DNA of 64,000 nucleotides from Parabacteroides sp. ZJ-118 (GTDB taxonomy: Bacteria > Bacteroidota > Bacteroidia > Bacteroidales > Tannerellaceae), in assembly GCF_011038785.1 (NCBI RefSeq), contig NZ_JAAKDT010000008.1:1-64000 (forward strand), in the 5' to 3' direction. Position numbers and translations under genes: made by a program. This document shows positions 1 to 64,000 of this stretch, piece by piece. The first letter of the stretch is position 1. The number at the start of each line of letters is the position of its first letter. The notes below the pieces were generated by a model. That model was not told the origin of the DNA, searched no databases, and worked only from the letters and a program-made list of their open reading frames with translations.

Positions 1-71
1 CATACTTATAGGTTGTGTTGCCATGGCTATATCCTTTTTTGCGGAAGAATATAACCGAAAATCACCAAAAG

Positions 72-263
72 TGTCCCAACATGCTCCGGTTTTTATGCGG
101 CACGGCACTCGAAACGGCATTTGTCCCAACATACTCCGGTTTTTATGGCCTGATACCATAAACGAAAAATGCAAATAACTGATAATCAGCTATGCCTTCC
201 AACGGCGAATTGCCGTTTTAGGCATTCGTTTTCAGCCCTCATGCTGTCCCAGCATGCTCCGGT
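72..263. repeat. Three copies of a short intergenic repeat beyond the efflux operon
   Basis: The 306 bases before the first gene hold no convincing coding region. They carry three direct copies of a unit beginning TGTCCCAACATGCTCCGGT. Copies at 72-97 and 122-147 match over 26 bases with one difference and start 50 bases apart. A shorter 19-base copy at 245-263 has one mismatch. They lie downstream of the minus-strand efflux operon, so they could be in its 3' untranslated region, be a dispersed intergenic repeat, or be remnants of element ends. I do not recognise the family. Confidence 0.7.
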
Positions 264-306
264 CTCTCCAACCAACTACCGAAAAAAATAATGTATAGCA
301 AAAGAG

Positions 307-3300
307 TTATCTCCTTTTCATGGTGAACAGAGGAAGATAGAGGAATATGCCTATGACAGACATCACAAGTCCACCTATAGTTCCTGCAGCAAGCGGAAAC
401 CAGAATGCCTCCTTGTCGGCACCAAGCATGAATGGTATGAATCCCAATATGGTTGATATTACGGTCAATGATATCGGGGTTATCTTGGCATTCCATGCCT
501 TGATGTAGGCTCGCAGTGGCGAGATTGAGGGCACACGCTCACGTATCTGGTTGAACTCATTCAGTATGTAGATGCTGGCGTTCACCGTGATACCACACAA
601 AAGGACAAACGAGGCGAAACCGCCCTGATCAAAGTTGAGCTTGAATAGATAGAATGTCAAGAAGACACCTATATACGAGATGGGTATCACGAATATGACC
701 GCCAAAGGCTGCCGCAACGAGTTGAACAGGATACTTGTGGTGAAAAAGATTATCACGATAATCAAGAAAAGCAAGGCGTACTGCTTCTTGTCCTTTTCGT
801 CCCACGACCAGTAGTTGTTCTCCGATTTAGCGGTATAGCCCATAGGCAGCAGGCGGTTGATGGCCTTTATCTCCCTCTCCTGTATCTTCGAACCTTGCGA
901 ACCGGCACCAATATACTCATATTGCAGGCACAGCTTATACTGCTGGTTTACCTTCACTATCTTTTGTGGCATCTGGCTCTTCTCCACACTCGCAAGCTCA
1001 GATAGCTTATAACTCTTTTCTCCAACACGATGAGGCATGTGCCTCATGGCCCATATATCAAACTCCTTTGATTGACGGGATGAGAGCTTCAACCTCTCCT
1101 GCTCATTATCAACAATGATATAGCCCGTATTGATATCCTTGCCAAACACAGGGGCGATAGAGGAGAAGAGTTCTAGTGGGGATATTCTCTCTTGCGCCAT
1201 TCTCCCCTTGTTCATGTTGAAATAGAACTCCTGATAGTCATCCTTCCACCATGAGAACTCCGAATTGATGAGCACCTCCTTGATACGGCGGTATGTGAGC
1301 AGCCTTTCCCTCAACCTTTCAGCCCACTCATATAGCTCATCATAGTTATATCCATACATCTCTATCCTGAAAGAGCCGGCATTCTCACGCACATCATTGC
1401 TGAAGCCCTGGTCCATCAATCCCCATACACCCCAACTGCCACCGCCAAGCTCCAGGGCCTTGCTGATAACCCTGCTCTTCAAGAGATATGGGAATCCGCT
1501 ACGCTCGCTCTTGCGGGTGAAGTAGACGTTTATCATCGCCTGCCTGGCGTTGTTGATAGTGGTCTGGAACTGCCTTATCTCACTGAAAGTGCTCAGATAG
1601 GCCTCCATCCTACCGATAAGGTGGTTCATCTGCCCCAATGTCGTTCCATTGGGCATGGACGCGCTAATGGTCAGCACGGCCTCCTCATTACGTGTGAAAT
1701 AGCTTCCCTCATATACCTTCTCGACAAAGAGGCGCAATGTCCCTCCAAGCCCCTTGTCGATAACCGGCTTTACCTTCTCTTTCCACACCTCACTCGAAGC
1801 CATCTCATTATATCTTGCGATCCACACCGAGTCGCATGGCGACAGCTCCTTATCATCAGGCTCAATCTTTTCAGGCAGGAGGAAGAGAGGCAATCCAAAA
1901 ACCAGCGCCAACACCACGCATGCCAAACCCCTATGTCTCATCAGGAAAGGAATCTGCCAACGGTAGTAGTTGGAGAAATAGACGGGAAAGCGATATTTTA
2001 ACGGTATGATGGTTCGCTCCTCCCCACTCTTCAGCCCCATCTTCTCGATAAGTGCGGGCACAAGGAAGAGCGCTATCAGCAATGAGACGGCAAGGTTGAT
2101 TATCACCACGGCGGCGAAATCCTGAAGGTTAAGCCTTATCTTCTCATCAAGGAAGAATATTATCACCAGCGCGCCCATTGTGGTGAGCGTTGCCGTCAGT
2201 ATGGAGAGGAAGGCCTTGCGATCGTTGTGATACCTGATATGGTCGGTCATCACTATGGTGTTGTCAATCACAAGGCTTAGCGATATGGTTACACCAGCCA
2301 ATGAATACAGCTGCATCTCCAATCCCAGCAGATAGTATAGTATAACGGCAATACAGAGGTTGATTGTCAAGCTGATAACAATGAGGAAAAGATATTTCAC
2401 ACTCCGCGTGATAAGCAGCACGAAGAGCAGCAAAATCAATATTGTCAAGCCTGTGCGGACATAAATCTTATCCAGCTCCTCCCGGATATATTCTGTCGCA
2501 TCATAGCTGGTATGGATCTCGTAGCCCGGAGGGAGAAGCTCACGAATATGCTCCATCTCCTCCTTCACCCTATCCGCCAGCTGCAGCTGGTTGGCGCTCT
2601 CCTCGGCACGGATGAAAAGATATATTGAGTTCAATCCATTAATACGGTAATAACTCTGCGGATCCTCCTCTTGGCGTGTCACCCTCACAAGCTGGTCGAG
2701 CCTCACCAGCTTACCGTCCCTGTTGCTGACCGTTATCAATGATGGATCGAAACCCACATTCTCGTTTTCTGGCATGAGCGCAAGCCTGATCCAATCCTCA
2801 CCAAGCTCACCGCCACTGTTGGCGATACCCAGGAACTCCTTCTTATAAAATGGCTGATAGCCGACTGTATATCAGCTACAGCAATTTCAAGGTCGGCAAG
2901 CTGGCGGCTGTCATACTCCAGACGCCACTCCATTGGCGTGGCTCCGGTGACGTCAATGCGGTAAATACCAGGCAGGCTGCTCAACCTGGGCTTTATCTGA
3001 TCCTCGGCGAAACGCTGGATGAATATTGGCGTGGCGGAGGCGTTAAGGGTATAGCTCAAGAAGGGTCTCGACTCCATATCGTCGGGACGGCTCATCTCCA
3101 GCACCGGATAGCTAAGCTCCTCAGGCAGGTCGGGCCATGTCTGCCTCACGATGGTTGAGGCCTCGAAGCGAGCAGCGTCGATATTGGTGTGCTTGTCCAG
3201 CTCAAGAGTTATCCTTCCCCAACCATTGCCAGATGTCGATGATATCTCCTTTATGCCCTTGATGCGGGCCAACATCGACTCAAGCCGCGATGTCACCTCC

Positions 3301-3475
3301 ATCTCTATAACCCTGGCGGAATTGCTGGGCATATTATAGCTGATGGTAAGCTTAGGCAACGTACGTGATGGGGATAGCTTGATCGGCAACAGGGCACGAA
3401 AGCTATTCCCGCCAACGCGACACATAGGAAAGAGACTATGATCGTGAATGATGATATGTTAGGCTTATAACCCAT
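307..3475 (-). pseudogene. RND efflux transporter, second pump of operon, two frameshifts
   Basis: This is an AcrB/CusA-like resistance-nodulation-division permease, an inner-membrane proton-driven pump, but it is split over three frames. The start (MGYKPN at 3475) and first membrane segment are in one frame to about 3405. The first periplasmic porter part runs from there to about 2840 in a second frame. The remaining 850 or so residues follow in a third. Both breaks are repaired by adding one base to a short homopolymer: CCC near 3402 gives FVPLLPIKLSPS, and TTTT near 2843 gives HFYKKEFLGIANSG, both typical of the family. The start overlaps the end of the upstream TolC-like gene, so it is the last gene of the operon. 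It is either a recent pseudogene or a gene hit by two sequencing errors. The frameshifts are seen directly; the family call is firm. Confidence 0.85.
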
Positions 3476-4961
3476 GCTCGTAATCAAACTCGTTGGCTAG
3501 CGAAACGCCGGTCTCGAAATCATGCAAAGTGAGTTTACGTATCTTATAATAGCTCAACCAATAGTTCTGCAACGCCGTGATATAGTTGCGTTGCGCCTCC
3601 TGCTGCCTGTTTAGCGAAAGCGTCAGGCTGTTGATGTCGGCCTTGCCAATCATGAAGCGTTGCTTTGTCTCATTGTATGCCATGATGGCGATATCAAGTG
3701 CCTCCTCGGCGCTGGAGATAAGATCCTGCCTGACATTGAAGTCGCTCACAGTCATCACCACATCCTCCTCAAGCGACAGCTCGGTCTGTCTCGCCGATAT
3801 GCGCGCCACATTGAGATTGCTTTTGGCCATATTGTGTTTGCCCCTCCTTACGCCCCAATCAATCAACGGAATAGATAGAGAGGTAGAGACAAGGTCCCGC
3901 TGTAGCGGATCCCTATAGACATCCTTGAACTTGGATGACACCTGGTTGAAACCTATACTGGCGTTGATCGAGGCATTGAACAAGGCCTCCTTCCTGGTCT
4001 TGTCCACCTGCTGCTCAGCCTCAAGAATATTCTGCCTTATCTCCATGAATTTAGGATTGTTGTCGCGAGCCAAGGCCAGGGCCTCCTCAACATTGATATC
4101 AAGACCGTGAGGTCGTGATGGAAGGCGTAGCCTGATCTCCGTGTTCTTGTCGAAATTGAGGAATGAGGCCAAACTGAACATGGCGCGTTCAAGCTCTATA
4201 TCCGCGTTGCGCAAGGTGTTGCGTGCGTTTATGGCATCCAGCCTCAATGTCAGCAGGTCGGCCTGGCTGATAGCCGCGATCTTATGCCTCTCCTCCCCTG
4301 TGCGATAGAGGGTGTCGGTCGTCGCCACATTCTCCTTTGCCATGTCATACTCCACCTGCGCCATCGCCAAGGCGAAGAAATAGTTGGTCGCGTTCTCGCT
4401 TACATTCTCAATGTTATACAGGAGCTCCCTCTTCGCCCTCTCATATTTCAATGGCTCTATCTTTCTCTCCCATCGGAAAGGGTTATAGCCGATAAGATTC
4501 TGTGTATAGCCGATGCTGATAGGTACAGAGGTATACTGATTATATGTGTTTGTGCCGAAATAGCGCATATAGCCCAGGTTTGAGTTCACATAGAAACTAC
4601 CGCCCAGCAGGTCGAAGTTCTGCTTGATCTGCAGGTTGCCACCAGCGTAGAATGATTGCTGCTTGCGATACTCATCGATATCCTTATCAGAGTCGTATCT
4701 CTTGGTTATGTCCCTGTAATACTCAACCGGGGTAAGGTTGAGTGTCAAGCTTGGCAGACGCTCAGCCTTATAGCTGCGAAACTCCCAGTAACCTGAAAGG
4801 AACAGGTTCTTGTTGCGGAAAGCCTCCAACGAGCTATCCGCCGCCAAAGAGATTGTCTTCTCCAACGTGAGGACCAACGGTTGGCTCATGGCCGTGCCTG
4901 CCAACAAAGTCCACAACGCGCAAATGGCGGGAACTACCCGCATGTATAATCTTCTACTCAT
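3465..4961 (-). CDS. TolC-family outer membrane efflux channel
   Basis: This 498-residue protein would be the outer-membrane exit duct of the RND pump encoded beside it. It starts with a signal peptide (basic start, hydrophobic stretch, AMSQP cleavage-like site near residue 27). It shows the long alpha-helical, Ala/Leu/Asn-rich repeats of the OEP family, with two related halves, in the form usual for Bacteroidetes. Its start overlaps the stop of the upstream RND pump by four bases, so translation is probably coupled. The next pump gene overlaps its 3' end. The substrate cannot be told from sequence. Confidence 0.9.
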   Translation of the reverse strand: MSRRLYMRVVPAICALWTLLAGTAMSQPLVLTLEKTISLAADSSLEAFRNKNLFLSGYWEFRSYKAERLPSLTLNLTPVEYYRDITKRYDSDKDIDEYRKQQSFYAGGNLQIKQNFDLLGGSFYVNSNLGYMRYFGTNTYNQYTSVPISIGYTQNLIGYNPFRWERKIEPLKYERAKRELLYNIENVSENATNYFFALAMAQVEYDMAKENVATTDTLYRTGEERHKIAAISQADLLTLRLDAINARNTLRNADIELERAMFSLASFLNFDKNTEIRLRLPSRPHGLDINVEEALALARDNNPKFMEIRQNILEAEQQVDKTRKEALFNASINASIGFNQVSSKFKDVYRDPLQRDLVSTSLSIPLIDWGVRRGKHNMAKSNLNVARISARQTELSLEEDVVMTVSDFNVRQDLISSAEEALDIAIMAYNETKQRFMIGKADINSLTLSLNRQQEAQRNYITALQNYWLSYYKIRKLTLHDFETGVSLANEFDYEHGL

Positions 4962-7900
4962 GCCGATTCTCTCCTATAGATATACCAATAGACCAATGGG
5001 ATTATAAACAGGCTGACCGCCGTACCGACAAGCATCGCCGATATCATGGCGATAGATAGCGGCTTCTGCAACTCGCTTCCCATATCGAACGAGAAGAGCA
5101 GCGGAACCATGCCGAATATTGTTGTCAAAGATGTCATTATGATAGGGCGAAGACGCCTGCGCCCTGCCTCATGGATGGCCTCCAACAGAGGGATTCCATC
5201 CTTGCGTAGCTCATTTATCGCGTCGAGCTTCAGGATGGAGTCGTTGATGATGATACCACAGGTAACAACGATACCGATGGCGCTCATAAGGTTCAGCGTG
5301 TGTCCGAATACCCATAGCACCAACAGTGATGCCGCCACGTCTATAGGTATCTCCAACAGCAAGATCAAGGGCTGGAGGAAGCTCTCGAACTGGGCGGCAA
5401 GGATGAAATACATCAGTAGTATTGATATGAGCAGGATGACGACAAGCTCGTTAAGCATCCGCTTGTTCGAGAAGAAGCTTCCGGAGAAGTCAATATCCCA
5501 GTTGGCCGAGCTGTCACCCTCCGATACAACCTCCCTTATGTCGCTCATCAACGCCTCAGCGTCATCCACGCCATAGAAGCTGAATGGGATGAACTCGCCA
5601 TTCTTTCCCGCCGTCAATGTCTTCAGGTCCTCACCCGAAGATACCTTGACAACAGCGTTGAGAGGTACATAATGGCTCTCTTGCCTCTCGTTGGGAGTGG
5701 TGCGGACTAGCGTGTTACGCAATACCTGGTCGACACTCTGCCCATTACCGGCCAAGGTGATAGGCAGATACTGCTGATATGAGCGGAGTGTAGCCACCTC
5801 ATTCTCCTTGAAGGCGGTCTTCAACACACGGTATACCTCATCATACGACACATTATATAATAGCAGTTTTCGCTGGTCTATCGACAGGTTCAGATGGTTC
5901 TCGAAAGCGACACCAACAGGAGAGATACCACTCTTATCCGTCATCTCCTTCTCCAGGCGGTGCAGCGTGGAGGCGTCGGGAGACTTCTCCTTATCACGGG
6001 CATAAAACTCAGCCACTATATCAGCCTCGCCAGTGACGAACAGCTTCTCGAAGACTGTCTCAGGCGGAGAGAATGAGATCACCGCCTCGGGGTATCGCCG
6101 CTTCACCCAGTTAAGTATGCTCTCTTGCAACGGCCCAATCTGGTCGGTCTCCTTGGTCTTGAGGTATAGCTCCGCCTCCGAGACAGACATCTCCCTGTCC
6201 CTGTTCAGCAGGAACTGCTGCTGTCCGATATCTGCGGTATGTCGTGCGCCAACCTTATCCGCCTCACCAAACAGCTCAGCCACCCTGGCCCTGTTCTCAT
6301 CAACATGAATATTCTCGTTCCACTCAATATGCGCTATCAACTCGTTCTGGTCAATCTCCGGCATCCTGCTTTTGGGGATGATATAGAACAGCGCCACACA
6401 GAGCGGTAAAGTGAGCGATATGAACAGAAGGCTGGCACCCTTATGGTTGAACACCAGGTCGACTCCCCTGTCATAGAAGCGATCGAGCGTATGCTCCTTC
6501 ACCAGGTTGTTTATCCTCATGTTCCAGAAGCCATGCTTTATATCAGGTATACTGTACACAAGCTTATAAAGCACCGGCAACAACATGATACCTGTGAAAT
6601 ATGAGACCATCAATCCTACCGTCACGGCAAACGCCTGGTCGAAGAATATAGCACCTGCGATACCACTCATGAATACCAATGGAGCGAACACCGCGATAGT
6701 GGTGAAAGTGGAGCTGAGCATGGGGGTTATCACCTCGCTAGTTCCCTTCGCGCAGGCATCCTCCAGCGAACAGCCATTTGCCCTATATTGGGCGATATTC
6801 TCGGTAACGACAATTGAGCTGTCTATCATCATACCCAGCGCCAGTATCAAACCTGAGAGAGAGATGATATTCAGCGACATGTCGAACAGGTAGAAAAAGA
6901 GGAAGCTGGTGATGATACTGGTTGTCATGCTCAGTCCAATCACGGCAGGGCTCTTTACATCACCAAGGAAGATTATTGCCACTATACATATAAAGAGGAA
7001 TCCAAGCGACAGGTTCTGCTTGAGGTTCGATATGGTATAATCGAGCAGCTCGGTCTGGTTTCTGGTGATGGTAAGCTCGATATCAGGATAGATTGACTTG
7101 AAATGGTCTGTCACCTCTACAAGAGCCTCCTTCATATTCTCCATGTTCTCGTCGGCCTGCTTTATCACGGCCAATGTCACCGCGCGCTTTCCGTTGGCTA
7201 GCGACACCCCGGTCTCCCTCTCGGGCACTATACCTATCTTTGCCAACTCCTTCAACTGGAAAACGCGCTCACCCTTGCGGATAAAGATATCCCTCACGTC
7301 ATCAACCGTTCGCAACAGCGTGGAGAACTTGATATTATACTCATAATAGCCATCCCTCACCACCATGCTGCCAGGTTCAACATTGTTTTCCGACAGTGCC
7401 TGCTCTATATCATCCAAGGTGATATTGGCCATCTCCAGCCTGCTCATGTCGGGCACTATCTGCAGCTCCCTGCCAACCACCCCGGTCATGTCCACCATTG
7501 CCACCTCCGGCAGCTGCTCTATCCTGCGCTTTATCACATTCTCGGCAAACAGGCAGAGGTCGAGAAACTCCTCATTGCCGCCATGCGTCTGCTCACTGCC
7601 CTTCAATGTGAGGTTGAGGCAAAATACCGGGATGTCGGTCGCGCTAGCCTTCACCACCCTTGGACGCTCCACCTCACGAGGCAGATAGTTCATGGCGGCA
7701 TCTATCTTCTCGTTCACCTCAATGAACGCGAGGTCGGTATTCGTACCAAAGTCGAAACTGAGCTTTATGATTCCCGAGCCATCGCATGTCTCGCTATGTA
7801 TATCCCTCAGCCCAGCCACCTGCATAAGCTGTAGACGGACAGGCTTCACGATGGTGTTCTCCAGCTCTCTTGCCGAGCTGTTTTGTCCCGACACCTGCAC

Positions 7901-8032
7901 TGTTATCTCGGGGATGGCAATATCTGGCAATAGAGATACCGGGATGGTGAAATAGGTCACCAAACCCATGATGAAGCATGCGGTGAATGCCATCAATACG
8001 GCAATAGGACGATGTAGCAGGAAACGGACCAT
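4958..8032 (-). CDS. RND efflux pump permease (AcrB/MdtB-like)
   Basis: A full-length 1024-residue RND permease that would export toxic small molecules from inner membrane and periplasm using the proton gradient. It shows the N-terminal membrane helix (FLLHRPIAVLMAFTACF), the PEITVQVSG porter segment, a first cluster of helices around residues 330-530 containing the GMMIDSSIVVTENI motif (the acidic proton-relay position), a second periplasmic region, and a second helix cluster from about 860 to the end. It lies 12 bases after the adaptor gene and overlaps the TolC-like gene by four bases. The order adaptor-pump-channel is the standard Bacteroidetes operon. Both helix clusters look intact, unlike the downstream paralogue. 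Confidence 0.93.
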   Translation of the reverse strand: MVRFLLHRPIAVLMAFTACFIMGLVTYFTIPVSLLPDIAIPEITVQVSGQNSSARELENTIVKPVRLQLMQVAGLRDIHSETCDGSGIIKLSFDFGTNTDLAFIEVNEKIDAAMNYLPREVERPRVVKASATDIPVFCLNLTLKGSEQTHGGNEEFLDLCLFAENVIKRRIEQLPEVAMVDMTGVVGRELQIVPDMSRLEMANITLDDIEQALSENNVEPGSMVVRDGYYEYNIKFSTLLRTVDDVRDIFIRKGERVFQLKELAKIGIVPERETGVSLANGKRAVTLAVIKQADENMENMKEALVEVTDHFKSIYPDIELTITRNQTELLDYTISNLKQNLSLGFLFICIVAIIFLGDVKSPAVIGLSMTTSIITSFLFFYLFDMSLNIISLSGLILALGMMIDSSIVVTENIAQYRANGCSLEDACAKGTSEVITPMLSSTFTTIAVFAPLVFMSGIAGAIFFDQAFAVTVGLMVSYFTGIMLLPVLYKLVYSIPDIKHGFWNMRINNLVKEHTLDRFYDRGVDLVFNHKGASLLFISLTLPLCVALFYIIPKSRMPEIDQNELIAHIEWNENIHVDENRARVAELFGEADKVGARHTADIGQQQFLLNRDREMSVSEAELYLKTKETDQIGPLQESILNWVKRRYPEAVISFSPPETVFEKLFVTGEADIVAEFYARDKEKSPDASTLHRLEKEMTDKSGISPVGVAFENHLNLSIDQRKLLLYNVSYDEVYRVLKTAFKENEVATLRSYQQYLPITLAGNGQSVDQVLRNTLVRTTPNERQESHYVPLNAVVKVSSGEDLKTLTAGKNGEFIPFSFYGVDDAEALMSDIREVVSEGDSSANWDIDFSGSFFSNKRMLNELVVILLISILLMYFILAAQFESFLQPLILLLEIPIDVAASLLVLWVFGHTLNLMSAIGIVVTCGIIINDSILKLDAINELRKDGIPLLEAIHEAGRRRLRPIIMTSLTTIFGMVPLLFSFDMGSELQKPLSIAMISAMLVGTAVSLFIIPLVYWYIYRRESA

Positions 8033-8044
8033 AAGGCAGCTATA

Positions 8045-9112
8045 TTATTTGCTGTTTTCCACTACCTTGACAGGCGCCTCATGCGCAAGGTTGATGTTGC
8101 CACTGGTTATCACGACATCATTTTCCTTTAGTCCCTCAACAATGGTATAGCTATCGGCATTCTCAAGGCCTGTCGTCACGTAATTCCAGTAGGCCACATT
8201 ATCCTTTAGCGTGAACACCACCTGCTTTCCGGAGCGCAACACCACTGCCGTCTTTGGCACAATAAGCTGTTTTCCCAATGAGCGCTGCACGCTTACCCGG
8301 ACATTCATTCCCTCAAAGAGCTGGCCCTTGCCACTGACAGCGGCCCTCACCTGCACCATTCCATTCTCATCCACCAAAGGGTTGATCTCTGATACGCTCC
8401 CATGTGTGGTAAGCCCGGCGTTGGCGAATGGTGTCACCTCAACACGGTCGCCCCGCTTTATCAATGGCAACTCGCTCTCAAGCACGCTGAATGAGGCCTC
8501 AAGGCTATTGGGGTCGATTATCGTACAGAAAGGTTCAGTCGTGGAGGCCATATTGGCCTGTTTGTCGAAGAGGTTGGCTATAACGCCATCAAAAGGGGCT
8601 GTCATCACCGCTCGCCTCTCCTCATAAAGGGCCATCTCATACCGCGCCGTGGCCAAATCATAACCGCTCTTCACACGAGCCAGGTTGAGAGTGGCCTTAG
8701 GCACCTTTGCTGAATCCTCCAACATATACCCTTGGCCGATCAACACATCCTTAAGCTCCAGCTTGGCCTTTTCCAAAGCGTCCTTGGCCTGGGCCACCTT
8801 GTTGCTTAAACGGAACAGGTCGAGTTCAGCGATCCGCTCGCCTTTGGCGACACGCTGTCCATTCCTCACATATATCTTGGCTATAGGCTCTGCGGCCTCA
8901 AAGCGGAGGTCGGCCATCCTCTGCGCGGAGAGTTTACCGTTACTAATAAGCTCATGTTTGAAATCGGAGTATTTAAGAGTAGCAACAGTGACCTCGTTAT
9001 CTTCGCTGTGCAACTGAGCCTCTACAGACTCTTCAGCAGGCTCTCTCTCCCGACTCTCTCCTCCACACGACGAGATCAACAGTATAAAGATTAACAAACC
9101 GTAGTATTTCAT
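8045..9112 (-). CDS. RND periplasmic adaptor (membrane fusion) lipoprotein
   Basis: This 355-residue HlyD/AcrA-type adaptor would bridge the RND pump and the TolC-like channel. A lipobox (LLISSCGG) puts the lipidated cysteine at about residue 16. The middle has the split biotinyl-lipoyl-like motif (AEPIAKIYVRNGQRVAKGERIAEL and, after the hairpin, TAPFDGVIANLF), followed by beta-barrel and membrane-proximal domains. It is the first gene of the four-gene operon, with a candidate promoter 130-160 bases upstream. No regulator gene adjoins, so control is unknown. Confidence 0.92.
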   Translation of the reverse strand: MKYYGLLIFILLISSCGGESREREPAEESVEAQLHSEDNEVTVATLKYSDFKHELISNGKLSAQRMADLRFEAAEPIAKIYVRNGQRVAKGERIAELDLFRLSNKVAQAKDALEKAKLELKDVLIGQGYMLEDSAKVPKATLNLARVKSGYDLATARYEMALYEERRAVMTAPFDGVIANLFDKQANMASTTEPFCTIIDPNSLEASFSVLESELPLIKRGDRVEVTPFANAGLTTHGSVSEINPLVDENGMVQVRAAVSGKGQLFEGMNVRVSVQRSLGKQLIVPKTAVVLRSGKQVVFTLKDNVAYWNYVTTGLENADSYTIVEGLKENDVVITSGNINLAHEAPVKVVENSK

Positions 9113-9246
9113 TTTTCGTACAATATATTTACATGTAATACCAGAACCACATCTCCAACGGCATGATGATGGTCATGACAAACCCAGCAGGGACAGGTGA
9201 TTATAGTGCAGAATCGGTACAGCATTCAGCACTGTAAGATTCTTTG

Positions 9247-9278
9247 CAAATATATTTATTTTTTCTTTCGTCATCTCA
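9247..9278 (-). promoter_or_regulatory. Candidate Bacteroides-type promoter of efflux operon
   Basis: On the minus strand, TATATTTG (9254-9247) fits the -7 consensus TAnnTTTG exactly. A TTG at 9278-9276 lies 21 bases upstream, the expected -33 spacing. Transcription would begin near 9240, giving a leader of about 128 bases before the adaptor start. Confidence 0.55.
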
Positions 9279-9448
9279 ATGCCCCGTTTTTTTATGTTGG
9301 GTTTACACGGCTCTTTCATTTAAAAACTGCCTCGTCCTTTCGGAGAGGGTACTATTTTATAGCGGGCAACCCACGGGAATGATGTGGCTTCTTGTGGTGG
9401 TGCTACATGGCTTCAAGTTGGATCTAAGGGTATAGAAGTTTCCCGTCA
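9279..9448. other. Intergenic stretch between efflux promoter and IS remnant
   Basis: No convincing gene is visible. Short open frames here lack homology I can recognise. At 9449 a CAGGGAGTG sequence resembles the terminal repeat of ISAs1-family elements and may mark the left end of the remnant described next. Confidence 0.4.
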
Positions 9449-10270
9449 CAGGGAGTGTATATTCCTTATTTTTCAAAGGAGCAAGTGCGTCAAAAATTTG
9501 GCCGGGTGGCAGATTCCTCGTAACTTTATAGGTAAAACTCAAACAGTTACACAGAAAATGAAGCCACTCGACCAAAAACGTTCGATTGAGGCATATACGC
9601 TCAATATCCGTCATCGTCTTGCCGACATCATCATACTGATGTCCTCGGCAGGGTCTGCGGACATGTCGGACGTACCGCAATAATGGAATTCGGTCGTCAC
9701 AACCTCGGCAGATTCCGTAAACTGGGTATACTCAGGAACGGGATACCCTCGGAAGCGACCCTATGCCGTGTTGCAAACGGCATAGACGATCTGGCTCTTG
9801 CCGACAAAATGCGGGAGTTCGCAGAAGTGTTCCACAAAGAACTGCTCAAAGCGGACTGCGACAAAGAGATAATCTGTGTGGACGGCAAGGCTGAACGAGG
9901 GACTGTCCAGGAGAACGGGCGCAATCCGGATATAGTGTCGGCGTATTCGTATGACACCGGCATCATATTGGCAACCGAGGCCTGCCTGAAAAAAAACAAT
10001 GAGATAAAGGCCGTCCCGCTACTTATCGACAAAATCAACATATCCGGAAAGATAGTCACCGCCGACGCCATGTCCATGCAGAAGGATATCATCGACAAAA
10101 TCAGAAAGAAGGAAAGTGATTTCCTGATAGAGCTAAAGGCGAACCAACGTTCTCTGCGCTACGAAGTTGAGGACAGACTAAAGGAGCACACGCCGCTTTA
10201 TTCATATACAGAAGGGCCGGAGCTCGGCCATGGCAGAAATGAAAAAAATCAAATTTTGATGAAAGTGTAA
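9449..10270 (+). mobile_element. ISAs1-family insertion sequence remnant
   Basis: A decayed insertion sequence. The left boundary is placed at a possible terminal repeat (CAGGGAGTGTATATT, 9449) and the right boundary where transposase similarity stops. No matching inverted right end or target duplication was found, so the right end is probably deleted. It lies between the divergent efflux operon and dusB. Confidence 0.6.
9558..10270 (+). pseudogene. ISAs1-family DDE transposase, frameshifted and truncated
   Basis: The transposase begins at MKPLDQKRS (9558) in one frame up to RHRLADIIIL (about 9638), then continues in another frame as VLGRVCGH and on through EFGRHNLGRF. The second frame holds the ISAs1 hallmarks: FRKLGILRNGIPSEATLCRV, the first catalytic aspartate in CVDGKAERG, SAYSYDTG, and the second aspartate in TADAMSMQKDI. 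Similarity ends just after GHGR, before the region expected to finish the catalytic triad and C-terminus. The family is usually about 370 residues; here roughly 235 remain over two frames, so it should be inactive. Confidence 0.85.
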
Positions 10271-10555
10271 TTGACTGACATACAGATATGACTAATTACC
10301 CGATTCGAAATGAACCGGGTAAGGGATGGTATGCTTATTCTTTTGGCTTAAATGAAAGAGCCGTGGCCGGAGCCACGGATATACCTTAGATGCCCTTGGA
10401 GTATATCTTCTCTGGGCATAGGATATATACTGCCTCGGCACAAAGTAAGTATATCTGGATAAAAGGGAACTCCCTCAAAAAAAACACGTATATCCGCAAG
10501 TGCCTCGCAAAGCTGGAAATAGAAACAGATGTAAAAATTATTCCCCAAAAAGAAG
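10271..10555. other. Intergenic region between IS remnant and dusB
   Basis: No gene is recognised. Two small inverted repeats are visible: TTACCC/GGGTAA around 10296-10322, and a perfect 7-bp hairpin CCGTGGC-CGGA-GCCACGG at 10361-10378. Neither has a T-tract, so they are not clear terminators. Confidence 0.5.
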
Positions 10556-10563
10556 TACTTTTG
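10556..10563 (+). promoter_or_regulatory. Candidate -7 element for dusB
   Basis: TACTTTTG matches TAnnTTTG exactly and lies 31 bases before the dusB start codon, implying a leader of about 20-25 bases. No clear TTTG-like -33 element is seen at the usual distance. Confidence 0.5.
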
Positions 10564-10593
10564 TAATCTCTATTTAGTTAGCAAACAGAAGGC

Positions 10594-11583
10594 ATGAAGA
10601 TTGGTTCAATAGATTTAGGGGAGCGTCCTGTATTCTTGGCACCGATGGAGGACGTGACGGATATCTCGTTTCGTTTGATGTGCAAACGCTTCGGGGCAGA
10701 CATGGTATATACGGAGTTCGTATCGAGCGACGCATTGATCCGTTGTGTGAACAAAACACAGCAAAAACTAAATGTCTCCGATGATGAACGTCCGGTCGCT
10801 ATCCAGATTTACGGCAAGGACACAGCCTCGATGGTAGAGGCCGCACGTATTTGCGAGGAAGCTCGTCCGAATATCTTAGATATAAACTTTGGTTGCCCCG
10901 TAAAGAAAGTAGCGGGCAAGGGAGCCGGAGCCGGCATGCTACGCGATATCCCGTTGATGCTGGAGATCACGAGAGAAATAGTGAAAGCCGTGAACATCCC
11001 CGTCACTGTGAAAACCCGTTTGGGATGGGATGCCGACAACCGCATTATCGTGGATCTAGCCGAGCAACTACAGGACTGTGGTATCGCCGCCCTCTCCATC
11101 CACGGACGTACACGGGCGCAAATGTACACAGGCGAGGCGGACTGGACCTTGATTGGTGCCGTTAAAAATAACCCTCGTATGCGAATCCCTATCATCGGAA
11201 ATGGCGACGTGACTTCCGCCGAGATATGCAAGCAGCGTTTCGAGGACTATGGCGTAGACGCCGTAATGATCGGTAGGGCTAGTATAGGCCGCCCTTGGAT
11301 TTTCCAAGAGGTAAAACACTATCTTACGACCGGGGAATTATTGCCGCAAAAGCCATTCTCTTGGTATCTGGATATCCTAAAAGAACAAGTGGAGCAAAGC
11401 GTGGAACGATTGGACGAACGTAGGGGGATCTTACATATTCGTCGTCATCTGGCAGCTACTCCACTCTTCAAAGGCATTACTGATTTCAAGCAAACACGGA
11501 TCGCCATGCTACGTGCGGAGAGCGTTAACGAATTATTCGAACTCATGGACAATATCCCTAAAAAGTACGGAATTTCAGAATAA
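10594..11583 (+). CDS. dus: tRNA-dihydrouridine synthase
   Basis: This cytoplasmic FMN enzyme reduces specific uridines in the tRNA D-loop to dihydrouridine using NADPH. The 329-residue length fits the DusB type. Visible motifs are the flavin-binding start FLAPMEDVTDISFR, the INFGCPVKKV stretch with the catalytic cysteine, the KTRLGWD strand, SIHGRTRAQMYTG, and the phosphate-binding IIGNGDV and GVDAVMIGRASIGRPW. It is apparently transcribed alone, with a small-RNA promoter following within 70 bases. Exact DusA/B/C specificity is not certain. Confidence 0.93.
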   Translation: MKIGSIDLGERPVFLAPMEDVTDISFRLMCKRFGADMVYTEFVSSDALIRCVNKTQQKLNVSDDERPVAIQIYGKDTASMVEAARICEEARPNILDINFGCPVKKVAGKGAGAGMLRDIPLMLEITREIVKAVNIPVTVKTRLGWDADNRIIVDLAEQLQDCGIAALSIHGRTRAQMYTGEADWTLIGAVKNNPRMRIPIIGNGDVTSAEICKQRFEDYGVDAVMIGRASIGRPWIFQEVKHYLTTGELLPQKPFSWYLDILKEQVEQSVERLDERRGILHIRRHLAATPLFKGITDFKQTRIAMLRAESVNELFELMDNIPKKYGISE

Positions 11584-11650
11584 TGCGCTTGATATATATC
11601 AAATTGAAATCTCTTTGCGACATTTTTACAATAAAATGTTACAAATACTA

Positions 11651-11681
11651 TTGCCACATATTATAAAACCCCTTATATTTG
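11651..11681 (+). promoter_or_regulatory. Bacteroides-type promoter of an intergenic transcript
   Basis: TTG at 11651-11653 and TATATTTG at 11674-11681 are separated by 20 bases, fitting the -33/-7 arrangement of the Bacteroides housekeeping sigma factor. No coding region follows before the terminator at 11767-11806, so it should drive a short non-coding RNA. Confidence 0.6.
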
Positions 11682-11687
11682 CATCGA

Positions 11688-11806
11688 GTTTTTTTCATAG
11701 TATTTTAGATCTAAGGTTAACAAGTCTTTGCAAGGGGAGAGTCGTGAGATTGTTTCATTGAGGAGCAAAAAAAGCCGCATCCATATTGGGATCAGCGGCT
11801 TTTTTA
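11688..11806 (+). ncRNA. Candidate small RNA between dusB and kdgK
   Basis: A non-coding transcript of about 119 bases is inferred from an exact promoter (11651-11681) and a strong intrinsic terminator (11767-11806) with no credible open frame between them. It contains the AGATCTAAGGTTAACAAG block. I could not match it with confidence to 6S, SRP, tmRNA or a named Bacteroidales motif from memory. It lies 87 bases before kdgK, so it could instead be an attenuated leader of the hexuronate operon. Confidence 0.5.
11767..11806 (+). terminator. Intrinsic terminator
   Basis: An A-rich GCCGC arm (to 11778) pairs with GCGGC (11795-11799), extended by A/T pairs, and is followed by seven Ts. It ends the candidate small RNA and shields kdgK from upstream transcription. 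Confidence 0.8.
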
Positions 11807-11893
11807 TTTTTCCAAAGCCTATGTTCTCGCACACACGTATACATTATTCAAAATAAACCCTTACATTCGCGAGAAACATAATACTATACCGCC

Positions 11894-12937
11894 ATGAGTA
11901 AGAAAGTCATAACTTTCGGAGAGATCATGCTTAGGCTAGCTACTCCGGACCATTTACGCTTTTGCCAAGCCAATCAGTTCAACGCTACTTTTGGCGGAGG
12001 GGAAGCGAATGTCGCCGCCTCACTCGCTAACTATGGCATCGAGACTGAGTTTGTAACCCGTTTACCACAAAATGACATCGCCCGTACTTGCGTCATGGAA
12101 TTACGCAAACAGGGCATCGGAACTTCCAAGATCATTTACGGAGGAGAACGGTTAGGCATTTATTTTCTCGAGACCGGAGCGGTTGCCCGAGCCAGCAAGG
12201 TGATATATGACCGAGCTCATTCTTCCATCGCCGGGATCCAACCGGGGATGATCGATTGGGATGCGGTATTCAAGGATGCCTCTTGGTTTCACTGGACAGG
12301 TATCACACCGGCTATATCCGAAGGTGCCGCCAACGTGTGTTCGGAGGCAATACAGGCGGCAAGCCGATTGGGTATCACAGTATCCTGCGACCTCAACTAC
12401 CGGAAAAATCTCTGGAAATACGGCAAGACAGCCAATGAAGTCATGCCAAAACTAGTGGCCGGATGCGATATCATCCTAGGAAACGAGGAAGATGCAGAGA
12501 AAGTCTTCGGTATCAAGCCCGAAGGTTTCGACGCCACCACCACGGAAGGAGAGGTACATGCCGCCTCTTTCCAATCGGTATGTACCCAATTAATGGCTCG
12601 ATTCCCCCGTGCACAGAAAGTTATTATCACGTTGAGAGGTTCTATCAATGCCAATCATAACACGTGGGGCGGAGTGCTATACGCAGATAATCGGCTGTAC
12701 GAATCCCGCCGGTATAATATCACTCATATCGTCGATCGTGTAGGTGGAGGCGATTCTTTTATGGGAGGTCTTATTTACGGCTTACTTTCCTATCCCGGCG
12801 ACGACCAAAAAGCCTTGGACTTCGCGGTGGCGGCTTCCTGCTTGAAGCACACGATTTATGGAGACTTCAACCAAGTAACCGTAGAGGAGGTAGAAAAACT
12901 CATGTCCGGCGATGCTTCCGGCCGTGTCTCCCGCTAA
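11894..12937 (+). CDS. kdgK: 2-keto-3-deoxygluconate kinase (PfkB family)
   Basis: It would phosphorylate 2-keto-3-deoxygluconate to KDPG with ATP in the cytoplasm. The 347-residue protein has the PfkB pattern: GEIMLRLATPD start, the GGGEANVAASLANYG sugar-binding signature, and the C-terminal VDRVGGGDSFMGGLIYG signature with the catalytic aspartate. It starts a three-gene operon with kdgA (36-base gap) and uxaC, which supports the kdgK assignment over other PfkB sugar kinases. A weak promoter-like TACATTCG lies near 11863. Confidence 0.9.
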   Translation: MSKKVITFGEIMLRLATPDHLRFCQANQFNATFGGGEANVAASLANYGIETEFVTRLPQNDIARTCVMELRKQGIGTSKIIYGGERLGIYFLETGAVARASKVIYDRAHSSIAGIQPGMIDWDAVFKDASWFHWTGITPAISEGAANVCSEAIQAASRLGITVSCDLNYRKNLWKYGKTANEVMPKLVAGCDIILGNEEDAEKVFGIKPEGFDATTTEGEVHAASFQSVCTQLMARFPRAQKVIITLRGSINANHNTWGGVLYADNRLYESRRYNITHIVDRVGGGDSFMGGLIYGLLSYPGDDQKALDFAVAASCLKHTIYGDFNQVTVEEVEKLMSGDASGRVSR

Positions 12938-12973
12938 TTTTCAATTCCCAACTTTCAATTTTTAATTCCCAAC

Positions 12974-13648
12974 ATGGCTCAATTCAATAAAATACAAACA
13001 TTACAGACTATCATCCAAACCGGAATGGTGCCCGTCTATTATGATAAAGATGTGGAGATCGCCAAACAGGTTGTAAAAGCCTGTTATAAGGGAGGAGTCA
13101 GAGCCTTCGAGTTTACTAACCGGGGAGATTTTGCCCACGAGGTATTTGGCGAGCTGGTTAAATACGCCGCCAAAGAATGTCCTGAATTAGTATTGGGCGC
13201 AGGTTCCATCGTAGACCCGGGCTCAGCCGCCTTATTCATGCAGCTAGGGGCAAACTTCGTAGTCGGTCCGTTGTTCAACCCGGAGATAGCGAAGATATGT
13301 AACCGTCGCCTCATCCCTTACACGCCCGGCTGCGGCTCCGTATCCGAGATCGGCTTTGCCCAAGAAGCAGGTTGCGATCTTTGCAAGATATTCCCCGCCG
13401 GAAATGTAGGAGGTCCCTCATTTGTCAAGAACATAAAGGCGCCCATGCCATGGAGCCTAATCATGGCAACCGGTGCCGTGGAGCCTACGGAAGAGAATCT
13501 ATCCGCTTGGTTCAAGGCCGGTGTGACCTGCGTAGGAATGGGATCTAAGTTGTTCCCCAAAGAAGCGATAGCAGGAAACCATTGGCAATCCATTACCGAT
13601 TTATGCCATAACGCCTTATCTATTATTCAAAAGTATCGCCAAGTATGA
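12974..13648 (+). CDS. kdgA: 2-keto-3-deoxy-6-phosphogluconate aldolase
   Basis: It cleaves KDPG to pyruvate and glyceraldehyde-3-phosphate, the last specific step of hexuronate breakdown. At 224 residues it matches the class I KDPG/KHG aldolases. The [12 protein letters not shown] segment carries the conserved glutamate region, and [14 protein letters not shown] carries the Schiff-base lysine. The stop overlaps the uxaC start (ATGA at 13645), so the two are translationally coupled. It is preceded by a short-period A/T repeat tract (about 12938-12973). Confidence 0.92.
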
Positions 13649-15048
13649 AAAGCTTTTTAGATCAAGATTTCTTGCTCCGGACCGACACGGCCCGCGAGTT
13701 ATATCACGAGCATGCGGCGAAGATGCCCATTATTGATTACCACTGCCACCTAGATCCCCGGCAAATAGCGGAGAATCATCAATTCGAGGATCTTACGGAG
13801 ATCTGGCTTGGCGGAGACCATTATAAATGGCGGGCAATGAGAGCCAATGGTATTCCCGAGGAATATATCACCGGAGATAAGCCCCCTTACGAGAAATTCC
13901 TTAAATGGGCCGAGACGATGCCTTACACGATGCGAAATCCGCTTTATCATTGGACGCATCTGGAGCTTAGCCGTATATTCGGGATCCATAAAGTCTTGAA
14001 TCCGGCTTCCGCCGAAGAAATCTATGCGACTTGTACGGATAAGCTACGTACCCCCGAATATCGTGCGCAGGCCATCATGAGACGGATGAACGTAGAGATC
14101 GTTTGTACAACCGATGATCCTATAGATTCATTGGAATACCATCAAAAAATACGTTCAAACGGATGCCATACCCGCGTATATCCGGCATGGCGGCCGGACA
14201 AGGTACTCGCTATCGATAATTTCAAGGCACTAAATGACTATCTGTCCAAGCTGGAGGCCGCTGCCGATAAAGCCATCCTCACCTACAAGCATTTATTGGA
14301 GGCTTTACAAAAACGACATGACTTCTTCGCCTCCCAAGGATGCCGGTTATCGGACCACGGGTTGGATACTTTCTACGCCGAGCCTTATACCGAGCGGGAG
14401 ATTGAGGAGATCTTCCTCAAGGCTCGCATGGGTAAATCACTCACGGAACAGGAAGTTCGCAAGTACCGTTCGGCATTGCTATACGAATTGGCAGCGATGG
14501 ATGCCCGGAGTGGATGGGTACAACAATTTCATATCGGCGCAAATCGGAATAATAACAAACGGATGTTTAAGTTATTAGGACCAGACGCGGGTTTCGACGC
14601 CATCGATGATCAACCGGTATCTGTCTCCATGAACCGTTTTTTCAGCCGTCTGGACCAAGAAAATCTACTGGCGAAAACGATCGTCTACAATCTCAACCCT
14701 CGCGACACCGAGCTAATGGTAGCCAATGCCTACAATTTTAACGACGGCAGTGCCCCCGGAAAGATGCAATATGGGGCGGCTTGGTGGTTCCTCGATCAAA
14801 TCAAAGGCATGGAAGATCAATTAAACGCACTTTCCAGCCTCGGTCTTCTAAGTCGTTTCGTCGGTATGTTGACGGATTCCCGTAGCTTCCTGTCATATCC
14901 CCGTCATGAGTATTTCCGCCGGATCCTTTGCGATATGTTAGGCAATGAGATTGAAATGGGTTTATTGCCCGCCTCCGAACGCTCCTTTATCGGTCAATTG
15001 GTAGAAAACATTAGTTATTATAACGCTAAGCGATACTTTGGTTGGTAG
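13645..15048 (+). CDS. uxaC: Glucuronate/galacturonate isomerase
   Basis: It converts D-glucuronate to D-fructuronate or D-galacturonate to D-tagaturonate. The 467-residue length is that of UxaC (amidohydrolase superfamily TIM barrel). Family features include [16 protein letters not shown], the metal-site [29 protein letters not shown], and [22 protein letters not shown]. With kdgK and kdgA it covers the first and last steps of hexuronate use; the reductase and dehydratase are not in this window. Confidence 0.96.
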
Positions 15049-15063
15049 TTACAGAAAACATTA

Positions 15064-15093
15064 TTGATTTCTCAGGAATTAGTTTTAACTTTG
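15064..15093 (+). promoter_or_regulatory. Promoter of ECF sigma factor gene
   Basis: TTG (15064-15066) and TAACTTTG (15086-15093) are 19 bases apart and fit the housekeeping Bacteroides promoter exactly. Transcription would begin near 15100. The sigma factor must therefore start at the ATG at 15120 rather than at an upstream in-frame codon near 15042. Confidence 0.65.
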
Positions 15094-15119
15094 CCCATAA
15101 ACTAGTTAGGACTAATTCC

Positions 15120-15707
15120 ATGAATAATAAGGCTTCGCTGGTAGAAAGAATTAGAAAGGGAGACCGTATTGCCTTTAATGAATTATATAGGCAATATTAT
15201 CTCTCTTTGCGTTCATACGCGGAGTTGTTTCTGGACGAAGAGGAGTCGGAAGATGTGGTGCAAGATGTTTTTCTGAATGTATGGTTACGGAAAGAAAGAC
15301 TGGATGATTCTCAATCTTTACAAGGCTATCTATTGCGTTCCGTGTATAATTCGTCATTGAATGTACTGAAAAAGAAAGGGCGTTCTAATGACTACCAGTC
15401 TATGTATGAATTAGAGATCGAGGAAATCGGATACAAATATTATGACCCAGATGCCAATGACGTGATACGCAAGCTCTATAACCAAGATTTACGAGCGGAG
15501 ATAAATGCCGCGATCAATAGTCTTCCCGCAAGATGCCGGGAAGTTTTCACCTTAAGTTACCTTCATGATATGCCCAGCAAAGAAATCAGCCTGCAACTAG
15601 GCATCTCATTAAGCACGGTCAATAATCATATTTATAGTGCCCTAAAGCTCTTACGTGAGAAGTTGAAGATACATTATAACATAAATAAAAAAGAGAGTTT
15701 TTTATAG
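15120..15707 (+). CDS. ECF-type RNA polymerase sigma factor
   Basis: This 195-residue protein would direct RNA polymerase to a small set of promoters when released by the adjoining FecR-like anti-sigma. Region 2 is seen in AFNELYRQYYLSLRSYAELF and SEDVVQDVFLNVW. Region 4 is seen as INSLPARCREVFTLSYLHDM followed by the helix-turn-helix SKEISLQLGISLSTVNNHI. The start at 15120 is chosen because the promoter lies just before it. Its stop codon lies inside a motif shared by three promoters in this locus, which I infer to be its own targets. Confidence 0.95.
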   Translation: MNNKASLVERIRKGDRIAFNELYRQYYLSLRSYAELFLDEEESEDVVQDVFLNVWLRKERLDDSQSLQGYLLRSVYNSSLNVLKKKGRSNDYQSMYELEIEEIGYKYYDPDANDVIRKLYNQDLRAEINAAINSLPARCREVFTLSYLHDMPSKEISLQLGISLSTVNNHIYSALKLLREKLKIHYNINKKESFL

Positions 15708-15731
15708 GTAGTTTGGGTTGAATGATTGTAT
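15704..15731 (+). promoter_or_regulatory. Candidate ECF promoter, copy 1 (anti-sigma gene)
   Basis: ATAGGTAGTTT, ten variable bases, then ATTGTAT. The same spacing and both blocks recur exactly at 17308-17335 and 22796-22823. This copy overlaps the sigma stop codon and ends 30 bases before the anti-sigma start, so the anti-sigma would be autoregulated. Confidence 0.65.
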
Positions 15732-15761
15732 TTAGTGCAAAGGAGAGAGTTTATATTCGAG

Positions 15762-16742
15762 ATGGACGATTCTATTATATACACCTATTTATCTGGTAAA
15801 GCGACAGAAGAAGAAAAGGCGCGATTGAGAGACTGGCTGAATCAGTCTCCCAAAAATCGTACCTATTTTTTTGATCTGAAAGCGATCCGGAATGCCCAAC
15901 GAGTAACCAATAAGATCAATGCGGAAGGAATAGAAGATTCACTCGCACGTATGAATAAACGAATCGACTCTATTCCACACTCTTCCAAGCGGGCAATCCT
16001 AAACATCCGGTTAAGACGCGCCAGTATTGCCGCTCTCTTATTTATTTGTGTCAGCTTATTTTGTCTATATATCACCCATCCGAGAGATGTGGCCAATCCC
16101 GGTAATAACCTTGTCACTTATACGAACGAGGCAACCGGCCATTCCGTGAAGATGATCCATCTCTCCGACGGGACGGTCGTATGGCTCGGAAGCCGCACCG
16201 TATTAACCGCTCCCTCGGTCTTTACCGGAGGAAAACGTGTGGTATGCCTAAGCGGAGAAGCTTTTTTCGATGTCACGAAAGATCCCTCCCACCCTTTTGT
16301 TATTCAAACAAATCTACATGAAGTACAGGTTTTAGGCACTTCATTCGGGATTAATACGGACGAGGAAGCCGGTATTTGCAAGACGATCCTAATGAGCGGT
16401 TCCGTACGGATACAAGATCCATCCGGGAATAATCTTGCCGTATTGACCCCGGGACAGCAGGCGCTATATTCACAAAAGACCGGGAACCTAGAAATCGAGG
16501 AGGTAGATGTAAATGCGCTTACCTCATGGCGCTTTGGCTTGATATCGCTATCGAATGTCGCGGTCAAGGAGATTTTGAGATGCCTGGAGGAGACCTATCA
16601 AGTAAAAATCCAAATGAATACCGCCTCGCTGGAAAATCGCCGTTACAACTTCTCTTTCAAGCATTCAAAAGGAGTCGAGGCCGCATTGAAACAACTCTTT
16701 TACATAACCGGAATATCCGCTAGTATTCAGCCTCAGCGGTAA
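15762..16742 (+). CDS. FecR-family anti-sigma factor
   Basis: An inner-membrane anti-sigma that would hold the ECF sigma factor and receive a signal from the STN domain of the SusC transducer. The N-terminal cytoplasmic part has ATEEEKARLRDWLNQS. One membrane segment lies near residues 87-105, followed by the periplasmic FecR domain (IHLSDGTVVWLGSRTVL, GEAFFDVTKD, HPFVIQT, VQVLGTSFGI) and a C-terminal STN-interacting part (SNVAVKEILRCLEETY). I choose the ATG at 15762; the longer frame starts with TTG inside the candidate promoter. The protein is 326 residues. Confidence 0.92.
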   Translation: MDDSIIYTYLSGKATEEEKARLRDWLNQSPKNRTYFFDLKAIRNAQRVTNKINAEGIEDSLARMNKRIDSIPHSSKRAILNIRLRRASIAALLFICVSLFCLYITHPRDVANPGNNLVTYTNEATGHSVKMIHLSDGTVVWLGSRTVLTAPSVFTGGKRVVCLSGEAFFDVTKDPSHPFVIQTNLHEVQVLGTSFGINTDEEAGICKTILMSGSVRIQDPSGNNLAVLTPGQQALYSQKTGNLEIEEVDVNALTSWRFGLISLSNVAVKEILRCLEETYQVKIQMNTASLENRRYNFSFKHSKGVEAALKQLFYITGISASIQPQR

Positions 16743-17562
16743 ATCGTATCCTCATTTGGATGAGGAATTTGACAGTTTGACAATTTGACAATCTGTAAAC
16801 GGAAGTCCCGGAGAATCGATTCTTCCGGGCCAAGGGACAAGGCCTCTTCAAATCCACGTTAAAATATATTTAATTAATTCATCCTTAGCTGTATGCAAAA
16901 AAACACCCTTTCATTCCAGCGAAAATCATTCATCCCAATGCATATCCATTGACCTCTTGGGGCGATTCCATAGGATTACGACAGGCTTCTGACTGGTTTA
17001 CGATGCCTATTCACGGCTGTTGACAACCCTATTCATGATGGTTTACGATGCCCAACGCAACTGTACGCGTAGCCTTTCGCCGCTTTTCGTGCCTGAAAAT
17101 GGGTATATTTTCACCTAAAAGCGCGTTTTGTGGCTCCTCTCGGCTTCCGGTTTGGCCAATCTCAGGAATATCGCTGTCACGATTTGCCTATAAAAAGAAT
17201 CATAAAGAAAGGAATAGGGCGACTTGGATGTCTTATCGATAAAAGAATTTACTCAAAATATCGCGAGATGAAGGATTCTATAAATCCTAAAAAAAGATCG
17301 TTCTTTTATAGGTAGTTTCATTTTGCCAATTGTATTATAGCAAGTGAACGGAGGGAACGACAATTCTTTGCTGAGCACATTAAACCGAGGGTAACATGAT
17401 TGTAATATTTTATTCATCTTTTGTTAACCTTGGTTCTTGTGAGCGTATGACAAAGATTATCGAATTTTGCGCCCAATAACAATGTGCACAAATCCCAAAG
17501 TTCATGAGGAACCGGGTTCGGGATCTAATTTGTGTGTTAATCTTACATAAAACAGCAAAAGT
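16743..17562 (+). other. Long intergenic/leader region upstream of susC
   Basis: No gene is recognised in 820 bases. It holds an 8-base-period tract (TTTGACA units near 16770), a hairpin with CCCGGA/TCCGGG arms (16807-16829) that may end the anti-sigma transcript, two copies of GGTTTACGATGCC (16995-17007 and 17040-17052), and the second ECF motif copy. The distance from that motif to susC is 227 bases, an unusually long leader compared with 25-30 bases at the other two copies. A poor TAnnTTTG-like match (GAATTTTG at 17462) could mark a second start. Confidence 0.6.
17308..17335 (+). promoter_or_regulatory. Candidate ECF promoter, copy 2 (susCD)
   Basis: Both blocks, ATAGGTAGTTT and ATTGTAT, are identical to copy 1 and separated by the same ten bases (CATTTTGCCA here). 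It precedes the SusC gene with a leader of about 227 bases. Confidence 0.65.
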
Positions 17563-20500
17563 ATGAAGAAAAGTTTTTATGATTTTACCTCCGTCAAACG
17601 TTTATGCGTAGGGATGTCTTTATGCTGTATGGTCGCGGGAGCTCAAGCCGCTCCGACTTCCAGTGCATTTGACCAACGGTTTGACGTTGAGTTCTCACTC
17701 AACAACGCCACACTCAAAGCAGTGGTTAATTCCCTGAGAAAACAGACGGATATCGTATTCTCATACGATACATCTTTGGAATCTTTACGAGTAAACAACG
17801 TGTCGGTCAAAGCAGAGAATGAAAAGATCGAAGCTATTCTAGACCAAGCGTTCCGTGGTACCGGGATCAAGTACAAGATTGAAGACCGGATCGTGATGCT
17901 CTACTCCGGTAAAGAGCCATTGGCCAAGGCGAACGCTACACAACAAAGTACAAAAAAGATTTCCGGTATCGTTAAGGATCCGATGGGCGTTCCTGTCATC
18001 GGAGCGAACGTGATAGTAAAAGGAACTACAAACGGCGTAATCACCGGGTTGGACGGTGATTTCCAATTAGAGGTCCCGGAAAACGCCACCTTAGAGATCA
18101 GCTATATCGGTTACGTGACACAAAGCATCTCGGTGAGTGGAAAGAATACCTTCAACATCATACTGAATGAAGATACTCAGAAACTGGATGAAGTAGTGGT
18201 ATTAGGCTACGGTGCCGGACAACGTAAACAAGACTTATCCGCCTCTGTAGGTGTGTTAAATAATACAGAGGATTTGGTGGCCCGTCCGGTTACCTCTACC
18301 GAAAGTATGTTGCAAGGACAGTTAGCGGGTGTTACCGTACAAGCGAACGGTGGAGACCCGACGGCTACACCCTCGATCGTGATTCGCGGACAGGGTTCAC
18401 AGAATGGCGATAACGTATTGTGGGTTGTCGACGGTGTTCCCGGCGCACCCATCGCCTCCATGAATGATATCGAAACGATTGTCGTCTTGAAGGATGCCGC
18501 CTCTGCCGCTATCTATGGAGCGCAATCCGGAGCCGGTGGTGTTATCTTGGTAACCACCAAGAAGGCGAAAGAGGGCAAGACCTCGTTGAGCTATGACGCG
18601 ACTTTCGGTATTCGTAAAGCCAGCAACGTAGTCGAGCCGTTAAACGCGGAAGAGGAGCTCGAGATGCGAAAACTGTCTTACGCAAACGCAAGTCTTACAT
18701 TGCCGACCGGTTGGGACTTGACCAAAAACCCATGGGTAGGTACCACACGTACCGACTGGATGGATGAGATATTCCGTACCGCTTTCTATCAACGCCACAA
18801 CGTTGCCTTGAATGTTGGTTCCGAGAATGCCTCCAACCGTATTTCGTTCGCATACGATGACGATGAAGGTGTATTGATCAATACTTTCAACAAGAACCTT
18901 TCACTTCGTTACAACGGTAAATTCAAATTGAATAAATGGGTGACCATCACCGAAGACGTGGTTTGGAAGAACAACGAAAGCCGTTCAAAGGATACCGACA
19001 GCGGTTATACGGGAGTTGTCTCAGCGGCCATGTATATGCCTGCCAGCGCTACGGTTTACAATCCGCTGGATGGTACCTACGGGGGAACAACGACCGAAGA
19101 CCCGGACTATATCGCTCAATATGGCTCCAACTTCGCTGATATCCACGGAGACGCTGTCAATCCGGTTCGCTTGCTGGAAGCGGAGAACCGCTATAACCGA
19201 ACCAGCGACATCTGGAGTACGACCAGTCTGGAACTAGCCAATATCGTTACCGGTTTGAAGTTCACGAGCCGTTTTACTTACAACCTGAAGAATAATCTAT
19301 ATAAGAACTTCGACCCGATCCGTGACGAGGTGGGAAAACCCTCCTTGACAAATACTCTGGATGAAACGACTTACCGTGCGGACGCATGGAAAACGGAAAA
19401 CACATTGACTTACGACCATACGTTTAATGACATGCACACCGTGGGTGCCTTACTCTCCACTACGGCCGATCATTACAGCAAGCGAGGGTTAGAAGCCAAT
19501 GGAAAAGATCTATCTGACGAATCCGCTTACTTACAATATCTATCCTACGCGAGTTCCGTTTCCGCGACCGATTATTTGACCGGCCCTGACGCAAACGTAT
19601 CCTTGATCGCCCGTCTGGCTTATTCATTCAACGATCGTTACTTCGTCACAGCCTCTTGGCGCCGTGATTACGCAGGCCGTCTACCCAAAGATAATAACTA
19701 TGGCGACTTTCCTGCCGTAACAGCCGGATGGAAAATCTCCAATGAATCTTTCTTCCCGAAGAGCGAGACACTGAACTTGTTGAAGATCCGTGCTTCTTGG
19801 GGACGTGTCGGAAATCTGGGATCTATCGGTTACAATTATAAATCAGCCTTATTAGGTAAGACTTATTGGTCGGAACAAGCGCAGTATGGCGTAGAATCGA
19901 ACAAGATTTGGGGAAACTTCGTCTATAACTCTACCGCGTTAAATCCCGACTTAACATGGGAAACTTCCGAGCAATGGGACTTAGGTCTAGATGTAAACAT
20001 GTTCGATAATCGCTTGAGCATGGCATTCGACTATTTCGACAAACGCACGTTCAACTTGATCCAGTCGCAAACGATGAACTGGCCGGGAACGATCGGTATC
20101 AATGCCATGTTAGTCAATCAAGGCGAGATCCGTAACCGGGGCTTCGAAGCGCAAGTCAGTTGGAACCAACAAGTAAATAAAGATTGGTCGTACTTCGTTT
20201 CCGGGAACTTCTCTTATTTAAAGAACTGGGTTTCTGATATTGGCGTAAAGAACTCAGACGGGACTCCGGGGGTTTGGACAGGTGATGGTAGTTATCGTAA
20301 CCTTCCTTACATGTATCAGACCGCGGAAGGAGAACCTTTAGGCTCTTACTACCTGATCAAGACTGATGGCATTTTCCAAAGCGACGAGGAGGCCGCCGCT
20401 TATGTAGACAAAGACGGGAAACGAATCCAGCCGAACGCTACGGCCGGCGATTTGAAGTTTGTCGATGCCAATGGTGATGGAGTAATCAATGATGAAGACC

Positions 20501-21015
20501 GTCAGTACTGCGGTAGCGCTACACCTGAAACGACATTCTCATTCTCCGGAGGATTCACTTGGAAGAAGCTTTCCGTAAGCGCGATGTTCCAAGGCGTAGG
20601 TGGAGCACAAGCTTTATATGTAGGTAAATATATGGCCTTAAGCGATGTAGAAGGGAACTTCAACCGTTCAAGAGAGATCATGAACGCCTGGAGTCCATCG
20701 AATACAGGATCGAACATTCCACGCTTATCGAAGAACGACCCGAATAGCAACTTTAGTACGCCGTCAGATTGGTATCTGGAGAATGCTTCTTACTTGCGTT
20801 TGAAGAACTTCACCGTATCCTATGATTTGAGTGATGTTATCCGGAAATGCGCTCACTTGCAAGAACGCAACAGCATGATGTCGGTTTACCTTAGCGGTGA
20901 GAACCTCTTCACGATCACGGACTATTCAGGAATGGATCCGGAAACCGGTGGTTGGGATGCCTTGAAGTATCCGGTCTCACGCATATTCTCTGTAGGAGTC
21001 AAGTTGACATACTAA
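17563..21015 (+). CDS. SusC-like TonB-dependent transducer with STN domain
   Basis: An 1150-residue outer-membrane glycan importer that also signals to the anti-sigma. After a signal peptide (to about residue 30) comes an STN domain (about 40-113, FDVEFSLNNATLKAVVNSL), a carboxypeptidase-D-like beta domain (132-205, ISGIVKDPMGVPVIGANV), the LDEVVVLGYG TonB-box-like segment (208-217), the plug, and a 22-strand-type barrel ending in an aromatic-rich strand (SVGVKLTY). The STN domain is the hallmark of ECF/FecR-coupled transducers and fits the sigma and anti-sigma genes just upstream. It pairs with the SusD gene 41 bases downstream. Confidence 0.96.
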   Translation: MKKSFYDFTSVKRLCVGMSLCCMVAGAQAAPTSSAFDQRFDVEFSLNNATLKAVVNSLRKQTDIVFSYDTSLESLRVNNVSVKAENEKIEAILDQAFRGTGIKYKIEDRIVMLYSGKEPLAKANATQQSTKKISGIVKDPMGVPVIGANVIVKGTTNGVITGLDGDFQLEVPENATLEISYIGYVTQSISVSGKNTFNIILNEDTQKLDEVVVLGYGAGQRKQDLSASVGVLNNTEDLVARPVTSTESMLQGQLAGVTVQANGGDPTATPSIVIRGQGSQNGDNVLWVVDGVPGAPIASMNDIETIVVLKDAASAAIYGAQSGAGGVILVTTKKAKEGKTSLSYDATFGIRKASNVVEPLNAEEELEMRKLSYANASLTLPTGWDLTKNPWVGTTRTDWMDEIFRTAFYQRHNVALNVGSENASNRISFAYDDDEGVLINTFNKNLSLRYNGKFKLNKWVTITEDVVWKNNESRSKDTDSGYTGVVSAAMYMPASATVYNPLDGTYGGTTTEDPDYIAQYGSNFADIHGDAVNPVRLLEAENRYNRTSDIWSTTSLELANIVTGLKFTSRFTYNLKNNLYKNFDPIRDEVGKPSLTNTLDETTYRADAWKTENTLTYDHTFNDMHTVGALLSTTADHYSKRGLEANGKDLSDESAYLQYLSYASSVSATDYLTGPDANVSLIARLAYSFNDRYFVTASWRRDYAGRLPKDNNYGDFPAVTAGWKISNESFFPKSETLNLLKIRASWGRVGNLGSIGYNYKSALLGKTYWSEQAQYGVESNKIWGNFVYNSTALNPDLTWETSEQWDLGLDVNMFDNRLSMAFDYFDKRTFNLIQSQTMNWPGTIGINAMLVNQGEIRNRGFEAQVSWNQQVNKDWSYFVSGNFSYLKNWVSDIGVKNSDGTPGVWTGDGSYRNLPYMYQTAEGEPLGSYYLIKTDGIFQSDEEAAAYVDKDGKRIQPNATAGDLKFVDANGDGVINDEDRQYCGSATPETTFSFSGGFTWKKLSVSAMFQGVGGAQALYVGKYMALSDVEGNFNRSREIMNAWSPSNTGSNIPRLSKNDPNSNFSTPSDWYLENASYLRLKNFTVSYDLSDVIRKCAHLQERNSMMSVYLSGENLFTITDYSGMDPETGGWDALKYPVSRIFSVGVKLTY

Positions 21016-21056
21016 TGGGGTGTTTTAAATAATATTCAAATTAACAAAGGATCAAA

Positions 21057-22688
21057 ATGAAAAGATATATTACAGCATTAGCATTATCCGCATTGGTTTG
21101 TAGCTCTTGTAGCGACTTCCTCGACGTTCAGCCGGAAGGAGACGCGGCTACAACCGCCTATTTTCTAAATGACCAACAAGCCATTGATGCCGTTGACGGA
21201 TTGTATGAAAGATTCCACCAAGAAGGTTGTTACGGCCGTGAGTTATTTTGGGAGCAGGGAGCCGCATGCGACATCGTTTGGGGACGTACACGCGGTTATA
21301 ACTCTTTGGCGATCTTAGCCTATACCGGTGATGAATCTCCTTTGAGAAGCGTATTTGGCCGTATGTATTCTACCATGTCTCGCGCGAATTGGATCATCCA
21401 GGAATTAGTGAAGAAAGAGAAGGAGACAACGCTGACCGCTATCGAAAAACGCAGCTTGGGCGAGGCCTATTTCAACCGCGGTTGGGCACATTACCTGATC
21501 GCCTATCGATACGGTACGGATAAACAAGGAGTACCTTTTGTGCGTTACGAGGACTTCCCCGGCGATTACGACAACTCCATACCTCCTCAGCAGGCTACCG
21601 TTATGGATAATTACAAACTGATTATCGAAGATATGGACAAGGCGATCGCCTACCTGCCAAGGTTCGAGTCCTATGATTCCGACAACCGCGGTCGGGCACA
21701 CCAGGCCGCTGCCGTGGCGTTCAAAGCGAAAACGTATGCTTACTGGGCTACCTGGGATGCTAGCCAATGGAACAACGTGATCGAGATGGTCAATCAATTG
21801 GAGAGCAATTACAATCGGGACTTAGCTCCGACATTCGCCGAGATCTTCTCGTCAGACTTGAAGAATTACTGGAACGCCGAATACCTGTGGAGCATTCCGG
21901 GCATCGGTGGAGCGATACCGGGTGGTTCCGAATTCCCGGGTGTTGTCCTAGAGAACAAAGGCTGGGGCAAATACAATGGTTGGGGGCAGATGAAGCCTTC
22001 TTACGACATCTACGAAGAAATGGTGAAAGATGGTAAAGGCAATGACCGTTTGGTGCACTCTATTTTGGAATACAACCAAGAGTTCACGTTCTTTGGCGAG
22101 ACACGTAAATTCTGGTCTACCTCCGACCTTGAGGCTGGTTTCATGATCAATAAATACATGGACGCATTCAAATACTCAGACCCTGTAGAAGAAGGAGCCG
22201 TGAGTTACAACGGCAACTGGCCTACAACCCGTGTCAATTTCCCGATCATCCGTTTCGCGGAAATGTTATTGTTCCGTGCCGAGGCCTATTTAATGACAGG
22301 GCAAGCCGATAAAGCGACCGCAGACATCAACCGCATCCGTCTACGCTCCAATTTGACACCGCTTGCCGGCACCGCCACGATGAAAGATCTATATCACGAA
22401 CGCCGTTGTGAGTTGGCTTTCGAGTTTACAGATCATCTATTCGACTTAAAGCGTTGGAACCGTTCTTCCAATGCCGACATAAAGGCACTGGCCGATAAAG
22501 AGTTGAACGCACACCCGCGTATCCGCAGATATGAAGACCGGGCAAATCCGGAATCCCCATTCACGGTGATTGGCTACGAAGATTACACCAACAAAAACGC
22601 CTATCAAGCGTATATGATGGTATTCCCGTATCCGAGTGAAGAGGTTACTAAATCGAACGGTCAATTGAAGCAGAACGAGGGATATTAA
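21057..22688 (+). CDS. SusD-like surface glycan-binding lipoprotein
   Basis: This 543-residue lipoprotein would sit on the cell surface as the lid of the SusC barrel and bind the glycan. The lipobox is VCSSCSD (cysteine about residue 18). SusD/RagB features include the FLDVQPEGD start, TPR-like helices (AEAYFNRGWAHYLIAYRYG), RFAEMLLFRAEAYLMTGQ, INRIRLRSNL and LYHERRCELAFE. Glycan specificity cannot be read from sequence. The gene directly follows susC, and a hairpin follows it. Confidence 0.95.
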   Translation: MKRYITALALSALVCSSCSDFLDVQPEGDAATTAYFLNDQQAIDAVDGLYERFHQEGCYGRELFWEQGAACDIVWGRTRGYNSLAILAYTGDESPLRSVFGRMYSTMSRANWIIQELVKKEKETTLTAIEKRSLGEAYFNRGWAHYLIAYRYGTDKQGVPFVRYEDFPGDYDNSIPPQQATVMDNYKLIIEDMDKAIAYLPRFESYDSDNRGRAHQAAAVAFKAKTYAYWATWDASQWNNVIEMVNQLESNYNRDLAPTFAEIFSSDLKNYWNAEYLWSIPGIGGAIPGGSEFPGVVLENKGWGKYNGWGQMKPSYDIYEEMVKDGKGNDRLVHSILEYNQEFTFFGETRKFWSTSDLEAGFMINKYMDAFKYSDPVEEGAVSYNGNWPTTRVNFPIIRFAEMLLFRAEAYLMTGQADKATADINRIRLRSNLTPLAGTATMKDLYHERRCELAFEFTDHLFDLKRWNRSSNADIKALADKELNAHPRIRRYEDRANPESPFTVIGYEDYTNKNAYQAYMMVFPYPSEEVTKSNGQLKQNEGY

Positions 22689-22731
22689 CCGGTTCCTTTA
22701 AACCGATCCAGGTACGAATAAGATTCAATTA

Positions 22732-22760
22732 CGGGCTGTTTCATTTCCTGAGACAGCCCG
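22732..22760 (+). terminator. Hairpin after susD
   Basis: Perfect 8-bp arms CGGGCTGT and ACAGCCCG enclose a 13-base loop and are followed by a modest T-rich stretch (TGTTATTTCC). It could end or process the susCD transcript; the third ECF motif copy follows 36 bases later. Confidence 0.55.
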
Positions 22761-22795
22761 TGTTATTTCCTACCGGGTAAAAACGCATATCTCAG

Positions 22796-22823
22796 ATAGG
22801 TAGTTTATCCTTGCCAATTGTAT
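22796..22823 (+). promoter_or_regulatory. Candidate ECF promoter, copy 3 (enzyme operon)
   Basis: The same blocks and spacing as the other two copies, with spacer ATCCTTGCCA. It ends 25 bases before the GH92 start. It suggests the four enzyme genes are induced separately from, but together with, susCD. Confidence 0.65.
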
Positions 22824-22848
22824 ACTATAATATTAACAAAAGAACACC

Positions 22849-25722
22849 ATGAGATTCATTCAAACGCTTTCTTCTTGCTTGTGTACGGGACTGATAGCCT
22901 TATTCACGGCCTGTAGCCAAGCGCCACAATCCCCCATCGATTCCGTGAATCCATTTATCGGCACGGGATTTCACGGACACACGTATCCAGGGGCCACGGC
23001 TCCCTACGGAGCGGTCCAGCTCAGTCCGGATACCCGGAAAGGGAACTGGGACGCCTGTTCCGGTTATCATTACAGCGATTCCACCTTAATGGGATTCTCC
23101 CATACCCATTTAAGCGGTACGGGATGTATCGACCTTGGCGATATCCTGTTCCGTCCGTCTCTCCGGACACCTTTAGCCTTCTCTCACTCGGACGAGAAGG
23201 CCTCTCCGGGCTACTACTCGGTGAATCTCAGGGAGGCAGGCGTATTGGCGGAACTTACCGCGACCCCGCATGTCGGAATACACCGATATACCTATAAAAA
23301 AGGGACAGAGGCTACGCTGGTGGTCGATATGGATCATTCATTGGACAACGAATATATGTACGAAGGCTGGGTAAAGCGAACCGGGGAGAATGAGCTTACC
23401 GGTATGAGACGTACCCGGGGCTGGGTAGACAATCAATATGTCTTCTTTGTAGCGCGGTTCTCGCGACCCTTCTCTTCCATGGAACAGCCTTCCGAACGGC
23501 AAGCCGTACTTACCTTCGATACGGCCACCGGGGAGCCTGTCGTCTGCAAAGTCGGGGTATCGATCGTAAATGAGGAGAACGCCCGCCTGAACCTTGAGCA
23601 AGAGACGGATTCCTATGGCTTTGATTTCGATGCCATCCATCAGGCGACACGCTCCGACTGGGAAAAAGAGTTGGACGCTATCACGGTAGAAGGAGGCACC
23701 GAAGCCGAGCGCGCGAATTTCTATACGGCGCTATACCATAGCAAGATCATCCCGAATATAGCGAGCGACGCGAACGGACAATACCGCCGTCACGACATGA
23801 GCGTAGCGACGCTCCCGACAGGCCGCCGCCAATTCTCTACCTTCTCCACGTGGGATACCTTCCGGGCCTGGCATCCGCTGATGACTTTACTGGATACTAC
23901 CTTGGTGAATGATATGATACAGTCTCTCTTGGATATGTACGACGCTAGCGGCGAGCTTCCGTTGTGGCCCTTATCGGCGGGCGAGACCGGAACCATGATT
24001 GGTTATCACTCCACATCGATTATAGCGGACGCCTATTTGAAGGGCATTCGCGGATATGACGCGGAACACGCTCTCGAGGCGATGAAAATCTCGGCGGAGA
24101 AGAACCAGAAAGGAGCGGATTATTACATAAGGGAGGGCTTCATCCCGGCGAATATCAAGAAAGAATCGGTTTCCTGTTTATTGGAATTCGCCTACGATGA
24201 TTGGTGTATCGCGCAAATGGCGAAAGCTTTAGGACATATGGATGATTATGAGACATTCATCGAGCGCTCCCGGAATTTTATCCATGTATTCGACGGCAGT
24301 ACCCGGTTCTTCCGGGGCAAACGGCAGGATGGGAATTGGGAGGCACCTTTCGATCCATTCGCCATCGGACGTTCCTATACGGAGGCTACGGCTTGGCAGT
24401 ATCGTTTCTTTACGCCGCATGACGTATATGGATTGACCCAGTTGTTCGGGGGCAAGGAGGCGTTCATCGCGGACCTGGACAGCCTGTTCACAGTCACCTC
24501 CGAGGTAGTCGGTGATCTGGCAGACGTTACCGGATTGGTCGGTCAATACGCGCATGGCAACGAGCCCAGCCACCACATGGCTTACCTGTACAGCTACGTG
24601 GGCGAGCCGTGGAAAACCCAAGAATGGACCCGTCGCTTGTTGGACGAGATGTACCAACCGACGCCCGAGGGGATTGTCGGCAACGAGGACTGCGGGCAGA
24701 TGTCCGCCTGGTACCTGTTGAGCAGCCTGGGCTTCTACTCCGTCTGCCCGGGCAGCAACCAGTTTATCCTGACTACACCGCTCTTTGACAAAGCGACCGT
24801 GAGACTTGGAAACGGGAAGAGACTTACGGTCACGGCGAACCAGCCGGATAAGAACACCTACATCACGAGCGTATCGCTGAATGGAGAAGAGATCAAGTAC
24901 TGCTATATCACGTACGACCAATTGATGCAAGGAGGCACACTGGCGTTTACGCTCTCGGCGACACCGGACAAGCGTTGGGGAACCGCTCCCGAATGCGCTC
25001 CCTATTCCTATACGGAACAGCCCACCGTCTCCATCCCCTACATAGCGAATGACCTGGATCTGTTTGAAGGCGAGGTTTCGGCGGAGCTAAGATCCGCGAC
25101 ACCCGAGGCCGTTATCCATTATACACTTGACGGATCGGAGCCGGACGAGAACGCGCCTGTATACAGTGAGCCACTCGTCTTGAAAGAGACCGCGACGATC
25201 AAGGCCAAGGGATATAAAAAGGGATTCGCGCCCAGCCGTACGTACTCGATCCAGGCGACGAAAGCCGTATTACGCCCCGCGTTATCCATCCGGCCTACGA
25301 AGCATGGGGTAGCTTACACCTACTACGAAGGAGCGTTCCAATGGGTAGCCGATCTGCCAAAGGCGAAGGTAGTCGAGAGCGGGACGATGCCGGAGCCTTC
25401 TATCTCGAACGCCAAGCAGCCGGATCATTTCGGCTACATCTTCACCGGATATCTATACGCCCCGGAAGATGGTGTCTACGAGTTCAGTACCCGCTCAGAC
25501 GACGGCAGCGTCCTTTATATCGGCAAGGAGAAGGTCGTAGACAATGATGCCTCCCACGCCGCGATCGACGCGACGGGACGTATCCCCCTGCAAAAAGGCT
25601 ACCACCCCTTCGCCTTGCATTATTTCGAGGATTACGAAGGTGAGCACCTCAGCTGGAACTGGCGTACGCCAAGCATGTCTCAGCCGGACGCGATCCCTAC
25701 GGAAAACCTTTATATAAATTGA
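22849..25722 (+). CDS. GH92 alpha-mannosidase with CHB_HEX and PA14 domains
   Basis: It would be a calcium-dependent, inverting exo-alpha-mannosidase, secreted as a lipoprotein (TACSQ lipobox, about residue 24). The GH92 part covers about residues 35-730 with characteristic NPFIGTGFHGHTYPGA, GFSHTHLSGTG, GETGTMIGYHSTS and GNEDCGQMSAWYLLSSLGFY. The protein is 957 residues, about 200 longer than a plain GH92. The extension is a chitobiase-C-terminal-like beta domain (about 733-819, VIHYTLDGSEPDENAPVYS) and a PA14 domain (about 820-957, GVYEFSTRSDDGSVLYIG), both likely glycan-contact modules. It heads the enzyme operon under the third ECF motif. Linkage specificity among GH92 enzymes is not predictable here. 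Confidence 0.94.
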   Translation: MRFIQTLSSCLCTGLIALFTACSQAPQSPIDSVNPFIGTGFHGHTYPGATAPYGAVQLSPDTRKGNWDACSGYHYSDSTLMGFSHTHLSGTGCIDLGDILFRPSLRTPLAFSHSDEKASPGYYSVNLREAGVLAELTATPHVGIHRYTYKKGTEATLVVDMDHSLDNEYMYEGWVKRTGENELTGMRRTRGWVDNQYVFFVARFSRPFSSMEQPSERQAVLTFDTATGEPVVCKVGVSIVNEENARLNLEQETDSYGFDFDAIHQATRSDWEKELDAITVEGGTEAERANFYTALYHSKIIPNIASDANGQYRRHDMSVATLPTGRRQFSTFSTWDTFRAWHPLMTLLDTTLVNDMIQSLLDMYDASGELPLWPLSAGETGTMIGYHSTSIIADAYLKGIRGYDAEHALEAMKISAEKNQKGADYYIREGFIPANIKKESVSCLLEFAYDDWCIAQMAKALGHMDDYETFIERSRNFIHVFDGSTRFFRGKRQDGNWEAPFDPFAIGRSYTEATAWQYRFFTPHDVYGLTQLFGGKEAFIADLDSLFTVTSEVVGDLADVTGLVGQYAHGNEPSHHMAYLYSYVGEPWKTQEWTRRLLDEMYQPTPEGIVGNEDCGQMSAWYLLSSLGFYSVCPGSNQFILTTPLFDKATVRLGNGKRLTVTANQPDKNTYITSVSLNGEEIKYCYITYDQLMQGGTLAFTLSATPDKRWGTAPECAPYSYTEQPTVSIPYIANDLDLFEGEVSAELRSATPEAVIHYTLDGSEPDENAPVYSEPLVLKETATIKAKGYKKGFAPSRTYSIQATKAVLRPALSIRPTKHGVAYTYYEGAFQWVADLPKAKVVESGTMPEPSISNAKQPDHFGYIFTGYLYAPEDGVYEFSTRSDDGSVLYIGKEKVVDNDASHAAIDATGRIPLQKGYHPFALHYFEDYEGEHLSWNWRTPSMSQPDAIPTENLYIN

Positions 25723-25749
25723 TAGACCTATCATTAAACACTGAATCAT

Positions 25750-26898
25750 ATGAGAAGAACAACTCTATCCGTGCTATCGGCCTTAGCCCTCCTGCTGTCC
25801 GGCCCGATCGTTCCGGAAGTTGCGGCACAAAGCCGCCGAGATAAAGAGCAAACGTATGTACTGGAAAAGCCATACGAGGTAAAGAAATTAGTCCCCCCTA
25901 CCGGGAAGAAAGTAAAGAACGTGATCCTGATGATCGGCGACGGAATGAGCCTTATGCACATGTATTCCGCTTGGACCGCCAACCGGGGTAAACTCTGGCT
26001 GGACAATTCCCAATACACCGGCCTCTCGAAAACCTATTGCGCCGACCGCCTCATCACCGACTCCGGAGCCGGAGGCACGGCGCTGGCCACCGGCCATAAG
26101 ACGAACTACCACATGGTAGGCGTAGACCCGGAAGGCAAGCCCTTGGAATCTCTGGCTGCCTTGGCGAATAAGAAGGGCCTGTCGAGCGGCATCGCCGTTA
26201 CCTGCCGGCTATGGGACGCTACTCCCGCCGACTTCTGCTGCCACAATACGGATCGCGACGCCGAGGCCGAGATCGCGGCGGATTACGTGAACTGCGGCGT
26301 CGACTACGTATTCGGCGGTGGCTCCAAGCTATTCGAGAACCGTGCGGACGGACGTGATCTGTTCAAGGAATTGAGGGAGAAGGGTTACCAGACTCCCCGT
26401 AGCTGGGAGGAGCTGGCGAAGATCCAAAAAGGCAAGGTATTCTGCGTTACCGATACGGTAGACACCCCGGTTCCCGCCAAACGAGGCGACCTCCTGGCGC
26501 GTGCCTCGATGAAAGCGATCGATCTGCTGGGACAGAACCCGGAAGGTTTCTTCCTGATGGTAGAGGGCTCCCAATTGGACGATTACGGACATTTCAACGA
26601 TATCGACCTGTTGATGCAAGAGACGCATGATTTCGACCGTACGATCGGGCGCATCTTCGAATGGGCCGCCCAAGACGGGGAGACCTTGGTGGTCGTAACC
26701 GCCGATCACGAGACCGGTGGCCTGACCCTCGTGGACGGCGACCTGAACGAGGGCCGTATCGTCTGTAAATTCTCCACCGGCAGCCACAGCGGCGTCATGG
26801 TTCCCGTCTACGCTTTCGGCCCGGGCTCCGAGCACTTCTCGGGTATCTTCGAGAACACGGACATCTTCTGGAAGATCAAAAAGCTCCTGAACCTATAA
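25750..26898 (+). CDS. Secreted alkaline phosphatase
   Basis: A 382-residue periplasmic or surface phosphomonoesterase of the PhoA superfamily. After a signal peptide (about 1-26) it shows the metal-site NVILMIGDGMSLMHM, the nucleophile motif TDSGAGGTALATGHKTN (serine about residue 105), EGSQLDDYGHFND, and the zinc-site VVTADHETGG and GSHSGVMVPVYAFG. It follows the GH92 gene by 27 bases in the same operon. A phosphatase within a mannosidase locus suggests the glycan carries phosphate. It is not placed next to Pho-type genes. Confidence 0.93.
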   Translation: MRRTTLSVLSALALLLSGPIVPEVAAQSRRDKEQTYVLEKPYEVKKLVPPTGKKVKNVILMIGDGMSLMHMYSAWTANRGKLWLDNSQYTGLSKTYCADRLITDSGAGGTALATGHKTNYHMVGVDPEGKPLESLAALANKKGLSSGIAVTCRLWDATPADFCCHNTDRDAEAEIAADYVNCGVDYVFGGGSKLFENRADGRDLFKELREKGYQTPRSWEELAKIQKGKVFCVTDTVDTPVPAKRGDLLARASMKAIDLLGQNPEGFFLMVEGSQLDDYGHFNDIDLLMQETHDFDRTIGRIFEWAAQDGETLVVVTADHETGGLTLVDGDLNEGRIVCKFSTGSHSGVMVPVYAFGPGSEHFSGIFENTDIFWKIKKLLNL

Positions 26899-26937
26899 TC
26901 AAACCGTATTCATCCCCACCTATAAATCGCATAAAGC

Positions 26938-28566
26938 ATGACAACAAGACGAAACTTCTTAAAGCAATCCCTTCTCGCGGCAGGCGCGGCCTCCGTTCCC
27001 GCCGGGAGCCTTTTGGCGCAAGAGAAGACGGAAGAGAAACGACCCAAATACAACCTGCCTTACAAGAACACCTACCTGAAGGAACCCTTCGTGACGGAAA
27101 ACGTGTTCCGGACGGCGAGGCCGGAGACCATCGTTCCCGGCACCTTCGAGGAGGCCCGGCAGATCCTCCCGAACCCGACCTGGAGCGGGCATGAGAAAGA
27201 GATCGAGATGTACTGGAAGGCTTGGCAGATCGGCATCGGCAACATCAAGGCGCCGGAGCCGGATTCCGGTTTCGTATGCAGCTACCTCGATGTCGCCTAC
27301 AACGGCAACATCTTCATGTGGGACTCCGCCTTCATGATGATGTTCGCTCGTTTCGGTACCCGCTTCTTCCCTTTCCAGCGCACGTTGGATAATTTCTACG
27401 CCAAACAGCATCCGGACGGTTTCATCTGCCGGGAGATCAAGGCGGACGGGGCGGACTGTTTCGAGCGTTACGACCCGACCAGTACCGGCCCGAACATCCT
27501 TCCCTGGAGCGAGATCGTCTATTACAAGCAGTTCGGCGATATGGACCGCTTGCACAAGATCTTCCCGGCCCTTTGCGCGTATTACAAATGGCTGAAGCTG
27601 AACCATACGTGGCGTAACGGCACGTATTGGACCAGCGGCTGGGGTACCGGCATGGACAACATGCCCCGGGTGGAACCGAAATACAACCCGATCTACAGCC
27701 ACGGCCACATGATCTGGCTGGACGTCTGCTTGCAACAATACTTCACCGCCGGGCACCTGCTTGAGATGGGCTTCTACCTGGAGCGTTGGCAGGAGATCGA
27801 GGAGTTCGAGGACGAGCAGAAGATGCTGAAGAGGTATATCAACGAGCACCTGTGGGACGAGAAGGCGCATTTCCTGTTCGATCAATACGCCGACGGGAGC
27901 CTCTCCTCCACCAAGGGGATCTACGCGTACTGGGCCTTGTTGACCGATGTCTTGTCCAAGGAGCGCATGGACGCCTTCGTAGCCGAGCTGGACAACAAGG
28001 AGACCTTCAACCGCCTGCACCGCGTCCCCTCCCTTGCCGCCAACCATCCCAAATACAAGGACAACGGCCGCTACTGGCAGGGGGGCGTATGGCCGGGGGC
28101 GAACTATATGGTGATTACCGGCCTGCTGCAACAAGGCTATCGTAAATTGGCTTACGAGATCGCGCGCAACCATTACGATAACGTCCTCAAGGTATATAAG
28201 AAGACCGGGACGTTCTGGGAATACTACGCCCCGGAGCATGAGGAGCCGGGCTTCATGGCCCGCCGGGATTTCGTCGGTTGGGGCGGACTGGCGCCGATCG
28301 CCGGCTTGATCGAGCAGATCTTCGGCATCCGCTCCAATGTGTACGAGAAGCGACTGACCGTAGACGTGAACCTGACGGAGGCGTATGGCATCGACCGCTA
28401 TCCGTTCGGCCTCGACGGGCTGGTAGCGATCAAGGTCAAGGCCCGCTCTTCCGCCGGCCAAGAGCCGGAGGTGGAAATTACGAGCGACGTCTCCTTGGAG
28501 CTCACCGTCTCGTGGGGCGACAAGCAGAAGACGGCTCACGTAAAACCCGGCACGCAGACCGTATAA
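26938..28566 (+). CDS. Tat-exported (alpha/alpha)6-barrel glycosidase, trehalase/GH63-like
   Basis: A 542-residue predicted glycoside hydrolase of the clan that includes trehalase (GH37), GH63 and MGH1-like mannosylglycerate hydrolases. The start is a twin-arginine signal (TTRRNFLKQSLLAAG). Family-like blocks are FMWDSAFMMMFARFG, YDPTSTGPNILPWSE, YWTSGWGTGMDN, and GRYWQGGVWPGANYMVITGL, which usually hold the catalytic acid and base region. I cannot assign the bond cleaved. Its gene lies 39 bases after the phosphatase in the same operon. GC content is visibly high, which leaves a long antisense open frame that I regard as an artefact. Confidence 0.8.
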   Translation: MTTRRNFLKQSLLAAGAASVPAGSLLAQEKTEEKRPKYNLPYKNTYLKEPFVTENVFRTARPETIVPGTFEEARQILPNPTWSGHEKEIEMYWKAWQIGIGNIKAPEPDSGFVCSYLDVAYNGNIFMWDSAFMMMFARFGTRFFPFQRTLDNFYAKQHPDGFICREIKADGADCFERYDPTSTGPNILPWSEIVYYKQFGDMDRLHKIFPALCAYYKWLKLNHTWRNGTYWTSGWGTGMDNMPRVEPKYNPIYSHGHMIWLDVCLQQYFTAGHLLEMGFYLERWQEIEEFEDEQKMLKRYINEHLWDEKAHFLFDQYADGSLSSTKGIYAYWALLTDVLSKERMDAFVAELDNKETFNRLHRVPSLAANHPKYKDNGRYWQGGVWPGANYMVITGLLQQGYRKLAYEIARNHYDNVLKVYKKTGTFWEYYAPEHEEPGFMARRDFVGWGGLAPIAGLIEQIFGIRSNVYEKRLTVDVNLTEAYGIDRYPFGLDGLVAIKVKARSSAGQEPEVEITSDVSLELTVSWGDKQKTAHVKPGTQTV

Positions 28567-28601
28567 GCGCATCAACATCCAGACTCAAAAACAGTTCCTA
28601 T

Positions 28602-30308
28602 ATGATGAAACAGATTCGATCCTTATCCATCGCCACCCTTGTCCTCTGTACGGCTTGCGCCTCCCCGAGGGGCGACCGGCCGGAGCGCGACATGACCGTC
28701 GTCGTAGCGGGCGATCTTCATTTCGACCTCCTCCCGGAGAGCGACCAGTATTACCACGTAGTCACCATGAACCGCCTGCCCGGTCATTTCACCTTCCCGG
28801 CGGACGCGGCGCCCGGCATCGCCGGCGAGACGATCGGACGCGTGGATGGCGTGATCATCGCCGGAGACATGTTCGACAAGGCCCGTCCCGAGATCCTCTC
28901 CCTTTACCGGGAGCGATACGAGACCGGGCCGGGCGAGAAGACCATCCATTTCCCCGTGTATCCCGGCTTCGGCAATCACGACATCGATCCCGCCGTATCC
29001 GACAAGGGTGCCGACAACCTGGCCGGCCGCGCCTTCTCCCTGCATTACCTGGATTCTATCCTGCAGGATAAGCTGGCGAGGAAGGAGATCCTGAGCTTGC
29101 ACCCGTCCAGCCGCAGTTACTCCTGGAATATCGGCGACGTGCATTTCGTGCAAGCGCAACGCTTCTCCGGCGACACCGCCTATTGCGAGAGCAATCTCGA
29201 CTGGCTGGCGGACGACCTCGAGCGATATGCCTCCGCGGGCAACCCGGTGGTCTACATCCAGCATTACGGCGTAGACCCTTGGGCGATCCAATGGTGGCCG
29301 CAGGAGGCCCGCAACCGGTTGTTCGACCTGCTGGACCGGTACAACGTAGCCGCTTTCTTGGTAGGCCATACGCACGAACCCTCCTTGCGCCATTACCGGG
29401 GATATCCGATCTACCAGGTGAACAACGCCTGGCCGGACGAGGATGGCAACGGCTCGTTCGCCGTATTGCGCATAAAGGATAACGCCGTCGCCGCGGCGAC
29501 TTGCCGCTGGACTGACGACGCGGGCCATTTCGAGGTGGTGGGCCCTTACCTGAACGATACCCTTCCCCGCCGGATCAATCAAGCGATCCATTACAACGCG
29601 TTCTCCCACAACGATTATTGGCGAGAGAACCCGTTGCGGGACGCCTTGGCCTTCCGGTATAATTGCGTGGAGGCCGATCTGTGGCTGATCGACGGCGAGC
29701 TGTACGTCTCCCACGACCGCCCGGAGCCCGACCCGGCCATCACCTTCGAGAACCTCTACCTCAAACCGCTCGCGGCCCGTATACAGGCGAATGGCGGGAA
29801 GGTCTATCCCGGCAGCGACCGTCCTTTCTACCTGATGGTGGATTGCAAGGCAGAGGGCGAGGCGATGTACAAGGTATTGAAGAAGCAGATGGAGCCTTAC
29901 AAGGAGTACTTCTGCTCCGTCGATGAGGGGGTATATAAAGAGGGCGCCGTCCTCTTCTTCCTTTCCGGCGACCGTCCGAAGGAGAGCCTGCCGAAGGAGG
30001 AGAGCCGCCTCGCCTTCCTCGATGGGCAGATCAAGGACTTGGGACAAGGCATCCCGGCCACCCTCGCCCCGGTCGTAAGCGATAATTACGCCGCTTTCTT
30101 CACCTGGGAGGGCGACGGCGAGATGCCTGCCGACCAGCTGCGGAAGATGCGCGAGATCATCCGGCAAGTCCACGACGAGGGAAAGCTGTTCCGTTGGTGG
30201 GGCGCTCCGGATACCGAGGCGTTCAAGCGCTTCTTCATCGAGGAGGGCGTAGACCTGGTAGGCGCCGACAACCTGAACGGCTTATACAACGTCTTGAACG
30301 AGCAATAG
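28602..30308 (+). CDS. Lipoprotein: metallophosphoesterase fused to PI-PLC/GDPD-like domain
   Basis: A 568-residue lipoprotein (LCTACAS lipobox, cysteine about 19) with two catalytic-looking domains. The first (about 30-320) is a calcineurin-type phosphoesterase: AGDLHFD, IIAGDMFDKARPE, GFGNHDID, and FLVGHTHEPS give the metal ligands in order. The second (about 330-565) resembles PI-PLC/glycerophosphodiesterase barrels: FSHNDY (His about 336), CVEADLWL, and YVSHDRPEPD (His about 371). The start at 28602 is chosen for the lipobox; the open frame upstream overlaps the preceding gene in another phase. It is last in the enzyme operon. The pairing suggests sequential phosphodiester then monoester removal from an inositol- or glycerol-phosphate substrate, which is an inference. 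Confidence 0.85.
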   Translation: MMKQIRSLSIATLVLCTACASPRGDRPERDMTVVVAGDLHFDLLPESDQYYHVVTMNRLPGHFTFPADAAPGIAGETIGRVDGVIIAGDMFDKARPEILSLYRERYETGPGEKTIHFPVYPGFGNHDIDPAVSDKGADNLAGRAFSLHYLDSILQDKLARKEILSLHPSSRSYSWNIGDVHFVQAQRFSGDTAYCESNLDWLADDLERYASAGNPVVYIQHYGVDPWAIQWWPQEARNRLFDLLDRYNVAAFLVGHTHEPSLRHYRGYPIYQVNNAWPDEDGNGSFAVLRIKDNAVAAATCRWTDDAGHFEVVGPYLNDTLPRRINQAIHYNAFSHNDYWRENPLRDALAFRYNCVEADLWLIDGELYVSHDRPEPDPAITFENLYLKPLAARIQANGGKVYPGSDRPFYLMVDCKAEGEAMYKVLKKQMEPYKEYFCSVDEGVYKEGAVLFFLSGDRPKESLPKEESRLAFLDGQIKDLGQGIPATLAPVVSDNYAAFFTWEGDGEMPADQLRKMREIIRQVHDEGKLFRWWGAPDTEAFKRFFIEEGVDLVGADNLNGLYNVLNEQ

Positions 30309-30402
30309 ATCGATTGTGCCGGCCCCGGCAGGAAAGAGAGAGCCTACGGGGATCTTGATATACAGGGAGAGCCGGAAACAGCTCTCCAAGGATAGAAAAG
30401 AG

Positions 30403-30458
30403 GGAGGTGTGGCAAGCCGGTATATACCGGTGTTCGCCACACCTCCCGAGGTTTTTTT
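30403..30458 (+). terminator. Terminator of the enzyme operon
   Basis: Perfect 11-bp arms GGAGGTGTGGC (30403-30413) and GCCACACCTCC (30436-30446) enclose an inner CCGGTATATACCGG palindrome and are followed by seven Ts (30452-30458). A second hairpin with GGGGTGT/ACACCCC arms follows before the convergent C10 gene, but has no T-tract for the minus strand. Confidence 0.85.
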
Positions 30459-30495
30459 GGGGGGTGTACCCTCTTGGGCACACCCCGCTTTGTGT

Positions 30496-33400
30496 CTAGA
30501 AGCTCAGTTTATAGGACCGCGTGCCTACCCGGATGATATAAGAGCCTTGCGGCATCTGCTCCGAGTATTCGCCGGCAGACAAGGACAAGGTCTTGTACAC
30601 ACGGCCGTCGAAGGTAACGATGTAAGCCCTCTCGGCCTCCGGAGTCCGGATGAACAGGCGGCTGCCGGAAGCCCATACACGCAACTCACCGGCCTCGATC
30701 TCCTGGTTGGCGGTCGGACTATCCCCCTTCACGATACCGCTTACGGTCACTACCACGTTGCTACGGATGTCGGCGATCGTATAGCGGCCGGCGGCGTCCG
30801 GCGTAAGTATCGTGCCGTTGGCCTTCACCACCATGTTGTCGGCGTTGTAACCCGCTTTCACCTCCACGGTAAAGGAGAGGCTGTTCCCCTTCTCGACGGT
30901 CGTAGAACCTGTGGCCGCGATCGTAGCGCCCTCCACAACCGGCAATGTCACGGTGTAAGTGACAGGGGTGGGGACAGGGGTTGGAGTAGGCTCGGGCTCG
31001 GGTTCCGGATCGGGGATACGGGAACCGGAAGCCGTGATGACCAGCGTACCGGTGATCTTCTCCAGCGAGAACTTGCCGGTAGAGCGGTCGTACGTATAAT
31101 CCGTACCGGCGTCCAGTGCCTTCTCGCCCATCACCACGGTAATGCCGGACGGGAGCTCGTAGCCGGAGGATGCGGTTAATGTCAGCTCGACCTTCTCATC
31201 CTGGGCTTTCGGCTCGAAGGAGGGGGGAGCGGAGGTGAGGTTGGTGAGGTTCAGCACTACCTCGAAGAAGCCCTCTTGGATCCCCTTGGCTTTGATGACA
31301 ATCTCCCCGTCAACATTCTCTATCTTAACTTCTCCTGTCTCATTATTATAGGTATAATATTCAGTAATCGCGGCCTTTAAATTACCCATCTTCTGCTTTA
31401 ATAACCGGCCACCCATTGTTACCTTGATCGCGTATGGAAGCTTATAACCTTTAGCCTTCTTCAGCGTAGCGGTGAAGGTCTCACCTTTCACGATGGTATC
31501 CTTCGAAGCTTCGATGGTCAGGTTCGTCACCTCCTCCTCGACTTTGTAGATCTTATCTGCCACGGCTGTTACCACTACGTCTCCGGTCACCTCTGTGATG
31601 GAGACCGTACCGTCTGCCTGTTTATAGGTGTCTGTCAATGTATTGCCTCCCATCGTCACCGTGACAGCTTTCGGCAGGTTGTAGCCTTCATCCGGCACCA
31701 GGGTGAATGTCAACGGATCGCCATGGGTCACGGCATTCACCTTCGAGGTGGAGGTCAGGTTCGTCAGGTGGAGGGTCACGTCATACTGTTTCAAGACACC
31801 CTCGGCTGTTACCACTACGTCTCCGGTCACCTTAGCGATGGAAACCGTACCGTTTGCCTTATCATAGGTGTAGCCTTCTGTCAATGCCTTGCCTCCCATC
31901 TTCACCGTGACAGTTTCCGGCAGGTTGTAACCATCATCCGGCACCAGTGTGAATGTCAACGGATCGCCATGGGTCACGGCATTCACCTTCGAAGTGACGG
32001 TCAGGTTCTTCACCGCCTCCTCGCTGAAAGTGTATTGCTTCTTTGTGCCGTTGGCGGTGATGGTCAAGGTTGCCGTCAGAGGTACGTTCAGCGTGAATGT
32101 TCCATTCGTGTATGTATACTCTGTACCGGCTAGGTCTTTATCTCCCATCTTCACAGTGAACGCGCCATCGTATTCATAGCCTTCAGAGGCAGTAAAGGCT
32201 ACCTCGAACTGAGGTTGTGTATTGATCTTAAACGGACCTACGGAAGAGGGAGTGGCTACCACGCCATCCAGGTCAAATACTACCTGTATATCACTGTCAT
32301 CCAAGGCGGTAGCCTGTATCGTAAGGTCGGAGGTGATGGAGAATATTACCACCTTGCCGCTCTCCTTGTCGTAAGTATAATCCTTATCGGCACCTTGTGT
32401 CAGCGGTGTCTCGCCCTTCAGGACCGTGATGGCATCCGGCAGCTTGTGGTTCGCTTCGGGTTTGAGGGTAATTGTATAGTCCTTGGCCTGCTCAGAGTTC
32501 TCCGTCACTTTCACCTCGTTGTCTTTGTCAGATGTCAAGTGCGAGAGTTCTTGCTTGATCGTAAAGATCTTAGGCTCCGGAACGCCGATGGCGTAGATCT
32601 GCAAGTCGCTATTGACTGCATTGATCTTGATCTCTCCGCTCTTGCGATTCTCAGAGACTGTATAGGTATAGTCCGTACCGACCGTAAGTTCCGTTTCACC
32701 TGCTTTCACTGTCACTGTCTCCGGCAGCAGATAGCCTTCCTTAGCGGTCAATTTAACCGCAAAGCCGGAGCCCTCCGTGACGGAGGTTTCTTTAGCCACG
32801 TTAACATCCAAATTGTCTTGCTGCTGGATAGAGACTGTATGCGTAATCTGTTCAGCTTTGGCCTCGATTACGATATTACCGGTCACGGCCGGGATATGGA
32901 TCTTGCCGTTGCTATAGGTATAATCCGTTCCTGCGGTCAAAGTCTTGCCACCCATCGTTACCGTGATGGATGCCGGAAGGTTGTAGCCCTTTTGTGGCTT
33001 AAGTATAAGCTCGATCTTTTCTCCGGTCAACACTGGCGCATAGGATTGTGGATCAGAAGACAAATACTCAAGATCAAGAGAGACCTCATAATGATGATCA
33101 TCTATACCAGAAGCTGTGATCTTTAAATCAGACGTAACGGCCTTAATAACAACTTTACCTGTAGCTTTATCATACGTATAATCCTTATCTATCCCTTGTG
33201 TTAAAGGTGTTTCACCATTTAATATCGTGATAGATTCTGGTAAACGATAGTCCTTTGCAGGAATTAAAGTGAACTCAAATGAATCTCCCTCCTTCACTTT
33301 TTGAACCGTAGAAAGATCCGGTGAAGTAGTTAAATTATCAAGTCTGACAGCCGTAATCGTATGAGTTGGCTTAACGGGGGAAGTATAGACTTGTTTAAAC

Positions 33401-35616
33401 GCTATATTATAAATTGTTTTATTACATCCATTTTTAGAAGTGACTGTAATAGTCCCGACAGCGGTATCCTCAATCCAGGTTGGATTTGTTATCTCAACTT
33501 GGGCCCCAGAATTGGAAGCCGTTGCATTTAATGTTATCTCAGGAGAATCCTGTATATCAGAAGGAAGCACCACGGTATAAGAATCCCAGCCTTTTAACTT
33601 CATTTCATGGGATTCTCCGTTGAGCACGTAAGTAAGAGACGAAATCTCTGTACTTTCTAAATCCCTCATCTCCTCATCTGTAACCACTTGTTGTGGGCGC
33701 TGACAAAGAATCGAAACAGGTCCTGAGACAAAGGGTATCGTTATAATTCCCGTATTCTTATCCCAATAGATATCGTCATAATGGTCGAAAGGTTCGGTTA
33801 CGGGAGCATCGTGTATAAGAGCACTCCAATATCCTATCTGCATACTAATATCTTTTGCTTCAGGTAACGCGAATCCTTCTAACGGTGTTAATTGAATAGT
33901 ACCGGGTTTTCCATATTCGAGTTTTCCTATGACTTTGGCTTCAAAACCCATATGTCGAGGTTTCCATGTGTCCAAATCATAGTATATGGGATAATCAGAG
34001 ATAGGTCCTTCCTGAGGTTTACATTTGTAGGCAATTTCAGGTGTAGCTCCCCGTATTAAATTCCAATCTTGCTTATCGGATGAATAAGCAAGCATTAGAC
34101 ACACATCGGGGTCTTTCAAGGTTACATGTGTGGTAATGCCACCAGCGTGGTATTCATCAAACGTCAGTTTATAATCATCCCGCATATCCAAAACCTCTAC
34201 TATATTTTCTTCTTGATCCACTGACACGAGAGCGACATACCCTTCAAACGGGATATTCCCTCCACTGACAAGAGCACCATTCACACCTCCGTCCCATGCT
34301 TCTAACCAACTCTTATACATGAAATCCACGTTAAAGAGAGACGTTTGTAGTTGAAGAAAAGAGGTATTCTCTTCCGGATTATTGGGCTTTATATTTATTA
34401 TCATGTTATGCTTTTGATTATATCCTCCCCAATACGAATCATTTTGAGGATCTAATGAGGAGAGTAGATAGAACCCGTTATGTAAACCTCCCCAGCCCCA
34501 ATTGAAATGGAATCGACCATAAGAGTCATAACCATCGCATACAAACGCATGTCCTTTACCATTGAGTGGATCTACGTTTTCTTCTGTCGAAGACGAATAC
34601 AACACCGGACGCCGGTTATCTAATTCATTACGCAATATAGACGTCCACTCTTCCCAAGAATATTCCTCTTCCCTTTGATATAAGGCTTTCATCTGTAAAC
34701 TATATCCGAATACATCGCGCAAGGCCGTCGTTGCATCCGTGGTGTAGGCAGAACTTTCTCCCGAACCATAAACCATCTTGACATTCGCGCCGATGTTCCA
34801 CATCAAGGCCGCCACCTGATTGGCCTGATCCTCCGTATAACTGCCGGGGATATATTCCAAAGGCATATTATCCCATAGATAAGGAGCGTATGAGACCTCA
34901 TATTTCTGCTCATTCACAGTGTAGGTGGAGACACCATTTGTCACTACCGTCTTGGGATGCTCATGATATTTCATAATAATACCCATTGCGGTAGCCACGC
35001 AACCGGTAACAGCATGCTTTCCATCTATCATAGGCGTCTGCAGATTGTACGGCTCATATTGGCTCCACTTCGCGGTAGGAAGTACTATTCCCTCCGTCGC
35101 TCTCAGCGTTGTACCGCTCATGTGGCGGCTCCACTCGGCGGCGATCTCCGGGGTGGCTTCGATGTCCTTGCTTATCGCCCAGGTAATCTGGTCTTGATAG
35201 CCGGCCAGCCAGCCGCGGAGGTTCTCCGGCAGGTTGTCGGGGTCGAAGCTGCCTTCGTCGGAGTAGCCCAGGACGGGGCGCACGCGGTCGTCGCCCGACA
35301 CGATGGCGAAGCCTTTCCCGCCGGGGAAGTTGAACACGAAATAGTCGGCCGCGCCTTCCACCTGCCCGCTACGCAGGGCCGAGCCGCTCTGACCGGGGGC
35401 CGCGGCATAGACCAACGCCAGCTCGCTTGCCGAGCGCAGGCCGCCGATGGCGCCTTCTCGTTGCGCCACGCTCTCCGCTACCTTGCGGGCCGTGGCCACG
35501 TCAATCCGTTCCGCCCACGTCAAGCCCTGCCCCGGCAAGGCGGCGTACAAGCACAAGATCATCGCTACCAGCGACAACCTCAAACTGAATCTTCGTAAAG
35601 ATGTATTCATAAGCAT
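30496..35616 (-). CDS. Secreted C10 cysteine protease with long repeat region
   Basis: A 1706-residue streptopain-like protease with adhesin-like architecture. Signal peptide to about residue 34; Spi-like propeptide (about 40-165); catalytic domain with Q186, nucleophile C206 in TGCVATAMG, His356 in GKGHAFVCDGYD and FHFNWGWGG. From about residue 740 come about nine repeats of 80-90 residues, each like GYNLPETVTVKMGGKALT then YTYDKANGTVSIAKVTGDV, then a PDPEPEPEPTPTPVPTP linker, a variant repeat, and a C-terminal beta domain (about 1630-1706) that resembles type IX secretion sorting tails. Two repeats are nearly identical in DNA. It would be exported and perhaps surface anchored, acting on host or bacterial proteins. 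It stands alone, with an unusual leader. Start could be Met1 or Met3. Confidence 0.9.
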   Translation of the reverse strand: MLMNTSLRRFSLRLSLVAMILCLYAALPGQGLTWAERIDVATARKVAESVAQREGAIGGLRSASELALVYAAAPGQSGSALRSGQVEGAADYFVFNFPGGKGFAIVSGDDRVRPVLGYSDEGSFDPDNLPENLRGWLAGYQDQITWAISKDIEATPEIAAEWSRHMSGTTLRATEGIVLPTAKWSQYEPYNLQTPMIDGKHAVTGCVATAMGIIMKYHEHPKTVVTNGVSTYTVNEQKYEVSYAPYLWDNMPLEYIPGSYTEDQANQVAALMWNIGANVKMVYGSGESSAYTTDATTALRDVFGYSLQMKALYQREEEYSWEEWTSILRNELDNRRPVLYSSSTEENVDPLNGKGHAFVCDGYDSYGRFHFNWGWGGLHNGFYLLSSLDPQNDSYWGGYNQKHNMIINIKPNNPEENTSFLQLQTSLFNVDFMYKSWLEAWDGGVNGALVSGGNIPFEGYVALVSVDQEENIVEVLDMRDDYKLTFDEYHAGGITTHVTLKDPDVCLMLAYSSDKQDWNLIRGATPEIAYKCKPQEGPISDYPIYYDLDTWKPRHMGFEAKVIGKLEYGKPGTIQLTPLEGFALPEAKDISMQIGYWSALIHDAPVTEPFDHYDDIYWDKNTGIITIPFVSGPVSILCQRPQQVVTDEEMRDLESTEISSLTYVLNGESHEMKLKGWDSYTVVLPSDIQDSPEITLNATASNSGAQVEITNPTWIEDTAVGTITVTSKNGCNKTIYNIAFKQVYTSPVKPTHTITAVRLDNLTTSPDLSTVQKVKEGDSFEFTLIPAKDYRLPESITILNGETPLTQGIDKDYTYDKATGKVVIKAVTSDLKITASGIDDHHYEVSLDLEYLSSDPQSYAPVLTGEKIELILKPQKGYNLPASITVTMGGKTLTAGTDYTYSNGKIHIPAVTGNIVIEAKAEQITHTVSIQQQDNLDVNVAKETSVTEGSGFAVKLTAKEGYLLPETVTVKAGETELTVGTDYTYTVSENRKSGEIKINAVNSDLQIYAIGVPEPKIFTIKQELSHLTSDKDNEVKVTENSEQAKDYTITLKPEANHKLPDAITVLKGETPLTQGADKDYTYDKESGKVVIFSITSDLTIQATALDDSDIQVVFDLDGVVATPSSVGPFKINTQPQFEVAFTASEGYEYDGAFTVKMGDKDLAGTEYTYTNGTFTLNVPLTATLTITANGTKKQYTFSEEAVKNLTVTSKVNAVTHGDPLTFTLVPDDGYNLPETVTVKMGGKALTEGYTYDKANGTVSIAKVTGDVVVTAEGVLKQYDVTLHLTNLTSTSKVNAVTHGDPLTFTLVPDEGYNLPKAVTVTMGGNTLTDTYKQADGTVSITEVTGDVVVTAVADKIYKVEEEVTNLTIEASKDTIVKGETFTATLKKAKGYKLPYAIKVTMGGRLLKQKMGNLKAAITEYYTYNNETGEVKIENVDGEIVIKAKGIQEGFFEVVLNLTNLTSAPPSFEPKAQDEKVELTLTASSGYELPSGITVVMGEKALDAGTDYTYDRSTGKFSLEKITGTLVITASGSRIPDPEPEPEPTPTPVPTPVTYTVTLPVVEGATIAATGSTTVEKGNSLSFTVEVKAGYNADNMVVKANGTILTPDAAGRYTIADIRSNVVVTVSGIVKGDSPTANQEIEAGELRVWASGSRLFIRTPEAERAYIVTFDGRVYKTLSLSAGEYSEQMPQGSYIIRVGTRSYKLSF
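31564..32010. repeat. Near-identical tandem DNA repeat within the C10 protease gene
   Basis: Two adjacent units of about 240-246 bases, starting at 31564 and 31804, encode protein repeats 7 and 6. They share long near-identical stretches, for example GGATCGCCATGGGTCACGGC in both. The other repeats of the gene have diverged far more in DNA, so this pair points to a recent duplication or gene conversion and could vary in number between strains. Confidence 0.8.
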
Positions 35617-35698
35617 ATAAATTTAAATAAATGTATTCCATCACTTTTCGAACGCAGGGACAGGCTGTCCCGGGATAACGCGGATTGCTCCAAACGCA

Positions 35699-35740
35699 AC
35701 GATCCCGCATGCGGAGGAAATCCTCCGCATGCGGGATCGT
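35699..35740. repeat. Perfect palindrome with 20-bp arms in the C10 leader
   Basis: Arms 35699-35718 and 35721-35740 are exact reverse complements with only two bases between them. In RNA this would be a very stable hairpin about 80 bases before the C10 start. It is GC-rich and not followed by a T-tract on the minus strand, so it is more likely a translation or stability element than a simple terminator. Confidence 0.9.
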
Positions 35741-35762
35741 ATACGTCGTATATAGATATTAT

Positions 35763-35819
<57 letters not shown>

Positions 35820-35839
35820 ACACAATTATCCCGTTTTGC

Positions 35840-35847
35840 CAAATGTA
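35840..35847 (-). promoter_or_regulatory. Candidate -7 element for the C10 protease gene
   Basis: TACATTTG on the minus strand fits TAnnTTTG exactly. Transcription from near 35833 would place the TTGC tract and the palindrome inside a leader of about 217 bases. No clear -33 element is seen. Confidence 0.5.
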
Positions 35848-36110
35848 TATTGGTAAAAAAGGTTAACATGCTATCTATCGTAAACTGTGTCATCTGGTTT
35901 TCATAATACAAGGGCCGAAGGTATAGGTTAAATCCAATACAACAAAATATGAATGTGATTTTAACATTTGTTCATGGGTATGGGGTCGATCGGGAGATCG
36001 AGCGGGGGGTCGGTGCCGGGATCGATACCTATGTCGAAGCCTCGATCGACCCGGGTGCCGGCCGGGAGACCGGCAGGGGTATCGATCGAGGCTCCGGGGA
36101 GTGACCCGGA
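35848..36110. other. Intergenic region with nested CGATCG-rich inverted repeats
   Basis: No gene is recognised. After the DUF4469 gene (minus strand) there is a GC-rich block with 12-base arms AGCCTCGATCGA (36038-36049) and its complement (36082-36093) enclosing a GCCGG/CCGGC hairpin. Further CGATCG-type words lie at about 35985-36030. It probably forms the 3' end structure of the DUF4469 transcript. Confidence 0.6.
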
Positions 36111-36881
36111 TTAGAGTTCGTCGGGGCTCGCGTCGCCGCCATCTCCCTCGGGCCGCTCACCCACGGTGAGGAGGATCGGGAAGACGTAGGTGCGGGGCTC
36201 TTTCAGGAGGCTGTAGCTGGCTCCGGCCTGTGTCGTGATGCTCAGCTTGTACTGTCCGTCGGCCAGCCCCTCGGGTACCTCCACGATCTGCTCCGAGGTG
36301 GTGCTGCGGGAGAAGAACTCGACTTTCTGGGGCGCGGCTCCCGCGGCGTCTTTGGTGAAGAAGATGCCGTTGGCCGGGTTGTCGCCCTTTATCAGGAGGT
36401 TCGCTCCGGAGATGATGACATTCTTGCCCGGGGTGACCTGTAGGTTCACGCTTTGGGTGCGTACGTCAAGCACTTGGTTGATGACCGGCCCGGTGGTGGC
36501 CTTGTTCAGGTTGAAGGTGATGTTCTTCAAGGCATCCAGCAGCGGCTTGCCGGGGGTAAAGGTAACGCCCGCGGAGTGTATCTCCGGGTTGAAGACGGGA
36601 GCTTCTCCCTCGAACGAGCCGGAGAGGTTGAGCAGGTACTGCCCTACGCCGTCTACGAGGCTCTTGCCGTTGGCCACGGCCTCTACCTTCTTGCGGTCGG
36701 CCAGCGTGAGGATGTTCTCGATGGTCTCCGGGCGGTACTCGGTGCGCTCGGCCACGATGTCGGCGGCTACGTCCGTGTTGCGGTACGTGCCGGTGATGCG
36801 CGGTTTGGCCACATAATCGCCCGGTTTCTCGGTTAGTACGTTGTCATACAAGTCTGCGCTAAGGATAATTTTTCCTACCAT
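36111..36881 (-). CDS. HU-like DNA-binding protein with DUF4469 domain
   Basis: A 256-residue protein of a family common in Bacteroides. The N-terminal half (about 1-120, starting MVGKIILSADLYDN) corresponds to the IHF/HU-like domain seen in such proteins, including ERTEYRPETIENIL and VDGVGQYLLNLSG. The C-terminal half (about 130-245) is the DUF4469 Ig-like domain (NLQVTPGKNVIISGANLLIKGDNPANGIFF). There is no signal peptide. Its role is unknown; nucleoid association is suggested only by the N-terminal fold. It is transcribed alone, with a candidate promoter about 110 bases upstream. Confidence 0.8.
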   Translation of the reverse strand: MVGKIILSADLYDNVLTEKPGDYVAKPRITGTYRNTDVAADIVAERTEYRPETIENILTLADRKKVEAVANGKSLVDGVGQYLLNLSGSFEGEAPVFNPEIHSAGVTFTPGKPLLDALKNITFNLNKATTGPVINQVLDVRTQSVNLQVTPGKNVIISGANLLIKGDNPANGIFFTKDAAGAAPQKVEFFSRSTTSEQIVEVPEGLADGQYKLSITTQAGASYSLLKEPRTYVFPILLTVGERPEGDGGDASPDEL

Positions 36882-36990
36882 AGGTTTTGATTATTTAAAG
36901 TTAATACTCTACTTGCCTCGTGCCGGGCGGGAAGGCGGTCAAGCGGGGTCGCCCCCCCTCCGCGCCCCCCTTCCCGGGGTAAGGCATCGG

Positions 36991-36998
36991 CAAATATA
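36991..36998 (-). promoter_or_regulatory. Candidate -7 element for the DUF4469 gene
   Basis: TATATTTG on the minus strand matches the consensus; the leader would be about 100 bases and includes C- and G-runs. The whole 36882-37086 gap holds no gene. Beside EnvC, a short ACAG/CTGT hairpin followed by TTTTTTA on the minus strand (about 37045-37065) may be its terminator. Confidence 0.45.
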
Positions 36999-37086
36999 AT
37001 GAAATTTTAATAGAACGCGCCCGATTCCCTTAAAATTAACCCAATAAAAAACAGGGGGGGCTGTGGGGGGTACTGCCGGCGCGGGG

Positions 37087-38343
37087 TTATTCCAACCAGG
37101 GCTGGGGGTTCAGCTTTGTCTTTTCCTTCCAGAGCTGGAAGTGGAGGATCGTGGAGTTGCCGTCCTCCGGGTCGGAATAGATCCTTCCGATCGCCTGGCG
37201 GGTGGAGACGCCGTCGCCCGCCTTCACGTAGACCTGGCTCAGGTTGCTGTAGACCGTCAGGTAGTTGCCGTGACGGACGATCACGGAATTGTTGTAGCCC
37301 GGCACCACGAATACCCGCGTCACGACCCCGTTGAACACCGCGCGGGCATCCGCCCCGGGGGAGGTCTGTATGTCGATGCCGCTGTTGTTGGTCCGGACAT
37401 ACCTCAGCTCCTCGTGCTGCCGCTCGCCGAACGCGGCGACGATCGTGTGCCGCCCGGCCACCGGGTAGGGCAGGCGCCCCCGGTTGCCCGCGAAATCGTC
37501 GGACAGCCGCTTCTCGGCCTTTGTCATCGCGTAGCCTCCTTTCGTATCCGCCACGCGCTCCTCGCGGGACGGCTCCTTCTTACGCGCGCGCTCCGCCTTG
37601 GCCGCCGCCTCGGCGCGGGCGATCTCCTCGGCGATCTGTCTCTCGATCTGCCGGTTCAGCGCCTCGGCCTGCCGGCGCTTCTTCTGGAGGTCCGCCTTCA
37701 GCTCTTTCTGCTTCTTGTCCAGCCGCCGGACCTCCGCCTTCCGCGAGGTCTCCTCGCTCTCCAGCTTCTCGCTCTCTTCCTGGCGGGTGCCCAGGAGGGC
37801 GCGCTTCTCGGCCCGGGTCTTCTCCATCTCGGCCTGCCGGCGGCGGATCTCGGCCTGCTTCTCGAGGATGTCGTCCGCCTGCCGCCTCTGCCAGTCCGCG
37901 TATTCCCGCAAATAGCGCATGCGCCGCATGGACTGGGAGAAACTCCGGGCGGACAGGATGAACAGCAATTTATCCTGCGAGCTGTGGCGCTTGTAAAGCC
38001 CCTGCATCGATTTGCCGTAGTTCGCCCGCTTGTCGGCCAGCTCCCGCCTCAGGAGGCCCAGCTGCTCTTGGATCCGCGAGATGTCCCGCTCGATCTCGTC
38101 CAGCTCTTGGTTCAACAGCCGGATGACCTCCTTGCGGGAGAGGATCTGCCGCGCGAGCAGGTTCAAACGGTTCAGGGAGGTCTTGGCGCTTTGGGCCGTC
38201 TCCCGCAATAAGCGGTCTGTCGCCTCGATGTCGGCCAACGCCTCCGCGCGCCGCTGCTCCAGCTGACGGACGGCGGCGGATTTCTGGCCGTAAACCGCGG
38301 CGGACAGGGCCCATGCCCCTAAAAGGATCCAGACGTACCTCAT
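37087..38343 (-). CDS. EnvC-like murein hydrolase activator (degenerate M23)
   Basis: A 418-residue exported protein with a signal peptide (1-20), a long coiled coil (about 22-260, rich in Arg, Glu, Leu) and a C-terminal LytM/M23 domain (about 290-418). In EnvC-type proteins this activates cell-wall amidases during division. The usual first zinc histidine is replaced: the motif reads TNNSGIDIQT, although LHFQLW keeps the later histidine. The domain is therefore probably non-catalytic, as in EnvC. It is the last gene of the rpoN-to-envC run, six bases after the DUF4292 gene. Confidence 0.88.
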   Translation of the reverse strand: MRYVWILLGAWALSAAVYGQKSAAVRQLEQRRAEALADIEATDRLLRETAQSAKTSLNRLNLLARQILSRKEVIRLLNQELDEIERDISRIQEQLGLLRRELADKRANYGKSMQGLYKRHSSQDKLLFILSARSFSQSMRRMRYLREYADWQRRQADDILEKQAEIRRRQAEMEKTRAEKRALLGTRQEESEKLESEETSRKAEVRRLDKKQKELKADLQKKRRQAEALNRQIERQIAEEIARAEAAAKAERARKKEPSREERVADTKGGYAMTKAEKRLSDDFAGNRGRLPYPVAGRHTIVAAFGERQHEELRYVRTNNSGIDIQTSPGADARAVFNGVVTRVFVVPGYNNSVIVRHGNYLTVYSNLSQVYVKAGDGVSTRQAIGRIYSDPEDGNSTILHFQLWKEKTKLNPQPWLE

Positions 38344-38349
38344 GACTGC

Positions 38350-39195
38350 TTAGGGATTCGGGTTCGTAATCGTTTTCAGTAGCTGCGCGAAGGTGACGCG
38401 CTTGTATTTGGAAGGGAGCGGGAAGTCCAGCTCGAGCGGCTCGTCCAGCCGGATCCGGGAGTAATGGATCGTCGCCCCGCCCTCGGGATGCCCGTTCTTC
38501 AGCACCCGCACGTCCATCCGCGCCGGGAATGGCTGCTGATCCACCCAGCGGAAGTCCTCGTACAGCCATCGCAGGCCGTAGCGGTCGGCGGGGTCCGCCA
38601 CGTGGGTGGCGAGCAGTTTCTCCGCGCCGTCTGCCCTGAAGGTATAGCGCAGCCCCATGGCATCCTCGGCCCGGATCTCGGCGACCGGGCCCTCTTGCCT
38701 CAGCTTGAGGCGATCGTAGTGCTCGCGGGAGACGCCCCGCTCCCCGGGGATAAACAGGTGATTCGTGAGAAGGGCTTGCAGATTGTAGAAGTTGAACTCG
38801 ATGGGGGTCTGCCCTCGCAAATTGGAGTAGTTCTCGATCAGGTAGCGTCTGTTCATGCGGTCCGCCACCTTGATCGTATCGCGGCTCAGCTCGATACGGA
38901 GGATCTCGATCCCGAGAAACGGCTGTACCGACAGCTGGAAAGCGCTATCCTTGACCATCTTCATATCCACCCGGGCGCTCATGGGCTTGCCGGGGATGTC
39001 CAGCTCCACGCTCAAGCGGGCCGTCAGGGTACGGAACCGGAAGGATCGCTCCTCCATCGACCGGAGGAACTCGTCGTGGGCCTTGACGCCGGCGGATCCC
39101 TCCGTCGCGACCTTCCCGGACGACCTACAGCCGGCCAGCATCAAAAGGAAAAGGCCTCCGCACAACAGGAGGGCCCGGAAACTCTCTCTTCTCAT
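38350..39195 (-). CDS. DUF4292 outer-membrane lipoprotein
   Basis: A 281-residue lipoprotein (LMLAGCRSS lipobox, cysteine about 22). The body has the LolA/LolB-like strand pattern of DUF4292 proteins: TARLSVELDIPGKPMSARVDMKMVKDS, FLGIEILRIELSRDTIKV, and RWVDQQPFPARMDV. LolB-like lipoprotein handling is a fold-based guess only. The start overlaps the end of the TPR gene by four bases, and the pair is conserved next to envC in related genomes as far as I recall. Confidence 0.8.
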   Translation of the reverse strand: MRRESFRALLLCGGLFLLMLAGCRSSGKVATEGSAGVKAHDEFLRSMEERSFRFRTLTARLSVELDIPGKPMSARVDMKMVKDSAFQLSVQPFLGIEILRIELSRDTIKVADRMNRRYLIENYSNLRGQTPIEFNFYNLQALLTNHLFIPGERGVSREHYDRLKLRQEGPVAEIRAEDAMGLRYTFRADGAEKLLATHVADPADRYGLRWLYEDFRWVDQQPFPARMDVRVLKNGHPEGGATIHYSRIRLDEPLELDFPLPSKYKRVTFAQLLKTITNPNP

Positions 39196-40910
39196 CTCGC
39201 GTTCTTGTCTTCTATATATTGCCGCTCGGCGATCTTACGGTTCAAGACCTCGGTCTCTTTCCCCCTCTCTTTCGCCTCTTTCCATTGCTCCACCGCTTTC
39301 TCCTTGTCACCGTTCATGAAAAGGATGTCTCCATAGTGATCCGCGAGCTCGGCGCTCTTCGTCTTGTCCTTCTCCAACGCGCTCTCGATGTAGATCTTCG
39401 CCAAGGTATAGTTGCCTTGTACGAAAAATATCCACGCGTAGGTGTCCAGATAGGTGGCGTTGTCCGGCTCCAGCTTGATGCACTGGGCGCTCATGCGCTC
39501 CGCTTTCTTCAGCTCTTTCTTCTCCAGGGAGAGGAAGTAGCTGTAGTTGTTCAGCACGGCCACGTTCTTGTCGTTGTACTTCAACGCCTCCTCGTAGGCC
39601 TTATACGCCTGGTCCGACTGCCCCATCTGGTGGTAAATGTCACCGATCTGGCCGTAGAAGTCCGACCTCAGCGGCAGGTTCTCCTTCGGGAGGATGTCCA
39701 GGCCCGCGTAGTAGGTATCCAGCGCCTCTTGGTATTTCTCCTGCTGGTAATAGGCGATCCCCAGGTAGAAGTGGTATTCCGGCGACTCGGGGAAAAGCTC
39801 CATGCAAGCCGTGCAGATACGGACGACCTCCGGGATATCCTCCCCGGTCAAGGCCAGGCTCAGCAATTGCTGCCAGGCCTCGGCCTTGCCCGGCTCCAGC
39901 TCGGTCACCAGCTGGAACTGGAATCTCGCCTCCTCCGTCTTCCCCTGGACCATCAGCAGCCCGCCATACATCAGCTTCAGGTCGATATCCTCCGGATGTT
40001 GCTCCAGAAGGGTCTGGAACAGGGGGTTCGCGCTCTCGGTCTCCTGCTCCGTTTGCCGCAGCTTCAGGATATACCGGGAGAGGATGTTCACCTTCGTCTC
40101 CACGTCCAGCTTCTCGTTGACCAACGCGCTGCGGATCTGCCGCTCGGCGGCCTCCTTGTCCCCTTTCGCCTCGTAGTAATTGGCCATGGAGACGATATAG
40201 TAGGGGTCGGTCGGATCCATCTCATTCGCTTTTTGATAGCAGGCCAACGCCTTCTCCATCTCCCCGTTCTCCAAGTGAAGGTCGCCCAGCACGATCTGGT
40301 AACGGGCCTCCATGGGGTATTTGGCCGCCAGCTTCTCGATCTCCTTGAAGGCCGCTTCCGGCTTCTCCAAGCGGACGTACAGTTTGTATTTCTGCATGGA
40401 GATCGCCTCGTTCATGCCCATTACCGACTCCAACGCGTCGTAGGCCGCGATCGCCTTCCCGATCTCGCCGGCCTGCGTCAGGGCATCGGCCAGGTAATAA
40501 TTCAGCTCCTTCTTCTCCGGGTAATCGCGGACCAGCGCCTCGTACTCCTCGGCGGCTTCGCCATACATGCCCAGGTTCCGGGTGATGGAGGCCAAGGCCA
40601 TCTTGTAGGTGAAATTATCCCGGCTGTTGGCCACGGCTCTTTTCAACATCTCGACCGCTTTTTCCGGACGGTTCAGCCGCACGTAGAAGGAGGAAAGCTC
40701 ATACAAGAGCGGAGCCGCCGTCGAGTCGATCGCCAAGCAGTGGTTGAAAGCGTCGTAGGCGGCGTCGAATTTGCCGGCGTTCTTCAAGTTCAAGCCCTCA
40801 TAAAAGAAGTAATCGAACTTGCGCCGCTCCTTCTCCGTCGCCGCGGCACCGGCCGGGAGCGCGGCGACCAACGCGTGGAAAGCGATGAGATATATCAGTT
40901 GCTTAAACAT
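39192..40910 (-). CDS. Exported tetratricopeptide repeat protein
   Basis: A 572-residue protein with a signal peptide (about 1-24) and TPR units across nearly its full length (for example LLYELSSFYVRLNRPEKAVE, YQIVLGDLHLENGEMEKALA, YFYLGIAYYQ-like repeats). It has no catalytic domain and probably serves as a periplasmic scaffold. It lies between dut and the DUF4292 lipoprotein, with which it overlaps by four bases. Confidence 0.88.
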   Translation of the reverse strand: MFKQLIYLIAFHALVAALPAGAAATEKERRKFDYFFYEGLNLKNAGKFDAAYDAFNHCLAIDSTAAPLLYELSSFYVRLNRPEKAVEMLKRAVANSRDNFTYKMALASITRNLGMYGEAAEEYEALVRDYPEKKELNYYLADALTQAGEIGKAIAAYDALESVMGMNEAISMQKYKLYVRLEKPEAAFKEIEKLAAKYPMEARYQIVLGDLHLENGEMEKALACYQKANEMDPTDPYYIVSMANYYEAKGDKEAAERQIRSALVNEKLDVETKVNILSRYILKLRQTEQETESANPLFQTLLEQHPEDIDLKLMYGGLLMVQGKTEEARFQFQLVTELEPGKAEAWQQLLSLALTGEDIPEVVRICTACMELFPESPEYHFYLGIAYYQQEKYQEALDTYYAGLDILPKENLPLRSDFYGQIGDIYHQMGQSDQAYKAYEEALKYNDKNVAVLNNYSYFLSLEKKELKKAERMSAQCIKLEPDNATYLDTYAWIFFVQGNYTLAKIYIESALEKDKTKSAELADHYGDILFMNGDKEKAVEQWKEAKERGKETEVLNRKIAERQYIEDKNAR

Positions 40911-40939
40911 TCTATTTATTCTTGTTAACCTTATTACAC

Positions 40940-41374
40940 TTACTCTTTTCCGGTATGGCCGAATCCCCCGGCTCCCCGCTCCGTATCATCCAACGTCTCC
41001 ACGGGTTCCCAATCCACACGGCTGTGGGCGGCTATCACCATTTGGCAGATGCGCTCCCCGTCATTCACCGTAAAAGGCTCGGAAGACAGATTCGCGAGAA
41101 TAACGCCGATCTCTCCCCGATAATCGGCGTCGATCGTACCCGGTGTATTCAGCAGGGTTATCCCATGCTTCAAAGCCAACCCGCTGCGAGGACGCAACTG
41201 GGCCTCATAGCCCTCCGGCAGCGAGATATACAGCCCGGTCGGGATTAATTTACGCTCCAACGGCCTCAACACGACCGATTCCGACAGATTCGCCCGGATA
41301 TCCATCCCGGCAGACAAAGGAGTCGCGTAGCCCGGCAGCGGGTGGCGCGATTGATTGATAATTCTTACTTTCAT
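40940..41374 (-). CDS. dut: Deoxyuridine 5'-triphosphate nucleotidohydrolase
   Basis: It hydrolyses dUTP to dUMP and pyrophosphate, keeping uracil out of DNA and feeding thymidylate synthesis. The 144-residue protein has the five dUTPase motifs: [42 protein letters not shown], and the C-terminal [10 protein letters not shown] arm. I choose ATG at 41374; the upstream in-frame ATG at 41407 adds an atypical segment and lies before the promoter-like element. Confidence 0.96.
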
Positions 41375-41379
41375 ACGTG

Positions 41380-41387
41380 CAAAGATA
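41380..41387 (-). promoter_or_regulatory. Candidate -7 element just before dut
   Basis: TATCTTTG on the minus strand fits the consensus exactly. Transcription would start within a few bases of the dut ATG at 41374, so the mRNA would be nearly leaderless. A TTG at 41407-41405 is 17 bases upstream, a little close for -33. Confidence 0.4.
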
Positions 41388-41408
41388 AACAAATTGTCGA
41401 TGGCCAAG

Positions 41409-43244
<1,836 letters not shown>

Positions 43245-43336
43245 TTCCAGTTGACAATTGATAGTTGGCGGCTGGCAATAGACAGCTGACAGTTATCGTT
43301 TATCGTAACCATCAACTGCCACTTGTCATCTGTCAA

Positions 43337-43843
43337 TTAATTAGTTTTGTATTTGAAAGAAACCTTGGCCAACTCCTCGTTAGCCTTCACGATTTTCTTC
43401 TTTAAATCCTCCTTATAAGCGGATAGCTTCTCCTGAAGCCGCTCGTCGCCGACGGCAAGCATCTGCGCCGCGAGGATTCCGGCGTTCAAAGCGCCATTGA
43501 TACCGACAGTAGCCACGGGGATTCCCGGAGGCATCTGCACGATAGCCAACAGCGCGTCCATACCGTCCAGCGTAGCGTTGATAGGCACGCCGATCACAGG
43601 AACCGTCGTCATGGAGGCGATCACACCGCAAAGATGAGCGGCCATTCCGGCAGCGGCGATGATAACCTTGATTCCACGTCCTTTGGCTCCCTTGGCGAAA
43701 GCCTCCACCTCCGCGGGAGTACGGTGCGCGGATAGCGCATGCATCTCGAACGGGATCTCCATCTCATCCAAGAACTTGGCCGCCTTCTCCATAACGGGTA
43801 GGTCCGAGGTGCTACCCATGATAATACTTACAACGGGTGTCAT
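43337..43843 (-). CDS. purE: N5-carboxyaminoimidazole ribonucleotide mutase
   Basis: It converts N5-CAIR to CAIR in purine synthesis. The 168-residue class I PurE shows [38 protein letters not shown], and [21 protein letters not shown]. It starts two bases after gcvH, so the two are coupled. Confidence 0.96.
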
Positions 43844-43845
43844 TC

Positions 43846-44226
43846 TTATTTAGCGATTAGCTTTTGATAGTCTTCGGCGGATAGCAAGTCCTCTAATTCT
43901 CCGGCATCAGAAACAGAGATCTTGATCAACCAACCTTTGCCATAAGCGTCTTCATTCACCAGCTCGGGAGCGTCTTCCAGCTCCGCGTTTACTTCCAGGA
44001 CCATGCCACCCGCGGGCATGAAAAGATCAGAAACAGTCTTGACAGCCTCGATCGTACCGAACACCGCTTCTTTAGCGACGGTCTCACCCACTGTCGTGAT
44101 GTCTACAAAAACGATCTCACCGAGCTCGCTTTGCGCGTAATCAGTAATGCCAACATAGGCTACGTCACCTTCTACACGAATCCACTCATGGTCTTTTGTG
44201 TACTTCAAATCTGTAGGAAAATTCAT
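43846..44226 (-). CDS. gcvH: Glycine cleavage system H protein
   Basis: The 126-residue lipoyl carrier that shuttles the aminomethyl group between P, T and L proteins. It starts [20 protein letters not shown], with the lipoylated lysine in [19 protein letters not shown]. The other glycine cleavage genes are not in this window. H protein also acts in lipoate transfer in some bacteria. Confidence 0.96.
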
Positions 44227-44242
44227 AATTTTAGTGTTTTTA

Positions 44243-44863
44243 TTAGATAAATAAATAGATATAACTCACTAGTGAGGCTACAAAGGTACATATAAATCCC
44301 AAACAAAACCCCGCATATACCTGCATGGGTGTATGCCTTTTTAAAAAGATACGCGAGGTACCTAATAAACCGGCCACGATCAATGCGGCCATAAAAGAGC
44401 CGTAGGGATTTATCATATGGATACGCGCCATTCCCATAATACCGCCCAGTAACCCGCCGATACCAATGGCATGCGCGCTGATCTTCCAAGCGAAGTTGAT
44501 GCACAAGGCGGCTACCAAGGCTACGCAAGCCCCGATCAACATCGCTAACAACCAAGAAGGAATCAGCATCTTGTATAGGAAAAAGATACAGGCCAGGATG
44601 GAAGTGATAAAAATCAGATAAGGGACCACCCGCTCCTTCCGGTCGGAGAGCTCTATATCGCCGGCCGCGCCATTTCTCACCAACAAGAAAATGAAAAGTC
44701 CGGGAACTATCGCTGTCGAAATGAAGGTGCCTCCGGCAATCAGCAGCTTCACGGGCAACGGGTAAATGGCGAGAAATGTAAACATCAACGCCAACACGAT
44801 CCCATAGGTCACCATAAGCAACGGATGGAACACGAAAGATATTATATTCGAGAACAGTCTCAT
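44243..44863 (-). CDS. PAP2-like integral membrane protein, active-site residues altered
   Basis: A 206-residue protein with about six membrane segments. The pattern resembles PAP2 lipid phosphatases ([47 protein letters not shown]). The PSGH motif reads KISAHAIG, and the usual final aspartate of SRxxxxxHxxxD is glutamine. It may be an inactive or divergent relative. It lies between rpoN (6 bases) and gcvH (16 bases). Confidence 0.7.
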
Positions 44864-44869
44864 ACGCCT

Positions 44870-46327
44870 TTATATCTCCTTTCTCAGACGAGCGACCGGA
44901 ACCCCCAGTTGCTCCCTGTATTTCGCTACCGTACGCCGGGCGATGACATATCCCTTTTCTTTCAGGATCGTAGCCAACTCCTCGTCGGTCAACGGTTTTC
45001 GTTTATCTTCGGCATCCACATGCTCTTTCATGATCTTTTTCACCTCACGGGTCGAGATCTCCTCGCCGGTATCGGTCTGTATAGACTCGGAGAAAAAGTA
45101 TTTCAACGGATAAATACCGAAATTCGTTTGTACATATTTACTGTTGCTTACCCGGGAAATGGTGGAGATATCATACCCCGCGCGCTCGGCTACGTCTTTC
45201 AAGATCATGGGATGGAGTGTAGCCTCATCGCCTGTCAGGAAAAAGTCCCGTTGTAAACAGATAATCGCCTCCATGGTACGTCGCAAGGTCTCATTACGCT
45301 GCTTGATCGCATCGATAAACCACTGCGCGGAATCGAGCTTTTGCTTCACGAACTGTACGGCATCCCGTCTCTCAGCGGTTTGATTCGCCTTATTCGCCGT
45401 ATAATCCTGAAACATCTCGGCATACTCCCGGCTGATACGCATATCCGGTATCCCCCGGCTGTTCATGCTCAAGAGAAGCTCTCCGTTATGCGCTTCCACC
45501 ACGAAATCCGGGATGATCTGGCTCATCGCCACTTCCATGGAACCACCCCAATTACTTCCGGGTCTCGGATTCAACATCGTAATCTCGTGAATGACCTTCT
45601 TCAACGTTCCCTCATCAATATCGAGGCCTCGTAAGATCTTATCGTAATGTTTGCGGATGAACTCCTCGAAATATTCGGTCAAGACACGGATCGCCAAATT
45701 CGTAACCGAAGTCTTCTCCTTCTTATCCAACTGGATCAGCAGACATTCTTTCAAGTCGCGAGCCCCTACCCCGGCAGGCTCAAAATCTCGGATGATATGC
45801 AAGACAGACTCGATCTCCTTCTCATCCACCTCTTGTCCGGCTTGGAAGATCAAGTCGTCCGCTACCGCCGAAAGGTCCCGGCGCAAGTAACCGTCATCAT
45901 CGACATTTCCAATGATATACTCCGCTATTTTCATCTGCTTATCCGGTAAGTCCCTTAACCCGAGCTGCTGTAGCAAAAACTCATTCAAGGATTGGCTTAC
46001 GGAGAAGGGGACATCCTCCTTCCGTTCCGCACGCTCGGTCATTTCCCGCAGCTTATAATCCGGTATATCGTCTTCCGTTAAATAATCTCCCAAAGAGAGG
46101 TCGGTCTCGGCATCGGCAGAAGGGATCTCGTCTCCCCCCTCCTCTGTATCAGTACGTTCAAAATCATCAACAGGCTCTTTTCCTTCCTCCAAGGCAGGGT
46201 TATCTTCCAGCTCATGCCTCACACGCTCTTCCAGCTCAACCGCGGGAAGCTCCAGAAGCCGTATCAACTGTATCTGCTGAGGGGATAGCTTTTGCTGTAA
46301 CTTTTGTTGTAACTGTTGCTTTAACAT
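44870..46327 (-). CDS. rpoN: RNA polymerase sigma-54 factor
   Basis: An alternative sigma factor that works with AAA+ enhancer-binding activators. The 485 residues show the Gln/Leu-rich activator-contact start (LKQQLQQKLQQKLSPQQIQL), an acidic linker (about 55-100), the core-binding part, and the RpoN box ARRTVAKYREQL near the C-terminus. It is first in the minus-strand housekeeping run, behind a consensus -7 element. Confidence 0.97.
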   Translation of the reverse strand: MLKQQLQQKLQQKLSPQQIQLIRLLELPAVELEERVRHELEDNPALEEGKEPVDDFERTDTEEGGDEIPSADAETDLSLGDYLTEDDIPDYKLREMTERAERKEDVPFSVSQSLNEFLLQQLGLRDLPDKQMKIAEYIIGNVDDDGYLRRDLSAVADDLIFQAGQEVDEKEIESVLHIIRDFEPAGVGARDLKECLLIQLDKKEKTSVTNLAIRVLTEYFEEFIRKHYDKILRGLDIDEGTLKKVIHEITMLNPRPGSNWGGSMEVAMSQIIPDFVVEAHNGELLLSMNSRGIPDMRISREYAEMFQDYTANKANQTAERRDAVQFVKQKLDSAQWFIDAIKQRNETLRRTMEAIICLQRDFFLTGDEATLHPMILKDVAERAGYDISTISRVSNSKYVQTNFGIYPLKYFFSESIQTDTGEEISTREVKKIMKEHVDAEDKRKPLTDEELATILKEKGYVIARRTVAKYREQLGVPVARLRKEI

Positions 46328-46387
46328 AATCTAAATCATTGCACTGTAAGGGCAGGGCAATCACCCGCCCCCTTATTTATCAGCATG

Positions 46388-46395
46388 CAAATATA
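46388..46395 (-). promoter_or_regulatory. Candidate -7 element for rpoN
   Basis: TATATTTG on the minus strand matches the consensus, with a leader of about 55 bases. The rest of the 46328-46759 gap is A/T-rich and holds no recognised gene. A weaker TACCTTCG at 46692-46699 could serve the divergent DUF2723 gene. Confidence 0.5.
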
Positions 46396-46759
46396 AGTTT
46401 TTAGTTTTAACAGTACAGCTATTAAACTATAATAGTTCTAAACAAGGTGCATGATGGACCCTGGCGACTTTAACCCAACTTTGATTTCCATCGAAGTGTT
46501 TGATTTATATTTTAACGACTTAGCTTTCTTTGTTTGTCGTTTTGTGTACTACAAACTTTTCTCTATGCTTATCCTTCTAAATCGAACCTGCTAAATCAAG
46601 CTTACGTCATTTTTAACGAACGATTGATAATTCTAATCTACTCTATATAATTTATAGGGGGATGGAACGTTAGGTATTAAACGTAAATGATTACCTTCGC
46701 GGCCGACTGCCCGGTGGGTACGCAAGTAGAAATAATTAATTATCACACTTATACAAAGT

Positions 46760-49700
46760 ATGGGAAAGTACAAACTAATCAACAACGTGTTGGGGTGGGT
46801 CGTTTTTTTGATCGCTTCTGCCGTTTATCTGATGACAATGGAACCCACCGCCAGTTTCTGGGATTGCGGTGAGTTTATCTCCTCGGCATACAAACTGGAA
46901 GTAGGGCACCCGCCCGGAGCTCCTTTCTTTATGTTGACAGCCAATTTGTTTACGCAGTTCGCCTCCGACCCTTCCAAGGTGGCTGTGATGGTTAATACGA
47001 TGTCCGCCCTGTTTAGCGGCCTGACGATCTTATTCCTTTTCTGGAGTATTACCCATTTGGCTCGTAAGATTATCGTGGAAGACGATAAAACGATGTCTTT
47101 GGGGCAGATGATTACGATCATGGGTTGCGGTTTGGTAGGTTCTTTGGCTTATACATTTAGCGATACATTTTGGTTTAGCGCCGTGGAGGGCGAGGTATAT
47201 GCTTATTCTTCCTTGTTTACCGCCGTGGTATTCTGGTTGATCCTGAAATGGGAGGAAGCCGCCGATCGCCCGCATGCCGATCGTTGGATTGTACTGATCG
47301 CTTATCTGATGGGCCTGAGTATCGGTGTCCATTTGCTGAACTTATTGTGTATCCCAGCGATCGTGTTGGTGTATTATTACAAGAAATTCCCGAACCCTAC
47401 GATGAAGGGTACGCTGATCGCTTTGTTGGTGTCGTTCGCTATCGTGGGCTTGATGATGTACGGTGTCGTACAAGGTTTGGTTGAGGTTTGCGGTTATTTC
47501 GAGCTGTTGTTTGTCAATCTGTTCGGCACGCCGTATAACTCGGGTGTATATGCGTTCGTGATTATCTTGGCGGCTTCGTTGATCTGGGCGATCCGGGAGA
47601 CGATGCGAGACGAGGTCCATCCGGTGCGGATGAAGATCTCCTTTATCCTTTCGATCGTATTGCTGGGTATTCCATTTATCGGTAGCGGTTACGTGATCGC
47701 CGTGATCCTTACGGCGGCTTTGACGGCTTATCTGTTCATGAGCAAGCGGGTAAATATCAAGATGCTGAATACGATCTTGGTTTGTTTGATGGTAATCGTA
47801 GTGGGTTATTCATCCTATGCCTTGACATTGATTCGTGCGACAGCCGATACGCCGATGAACCAGAACGCACCGCAGGATATCTTTACCTTGCGTACCTATT
47901 TGGCTCGTGAACAATACGGTAAGACCCCGTTGATCTACGGCCAGACCTATGTCTCCGAGGTGAGACGCGAGAACCAAGGCGGTACTTGCGTACCTGTATC
48001 GAAAGAGGGTGAGCCAACGTGGAGCCGTGTCATTAAGAAAGACAAAAACGAGAAGGATCATTACTATATCTCTCGTTACGATACGGAATACGAATATGTG
48101 GATGAGTTGAGTATGCTTTTCCCCCGTATGTATAGTAGCGACGGACGTCATGTGGCTGCTTATAAGGAGTGGGCACAAGTAAAAGGTACACCGGTGAAGT
48201 TCAACCGTTGTGGCGAGATGGTGACGGTGATGAAACCTACATTTGCCGAGAACCTGCGTTATTTCTTCGCTTATCAGCTGAATTTCATGTACTGGCGGTA
48301 TTTCATGTGGAACTTCTCCGGACGGCAGAACGATATACAAGGTCACGGCGAAGTTTCGAATGGTAACTGGATAACCGGTATTCCCTTTATCGATGAGGCT
48401 TTGGTGGGCCCGCAAGAGGATATGCCGTTCGATATTATCAACAATAAGGGGCATAACGTATATTACATGTTACCGCTTCTGTTGGGTATCTTGGGGCTTC
48501 TATTCCAAGCTTATGCCGGGAAGAGGGGTATTCAGGGATTCTGGATCACGTTCTTCTTGTTCTTTATGACGGGTATCGCGATCGTGCTTTACTTGAACCA
48601 GACGCCGTATCAACCTCGTGAGCGAGACTATGCGTATGCCGGATCGTTTTATGCGTTCTGTATATGGATCGGTTTTGGTGTGGCGGCCTTGGCGAAAGGA
48701 TTGCGGGAGTATGGCAAGCTATCTCCGGTAGTGGCGGGTTCTGTCGCGACGCTACTGTGCCTGTTGGTCCCTATCCAGATGGGTGCGCAGAACTGGGATG
48801 ATCACGATCGCTCGAATCGTTATGTTTGTCGCGATTTCGGTGCGAATTACTTGGAATCGTGCGAGCCGAACGCGGTTATATTTACGAATGGCGATAATGA
48901 CACGTTCCCGTTGTGGTATGCGCAGGAGGTGGAAGGTATTCGTACGGATGTACGTGTATGCAATACGAGCTATTTGCAAACCGACTGGTATATCAATCAA
49001 ATGAAGAAGCAAGCATACGAATCTGATCCGCTTCCAATCTCTTGGCAACCGGAGGATTATGTGCAAGGTACTCGTGATGCCGCTTATATATTCCCGATGA
49101 CGGATAAATCGATCGATCTGAAGACCGCTCTTGATTTCGTTCGCAGTAACGATCCGAAGTTTAAGAAGATCCCGGGAATCAACCAAGAATTGGATTATAT
49201 CCCTGCGCAGACATTGACGATGAGGGTAGATTCCGCCGCGGTTATGGCTGCCGGAGTGATCGATACCGCTGACTTACCGTATTTGCGAAAAGAGATGAAG
49301 ATTGACTTGAAAGGCAAGGATGTCTTGGGTAAACAAGAGTTGATTATCTTGGATATGTTGCAGACGAATGATTGGAGCCGTCCGATCTATTACGCGATTA
49401 CCGTAAGCCCGGATCAGTTCGTAAAACTGGATCCGTACTTCCAGCAGACCGGTATGGCTTATCAGATCGTTCCGATGGAGACACAGGGAACGACTCGTTC
49501 GATCAATACGGAGAAGATGTATGACAACGTGATGAATAAGTTCAAATGGGGGGGAGTCAATACGCCGGGTGTGTACTTGGATGAGAATGTGATGCGGATG
49601 TGTAAGAGCTATCGCATCGCGTTGTTCGGTAAGTTGGCTGCCGCTTTGGTCGCGGAAGGTGAGAATGAGAAAGCGCTGAACGTATTGGATAAGGCAATGG

Positions 49701-50017
49701 AGGTATTGCCTCCCGAGAATGTCCCGTTGGATTACAGCGCTCTTTCCTTGGGTGAGCTTTATTACGAGTTGGGCCGGAAGGAGAAGGCGGAGATGATTTA
49801 TAAAGGCATAGCGGACAATGCGTTGCGCAGTATAAACTGGTATTTCCGTTTGCGTCCGGGGCAATTATCATCGGTTGAAAGTGATTTAGGTCATAACTTG
49901 GCGGTTCTCCAAGAGGTATTACGTGTAAGCAAACAGTATAATCCTGAGTTCGCGAAGCTTTATCAAGAGGAATTTGATAATTACCGTATGGCTTACGGAT
50001 CAGTGGCAAAAGACTAA
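46760..50017 (+). CDS. DUF2723 membrane protein, PMT-like glycosyltransferase (GT117-like)
   Basis: A 1085-residue protein with many membrane segments in its first 600 residues and a long soluble C-terminal part ending in TPR-like helices ([29 protein letters not shown]). The start [34 protein letters not shown] has the acidic motif after the first helix typical of GT-C enzymes. Members of this family are proposed to transfer the first mannose in Bacteroidetes protein O-glycosylation; whether this one does is an inference. It starts a plus-strand series with a deacetylase and queG. Confidence 0.85.
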   Translation: [1085 protein letters not shown]

Positions 50018-50023
50018 CAAAGT

Positions 50024-50635
50024 ATGTTTATAGAACAACCGCCTTGGTTTTACAGGGCACTGTTCCCGGGGGTAACTTGGCGAATACCGGCAGAGAAGAA
50101 GTGTGTGTATCTCACCTTCGACGATGGCCCGATTCCCGAGGTTACCCCTTGGGTTTTAGATACATTGGATACGTATGGGATCAAGGCTACCTTTTTTATG
50201 GTAGGGGATAATGTACGTAAGCATCCCGAGGTTTTCCGGATGGTGGTGGATCGCGGGCATCGTGTCGGTAACCATACGTTCAATCATATCCAGGGTATCA
50301 AGTTCTGGACGAAGAATTATTTGGCGAATGTGGAAAAGGCTGCCGAATATATTCCCGGCAATTTATTCAGGCCTCCTCACGGGCACATGCGTTTTCCGCA
50401 GGTAGTATGGCTCCGCCGCCATTATCATATCGTGATGTGGGACGTGGTCACTCGTGACTACAGCCCGCACATGACTCCGAATGGTGTTTTCAACGTGGTA
50501 AAGAATTATACCCGTAATGGTTCCGTTATCGTTTTTCACGATTCCCTGAAAGCCGAGCGCAATATGCGGGAGGCAATGCCCCGGGCTGTCGAATGGCTCT
50601 TGGAGGAAGGCTACGAATTTAAGGTCTTTGAATGA
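50024..50635 (+). CDS. Polysaccharide deacetylase (NodB-like)
   Basis: A 203-residue carbohydrate esterase family 4 protein that would remove N- or O-acetyl groups from a glycan. Metal and catalytic motifs are LTFDDGPIP (Asp-Asp), HTFNHIQG, RPPHGHMRFP, MWDVVTRDYS, and IVFHDSLKAE. No signal peptide is obvious. It starts six bases after the DUF2723 gene and its stop overlaps queG. Confidence 0.9.
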   Translation: MFIEQPPWFYRALFPGVTWRIPAEKKCVYLTFDDGPIPEVTPWVLDTLDTYGIKATFFMVGDNVRKHPEVFRMVVDRGHRVGNHTFNHIQGIKFWTKNYLANVEKAAEYIPGNLFRPPHGHMRFPQVVWLRRHYHIVMWDVVTRDYSPHMTPNGVFNVVKNYTRNGSVIVFHDSLKAERNMREAMPRAVEWLLEEGYEFKVFE

Positions 50636-51552
50636 TGGGTATCTCCCGGTTTATAAAAGATAAAGCAATGGAGTTAGGCTTTTCCGCTTGCGGTATCGCT
50701 GGAGTAGCGAAGGCCGAGAGTGAGGAGGCTTATTTTGACCAATGGATCGCGGAGGGTTGCCATGCGGGAATGAGATACATGGAAAATTACCGCGATATCC
50801 GTCTTAATCCGGGGGGCTTGGTGGAAGGTGCCAAATCGGTTATCTCCGTAGCCTTGAATTATTATCCGGAAGTTCTCCGGAATCCGGAGGAACCTTATAT
50901 CTCGTGTTATGCGTACGGAGAAGATTATCACGGGGTCGTAAAGGATAAACTTCGCCAATTATGGAAAGCGATAACCGAGTATCATCCCTCCTTTGATGAG
51001 GCCCGTGTATTTACGGACTCCGCTCCTTTGCTAGAACGTTATTGGGCTTGGAAAGCCGGTTTGGGATGGATCGGGAAGAATACGAATCTGATCATTCCGG
51101 GCAAAGGCTCTTTCTTTTTCCTTGGGGAGATCGTGACGACCTTGGAAGTCGACACCTATGATTCCCCCAAAAAGAATCTCTGCGGTTCCTGTACCCGCTG
51201 CATGGACGCTTGCCCTACCGGAGCCTTGGAAAGGGCGAAACGGTTGAATGCCCGCAAATGTATCTCGTATCTTACGATCGAGCATCGCGGGGAGATCCCC
51301 GCTGAGCAAGCCTCCCTGTTAGGAAATCGCATCTATGGTTGCGACACCTGCCAAGCCGTTTGTCCTTGGAACCGCTTCGCTATGCCTACGGCGGTAGCGG
51401 CCTTTCATCCCACCCCTGCTTTGCTCGCCCTTAAAAAAGACGACCTCAAGGCTTTGAGTCGTGAGGATTATAATCGTATCTTTGCGCGTTCGGCGGTGAG
51501 ACGCGCCAAATATGAGGGATTATTACGAACAATACAATATCTAAAAGACTAA
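50632..51552 (+). CDS. queG: Epoxyqueuosine reductase
   Basis: It reduces epoxyqueuosine to queuosine in tRNA using cobalamin and two [4Fe-4S] clusters. The 306 residues include KAMELGFSACGIA, GLGWIGKNTNLI, and the two ferredoxin-like cysteine sets CGSCTRCMDACPTGAL and CDTCQAVCPWN. The start overlaps the NodB stop (ATGA), indicating coupling. Confidence 0.96.
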   Translation: MMGISRFIKDKAMELGFSACGIAGVAKAESEEAYFDQWIAEGCHAGMRYMENYRDIRLNPGGLVEGAKSVISVALNYYPEVLRNPEEPYISCYAYGEDYHGVVKDKLRQLWKAITEYHPSFDEARVFTDSAPLLERYWAWKAGLGWIGKNTNLIIPGKGSFFFLGEIVTTLEVDTYDSPKKNLCGSCTRCMDACPTGALERAKRLNARKCISYLTIEHRGEIPAEQASLLGNRIYGCDTCQAVCPWNRFAMPTAVAAFHPTPALLALKKDDLKALSREDYNRIFARSAVRRAKYEGLLRTIQYLKD

Positions 51553-51558
51553 GTTACC

Positions 51559-52848
51559 ATGAGAAGATCATTTAACTTCTTGCTTCTCTTCTTCCTGTCG
51601 GTGATGACGGTAATGGCCGCTCCCGGAGACTTACAAGAGAAGCTTGCCGCCCTAAAGGGAATTAGTGGCATCGAAAAACTTCAATCCGATCATTATCCGG
51701 AGAAGTATGTGGTGCGTATTACGCAGCAGGTCGATCCGAAAGACCCCGCCGCCGGGACATTTACGCAACGGGTGATCGTGGGCCATGTGGGGTATGACCG
51801 GCCTACCATTATCGTGACCGAGGGATATGGAGCCGCCTACGCCCTCAACCCGAGATATCAAGAGGAATTGTCCAAGCTATTGAACGCGAACCTGGTGTTC
51901 GTGGAGTACCGTTATTTCTTGGAGTCGACGCCGGAACCCAAGAACTGGGATTATCTGACCGCCGAGAACTCCGCGTACGATTTGCATAATGTCCGGAATA
52001 CGTTTAAGCAGATCTACCCGGAAAAATGGATCAGTACCGGTATCAGCAAAGGTGGGCAGACTACGATGCTCTACCGTGCCTTTTTCCCGGACGACGTGGA
52101 TTTCTCCGTTCCATACGTAGGCCCGTTGTGCAAAGGCGTGGAGGATGGCCGTCACGAGCCTTTCTTACGTAAGGTAGGTACGAAGGCGGAACGCAAGAAG
52201 ATACGGGATTTTCAATTGGAAGTCTTGAAACGCAAGTCTGATATGCTCCCCTTATTGGAGAGCTATTGCAAGAATAAGGACTTGACTTTCCGTATTCCGA
52301 TGCCCGAGGTATTGGATTATTGCGTGTTGGAGTATTCATTCGCGCTTTGGCAATGGGGAACTTCGGTGAATACGATCCCTTCCAGGTCTGCCGACGATCA
52401 GGCGCTCTTCGACCATCTGATGAACATCAGCGGGCCTGATTACTTTGCCGAGAACCAGCCCAACATCTCTTTCTTCGTACAAGCCGCCCGTGAGCTGGGT
52501 TATTATGGCTACGACGTGAAACCTTTCAAGAAATACCTTACGATCGATAGCGCCCAGGGATACCTAAACCGTATCATGCTTCCCGGGGAACTGGTCGGCA
52601 AGGTAGACTTCCGCCCGGCCCTGTACCACAAGATCTATGACTTCTTGAAGGACAACGACCCGAAAATGATCTTTATCTACGGCGAGATCGACCCGTGGAG
52701 CGCAGCCATGGTGCCCGCTTTCAAAGGTAAGAAGAACGAGCAAATTTACATCCAGCCCCGAGGTAGCCATGGTGCCCGTATCGGCAATATGCCGGAGGAT
52801 ATGAAGGAAAGGATCCTTACGCAAATCAACCAATGGCTGGCAGAGTAG
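51559..52848 (+). CDS. Secreted S37-family tripeptidyl aminopeptidase
   Basis: A 429-residue exported serine peptidase of the PS-10/S37 family. It has a signal peptide (about 1-20), the nucleophile motif STGISKGGQTTM, the aspartate in YGEIDPWSA, and the histidine in RGSHGARIGNM. It would release peptides in the periplasm or outside. It begins six bases after queG. Confidence 0.9.
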   Translation: MRRSFNFLLLFFLSVMTVMAAPGDLQEKLAALKGISGIEKLQSDHYPEKYVVRITQQVDPKDPAAGTFTQRVIVGHVGYDRPTIIVTEGYGAAYALNPRYQEELSKLLNANLVFVEYRYFLESTPEPKNWDYLTAENSAYDLHNVRNTFKQIYPEKWISTGISKGGQTTMLYRAFFPDDVDFSVPYVGPLCKGVEDGRHEPFLRKVGTKAERKKIRDFQLEVLKRKSDMLPLLESYCKNKDLTFRIPMPEVLDYCVLEYSFALWQWGTSVNTIPSRSADDQALFDHLMNISGPDYFAENQPNISFFVQAARELGYYGYDVKPFKKYLTIDSAQGYLNRIMLPGELVGKVDFRPALYHKIYDFLKDNDPKMIFIYGEIDPWSAAMVPAFKGKKNEQIYIQPRGSHGARIGNMPEDMKERILTQINQWLAE

Positions 52849-52868
52849 GAGGGGCATTGAAAAAAGAG

Positions 52869-53750
52869 ATGGGAGATTTTAAGTTACTGATATCGGCTTT
52901 GCTGGTTTTGCTGTTTATGGCCTGCGGAGATAAACGGACGGATGAGCGGATCGTCAGCGTGACGATTGAGCCGCAACGGTATTTCGCGGAGAAGATAGCC
53001 GGAGATAAATTTACGGTTCATTGCGTGGTTCCGGCGGGGCAAAGTCCGGAGACCTATGATCCTACACCGCGGCAAATGGTGCAGGTGGGTAAAAGCCAAG
53101 GCTATTTAAGGATCGGATCGATCGGGTTCGAACGGGCTTGGATGGATAATATCCGGAATAATAATCCGGGACTTGAGATTTTTGACCTGTCCGAAGGAAT
53201 TGATTTACTTAAAAGCCCAGAGGAAGAAGAGGAACAGGAGCATCACCATCATCATCCCGGAGGTGTCGATCCGCATACGTGGAGCTCCATCTCCGGGGCG
53301 AAGGTGATCGCCAAGAACACCCTGGACGCTTTTGTCTCCTTGGACCCGGAGAATGAGGAATATTACCGGGCGAATTATGAGCGACTGACGAAAGAAATAG
53401 GGGAGACGGAAAAGATCGTTTCCGGTTTATTATCTTCTCTTGACAATAAGACATTTATTATCTACCATCCGGCCCTGACCTATTTGGCCAACGAATATGG
53501 CTTGACCCAGCTTTGCATCGAGATGGATGGAAAAGAGCCCTCTCCCGCGCAATTAAAGGAACTGGTCGAGATCGCACGGGAACATAACGCGAAGGTCGTA
53601 TTTATCCAACGGGAGTTTGACCGGAAGAACGCCGAGCTGATCGCCAAAGAGACCGGTTGCCGTCTGATCCCGATCAATCCGCTGGATTACGATTGGAGTA
53701 AGGAAATGATTCATATCGCAAAATCGTTGGCCGATGGACAAGTTGATTGA
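52869..53750 (+). CDS. Zinc/manganese ABC transporter substrate-binding lipoprotein
   Basis: A 293-residue TroA/ZnuA-like metal-binding protein. I choose the ATG at 52869 because it gives a proper lipoprotein signal (LLFMACGDK); the longer frame reads back into the S37 gene. A histidine-rich loop (EEEEQEHHHHHPGG) followed by VDPHTWSS is typical for zinc. Other sites are FIIYHPALTYLANEYGL and EFDRKNAELIAKETG. It overlaps the ATPase gene by 17 bases. Confidence 0.93.
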   Translation: MGDFKLLISALLVLLFMACGDKRTDERIVSVTIEPQRYFAEKIAGDKFTVHCVVPAGQSPETYDPTPRQMVQVGKSQGYLRIGSIGFERAWMDNIRNNNPGLEIFDLSEGIDLLKSPEEEEEQEHHHHHPGGVDPHTWSSISGAKVIAKNTLDAFVSLDPENEEYYRANYERLTKEIGETEKIVSGLLSSLDNKTFIIYHPALTYLANEYGLTQLCIEMDGKEPSPAQLKELVEIAREHNAKVVFIQREFDRKNAELIAKETGCRLIPINPLDYDWSKEMIHIAKSLADGQVD

Positions 53751-54495
53751 GTTGAGAGAGGTTACCGCCGGATACGGTAATAAGATCGCTTTGCGTAACG
53801 TGAAGCTGGATGTATGGGAAAATGATTTCTTGGGGATTATCGGACCGAACGGCGGTGGGAAAACGACGCTTTTGAAGGTGATACTGGGTCTGTTGCCTCC
53901 TGTTTCCGGAACGGTTCGTTTTTACGCCGGAAATGTAGAAGTTCCTTCCTTGAAAATCGGTTATCTGCCCCAAATGAGCCAGATCGATAAGAGGTTCCCG
54001 ATCTCGGTACGGGAAGTGATCTCCTCCGGTTTATCCGCGGAGAAACCTTTGTTTCGTTCATTCAACAGGTCTCAGAAAGAGCGTGTAGATGAGGTGATCG
54101 TACAGATGGGATTGGAGGAGTTGGCAGGCAGGGCCATCGGTGAGCTTTCCGGCGGTCAGTTGCAGCGGGTCTTATTGGGGCGTTCTATCGTCTCCCGTCC
54201 GCGGATGTTGATCTTGGATGAGCCTAATTCGTATGTGGATAAGCGATTCGAGTCTCGTTTTTATCAGCTTTTGGAAGAGATCAATAAAGAGAGCGCTATT
54301 ATCTTGGTTTCCCATGATATCGGTACGATTTTGGCGATGGTGAAGAATATCGCTTGCGTAAACGAGACTTTGCATTATCACCCGGGAGCGAACGTCTCCG
54401 AGGAATGGTTGGGCGGGAAATACGCTTGCCCGATCGAGTTGGTGGGGCATGGCGACTTGCCGCACCGAGTCTTGAAGAAACACCCACACGAATAA
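53734..54495 (+). CDS. Metal ABC transporter ATP-binding protein
   Basis: A 253-residue ATPase with Walker A (GPNGGGKTT), signature (LSGGQLQRV) and Walker B (MLILDEPNSYVD), then the H-loop in VSHDI. It would energise zinc or manganese uptake with the adjoining binding protein. No ZnuB/TroB-type permease gene is next to it, which is odd for this system; the permease must be elsewhere or the locus has lost it. Confidence 0.93.
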   Translation: MDKLIELREVTAGYGNKIALRNVKLDVWENDFLGIIGPNGGGKTTLLKVILGLLPPVSGTVRFYAGNVEVPSLKIGYLPQMSQIDKRFPISVREVISSGLSAEKPLFRSFNRSQKERVDEVIVQMGLEELAGRAIGELSGGQLQRVLLGRSIVSRPRMLILDEPNSYVDKRFESRFYQLLEEINKESAIILVSHDIGTILAMVKNIACVNETLHYHPGANVSEEWLGGKYACPIELVGHGDLPHRVLKKHPHE

Positions 54496-54515
54496 TTCGG
54501 GATAACTCTATTTGT

Positions 54516-54722
54516 ATGATACCACAAATCATGTGCTGGATAAGCTTGCCGGAGATCGGTTATATCGTAGGTATTGCCGTAATCCTGTTCGGATGTAAGG
54601 CCGTATCGCAAAACCCTTTCATCAGTAAGAAACAAAAGATTCTTTGGATGCTGACGATCGTGTTCTTGAATTGGATCGGGCTGCTGTGGTATTATTATAC
54701 ATTTTACATGAAAGAAAAATGA
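54516..54722 (+). CDS. Small PLDc_N-like membrane protein
   Basis: A 68-residue protein with two membrane helices (IGYIVGIAVILFGCKAV and ILWMLTIVFLNWIGLLWYYY) resembling the N-terminal PLDc_N domain of cardiolipin synthases as a stand-alone. The start at 54516 avoids a frame that overlaps the ATPase. Its stop overlaps the next gene (ATGA). Confidence 0.7.
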   Translation: MIPQIMCWISLPEIGYIVGIAVILFGCKAVSQNPFISKKQKILWMLTIVFLNWIGLLWYYYTFYMKEK

Positions 54723-55735
54723 AGGATATGAAGATATTGATAACCGGAGCGAGTGGTTTTATCGGCGGTTTCTTGGTAGAGGAGGCGCTTCGCCGTGGGT
54801 ATGAGACGTGGGCAGGTATTCGTGCGGGTAGCAGTAAAGCGCATCTGCGAGATAAACGCATCCATTTCATCGACTTGAAATATGGCGATCGGGAAGCGCT
54901 TACGGCCCAGCTCTCGGATTTTGCCCGTGCGCATGGGGCATGGGATTACGTGATCCATAACGCCGGGTTGACGAAGACATTGGATAAACGAGACTTCTTC
55001 CGTGTGAACGCCGAGAATACGCGTCGATTTATCGAGGCGTTAGCCGCCGCCGGTTGCGAACCGAGGAAGTTTCTCTTGATGAGCAGCCTGAGCAGTTATG
55101 GGCGAGGCGACGAGAAGACGTTCCGCCCGATACGCCTGGACGATCCGCAGCGGCCGGACACGGCTTATGGCCAAAGTAAGCTGGAGGCGGAGAACTACAT
55201 CCGCGAACAATCTTATTTCCCTTACGTGATCTTGCGCCCTACAGGGGTATACGGCCCGGGTGAGAAGGATTATTTCATGGAGATACAAAGCGTAAAGTCA
55301 GGATTCGATTTCGCCGTAGGCGCTATTCCCCAGCGAATTACGTTTATCTATGTGAAAGACTTGGCGACCGCGGCCTTCCTCTCCCTTGAGAAAGAGGAGA
55401 TAAAGAACCGGCATTATTTCGTGGCCGACGGAGAGGTCTACACAGATGAGTCTTTTGCCCGTATGATACAAGATATTTTAGGGAAGAAGCGGGTATTGCA
55501 TGCCCGTATACCGCTGGGATTGGTGCGTATCGCTTGCCATTGCTCCGAATGGATCGGCAAACTGTTGAAGAAGAGTATGACGCTAAATAGTGATAAATAC
55601 ATCATCTTGAAGCAGCGTAACTGGATTTGCGATGTCACTCCTCTTCAAGATGATTTAGGTTTTATCCCGGCCTATCCTTTACGGAAAGGCTTGGAAGAAA
55701 GTATCGAATGGTATAAAAAGGAGGGGTGGTTGTAA
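54719..55735 (+). CDS. NAD-dependent epimerase/dehydratase (extended SDR)
   Basis: A 338-residue Rossmann-fold protein with the dinucleotide motif ILITGASGFIGGF, DYVIHNAGLTK, LLMSSLSSYG, and the catalytic YGQSK. It would act on a nucleotide-sugar or similar substrate that I cannot name. The start at 54719 overlaps the stop of the preceding small gene; upstream in-frame ATGs lie inside that gene. Confidence 0.88.
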   Translation: MKDMKILITGASGFIGGFLVEEALRRGYETWAGIRAGSSKAHLRDKRIHFIDLKYGDREALTAQLSDFARAHGAWDYVIHNAGLTKTLDKRDFFRVNAENTRRFIEALAAAGCEPRKFLLMSSLSSYGRGDEKTFRPIRLDDPQRPDTAYGQSKLEAENYIREQSYFPYVILRPTGVYGPGEKDYFMEIQSVKSGFDFAVGAIPQRITFIYVKDLATAAFLSLEKEEIKNRHYFVADGEVYTDESFARMIQDILGKKRVLHARIPLGLVRIACHCSEWIGKLLKKSMTLNSDKYIILKQRNWICDVTPLQDDLGFIPAYPLRKGLEESIEWYKKEGWL

Positions 55736-55811
55736 AAATCACTCTTTTTTTTGATGCCTCTTCGTGAATCCGTTCTCAAATAAAATACTATTTTCGCGTA
55801 TCATAAAGAAT

Positions 55812-56026
55812 GTTCCGCAAATAATGGATATACAGAGGCATAGTCGCGTATTGGGCGATCGGAAATTGTCGGATCGGTCATCATTTCTCGATAGACCCCG
55901 GGACGGGTACGGTGATCGGCGAGACGAGCGTGATCGGCAATCATGTACGTATCTTTCAAGGGGATAGCGGAGGATGTACCAGCGGGGAGTACGGTTACAC
56001 AATTGAAGCGAAATGAGAATAATTAA
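55812..56026 (+). pseudogene. cysE: Serine O-acetyltransferase (cysE) relic
   Basis: A remnant of a left-handed beta-helix acetyltransferase. Positions 55873-55962 encode IGHHFSIDPGTG followed by TVIGETSVIGNHVRIFQG, which matches the CysE active-site coil, including the catalytic histidine pair region. After one base of frame shift the sequence continues as AEDVPAGSTVTQLK, like the C-terminal end of the family, with about 40 residues missing between. The N-terminal two thirds is absent or unrecognisable. It cannot make an enzyme. The rest of the 55736-56091 gap is A/T-rich repeat. Confidence 0.75.
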
Positions 56027-56091
56027 TAACAAACAACGTAATACGCAATTGAGAATAATTTTCAATTCTCAATTCTCAATTTTCAACTAAA
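56027..56091. repeat. Short-period A/T tract before the methyltransferase gene
   Basis: Seven-base-period units of the CAATTCT/CAATTTT type run up to the ATG. A similar tract precedes kdgA. They hold no gene and may affect ribosome access. Confidence 0.5.
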
Positions 56092-57633
56092 ATGAGCGAG
56101 ACATTTGAGATGGTGGCCAAAACCCTATACGGGTTGGAAGAGATCTTGGCCGAGGAGTTATTAGCTTTAGGTGCCAACGACCTGCAGATCGGTCGTCGAA
56201 TGGTTTCCTTCACGGGTGATAAGGAATTGCTTTATAAAGCGAATTTCCACAGCCGTACGGCCCTGCGCATTCTGAAACCGATTTATCATTTCAAGGCCAA
56301 AGATGCTGATACCGTTTACAAGGAGGTGAAAAAGGTGGAGTGGGAGAAGTATTTGTCGCTGGACAAGACGTTCGCTATCGACTCGGTGATCTATTCCGAG
56401 GATTTCAATCACTCGAAGTTTGTCGCTTACCGCACGAAAGACGCTATCGTGGATTATTTCATCGAGAAGTTCAAGAAGCGTCCGTCTGTTCGTGTCAATA
56501 ATCCGGACTTATATATCAATATCCATATTTCGCATAACGATTGTACCTTGTCCATCGATAGCTCCGGCGAGTCTTTGCACAAGCGCGGTTATCGGGTGGA
56601 TCAAACGGAAGCTCCGTTGAATGAGGTGTTGGCCGCCGGCATGATCCTGAAAACCGGTTGGAAAGGAGAGTCTAATTTCGTGGATCCGATGTGTGGTTCC
56701 GGCACATTGTTGATCGAGGCTGCCATGATCGCCTTGAATATCGCTCCGGGTATTCATCGCAAGGAGTTCGCTTTCCAGAAATGGGTGGACTATGATGAGG
56801 AACTGTTCGACCGTATTTATAATGACGAAAGTGGGGAGCGTGAGTTCGCTTTCCATTGCTATGGCTCTGATATTTCCCAAGCCGCTATCGATATCGCCTT
56901 GGAGAATATCCGCAGCGCTGGCTTGGTAAAATATATCGATCTGAAGGTGAAACCGTTCCAACAATATACGGAGGCTCCGCGACCGGGTATATTGGTGACG
57001 AACCCGCCTTACGGAGAGCGTATCTCGTCTCGTGATTTATTGGGATTGTATAATATGATCGGCGAGCGTCTGAAACATGTGTTCGTGGGGTATAAGGCTT
57101 GGATCCTGAGCTATAAAGATGAATGTTTCGATAAGATCGGCTTGCGTCCGAGTGAGAGGATTAAATTGATGAACGCTTCCTTGGAGTGCGAATACCGTTG
57201 CTATGAGTTATTCGAGGGAACCAATAAAGACTTCAAAAAGGCATTGAATGAGGATAGAGAGGCGCGTCTGCGTAGATCGGAAGGCTCTTTCGAGCGTAGG
57301 GGCAATGATCGTCCGGACTTCCGTACGGGTCGTGTGGATCGTCCGGAACGTCGTTTCGCCGCTGCCCATAGCGAGGAGGAGGATGAGCGTTTCGCTTCCA
57401 TTCCGGGGAAACGTGTCTTTGGGGAAGACCGGGGAGAGGATCGTCCGATGCGCAAGAGATTCGGGGATGCCCCGAGTCGCAGGCCGATCAAGCCCAAAGG
57501 GGAACGCCCCGTGAAAATGCGTTATCGGGATGAGGATGATCGTAAGAAGGGGTTTGGCGATCATAAGCGTGATGGAAAACGTCTGTTTAATAAACCGATA
57601 AAACGAAGAGGATATGAGAAATATGAGGATTAG
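56092..57633 (+). CDS. rlmL: THUMP-domain 23S rRNA methyltransferase (RlmL-type)
   Basis: A 513-residue SAM-dependent RNA methyltransferase, probably making m2G in 23S rRNA. The N-terminal THUMP region (about 1-160) precedes a class I domain with the SAM motif VDPMCGSGTLLIEA and the catalytic NPPYGERI. The last 120 or so residues form a charged Arg/Asp/Gly-rich tail (RRGNDRPDFRTGRVDRPER), unusual in E. coli RlmL but frequent in Bacteroidetes. It has no RlmK part. It overlaps the next gene by 20 bases. Confidence 0.9.
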   Translation: MSETFEMVAKTLYGLEEILAEELLALGANDLQIGRRMVSFTGDKELLYKANFHSRTALRILKPIYHFKAKDADTVYKEVKKVEWEKYLSLDKTFAIDSVIYSEDFNHSKFVAYRTKDAIVDYFIEKFKKRPSVRVNNPDLYINIHISHNDCTLSIDSSGESLHKRGYRVDQTEAPLNEVLAAGMILKTGWKGESNFVDPMCGSGTLLIEAAMIALNIAPGIHRKEFAFQKWVDYDEELFDRIYNDESGEREFAFHCYGSDISQAAIDIALENIRSAGLVKYIDLKVKPFQQYTEAPRPGILVTNPPYGERISSRDLLGLYNMIGERLKHVFVGYKAWILSYKDECFDKIGLRPSERIKLMNASLECEYRCYELFEGTNKDFKKALNEDREARLRRSEGSFERRGNDRPDFRTGRVDRPERRFAAAHSEEEDERFASIPGKRVFGEDRGEDRPMRKRFGDAPSRRPIKPKGERPVKMRYRDEDDRKKGFGDHKRDGKRLFNKPIKRRGYEKYED

Positions 57634-59815
57634 ACCGTCTCTGTTTATAAGCTTTTGTCTGATTTTATTCGCGATGTCAATTACCGCCCAAGATAAGCAA
57701 CTCACCTTGCACGACTTGATTCCGGGAGGAAAAACGTATAGCCGATTCGTACCTCGTAACTTGAAACAGTTGCGATGGTGTGGAGACGAGTACTTGTATG
57801 TTAAGGGAGATAGTGTGTTAGGGGCTAAGCCGGGGAAAAAAGAAGAGGTCTTCTTTTCGTTGGAAAGACTGAACGGGGCCTTGACGGCGGCAAATCTGCA
57901 GACAGTCGGCTCTTTGCCCGGCTTCTCGGCACCCTACGAAAGCGGTTCGGTCTTGGCTTTTACTAGCAAACAGCACCGGATTCACTACGACTACAAGAAA
58001 AATAGGGTAGTCGCTGATTACGCTTTGAGGAATAACTGGGCGAATTATGATTTCTGTCCGGCTACGAATAACTTGGCTTTTACGGAGGGGAACAATGTGC
58101 ATATTTTATCCCCGGATGGACAAAATACGATCGTTACACGTGAGACAGAGGATGGCATCGTATGCGGGCAGGCTGTCCATCAACGGGAGTTCGGGATTAC
58201 GAAAGGTATGTTTTGGTCTCCTAAAGGCTCGGCACTGGCGTTTTATCGTATGGATGAGCGTATGGTGACCGCTTATCCGTTGGTGAATATCGATACCCGT
58301 TGCGCTACCCCGGTTCCTCATAAATATCCGATGGCTGGAATGAAGAGCCATGAGGTTACGGTGGGCGTCTATCATGTATCTACCGGACAGACGGTTTGGC
58401 TGGAGACGGGCTTGCCGAAAGAGAAATACTTGACAAATATCGCTTGGAGCCCGGATGAGAAGAGTATTTATATCGCTGAGTTGAATCGCGAGCAGAACGA
58501 GATGCACTTGGTGCGGTACTCCGCCCTGACGGGAAAGAAAGAGGCTGATCTGTTTACCGAGACGGATCGTTGTTATGTGGAGCCGCAGCATCCCGTGCTT
58601 TTCTTGCCGAACGATCCGGATAAGTTTATCTGGCAGAGTGAGGCGGATGGCTATAACCATCTATACCTGTATGATACGACCGGAAAGGAATTAAGGAAGC
58701 TAACCGGTGGAGAATGGGTGGTTACTAAGGTGCTGGGCTTTAGCAAAGATGGGAATAAGGTGATTTTCGAGGGTACGGCGCCTCATCCCGTATCTCCGAA
58801 TATGCAAGGAACGGGGATGCAACGTTATATTTGGGAGACGGATTTGAGAACGAATGAGATCATGAGTTGCTTGAGTTGGAAAGTGGGCGTGCACCGTTGG
58901 CTGCTTAGTCCCTCCGGCGAATACGCAATTGATTATGTAAGTTCTCCCTCCACCCCGAGGGATATCGATTTAGTCCGTGTGAAGGACGCTAAGGTGATTT
59001 CCACCTTACTTTCCGCTCCGGATCCCTTTAAATCGTATCGGATGCCGCGGATCAAGGTTGGACATCTCCTTGCCGCCGATGGGAAGACTCGCTTGAATTA
59101 CCGGTTGACTTTACCGCCGGATTTGGATGAGACGAAGAAGTATCCTACGATTGTCTACGTCTATGGAGGCCCGCATGCCCAATTGGTTACGGGCGACTGG
59201 CAGAACGGGGTTCGCGGTTGGGATCTCTATATGGCACAGAGAGGTTATGTGATGTTTACCGTGGATGGCCGCGGCTCGGCAAATCGCGGACATGCTTTTG
59301 AGAGCGTGATTCATCGTAATTTGGGTATCAATGAGATGGCGGACCAAGTGAAAGGTGTCGAATTCCTGAAGTCCTTGCCTTATGTGGATGCCGACCGTAT
59401 CGGGGTGCATGGCTGGAGTTATGGCGGTTTTATGACAACGAACTTGATGCTGACTTATCCGGAGATCTTTAAGGTTGGCGTGGCCGGAGGCCCGGTTATC
59501 GACTGGAGCAATTACGAGATCATGTATGGCGAGCGTTATATGGATCGCCCGCAGGATAATCCGGAAGGTTATGAGAATGCGAACCTGAAACGGAAGGCCG
59601 GTAATCTGAAAGGCCATCTGTTGATGATACATGGGGATATCGATCCGGTGGTGGTGTGGCAACACAGCCTCGGTTTCTTGAAGGCTTGCGTGGAGGCTGA
59701 TACTTATCCGGACTACTTTGTTTATCCTCGTCATGAGCATAACGTGAGCGGTAAGGATCGTCCGCATTTGCATGAGAAGATTACGAGGTATTTCGATGAC
59801 TACTTGAAAGATTGA
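57614..59815 (+). CDS. Dipeptidyl peptidase IV-like S9 serine peptidase
   Basis: A 733-residue exported prolyl peptidase. It has a signal peptide (about 1-25), a beta-propeller (about 40-450), and an alpha/beta-hydrolase domain with the nucleophile in [14 protein letters not shown], aspartate in [10 protein letters not shown], and histidine in [13 protein letters not shown] of this group removes X-Pro dipeptides, including from host peptides. It overlaps the methyltransferase gene. Confidence 0.93.
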
Positions 59816-59829
59816 AAATCAGAAGAGAT

Positions 59830-61101
59830 ATGAATATATTGTTATTAGGCTCTGGTGGGCGTGAGCATGCGATCGCTTGGAAGATCGCTCAAAGCCCGAA
59901 AGTTGATAAGTTATTTATCGCTCCCGGTAATGCGGGAACAGCGCTGGTAGGAACAAACGTGGATATCAAAGCGGATGATTTTGCCGCTATCAAGGATTTC
60001 GCGTTGGCGAACCAAGTGCACATGGTCGTGGTAGGTCCCGAGGATCCGTTGGTGAAGGGTGTTTATGATTATTTCAAGAAGGATGAGGCATTAAGCTCCA
60101 TCCCCGTGATCGGACCGAGTGGGGAAGGTGCCCGATTGGAAGGCAGCAAGGATTTCGCCAAGGCGTTTATGATGCGTCATAATATCCCGACCGCCCGTTA
60201 TAAGAGTATCTCCGCCGAAAACCTGGAGGAAGGCTATGCGTTCTTGGAATCTCTTTCCGCTCCTTACGTATTGAAAGCGGATGGATTGGCTGCCGGCAAA
60301 GGCGTGCTGATCATCGATCGTTTGGAGGAAGCCAAGAAAGAGCTGGAAGATATGCTGGGCGGAAGGTTTGGTGACGCGAGCAAGACGGTAGTAATCGAGG
60401 AGTTCTTGGAGGGTATCGAATGCTCCGTATTCGTCCTGACGGATGGCAACGATTACAAGGTGCTTCCGGTAGCGAAAGATTACAAGCGTATCGGTGAGGG
60501 CAATACGGGCTTAAACACAGGTGGAATGGGCGCTGTTTCTCCGGTTCCTTTCGCGGATGAGGCCTTTATGGCGAAGGTGGACGAGCGTATTATCCGTCCT
60601 ACCGTAGAGGGATTGAGAGCGGAGAATATCGATTATAAAGGTTTCATCTTCTTGGGTCTGATCAACGTGAGGAATGAGCCGATGGTCATAGAATACAATT
60701 GCCGTATGGGTGATCCGGAGACAGAGGTCGTCATGCTTCGTATCCAAAGCGACTTGGTTGATTTGCTGGAAGGGGTAGCGGAAGGTAATTTAGCGGGTCG
60801 TACGTTGGTACAAGATCCTCGTGCGGCGGTTACGGTTATGTTGGTCAGCGGCGGTTATCCGGAGGCTTACGAGAAAAATAAGGTAATCACGGGATTGGAT
60901 GGCATATCCTCGGAAAATATAGTGTTCCATGCCGGGACGAAGCGGGTAGAGGGCCGGATCCTGACGAATGGCGGCCGTGTGATCGCGGTTAGCTCGTATG
61001 GCGCCAACAAGGAGGAGGCCTTGGCCCGATCTTTCGCCGGAGCCAAGCGAATCGATTTCGACAAGAAGTATTTCCGTCGGGATATCGGGTTTGATTTGTA
61101 A
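59830..61101 (+). CDS. purD: Phosphoribosylamine-glycine ligase
   Basis: It joins glycine to phosphoribosylamine with ATP in purine synthesis. I choose the ATG at 59830, giving the standard start [17 protein letters not shown]; the protein is then about 423 residues. ATP-grasp features include [41 protein letters not shown] and [12 protein letters not shown]. It lies 14 bases after the DPP gene. Confidence 0.96.
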
Positions 61102-61125
61102 ATTAAAATTAGGGAGAATATACGT

Positions 61126-63708
61126 ATGAAAAAACGAGAACTACTGCTTTTATGGATTATTTGTGCGCTCCTCCATGCCTGTTCGACGGATCAGACGAAC
61201 GAACCGGGGAAGCGTGTTTCTGCGTTGGATGATGCCGCTTGGAACTATTCCGAATGGATATCCGTAGCGAATGCTCCTGTCGTAACGGGCGAGATCAATG
61301 GATCGAATGAGCGTGCGGCCGATGGCGCCGCTTGGTTCGTGAGTGTCGTAAAGAATGAGAAAGAGATAACTTCGGCACGCTGGATGACCACGGGCCTGGG
61401 AGTGTACGAATTATACGTGAATGGGAAGTTGATCGGGGAAGAGATCCTCAAACCGGGTTTTACGCATCCCTACAAGACGAAGCGTTCGTTTACGTATGAG
61501 GTAAGTGACGCCCTGTCGAAACAGGTGGAGGCGGAGAATGTTTTCGCTGTACAGGTGACACCGGGATGGTGGGCCGATAGAATCGTCACAAACAGCGGCC
61601 GGCAAGGGATGGTGGGCACCAAGGTCGCCTTCCGCGGAGTGCTTGAGCTTACCTATGCGGATGGCAGCAAGGCCTACCTCGGTTCCAATACGAGCGATTG
61701 GAAAGCCGGGATCGCCGGGCCGGTCAAGCATGCCGCTATTTTTGATGGCGAGGAATATGATGCCCGTGAGTTACCGGGATACGATACGCTCGATAAGCTC
61801 TCGACACCGGAAAAGAATACGGAATTTAAGGGAGAGATACTTCCTTCAAATGGAGGTGAGGTCTATTTTCGTGAGGATTTGGCGCTTTCTCCGCAAAAGG
61901 CCTATCTATGGAAAGGGGTCACCGGAGAGAGCGAGGAGGCTTATGGGAAGGTTGTCATAACGAAAGAATATGCGGCTGGCGAGGAGATGGTGGTTCATCC
62001 GGGTGAGACCCTTGTCGTGGACTTTGGCCAGAATTGCGCGGCGGTCCCTGCTTTCGAGTTCATGGCAAAGGCGGGTACCCGGCTGAATTGTCGTCCGTCT
62101 GAGATATTGAACGATGGAAATGGCGCGAAGAGCCGAGGAATGGATGGACCCGAAGGTAGTTGCCATCGCTTGAATCTACGCACTCCGGATACCGGGATGT
62201 TGCTCGACTATACCTTTGCTGATAATAAGGACTATGCGACCTATCGCCCTCATTGCACGTTCTACGGGTATCGCTTCGTGTCGATCACGGCCGATCAGGA
62301 GGTGCGTATCCGGTCGATCCGGTCGATTCCTGTCTCCTCCATTACCCGACAGATGGAGACCGGATCCATAACGACCGGCAACAAACTGGTCAATCAGTTG
62401 ATCTCAAATACCCTATGGGGGCAACGTTCCAACTACCTCTCGGTTCCTACCGACTGCCCGCAACGCAACGAACGGCTGGGATGGACCGCTGATACGCAGG
62501 TATTTGCCGAGACCGGTACCTTCTTTGCCCATACCGCTGATTTCTTCCATAAATGGATGCGTGATGTGCGTGACACACAATCACCAACCGGGGCGTATCC
62601 CGGTGTCGCCCCGTTGGCCCAATACGGCGCGGCTCCCACGGATATGAACCGCTTGGGCTGGTCGGACGCGGGAGTTATCGTGCCTTGGGTTGTCTGGAAG
62701 CAATTTGGTGACGTCCGGATTATCGATGAGAACTGGGCGTCGATGGAGAAATATCTTGATCATATCAACGAGACCAAGTATGACCATCATGCCCTCAGCG
62801 CGGAGAATGGCAATTACCAATGGGCCGACTGGCTCAGTTACGAGCCGCTTGAGAGTTGCAGCGGCCGGCATACAGCGCAAGACGGATCCGGAACGCTTCC
62901 GGAGGCCTATGATTATTGGAATTACCTCAGCGCGAGTTACTGGCTTATAGATGCCGGAATGATGAGCGATATGGCTCGCGCGACGGGACGGGATGCCGCG
63001 AAATACGAAGCGATGGCGGCTCAGGCGAAACAGTATATATTGGATAAATTCCTGAAAGCCGACGGGACGTTTAAGACGGCGATATTCAATACCATGCAGA
63101 CGCCTGCCCTGTTCGCCTTGAAGAACAAGCTGCTCGAAGGAACCGCCAAGGAGAACCTGATGAAACGGCTGCGCGACAACTTCGCCGAGCATGGCAATTG
63201 CCTTCAGACCGGTTTCCTGGGCACTTCCATCCTGATGCCTACGCTTACGGAGAATGGAATGAGCGATATCGCCTACGAGCTTCTTTTCCAGCGCAAGAAT
63301 CCGAGTTGGCTGTATTCGGTAGATAATGGGGCGACAACGATCTGGGAGCGTTGGAATAGCTATATGCTCGATAAAGGTATGGGACCGCAAGGCATGAACA
63401 GCTTTAATCACTATGCCTATGGATGTGTATGCGAATGGATGTGGGAGACCATGGCCGGTATCTCCGCGGATACGGCGGAACCGGGATTCAAGCGCATTAT
63501 CATGAAGCCGATTCCCGATAAGCGCCTGGAGTTCGTGAACGCGGAGTACAACTCGGCGGCGGGGATTATCAAGAGCGCTTGGAAGTATGAGGGAGACCGG
63601 TGGATCTGGGATTTCACCATTCCCGAAGGGGCGGTCGCTCTCGTGACACCTCCGGGCGAGAGCCAAGCGCGCGAGTATCGTGCCGGATCGTATCAGATCG
63701 TTAAATAA
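61126..63708 (+). CDS. GH78 alpha-L-rhamnosidase lipoprotein
   Basis: An 860-residue exported glycosidase that would remove terminal alpha-L-rhamnose. The lipobox is LLHACST (cysteine about 19). The order is an N-terminal jelly-roll (ARWMTTGLGVYELYVNGKLIG), the GH78 (alpha/alpha)6 catalytic domain with VPTDCPQRNERLGWTADTQVF, ESCSGRHTAQDGSGTLPEAY, GATTIWERWNSY and NSFNHYAYGCVCEWMW, then a C-terminal beta domain. It stands alone, 24 bases after purD, with no SusCD pair beside it. Confidence 0.94.
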   Translation: MKKRELLLLWIICALLHACSTDQTNEPGKRVSALDDAAWNYSEWISVANAPVVTGEINGSNERAADGAAWFVSVVKNEKEITSARWMTTGLGVYELYVNGKLIGEEILKPGFTHPYKTKRSFTYEVSDALSKQVEAENVFAVQVTPGWWADRIVTNSGRQGMVGTKVAFRGVLELTYADGSKAYLGSNTSDWKAGIAGPVKHAAIFDGEEYDARELPGYDTLDKLSTPEKNTEFKGEILPSNGGEVYFREDLALSPQKAYLWKGVTGESEEAYGKVVITKEYAAGEEMVVHPGETLVVDFGQNCAAVPAFEFMAKAGTRLNCRPSEILNDGNGAKSRGMDGPEGSCHRLNLRTPDTGMLLDYTFADNKDYATYRPHCTFYGYRFVSITADQEVRIRSIRSIPVSSITRQMETGSITTGNKLVNQLISNTLWGQRSNYLSVPTDCPQRNERLGWTADTQVFAETGTFFAHTADFFHKWMRDVRDTQSPTGAYPGVAPLAQYGAAPTDMNRLGWSDAGVIVPWVVWKQFGDVRIIDENWASMEKYLDHINETKYDHHALSAENGNYQWADWLSYEPLESCSGRHTAQDGSGTLPEAYDYWNYLSASYWLIDAGMMSDMARATGRDAAKYEAMAAQAKQYILDKFLKADGTFKTAIFNTMQTPALFALKNKLLEGTAKENLMKRLRDNFAEHGNCLQTGFLGTSILMPTLTENGMSDIAYELLFQRKNPSWLYSVDNGATTIWERWNSYMLDKGMGPQGMNSFNHYAYGCVCEWMWETMAGISADTAEPGFKRIIMKPIPDKRLEFVNAEYNSAAGIIKSAWKYEGDRWIWDFTIPEGAVALVTPPGESQAREYRAGSYQIVK

Positions 63709-63718
63709 GCAGTTTATA

Positions 63719-63758
63719 CTTACCCAAGTTTACATGAAGGTTTGTAAGCTTGGGTAAG
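63719..63758 (+). terminator. Hairpin after the rhamnosidase gene
   Basis: Ten-base arms CTTACCCAAG (63719-63728) and CTTGGGTAAG (63749-63758) with a 20-base loop, followed by ATTATT. A probable transcription end with a weak T-tract. Confidence 0.6.
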
Positions 63759-63824
63759 ATTATTCTCATACCATCGCGACCCGTTTCATCCCTTCAGGAC
63801 GCGAATGGAAAAGAATCAGGTATT

Positions 63825-64000
63825 ATGGCAAGAGAAACGACTTCATATTACGGACGTAGATATACCATAGCGACGCCTATGACCCATCTGTACATGCTTT
63901 GCGCCTGTATTTTCTGTTGGATCGCGGGGTATGTGGATTCGGTAGGTTATCCCGTGTATGGAGAGGTGACGGCTCCCCCTTTATGGAATGCCCTTTGCCG
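63825..64000 (+). CDS. Partial membrane-protein ORF cut by window edge
   Basis: An open frame from the ATG at 63825 reaches the window end (58 codons) without a stop. It has a hydrophobic stretch (HLYMLCACIFCWIAGYV), so it could be the start of a membrane protein. I do not recognise it, and the start is uncertain. Confidence 0.45.
   Translation, partial: MARETTSYYGRRYTIATPMTHLYMLCACIFCWIAGYVDSVGYPVYGEVTAPPLWNALC

Follow-up and report, generated by a model that had tools for sequence, protein, structure and literature searches.

The gene order, domain identities, conserved catalytic residues, recurrence and fusions observed for a block of four enzymes in a gut Parabacteroides point to a cascade that leads from a phosphodiester through a monoester to free sugar. 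On this sequence evidence, such a cascade is rather likely. The best-fitting natural substrate would be a GPI-type or other inositol-phosphate mannoside, and GPI itself is proposed tentatively.

Organization of the locus

The window, the whole analysed stretch of 64,000 nucleotides from Parabacteroides sp. ZJ-118, contained the following features.

15042..15707, + strand: ECF sigma-70 factor (TIGR02985, E 5e-46; 15042 is the mechanical start TTG, overlapping the uxaC stop)
15726..16742, + strand: FecR-type anti-sigma factor (PF04773, E 4e-14; PF16344, E 5e-9)
17563..21015, + strand: SusC-like TonB-dependent transporter with STN domain (TIGR04056, E 8e-248)
21057..22688, + strand: SusD-like glycan-binding lipoprotein (PF07980, E 1e-29)
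22730..22762, + strand: hairpin of 14 pairs, then a T-rich tail, SusD/GH92 intergenic (-23.1 kcal/mol, z -6.7)
22849..25722, + strand: GH92 alpha-mannosidase (Pfam domains, kept acid/base)
25750..26898, + strand: alkaline phosphatase, AP (PF00245, complete active site)
26938..28566, + strand: GH63/trehalase-type glycosidase, here GHx (Pfam MGH1-like, Trehalase, GH63)
28602 (or 28605)..30308, + strand: metallophosphoesterase and GDPD-like fusion (Pfam Metallophos; profile comparison and motifs for the GDPD-like part)
about 28683-29573, + strand: metallophosphoesterase domain of the fusion, residues 28-324 (Metallophos Pfam, fold, motif)
about 29580-30305, + strand: GDPD-like beta/alpha barrel of the fusion, residues 327-568 (profile comparison, motifs)

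For the fusion gene, the ATG at 28602 or 28605 was taken as the start in place of the mechanical TTG at 28278. The sequence-only reading had placed four enzymes in one compact block, and this was borne out for these secreted enzymes, with all ORFs on the + strand and gaps between GH92, AP, GHx and the fusion of 27, 39 and 35 (or 38) bases. The block extended upstream to SusD, SusC, FecR and the ECF sigma factor. An adjacent SusC–SusD pair accompanied the degradative enzymes, and a dedicated regulator, the ECF sigma and FecR pair, lay directly upstream; judged by these genes, the locus is a Parabacteroides polysaccharide-utilisation locus (PUL). Since a strong hairpin, possibly a terminator or attenuator, separated SusD from GH92, SusC/SusD and the enzymes need not share one transcript. 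Matches to the Bacteroidetes-type promoter pattern were no more frequent than in shuffles. A C10 peptidase adjoined the locus and was present in 1 of the 80 GHx loci described below.

Upstream lay kdgK-kdgA-uxaC, which might have pointed to a glucuronate-bearing substrate; this was rejected in favour of site synteny. A search of 113 loci found at least one uronate gene in 9, all belonging to the genus or family of the window, and dusB only in two more; the uronate genes were also present where the PUL was absent (L047, L056).

Active sites of the encoded enzymes

The window GH92 carried both Pfam domains of its family (N domain, E 1e-68; catalytic domain, E 1e-176) together with the catalytic acid E512 and base D614, by which it was assigned to GH92; the acid and base were present in all 44 GH92s of the related loci. 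Its C-terminal parts were Fn3_assoc/CHB_HEX_C and PA14. In the CcMan5-type GH92 subtype, which acts on mannose-phosphate-mannose, the catalytic Glu is replaced; this Glu was kept in 44/44 locus GH92s, which places them outside the subtype. The window GH92 scored 610 bits against 6f8z (BT3130), 587 against 7zgm and 527 against 6f91 (which we take to be BT3965); the alpha-1,2 enzymes 2wvx (405) and 2wvy (377) gave lower scores, and 2xsg and 4aq0 were the lowest-scoring GH92 structures. BT3130 and BT3965 were hence the best and third-best solved relatives, from which the window protein differed in its PA14 and Fn3-type C-terminal domains; moreover, the BT3965 stretch with Pro520 and Trp526 was missing in the alignment to solved structures. 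The pair His584-Glu585 (BT3990 numbering) is described in part of PMC5930347 as the mark of GH92 alpha-1,2 enzymes. It was replaced by G/D in the window GH92, and the alignment had a His at the motif column in 0 of 44 locus GH92s, whereas another GH92 of the same genome retained the motif. According to the same source, BT3965 is an alpha-1,4-mannosidase, and the alpha-1,4 linkage occurs in GPI cores (PMC5930347). The window GH92 probably removes alpha-mannose in alpha-1,3 or alpha-1,4 linkage and not in alpha-1,2 linkage.

The window AP scored above the cut-off of Pfam Alk_phosphatase (PF00245, E 5e-64) and had the metal, Ser and Arg residues of that family. Its closest solved relative was 2w5v, and 10 active-site positions were invariant across 48 aligned APs, a subset of those found. 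GHx matched MGH1-like (E 4e-34), Trehalase (E 3e-11) and GH63 (E 1e-9); the GH63 model PF03200 was above its cut-off, yet PF22422 and PF01204 scored higher. It was placed among the (alpha/alpha)6 glycosidases of the GH63/GH37/MGH1-like group, with a twin-arginine-like leader. The predicted catalytic D240 and E428 were present in 33/33 aligned sequences, and the fold and this Asp/Glu pair aligned with GH63 glucosidases and mannosylglycerate hydrolase (3w7s, 4wvb). The structure model (mean pLDDT 73.6) had weak stretches around the predicted acid, so the active site was judged from sequence. By analogy, GHx may be an inverting alpha-glycosidase.

In the fusion protein, the Metallophos model (PF00149, E 1e-11) was above its cut-off and the D-x-H/GD/GNHD/GHxH motif was found in all 16 alignment rows having the domain, as in calcineurin-like metallophosphoesterases. 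The fold was close to that of GpdQ glycerophosphodiesterase (2zo9, 2dxl, 3d03) and related enzymes, with a common metal motif; compared with GpdQ, the window domain had 16-20% identity, was joined to a GDPD-like barrel and bore a leader. The C-terminal part matched no Pfam model at E up to 1, and its profile searches against solved structures gave no significant match. Because the fold-search rows spanned residues 28-324, the GDPD-like call draws on motifs and profile comparison, together with the strand/helix order of the model. The profile resembled GDPDs of related loci (94.2%, E 1e-7), and the domain had the His, E-x-D and His motif and the beta/alpha barrel of the GDPD superfamily: H336, D359 and K416 occurred in 34/34 domains, and E357 and H371 in 33/34, L099 being the exception. 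GDPD_2 was above the Pfam cut-off in the relatives L063 and L069 and below it in L068. PI-PLC (PF00388) gave no Pfam match to the window domain, with an hhalign probability of 0.1% to the PI-PLC of L099. The fusion described earlier as metallophosphoesterase-PI-PLC-like is hence real, but its second part is better called GDPD-like. The count of three phosphate-ester hydrolase domains in two proteins held, namely AP, metallophosphoesterase and GDPD-like.

Recurrence of the gene set in related loci

Relatives of the gene set recurred across Bacteroidales; P. distasonis NM39_I3 is among the strains carrying the locus, and Bacteroides fluxus has a larger version. Counts were made by tblastn on the same strand in the best 80 of 299 loci with GHx relatives, as an ORF-based neighbourhood count overlooks genes hidden by longer antisense ORFs. 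Among these 80 loci, AP occurred in 73 and was not found in 7, and GH92 occurred in 50. EEP was present in 48, ROK kinase in 38, GH125 in 22 and GH20 in 14. The metallophosphoesterase was of the PA14 type in 36 and of the window type in 14, and the GDPD-like domain of the AP-fused type in 23 and of the window type in 11. When the GDPD-like, metallophosphoesterase and EEP families were taken together, 72/80 loci had at least one; none was seen in the other 8, among which L115 had an NPP-type phosphodiesterase. GH92 was missing from the strand in 30/80 loci, some of them short contigs, and AP and GHx mostly persisted; the constant core is therefore AP and GHx rather than GH92. In L110, a myo-inositol-1-phosphate synthase lay beside AP and GHx (1/80 loci) and was given no weight.

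GHx was found in 8 of 38 Parabacteroides genomes, with AP and GH92 within about 5 kb in all 8. No other AP match lay within 10 kb of a GH92 among the GH92 matches listed (lists compared by eye), and the per-genome sum of GH92 matches was 374. In Parabacteroides, the company of AP, GH92 and GHx goes beyond chance in these sequence comparisons.

A phosphorylated substrate, as first suggested, has good support from comparative genomics, where phosphoesterases of several folds recur in the loci and are fused in several arrangements. That it is mannosylated is supported by GH92, GH125 and EEPs and weakened by the loci without GH92; with AP and GHx as the constant core, this is the weaker part. A profile of 19 EEPs from related loci matched PDB 4c1r, 'mannosyl-6-phosphatase' (E 8e-74; presumably BT3783), and scored higher on 3g6s, an uncharacterised solved protein. 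EEP, GH125, GH20, ROK and PI-PLC were not found in the window operon, so part of the argument for a phosphorylated glycan rests on the relatives.

Phosphoesterase fusions and the proposed cascade

The GDPD-like domain was fused to AP in 21 loci, to AP, metallophosphoesterase and PA14 in 1 locus, and to metallophosphoesterase in 6 loci. The reverse order, AP before GDPD-like, occurred in L052 and L054 (two other genomes), whose domains fall into a different clade of the tree, and in L060 a purple-acid-phosphatase-type enzyme was fused to the same domain. An apparent AP–GHx fusion in L081 was dropped, as it sits at a contig end. A true PI-PLC (E 1e-17 to 1aod) was found in L099, 1 of 80 loci, whose GDPD-like domain alone among 34 had lost E357 and H371, two of five checked residues, as if the PI-PLC had taken over from a degenerate domain. 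These repeated fusions are the strongest evidence for the putative cascade.

AP may serve as a general phosphate-scavenging enzyme. AP, GpdQ-like and GDPD-like activities are typical of scavenging, and AP and GDPD-like fusions occurred without nearby GH92 or GHx in L052, L054, L063, L065 and L066. However, a longer AP (about 570 aa) lay outside this locus in 35/38 Parabacteroides genomes, and the locus AP accompanied GHx in different genera, with the genes in varying order, and lies within a PUL having its own ECF/FecR pair. It is thus quite unlikely that the enzymes merely supply phosphate and are placed in the PUL incidentally.

For the cascade, we infer a reaction order, a periplasmic location and a substrate. 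The molecule imported by SusC/SusD would be a small alpha-mannosyl glycan that contains phosphodiesters. These would be opened in the periplasm by the metallophosphoesterase and GDPD-like domains, AP would strip the resulting phosphomonoester, GH92 would then release alpha-mannose, and GHx would cut a further core linkage. If the substrate were GPI, the phosphodiesterases would open the ethanolamine-phosphate and inositol-phosphate links and AP would clear the phosphates; GH92, GH125 and GHx might each cut one core linkage and GH20 a HexNAc side branch, and in L099 the PI-PLC would have replaced the degenerate GDPD-like domain in one and the same reaction.

Phosphomannan and GPI/inositol-phosphate glycans had both been named as suitable, of which the latter would fit better. 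In fungal mannan, according to part of PMC10154615, phosphate joins two mannoses, and B. thetaiotaomicron phosphatases remove phosphate in its breakdown. The phosphoesterases here could likewise take off mannosyl-phosphate branches while GH92 trims the mannan, a view to which the 4c1r-like EEPs and GH125 would lend support. GH76, GH99 and GH38 were not found in the window operon, which in lacking the GH76 endo-mannanase differs from a yeast alpha-mannan PUL. Nor were these three found in the relatives' unknown operon ORFs (67, of which 47 were scanned, 20 of these again with two others) among the families listed (25 of 72; 25 of 31). Surface-export-like signals were seen in 35 of 45 SusDs and 3 of 73 enzymes with a recognised lipobox (330 enzyme proteins in the lists). 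Both the lack of an endo-mannanase in the scanned ORFs and the rarity of enzyme export signals speak for a small glycan and against phosphomannan of yeast. Moreover, GH92 is often missing, and GHx is not among the mannan-breakdown enzymes named in the consulted part of PMC10154615, so a phosphomannan locus is unlikely.

A locus for phosphorylated or high-mannose N-glycans (lysosomal-type Man-6-P or GlcNAc-P-Man) would agree with the 9/80 loci that combine GH92 with AP, EEP, metallophosphoesterase, GH125 and GH20, and with EEPs related to mannosyl-6-phosphatase. It is very unlikely in view of the missing alpha-1,2 motif, and GH18, GH85 and PNGase were found neither in the window operon nor among the families listed for relatives. 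That the substrate is not GPI but a glycosyl inositol phosphoceramide from plants or fungi, or a phosphatidylinositol mannoside from bacteria, is doubtful, because the uronate genes look like site synteny and, for the mannoside, GH20 is not expected.

Comparison with known systems

PULs are usually interpreted from their glycosidases; here the phosphoesterases were the recurring and repeatedly fused part. A phosphorylated mannose glycan such as the GPI anchor is a testable target, and a possible, still speculative reading is that these PULs form a family, widespread in Bacteroidales, that specialises in GPI-type glycans. If true, phosphodiester glycans such as GPI would be a little-recognised nutrient class, and gut and rumen bacteria would reach the GPI glycans on surfaces of the host, of yeast and of protists. 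Candidate enzymes, including the conserved GHx and single-chain phosphodiesterase-phosphatases, could then be tools to trim GPI or phosphorylated glycans.

No description of this locus type was found in the literature, judged by titles and abstract starts, and a text search of PMC9213526 returned no phosphatase terms. As described in part of PMC10154615, the alpha-mannan PULs of B. thetaiotaomicron likewise use GH92 and GH125 with phosphatases on phosphomannan. Those PULs also use GH76, GH99 and GH38 (PMC10154615), whereas no endo-enzyme was seen in the ORFs scanned here, and the present locus instead combines GHx, AP, metallophosphoesterase and a GDPD-like domain.

Architecture of the locus

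The sequence-only reading placed GH92, alkaline phosphatase (AP), a GH63/trehalase-type glycosidase (GHx) and a metallophosphoesterase-PI-PLC-like fusion in one operon. The four-gene enzyme block was confirmed, with intergenic gaps of 27, 39 and 35 bases:

22849-25722, GH92, first gene
25750-26898, AP, second gene
26938-28566, GHx, third gene
28602-30308, two-domain phosphoesterase, fourth gene

SusD, SusC, FecR and an ECF sigma factor were located upstream; hence, the block was the enzyme part of a polysaccharide-utilisation locus (PUL). A 14-pair hairpin lies between SusD and GH92, so the transporter and enzymes need not share a single transcript. A PfkB-type kinase, KDPG aldolase and UxaC (11894-15048) were immediately 5' of the ECF sigma gene. 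In a related locus (L047, genome G055), dusB-kdgK-kdgA-uxaC was followed by a GDPD-like gene alone, indicating one fixed site that may either hold or lack the PUL. The opposite strand carried a large C10 cysteine peptidase with a Spi-type propeptide and many repeats (30496-35616), a relative of which occupied the same position in L037/L075. An apparently truncated ISAs1-family transposase (195 aa) was observed at 9683-10270. The long minus-strand frames opposite GHx (26959-28578, 539 aa) and the fusion (28623-30173, 516 aa) were taken as shadow ORFs.

Domain identity and catalytic residues

The AlphaFold2 model of the fusion protein had a mean pLDDT of 89.8, and fold comparison assigned residues 28-324 to a metallophosphoesterase, whose nearest folds were Lmo2642, purple acid phosphatases, GpdQ and acid sphingomyelinase-like enzymes. 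Residues 327-568 formed a beta/alpha barrel according to the order of strands and helices. In the profile comparison, this region matched the GDPDs encoded in related loci (94.2%, E 1e-7) but not PI-PLC (0.1%); thus, the label "PI-PLC-like" was replaced by "GDPD-like".

The active site of AP was complete. GHx had the (alpha/alpha)6 fold found in GH63, GH37, mannosylglycerate hydrolase, GH78 and others, and one Asp and one Glu were invariant (33/33), which we infer to be the acid and base because they aligned with those of GH63 enzymes.

The catalytic acid E512 and base D614 of the window GH92 were retained, as in all 44 aligned GH92 proteins (window included; PA14 domain, >900 aa). Its best solved relatives were BT3130 (6f8z), 7zgm and 6f91, the last of which we take to be BT3965. 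BT3130 is described as likely alpha-1,3 and BT3965 as alpha-1,4, a linkage featured in fungal walls and GPI cores (PMC5930347), and 7zgm, from Bacteroides massiliensis, as its core alpha-1,3 enzyme (PMC9522356). The His584-Glu585 pair of BT3990, which is stated there to confer alpha-1,2 specificity (PMC5930347), was absent from the window GH92 in the sequence alignment and was kept in another GH92 of the same genome. The missing pair and the several linkages of the solved relatives predict one or another of the non-alpha-1,2 types as its specificity.

Composition of related loci

The scan with the GHx alignment gave 299 relatives, and the loci of the best 80 were compared. They came from Parabacteroides, Bacteroides, Phocaeicola, Dysgonomonas, Prevotella, Hoylesella, Leyella, other Bacteroidales and one Gelidibacter; several were from ruminant stomachs by record titles. 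GHx was matched in 17 of 392 sampled genomes of the phylum, with >50% identity in 3 of the 17, including the window's own.

Gene content was determined via tblastn on the same strand of the locus stretches, some of which ended at contig ends. AP was found in 73 of the 80 loci (7 without), GH92 in 50 (30 without on that strand), EEP in 48, ROK in 38, GH125 in 22 and GH20 in 14. The metallophosphoesterase was of the PA14 type in 36 and the window type in 14, and the GDPD-like domain was of the AP-fused type in 23 and the window type in 11; NPP-type phosphodiesterases (4/80), classical GDPDs (4/80) and PI-PLC (1/80) were also detected. In 72 loci, one or more of the GDPD-like, metallophosphoesterase and EEP families were present, together with AP in 65 and with AP and GH92 in 47. 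The recurring pair was a phosphodiesterase and a phosphomonoesterase, accompanied by exo-glycosidases.

GHx occurred in 8 of 38 Parabacteroides genomes, and AP and GH92 adjoined it in all eight; among the GH92 matches listed for the 38 genomes, comparison by eye showed no other AP match within 10 kb. The window's genome has five further GH92 genes, and the stretches read around them contained no relative of AP, GHx, GDPD-like or metallophosphoesterase.

One Prevotellaceae operon (L129:2183-11626) combined NPP-type, GDPD, GDPD-like~AP, metallophosphoesterase-PA14, EEP and a LamG/Big_2 protein. Regulators with a periplasmic-binding-protein domain and an AraC-type HTH were observed in 18/80 loci (L102, L107, L088 and others).

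Domain fusions and a possible replacement

GDPD-like~AP fusions occurred in 21/80 loci and the window-type metallophosphoesterase~GDPD-like fusion in 6/80. GDPD-like~AP~metallophosphoesterase~PA14 occurred once (L100, Parabacteroides sp. PF5-6, the genome that also carries L068). Outside the 80, L052 and L054 encoded AP followed by a window-type GDPD-like domain in a single chain, and L060:7677-9917 encoded a purple-acid-phosphatase-type enzyme fused to such a domain. The reversed domain order and separate clades of the domain tree indicate that the two kinds of AP fusion arose independently. Of two close relatives, L046 kept the GDPD-like half alone, and L045 the metallophosphoesterase half alone.

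The five checked GDPD-like residues were all kept in 33 of 34 domains compared; L099 had lost E357 and H371. L099 was also the sole locus of the 80 with a true PI-PLC, the C-terminal part of a 737-aa protein beside AP and GHx (L099:2489-8583). Though a single case, this pairing suggests the same step for both the GDPD-like domain and PI-PLC, namely, the opening of an inositol-phosphate or similar phosphodiester.

Proposed mechanism and substrate

Acidic export-type signals, scored with a simple pattern rather than a trained predictor, were found on 35 of 45 SusDs with a recognised lipobox and on 3 of 73 enzymes with one. Hence, a periplasmic location is probable for the enzymes, which would act on a small imported glycan. 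The families listed for the locus ORFs included neither an endo-mannanase nor an endo-glycosidase. In the proposed cascade, phosphodiesters would be opened, phosphates would then be taken off, and sugars would finally be freed.

The EEPs were related to a solved "mannosyl-6-phosphatase", and GH125 enzymes are described as alpha-1,6-mannosidases (PMC10154615); with GH92, these point to a mannose-containing substrate. The apparent exchange of the GDPD-like domain for a PI-PLC in L099, with the range of phosphodiesterases present, suggests that the glycan is of the GPI or inositol-phosphate kind. Among single candidates GPI fits best, although this identification is less likely to be right than wrong.

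The titles and abstract openings of the papers found by literature search, mostly outside subscription papers, gave no description of this locus type, which weakly suggests that it is previously undescribed. PULs as a kind are already known, and the phosphoesterase-centred composition is, as far as could be seen, new.
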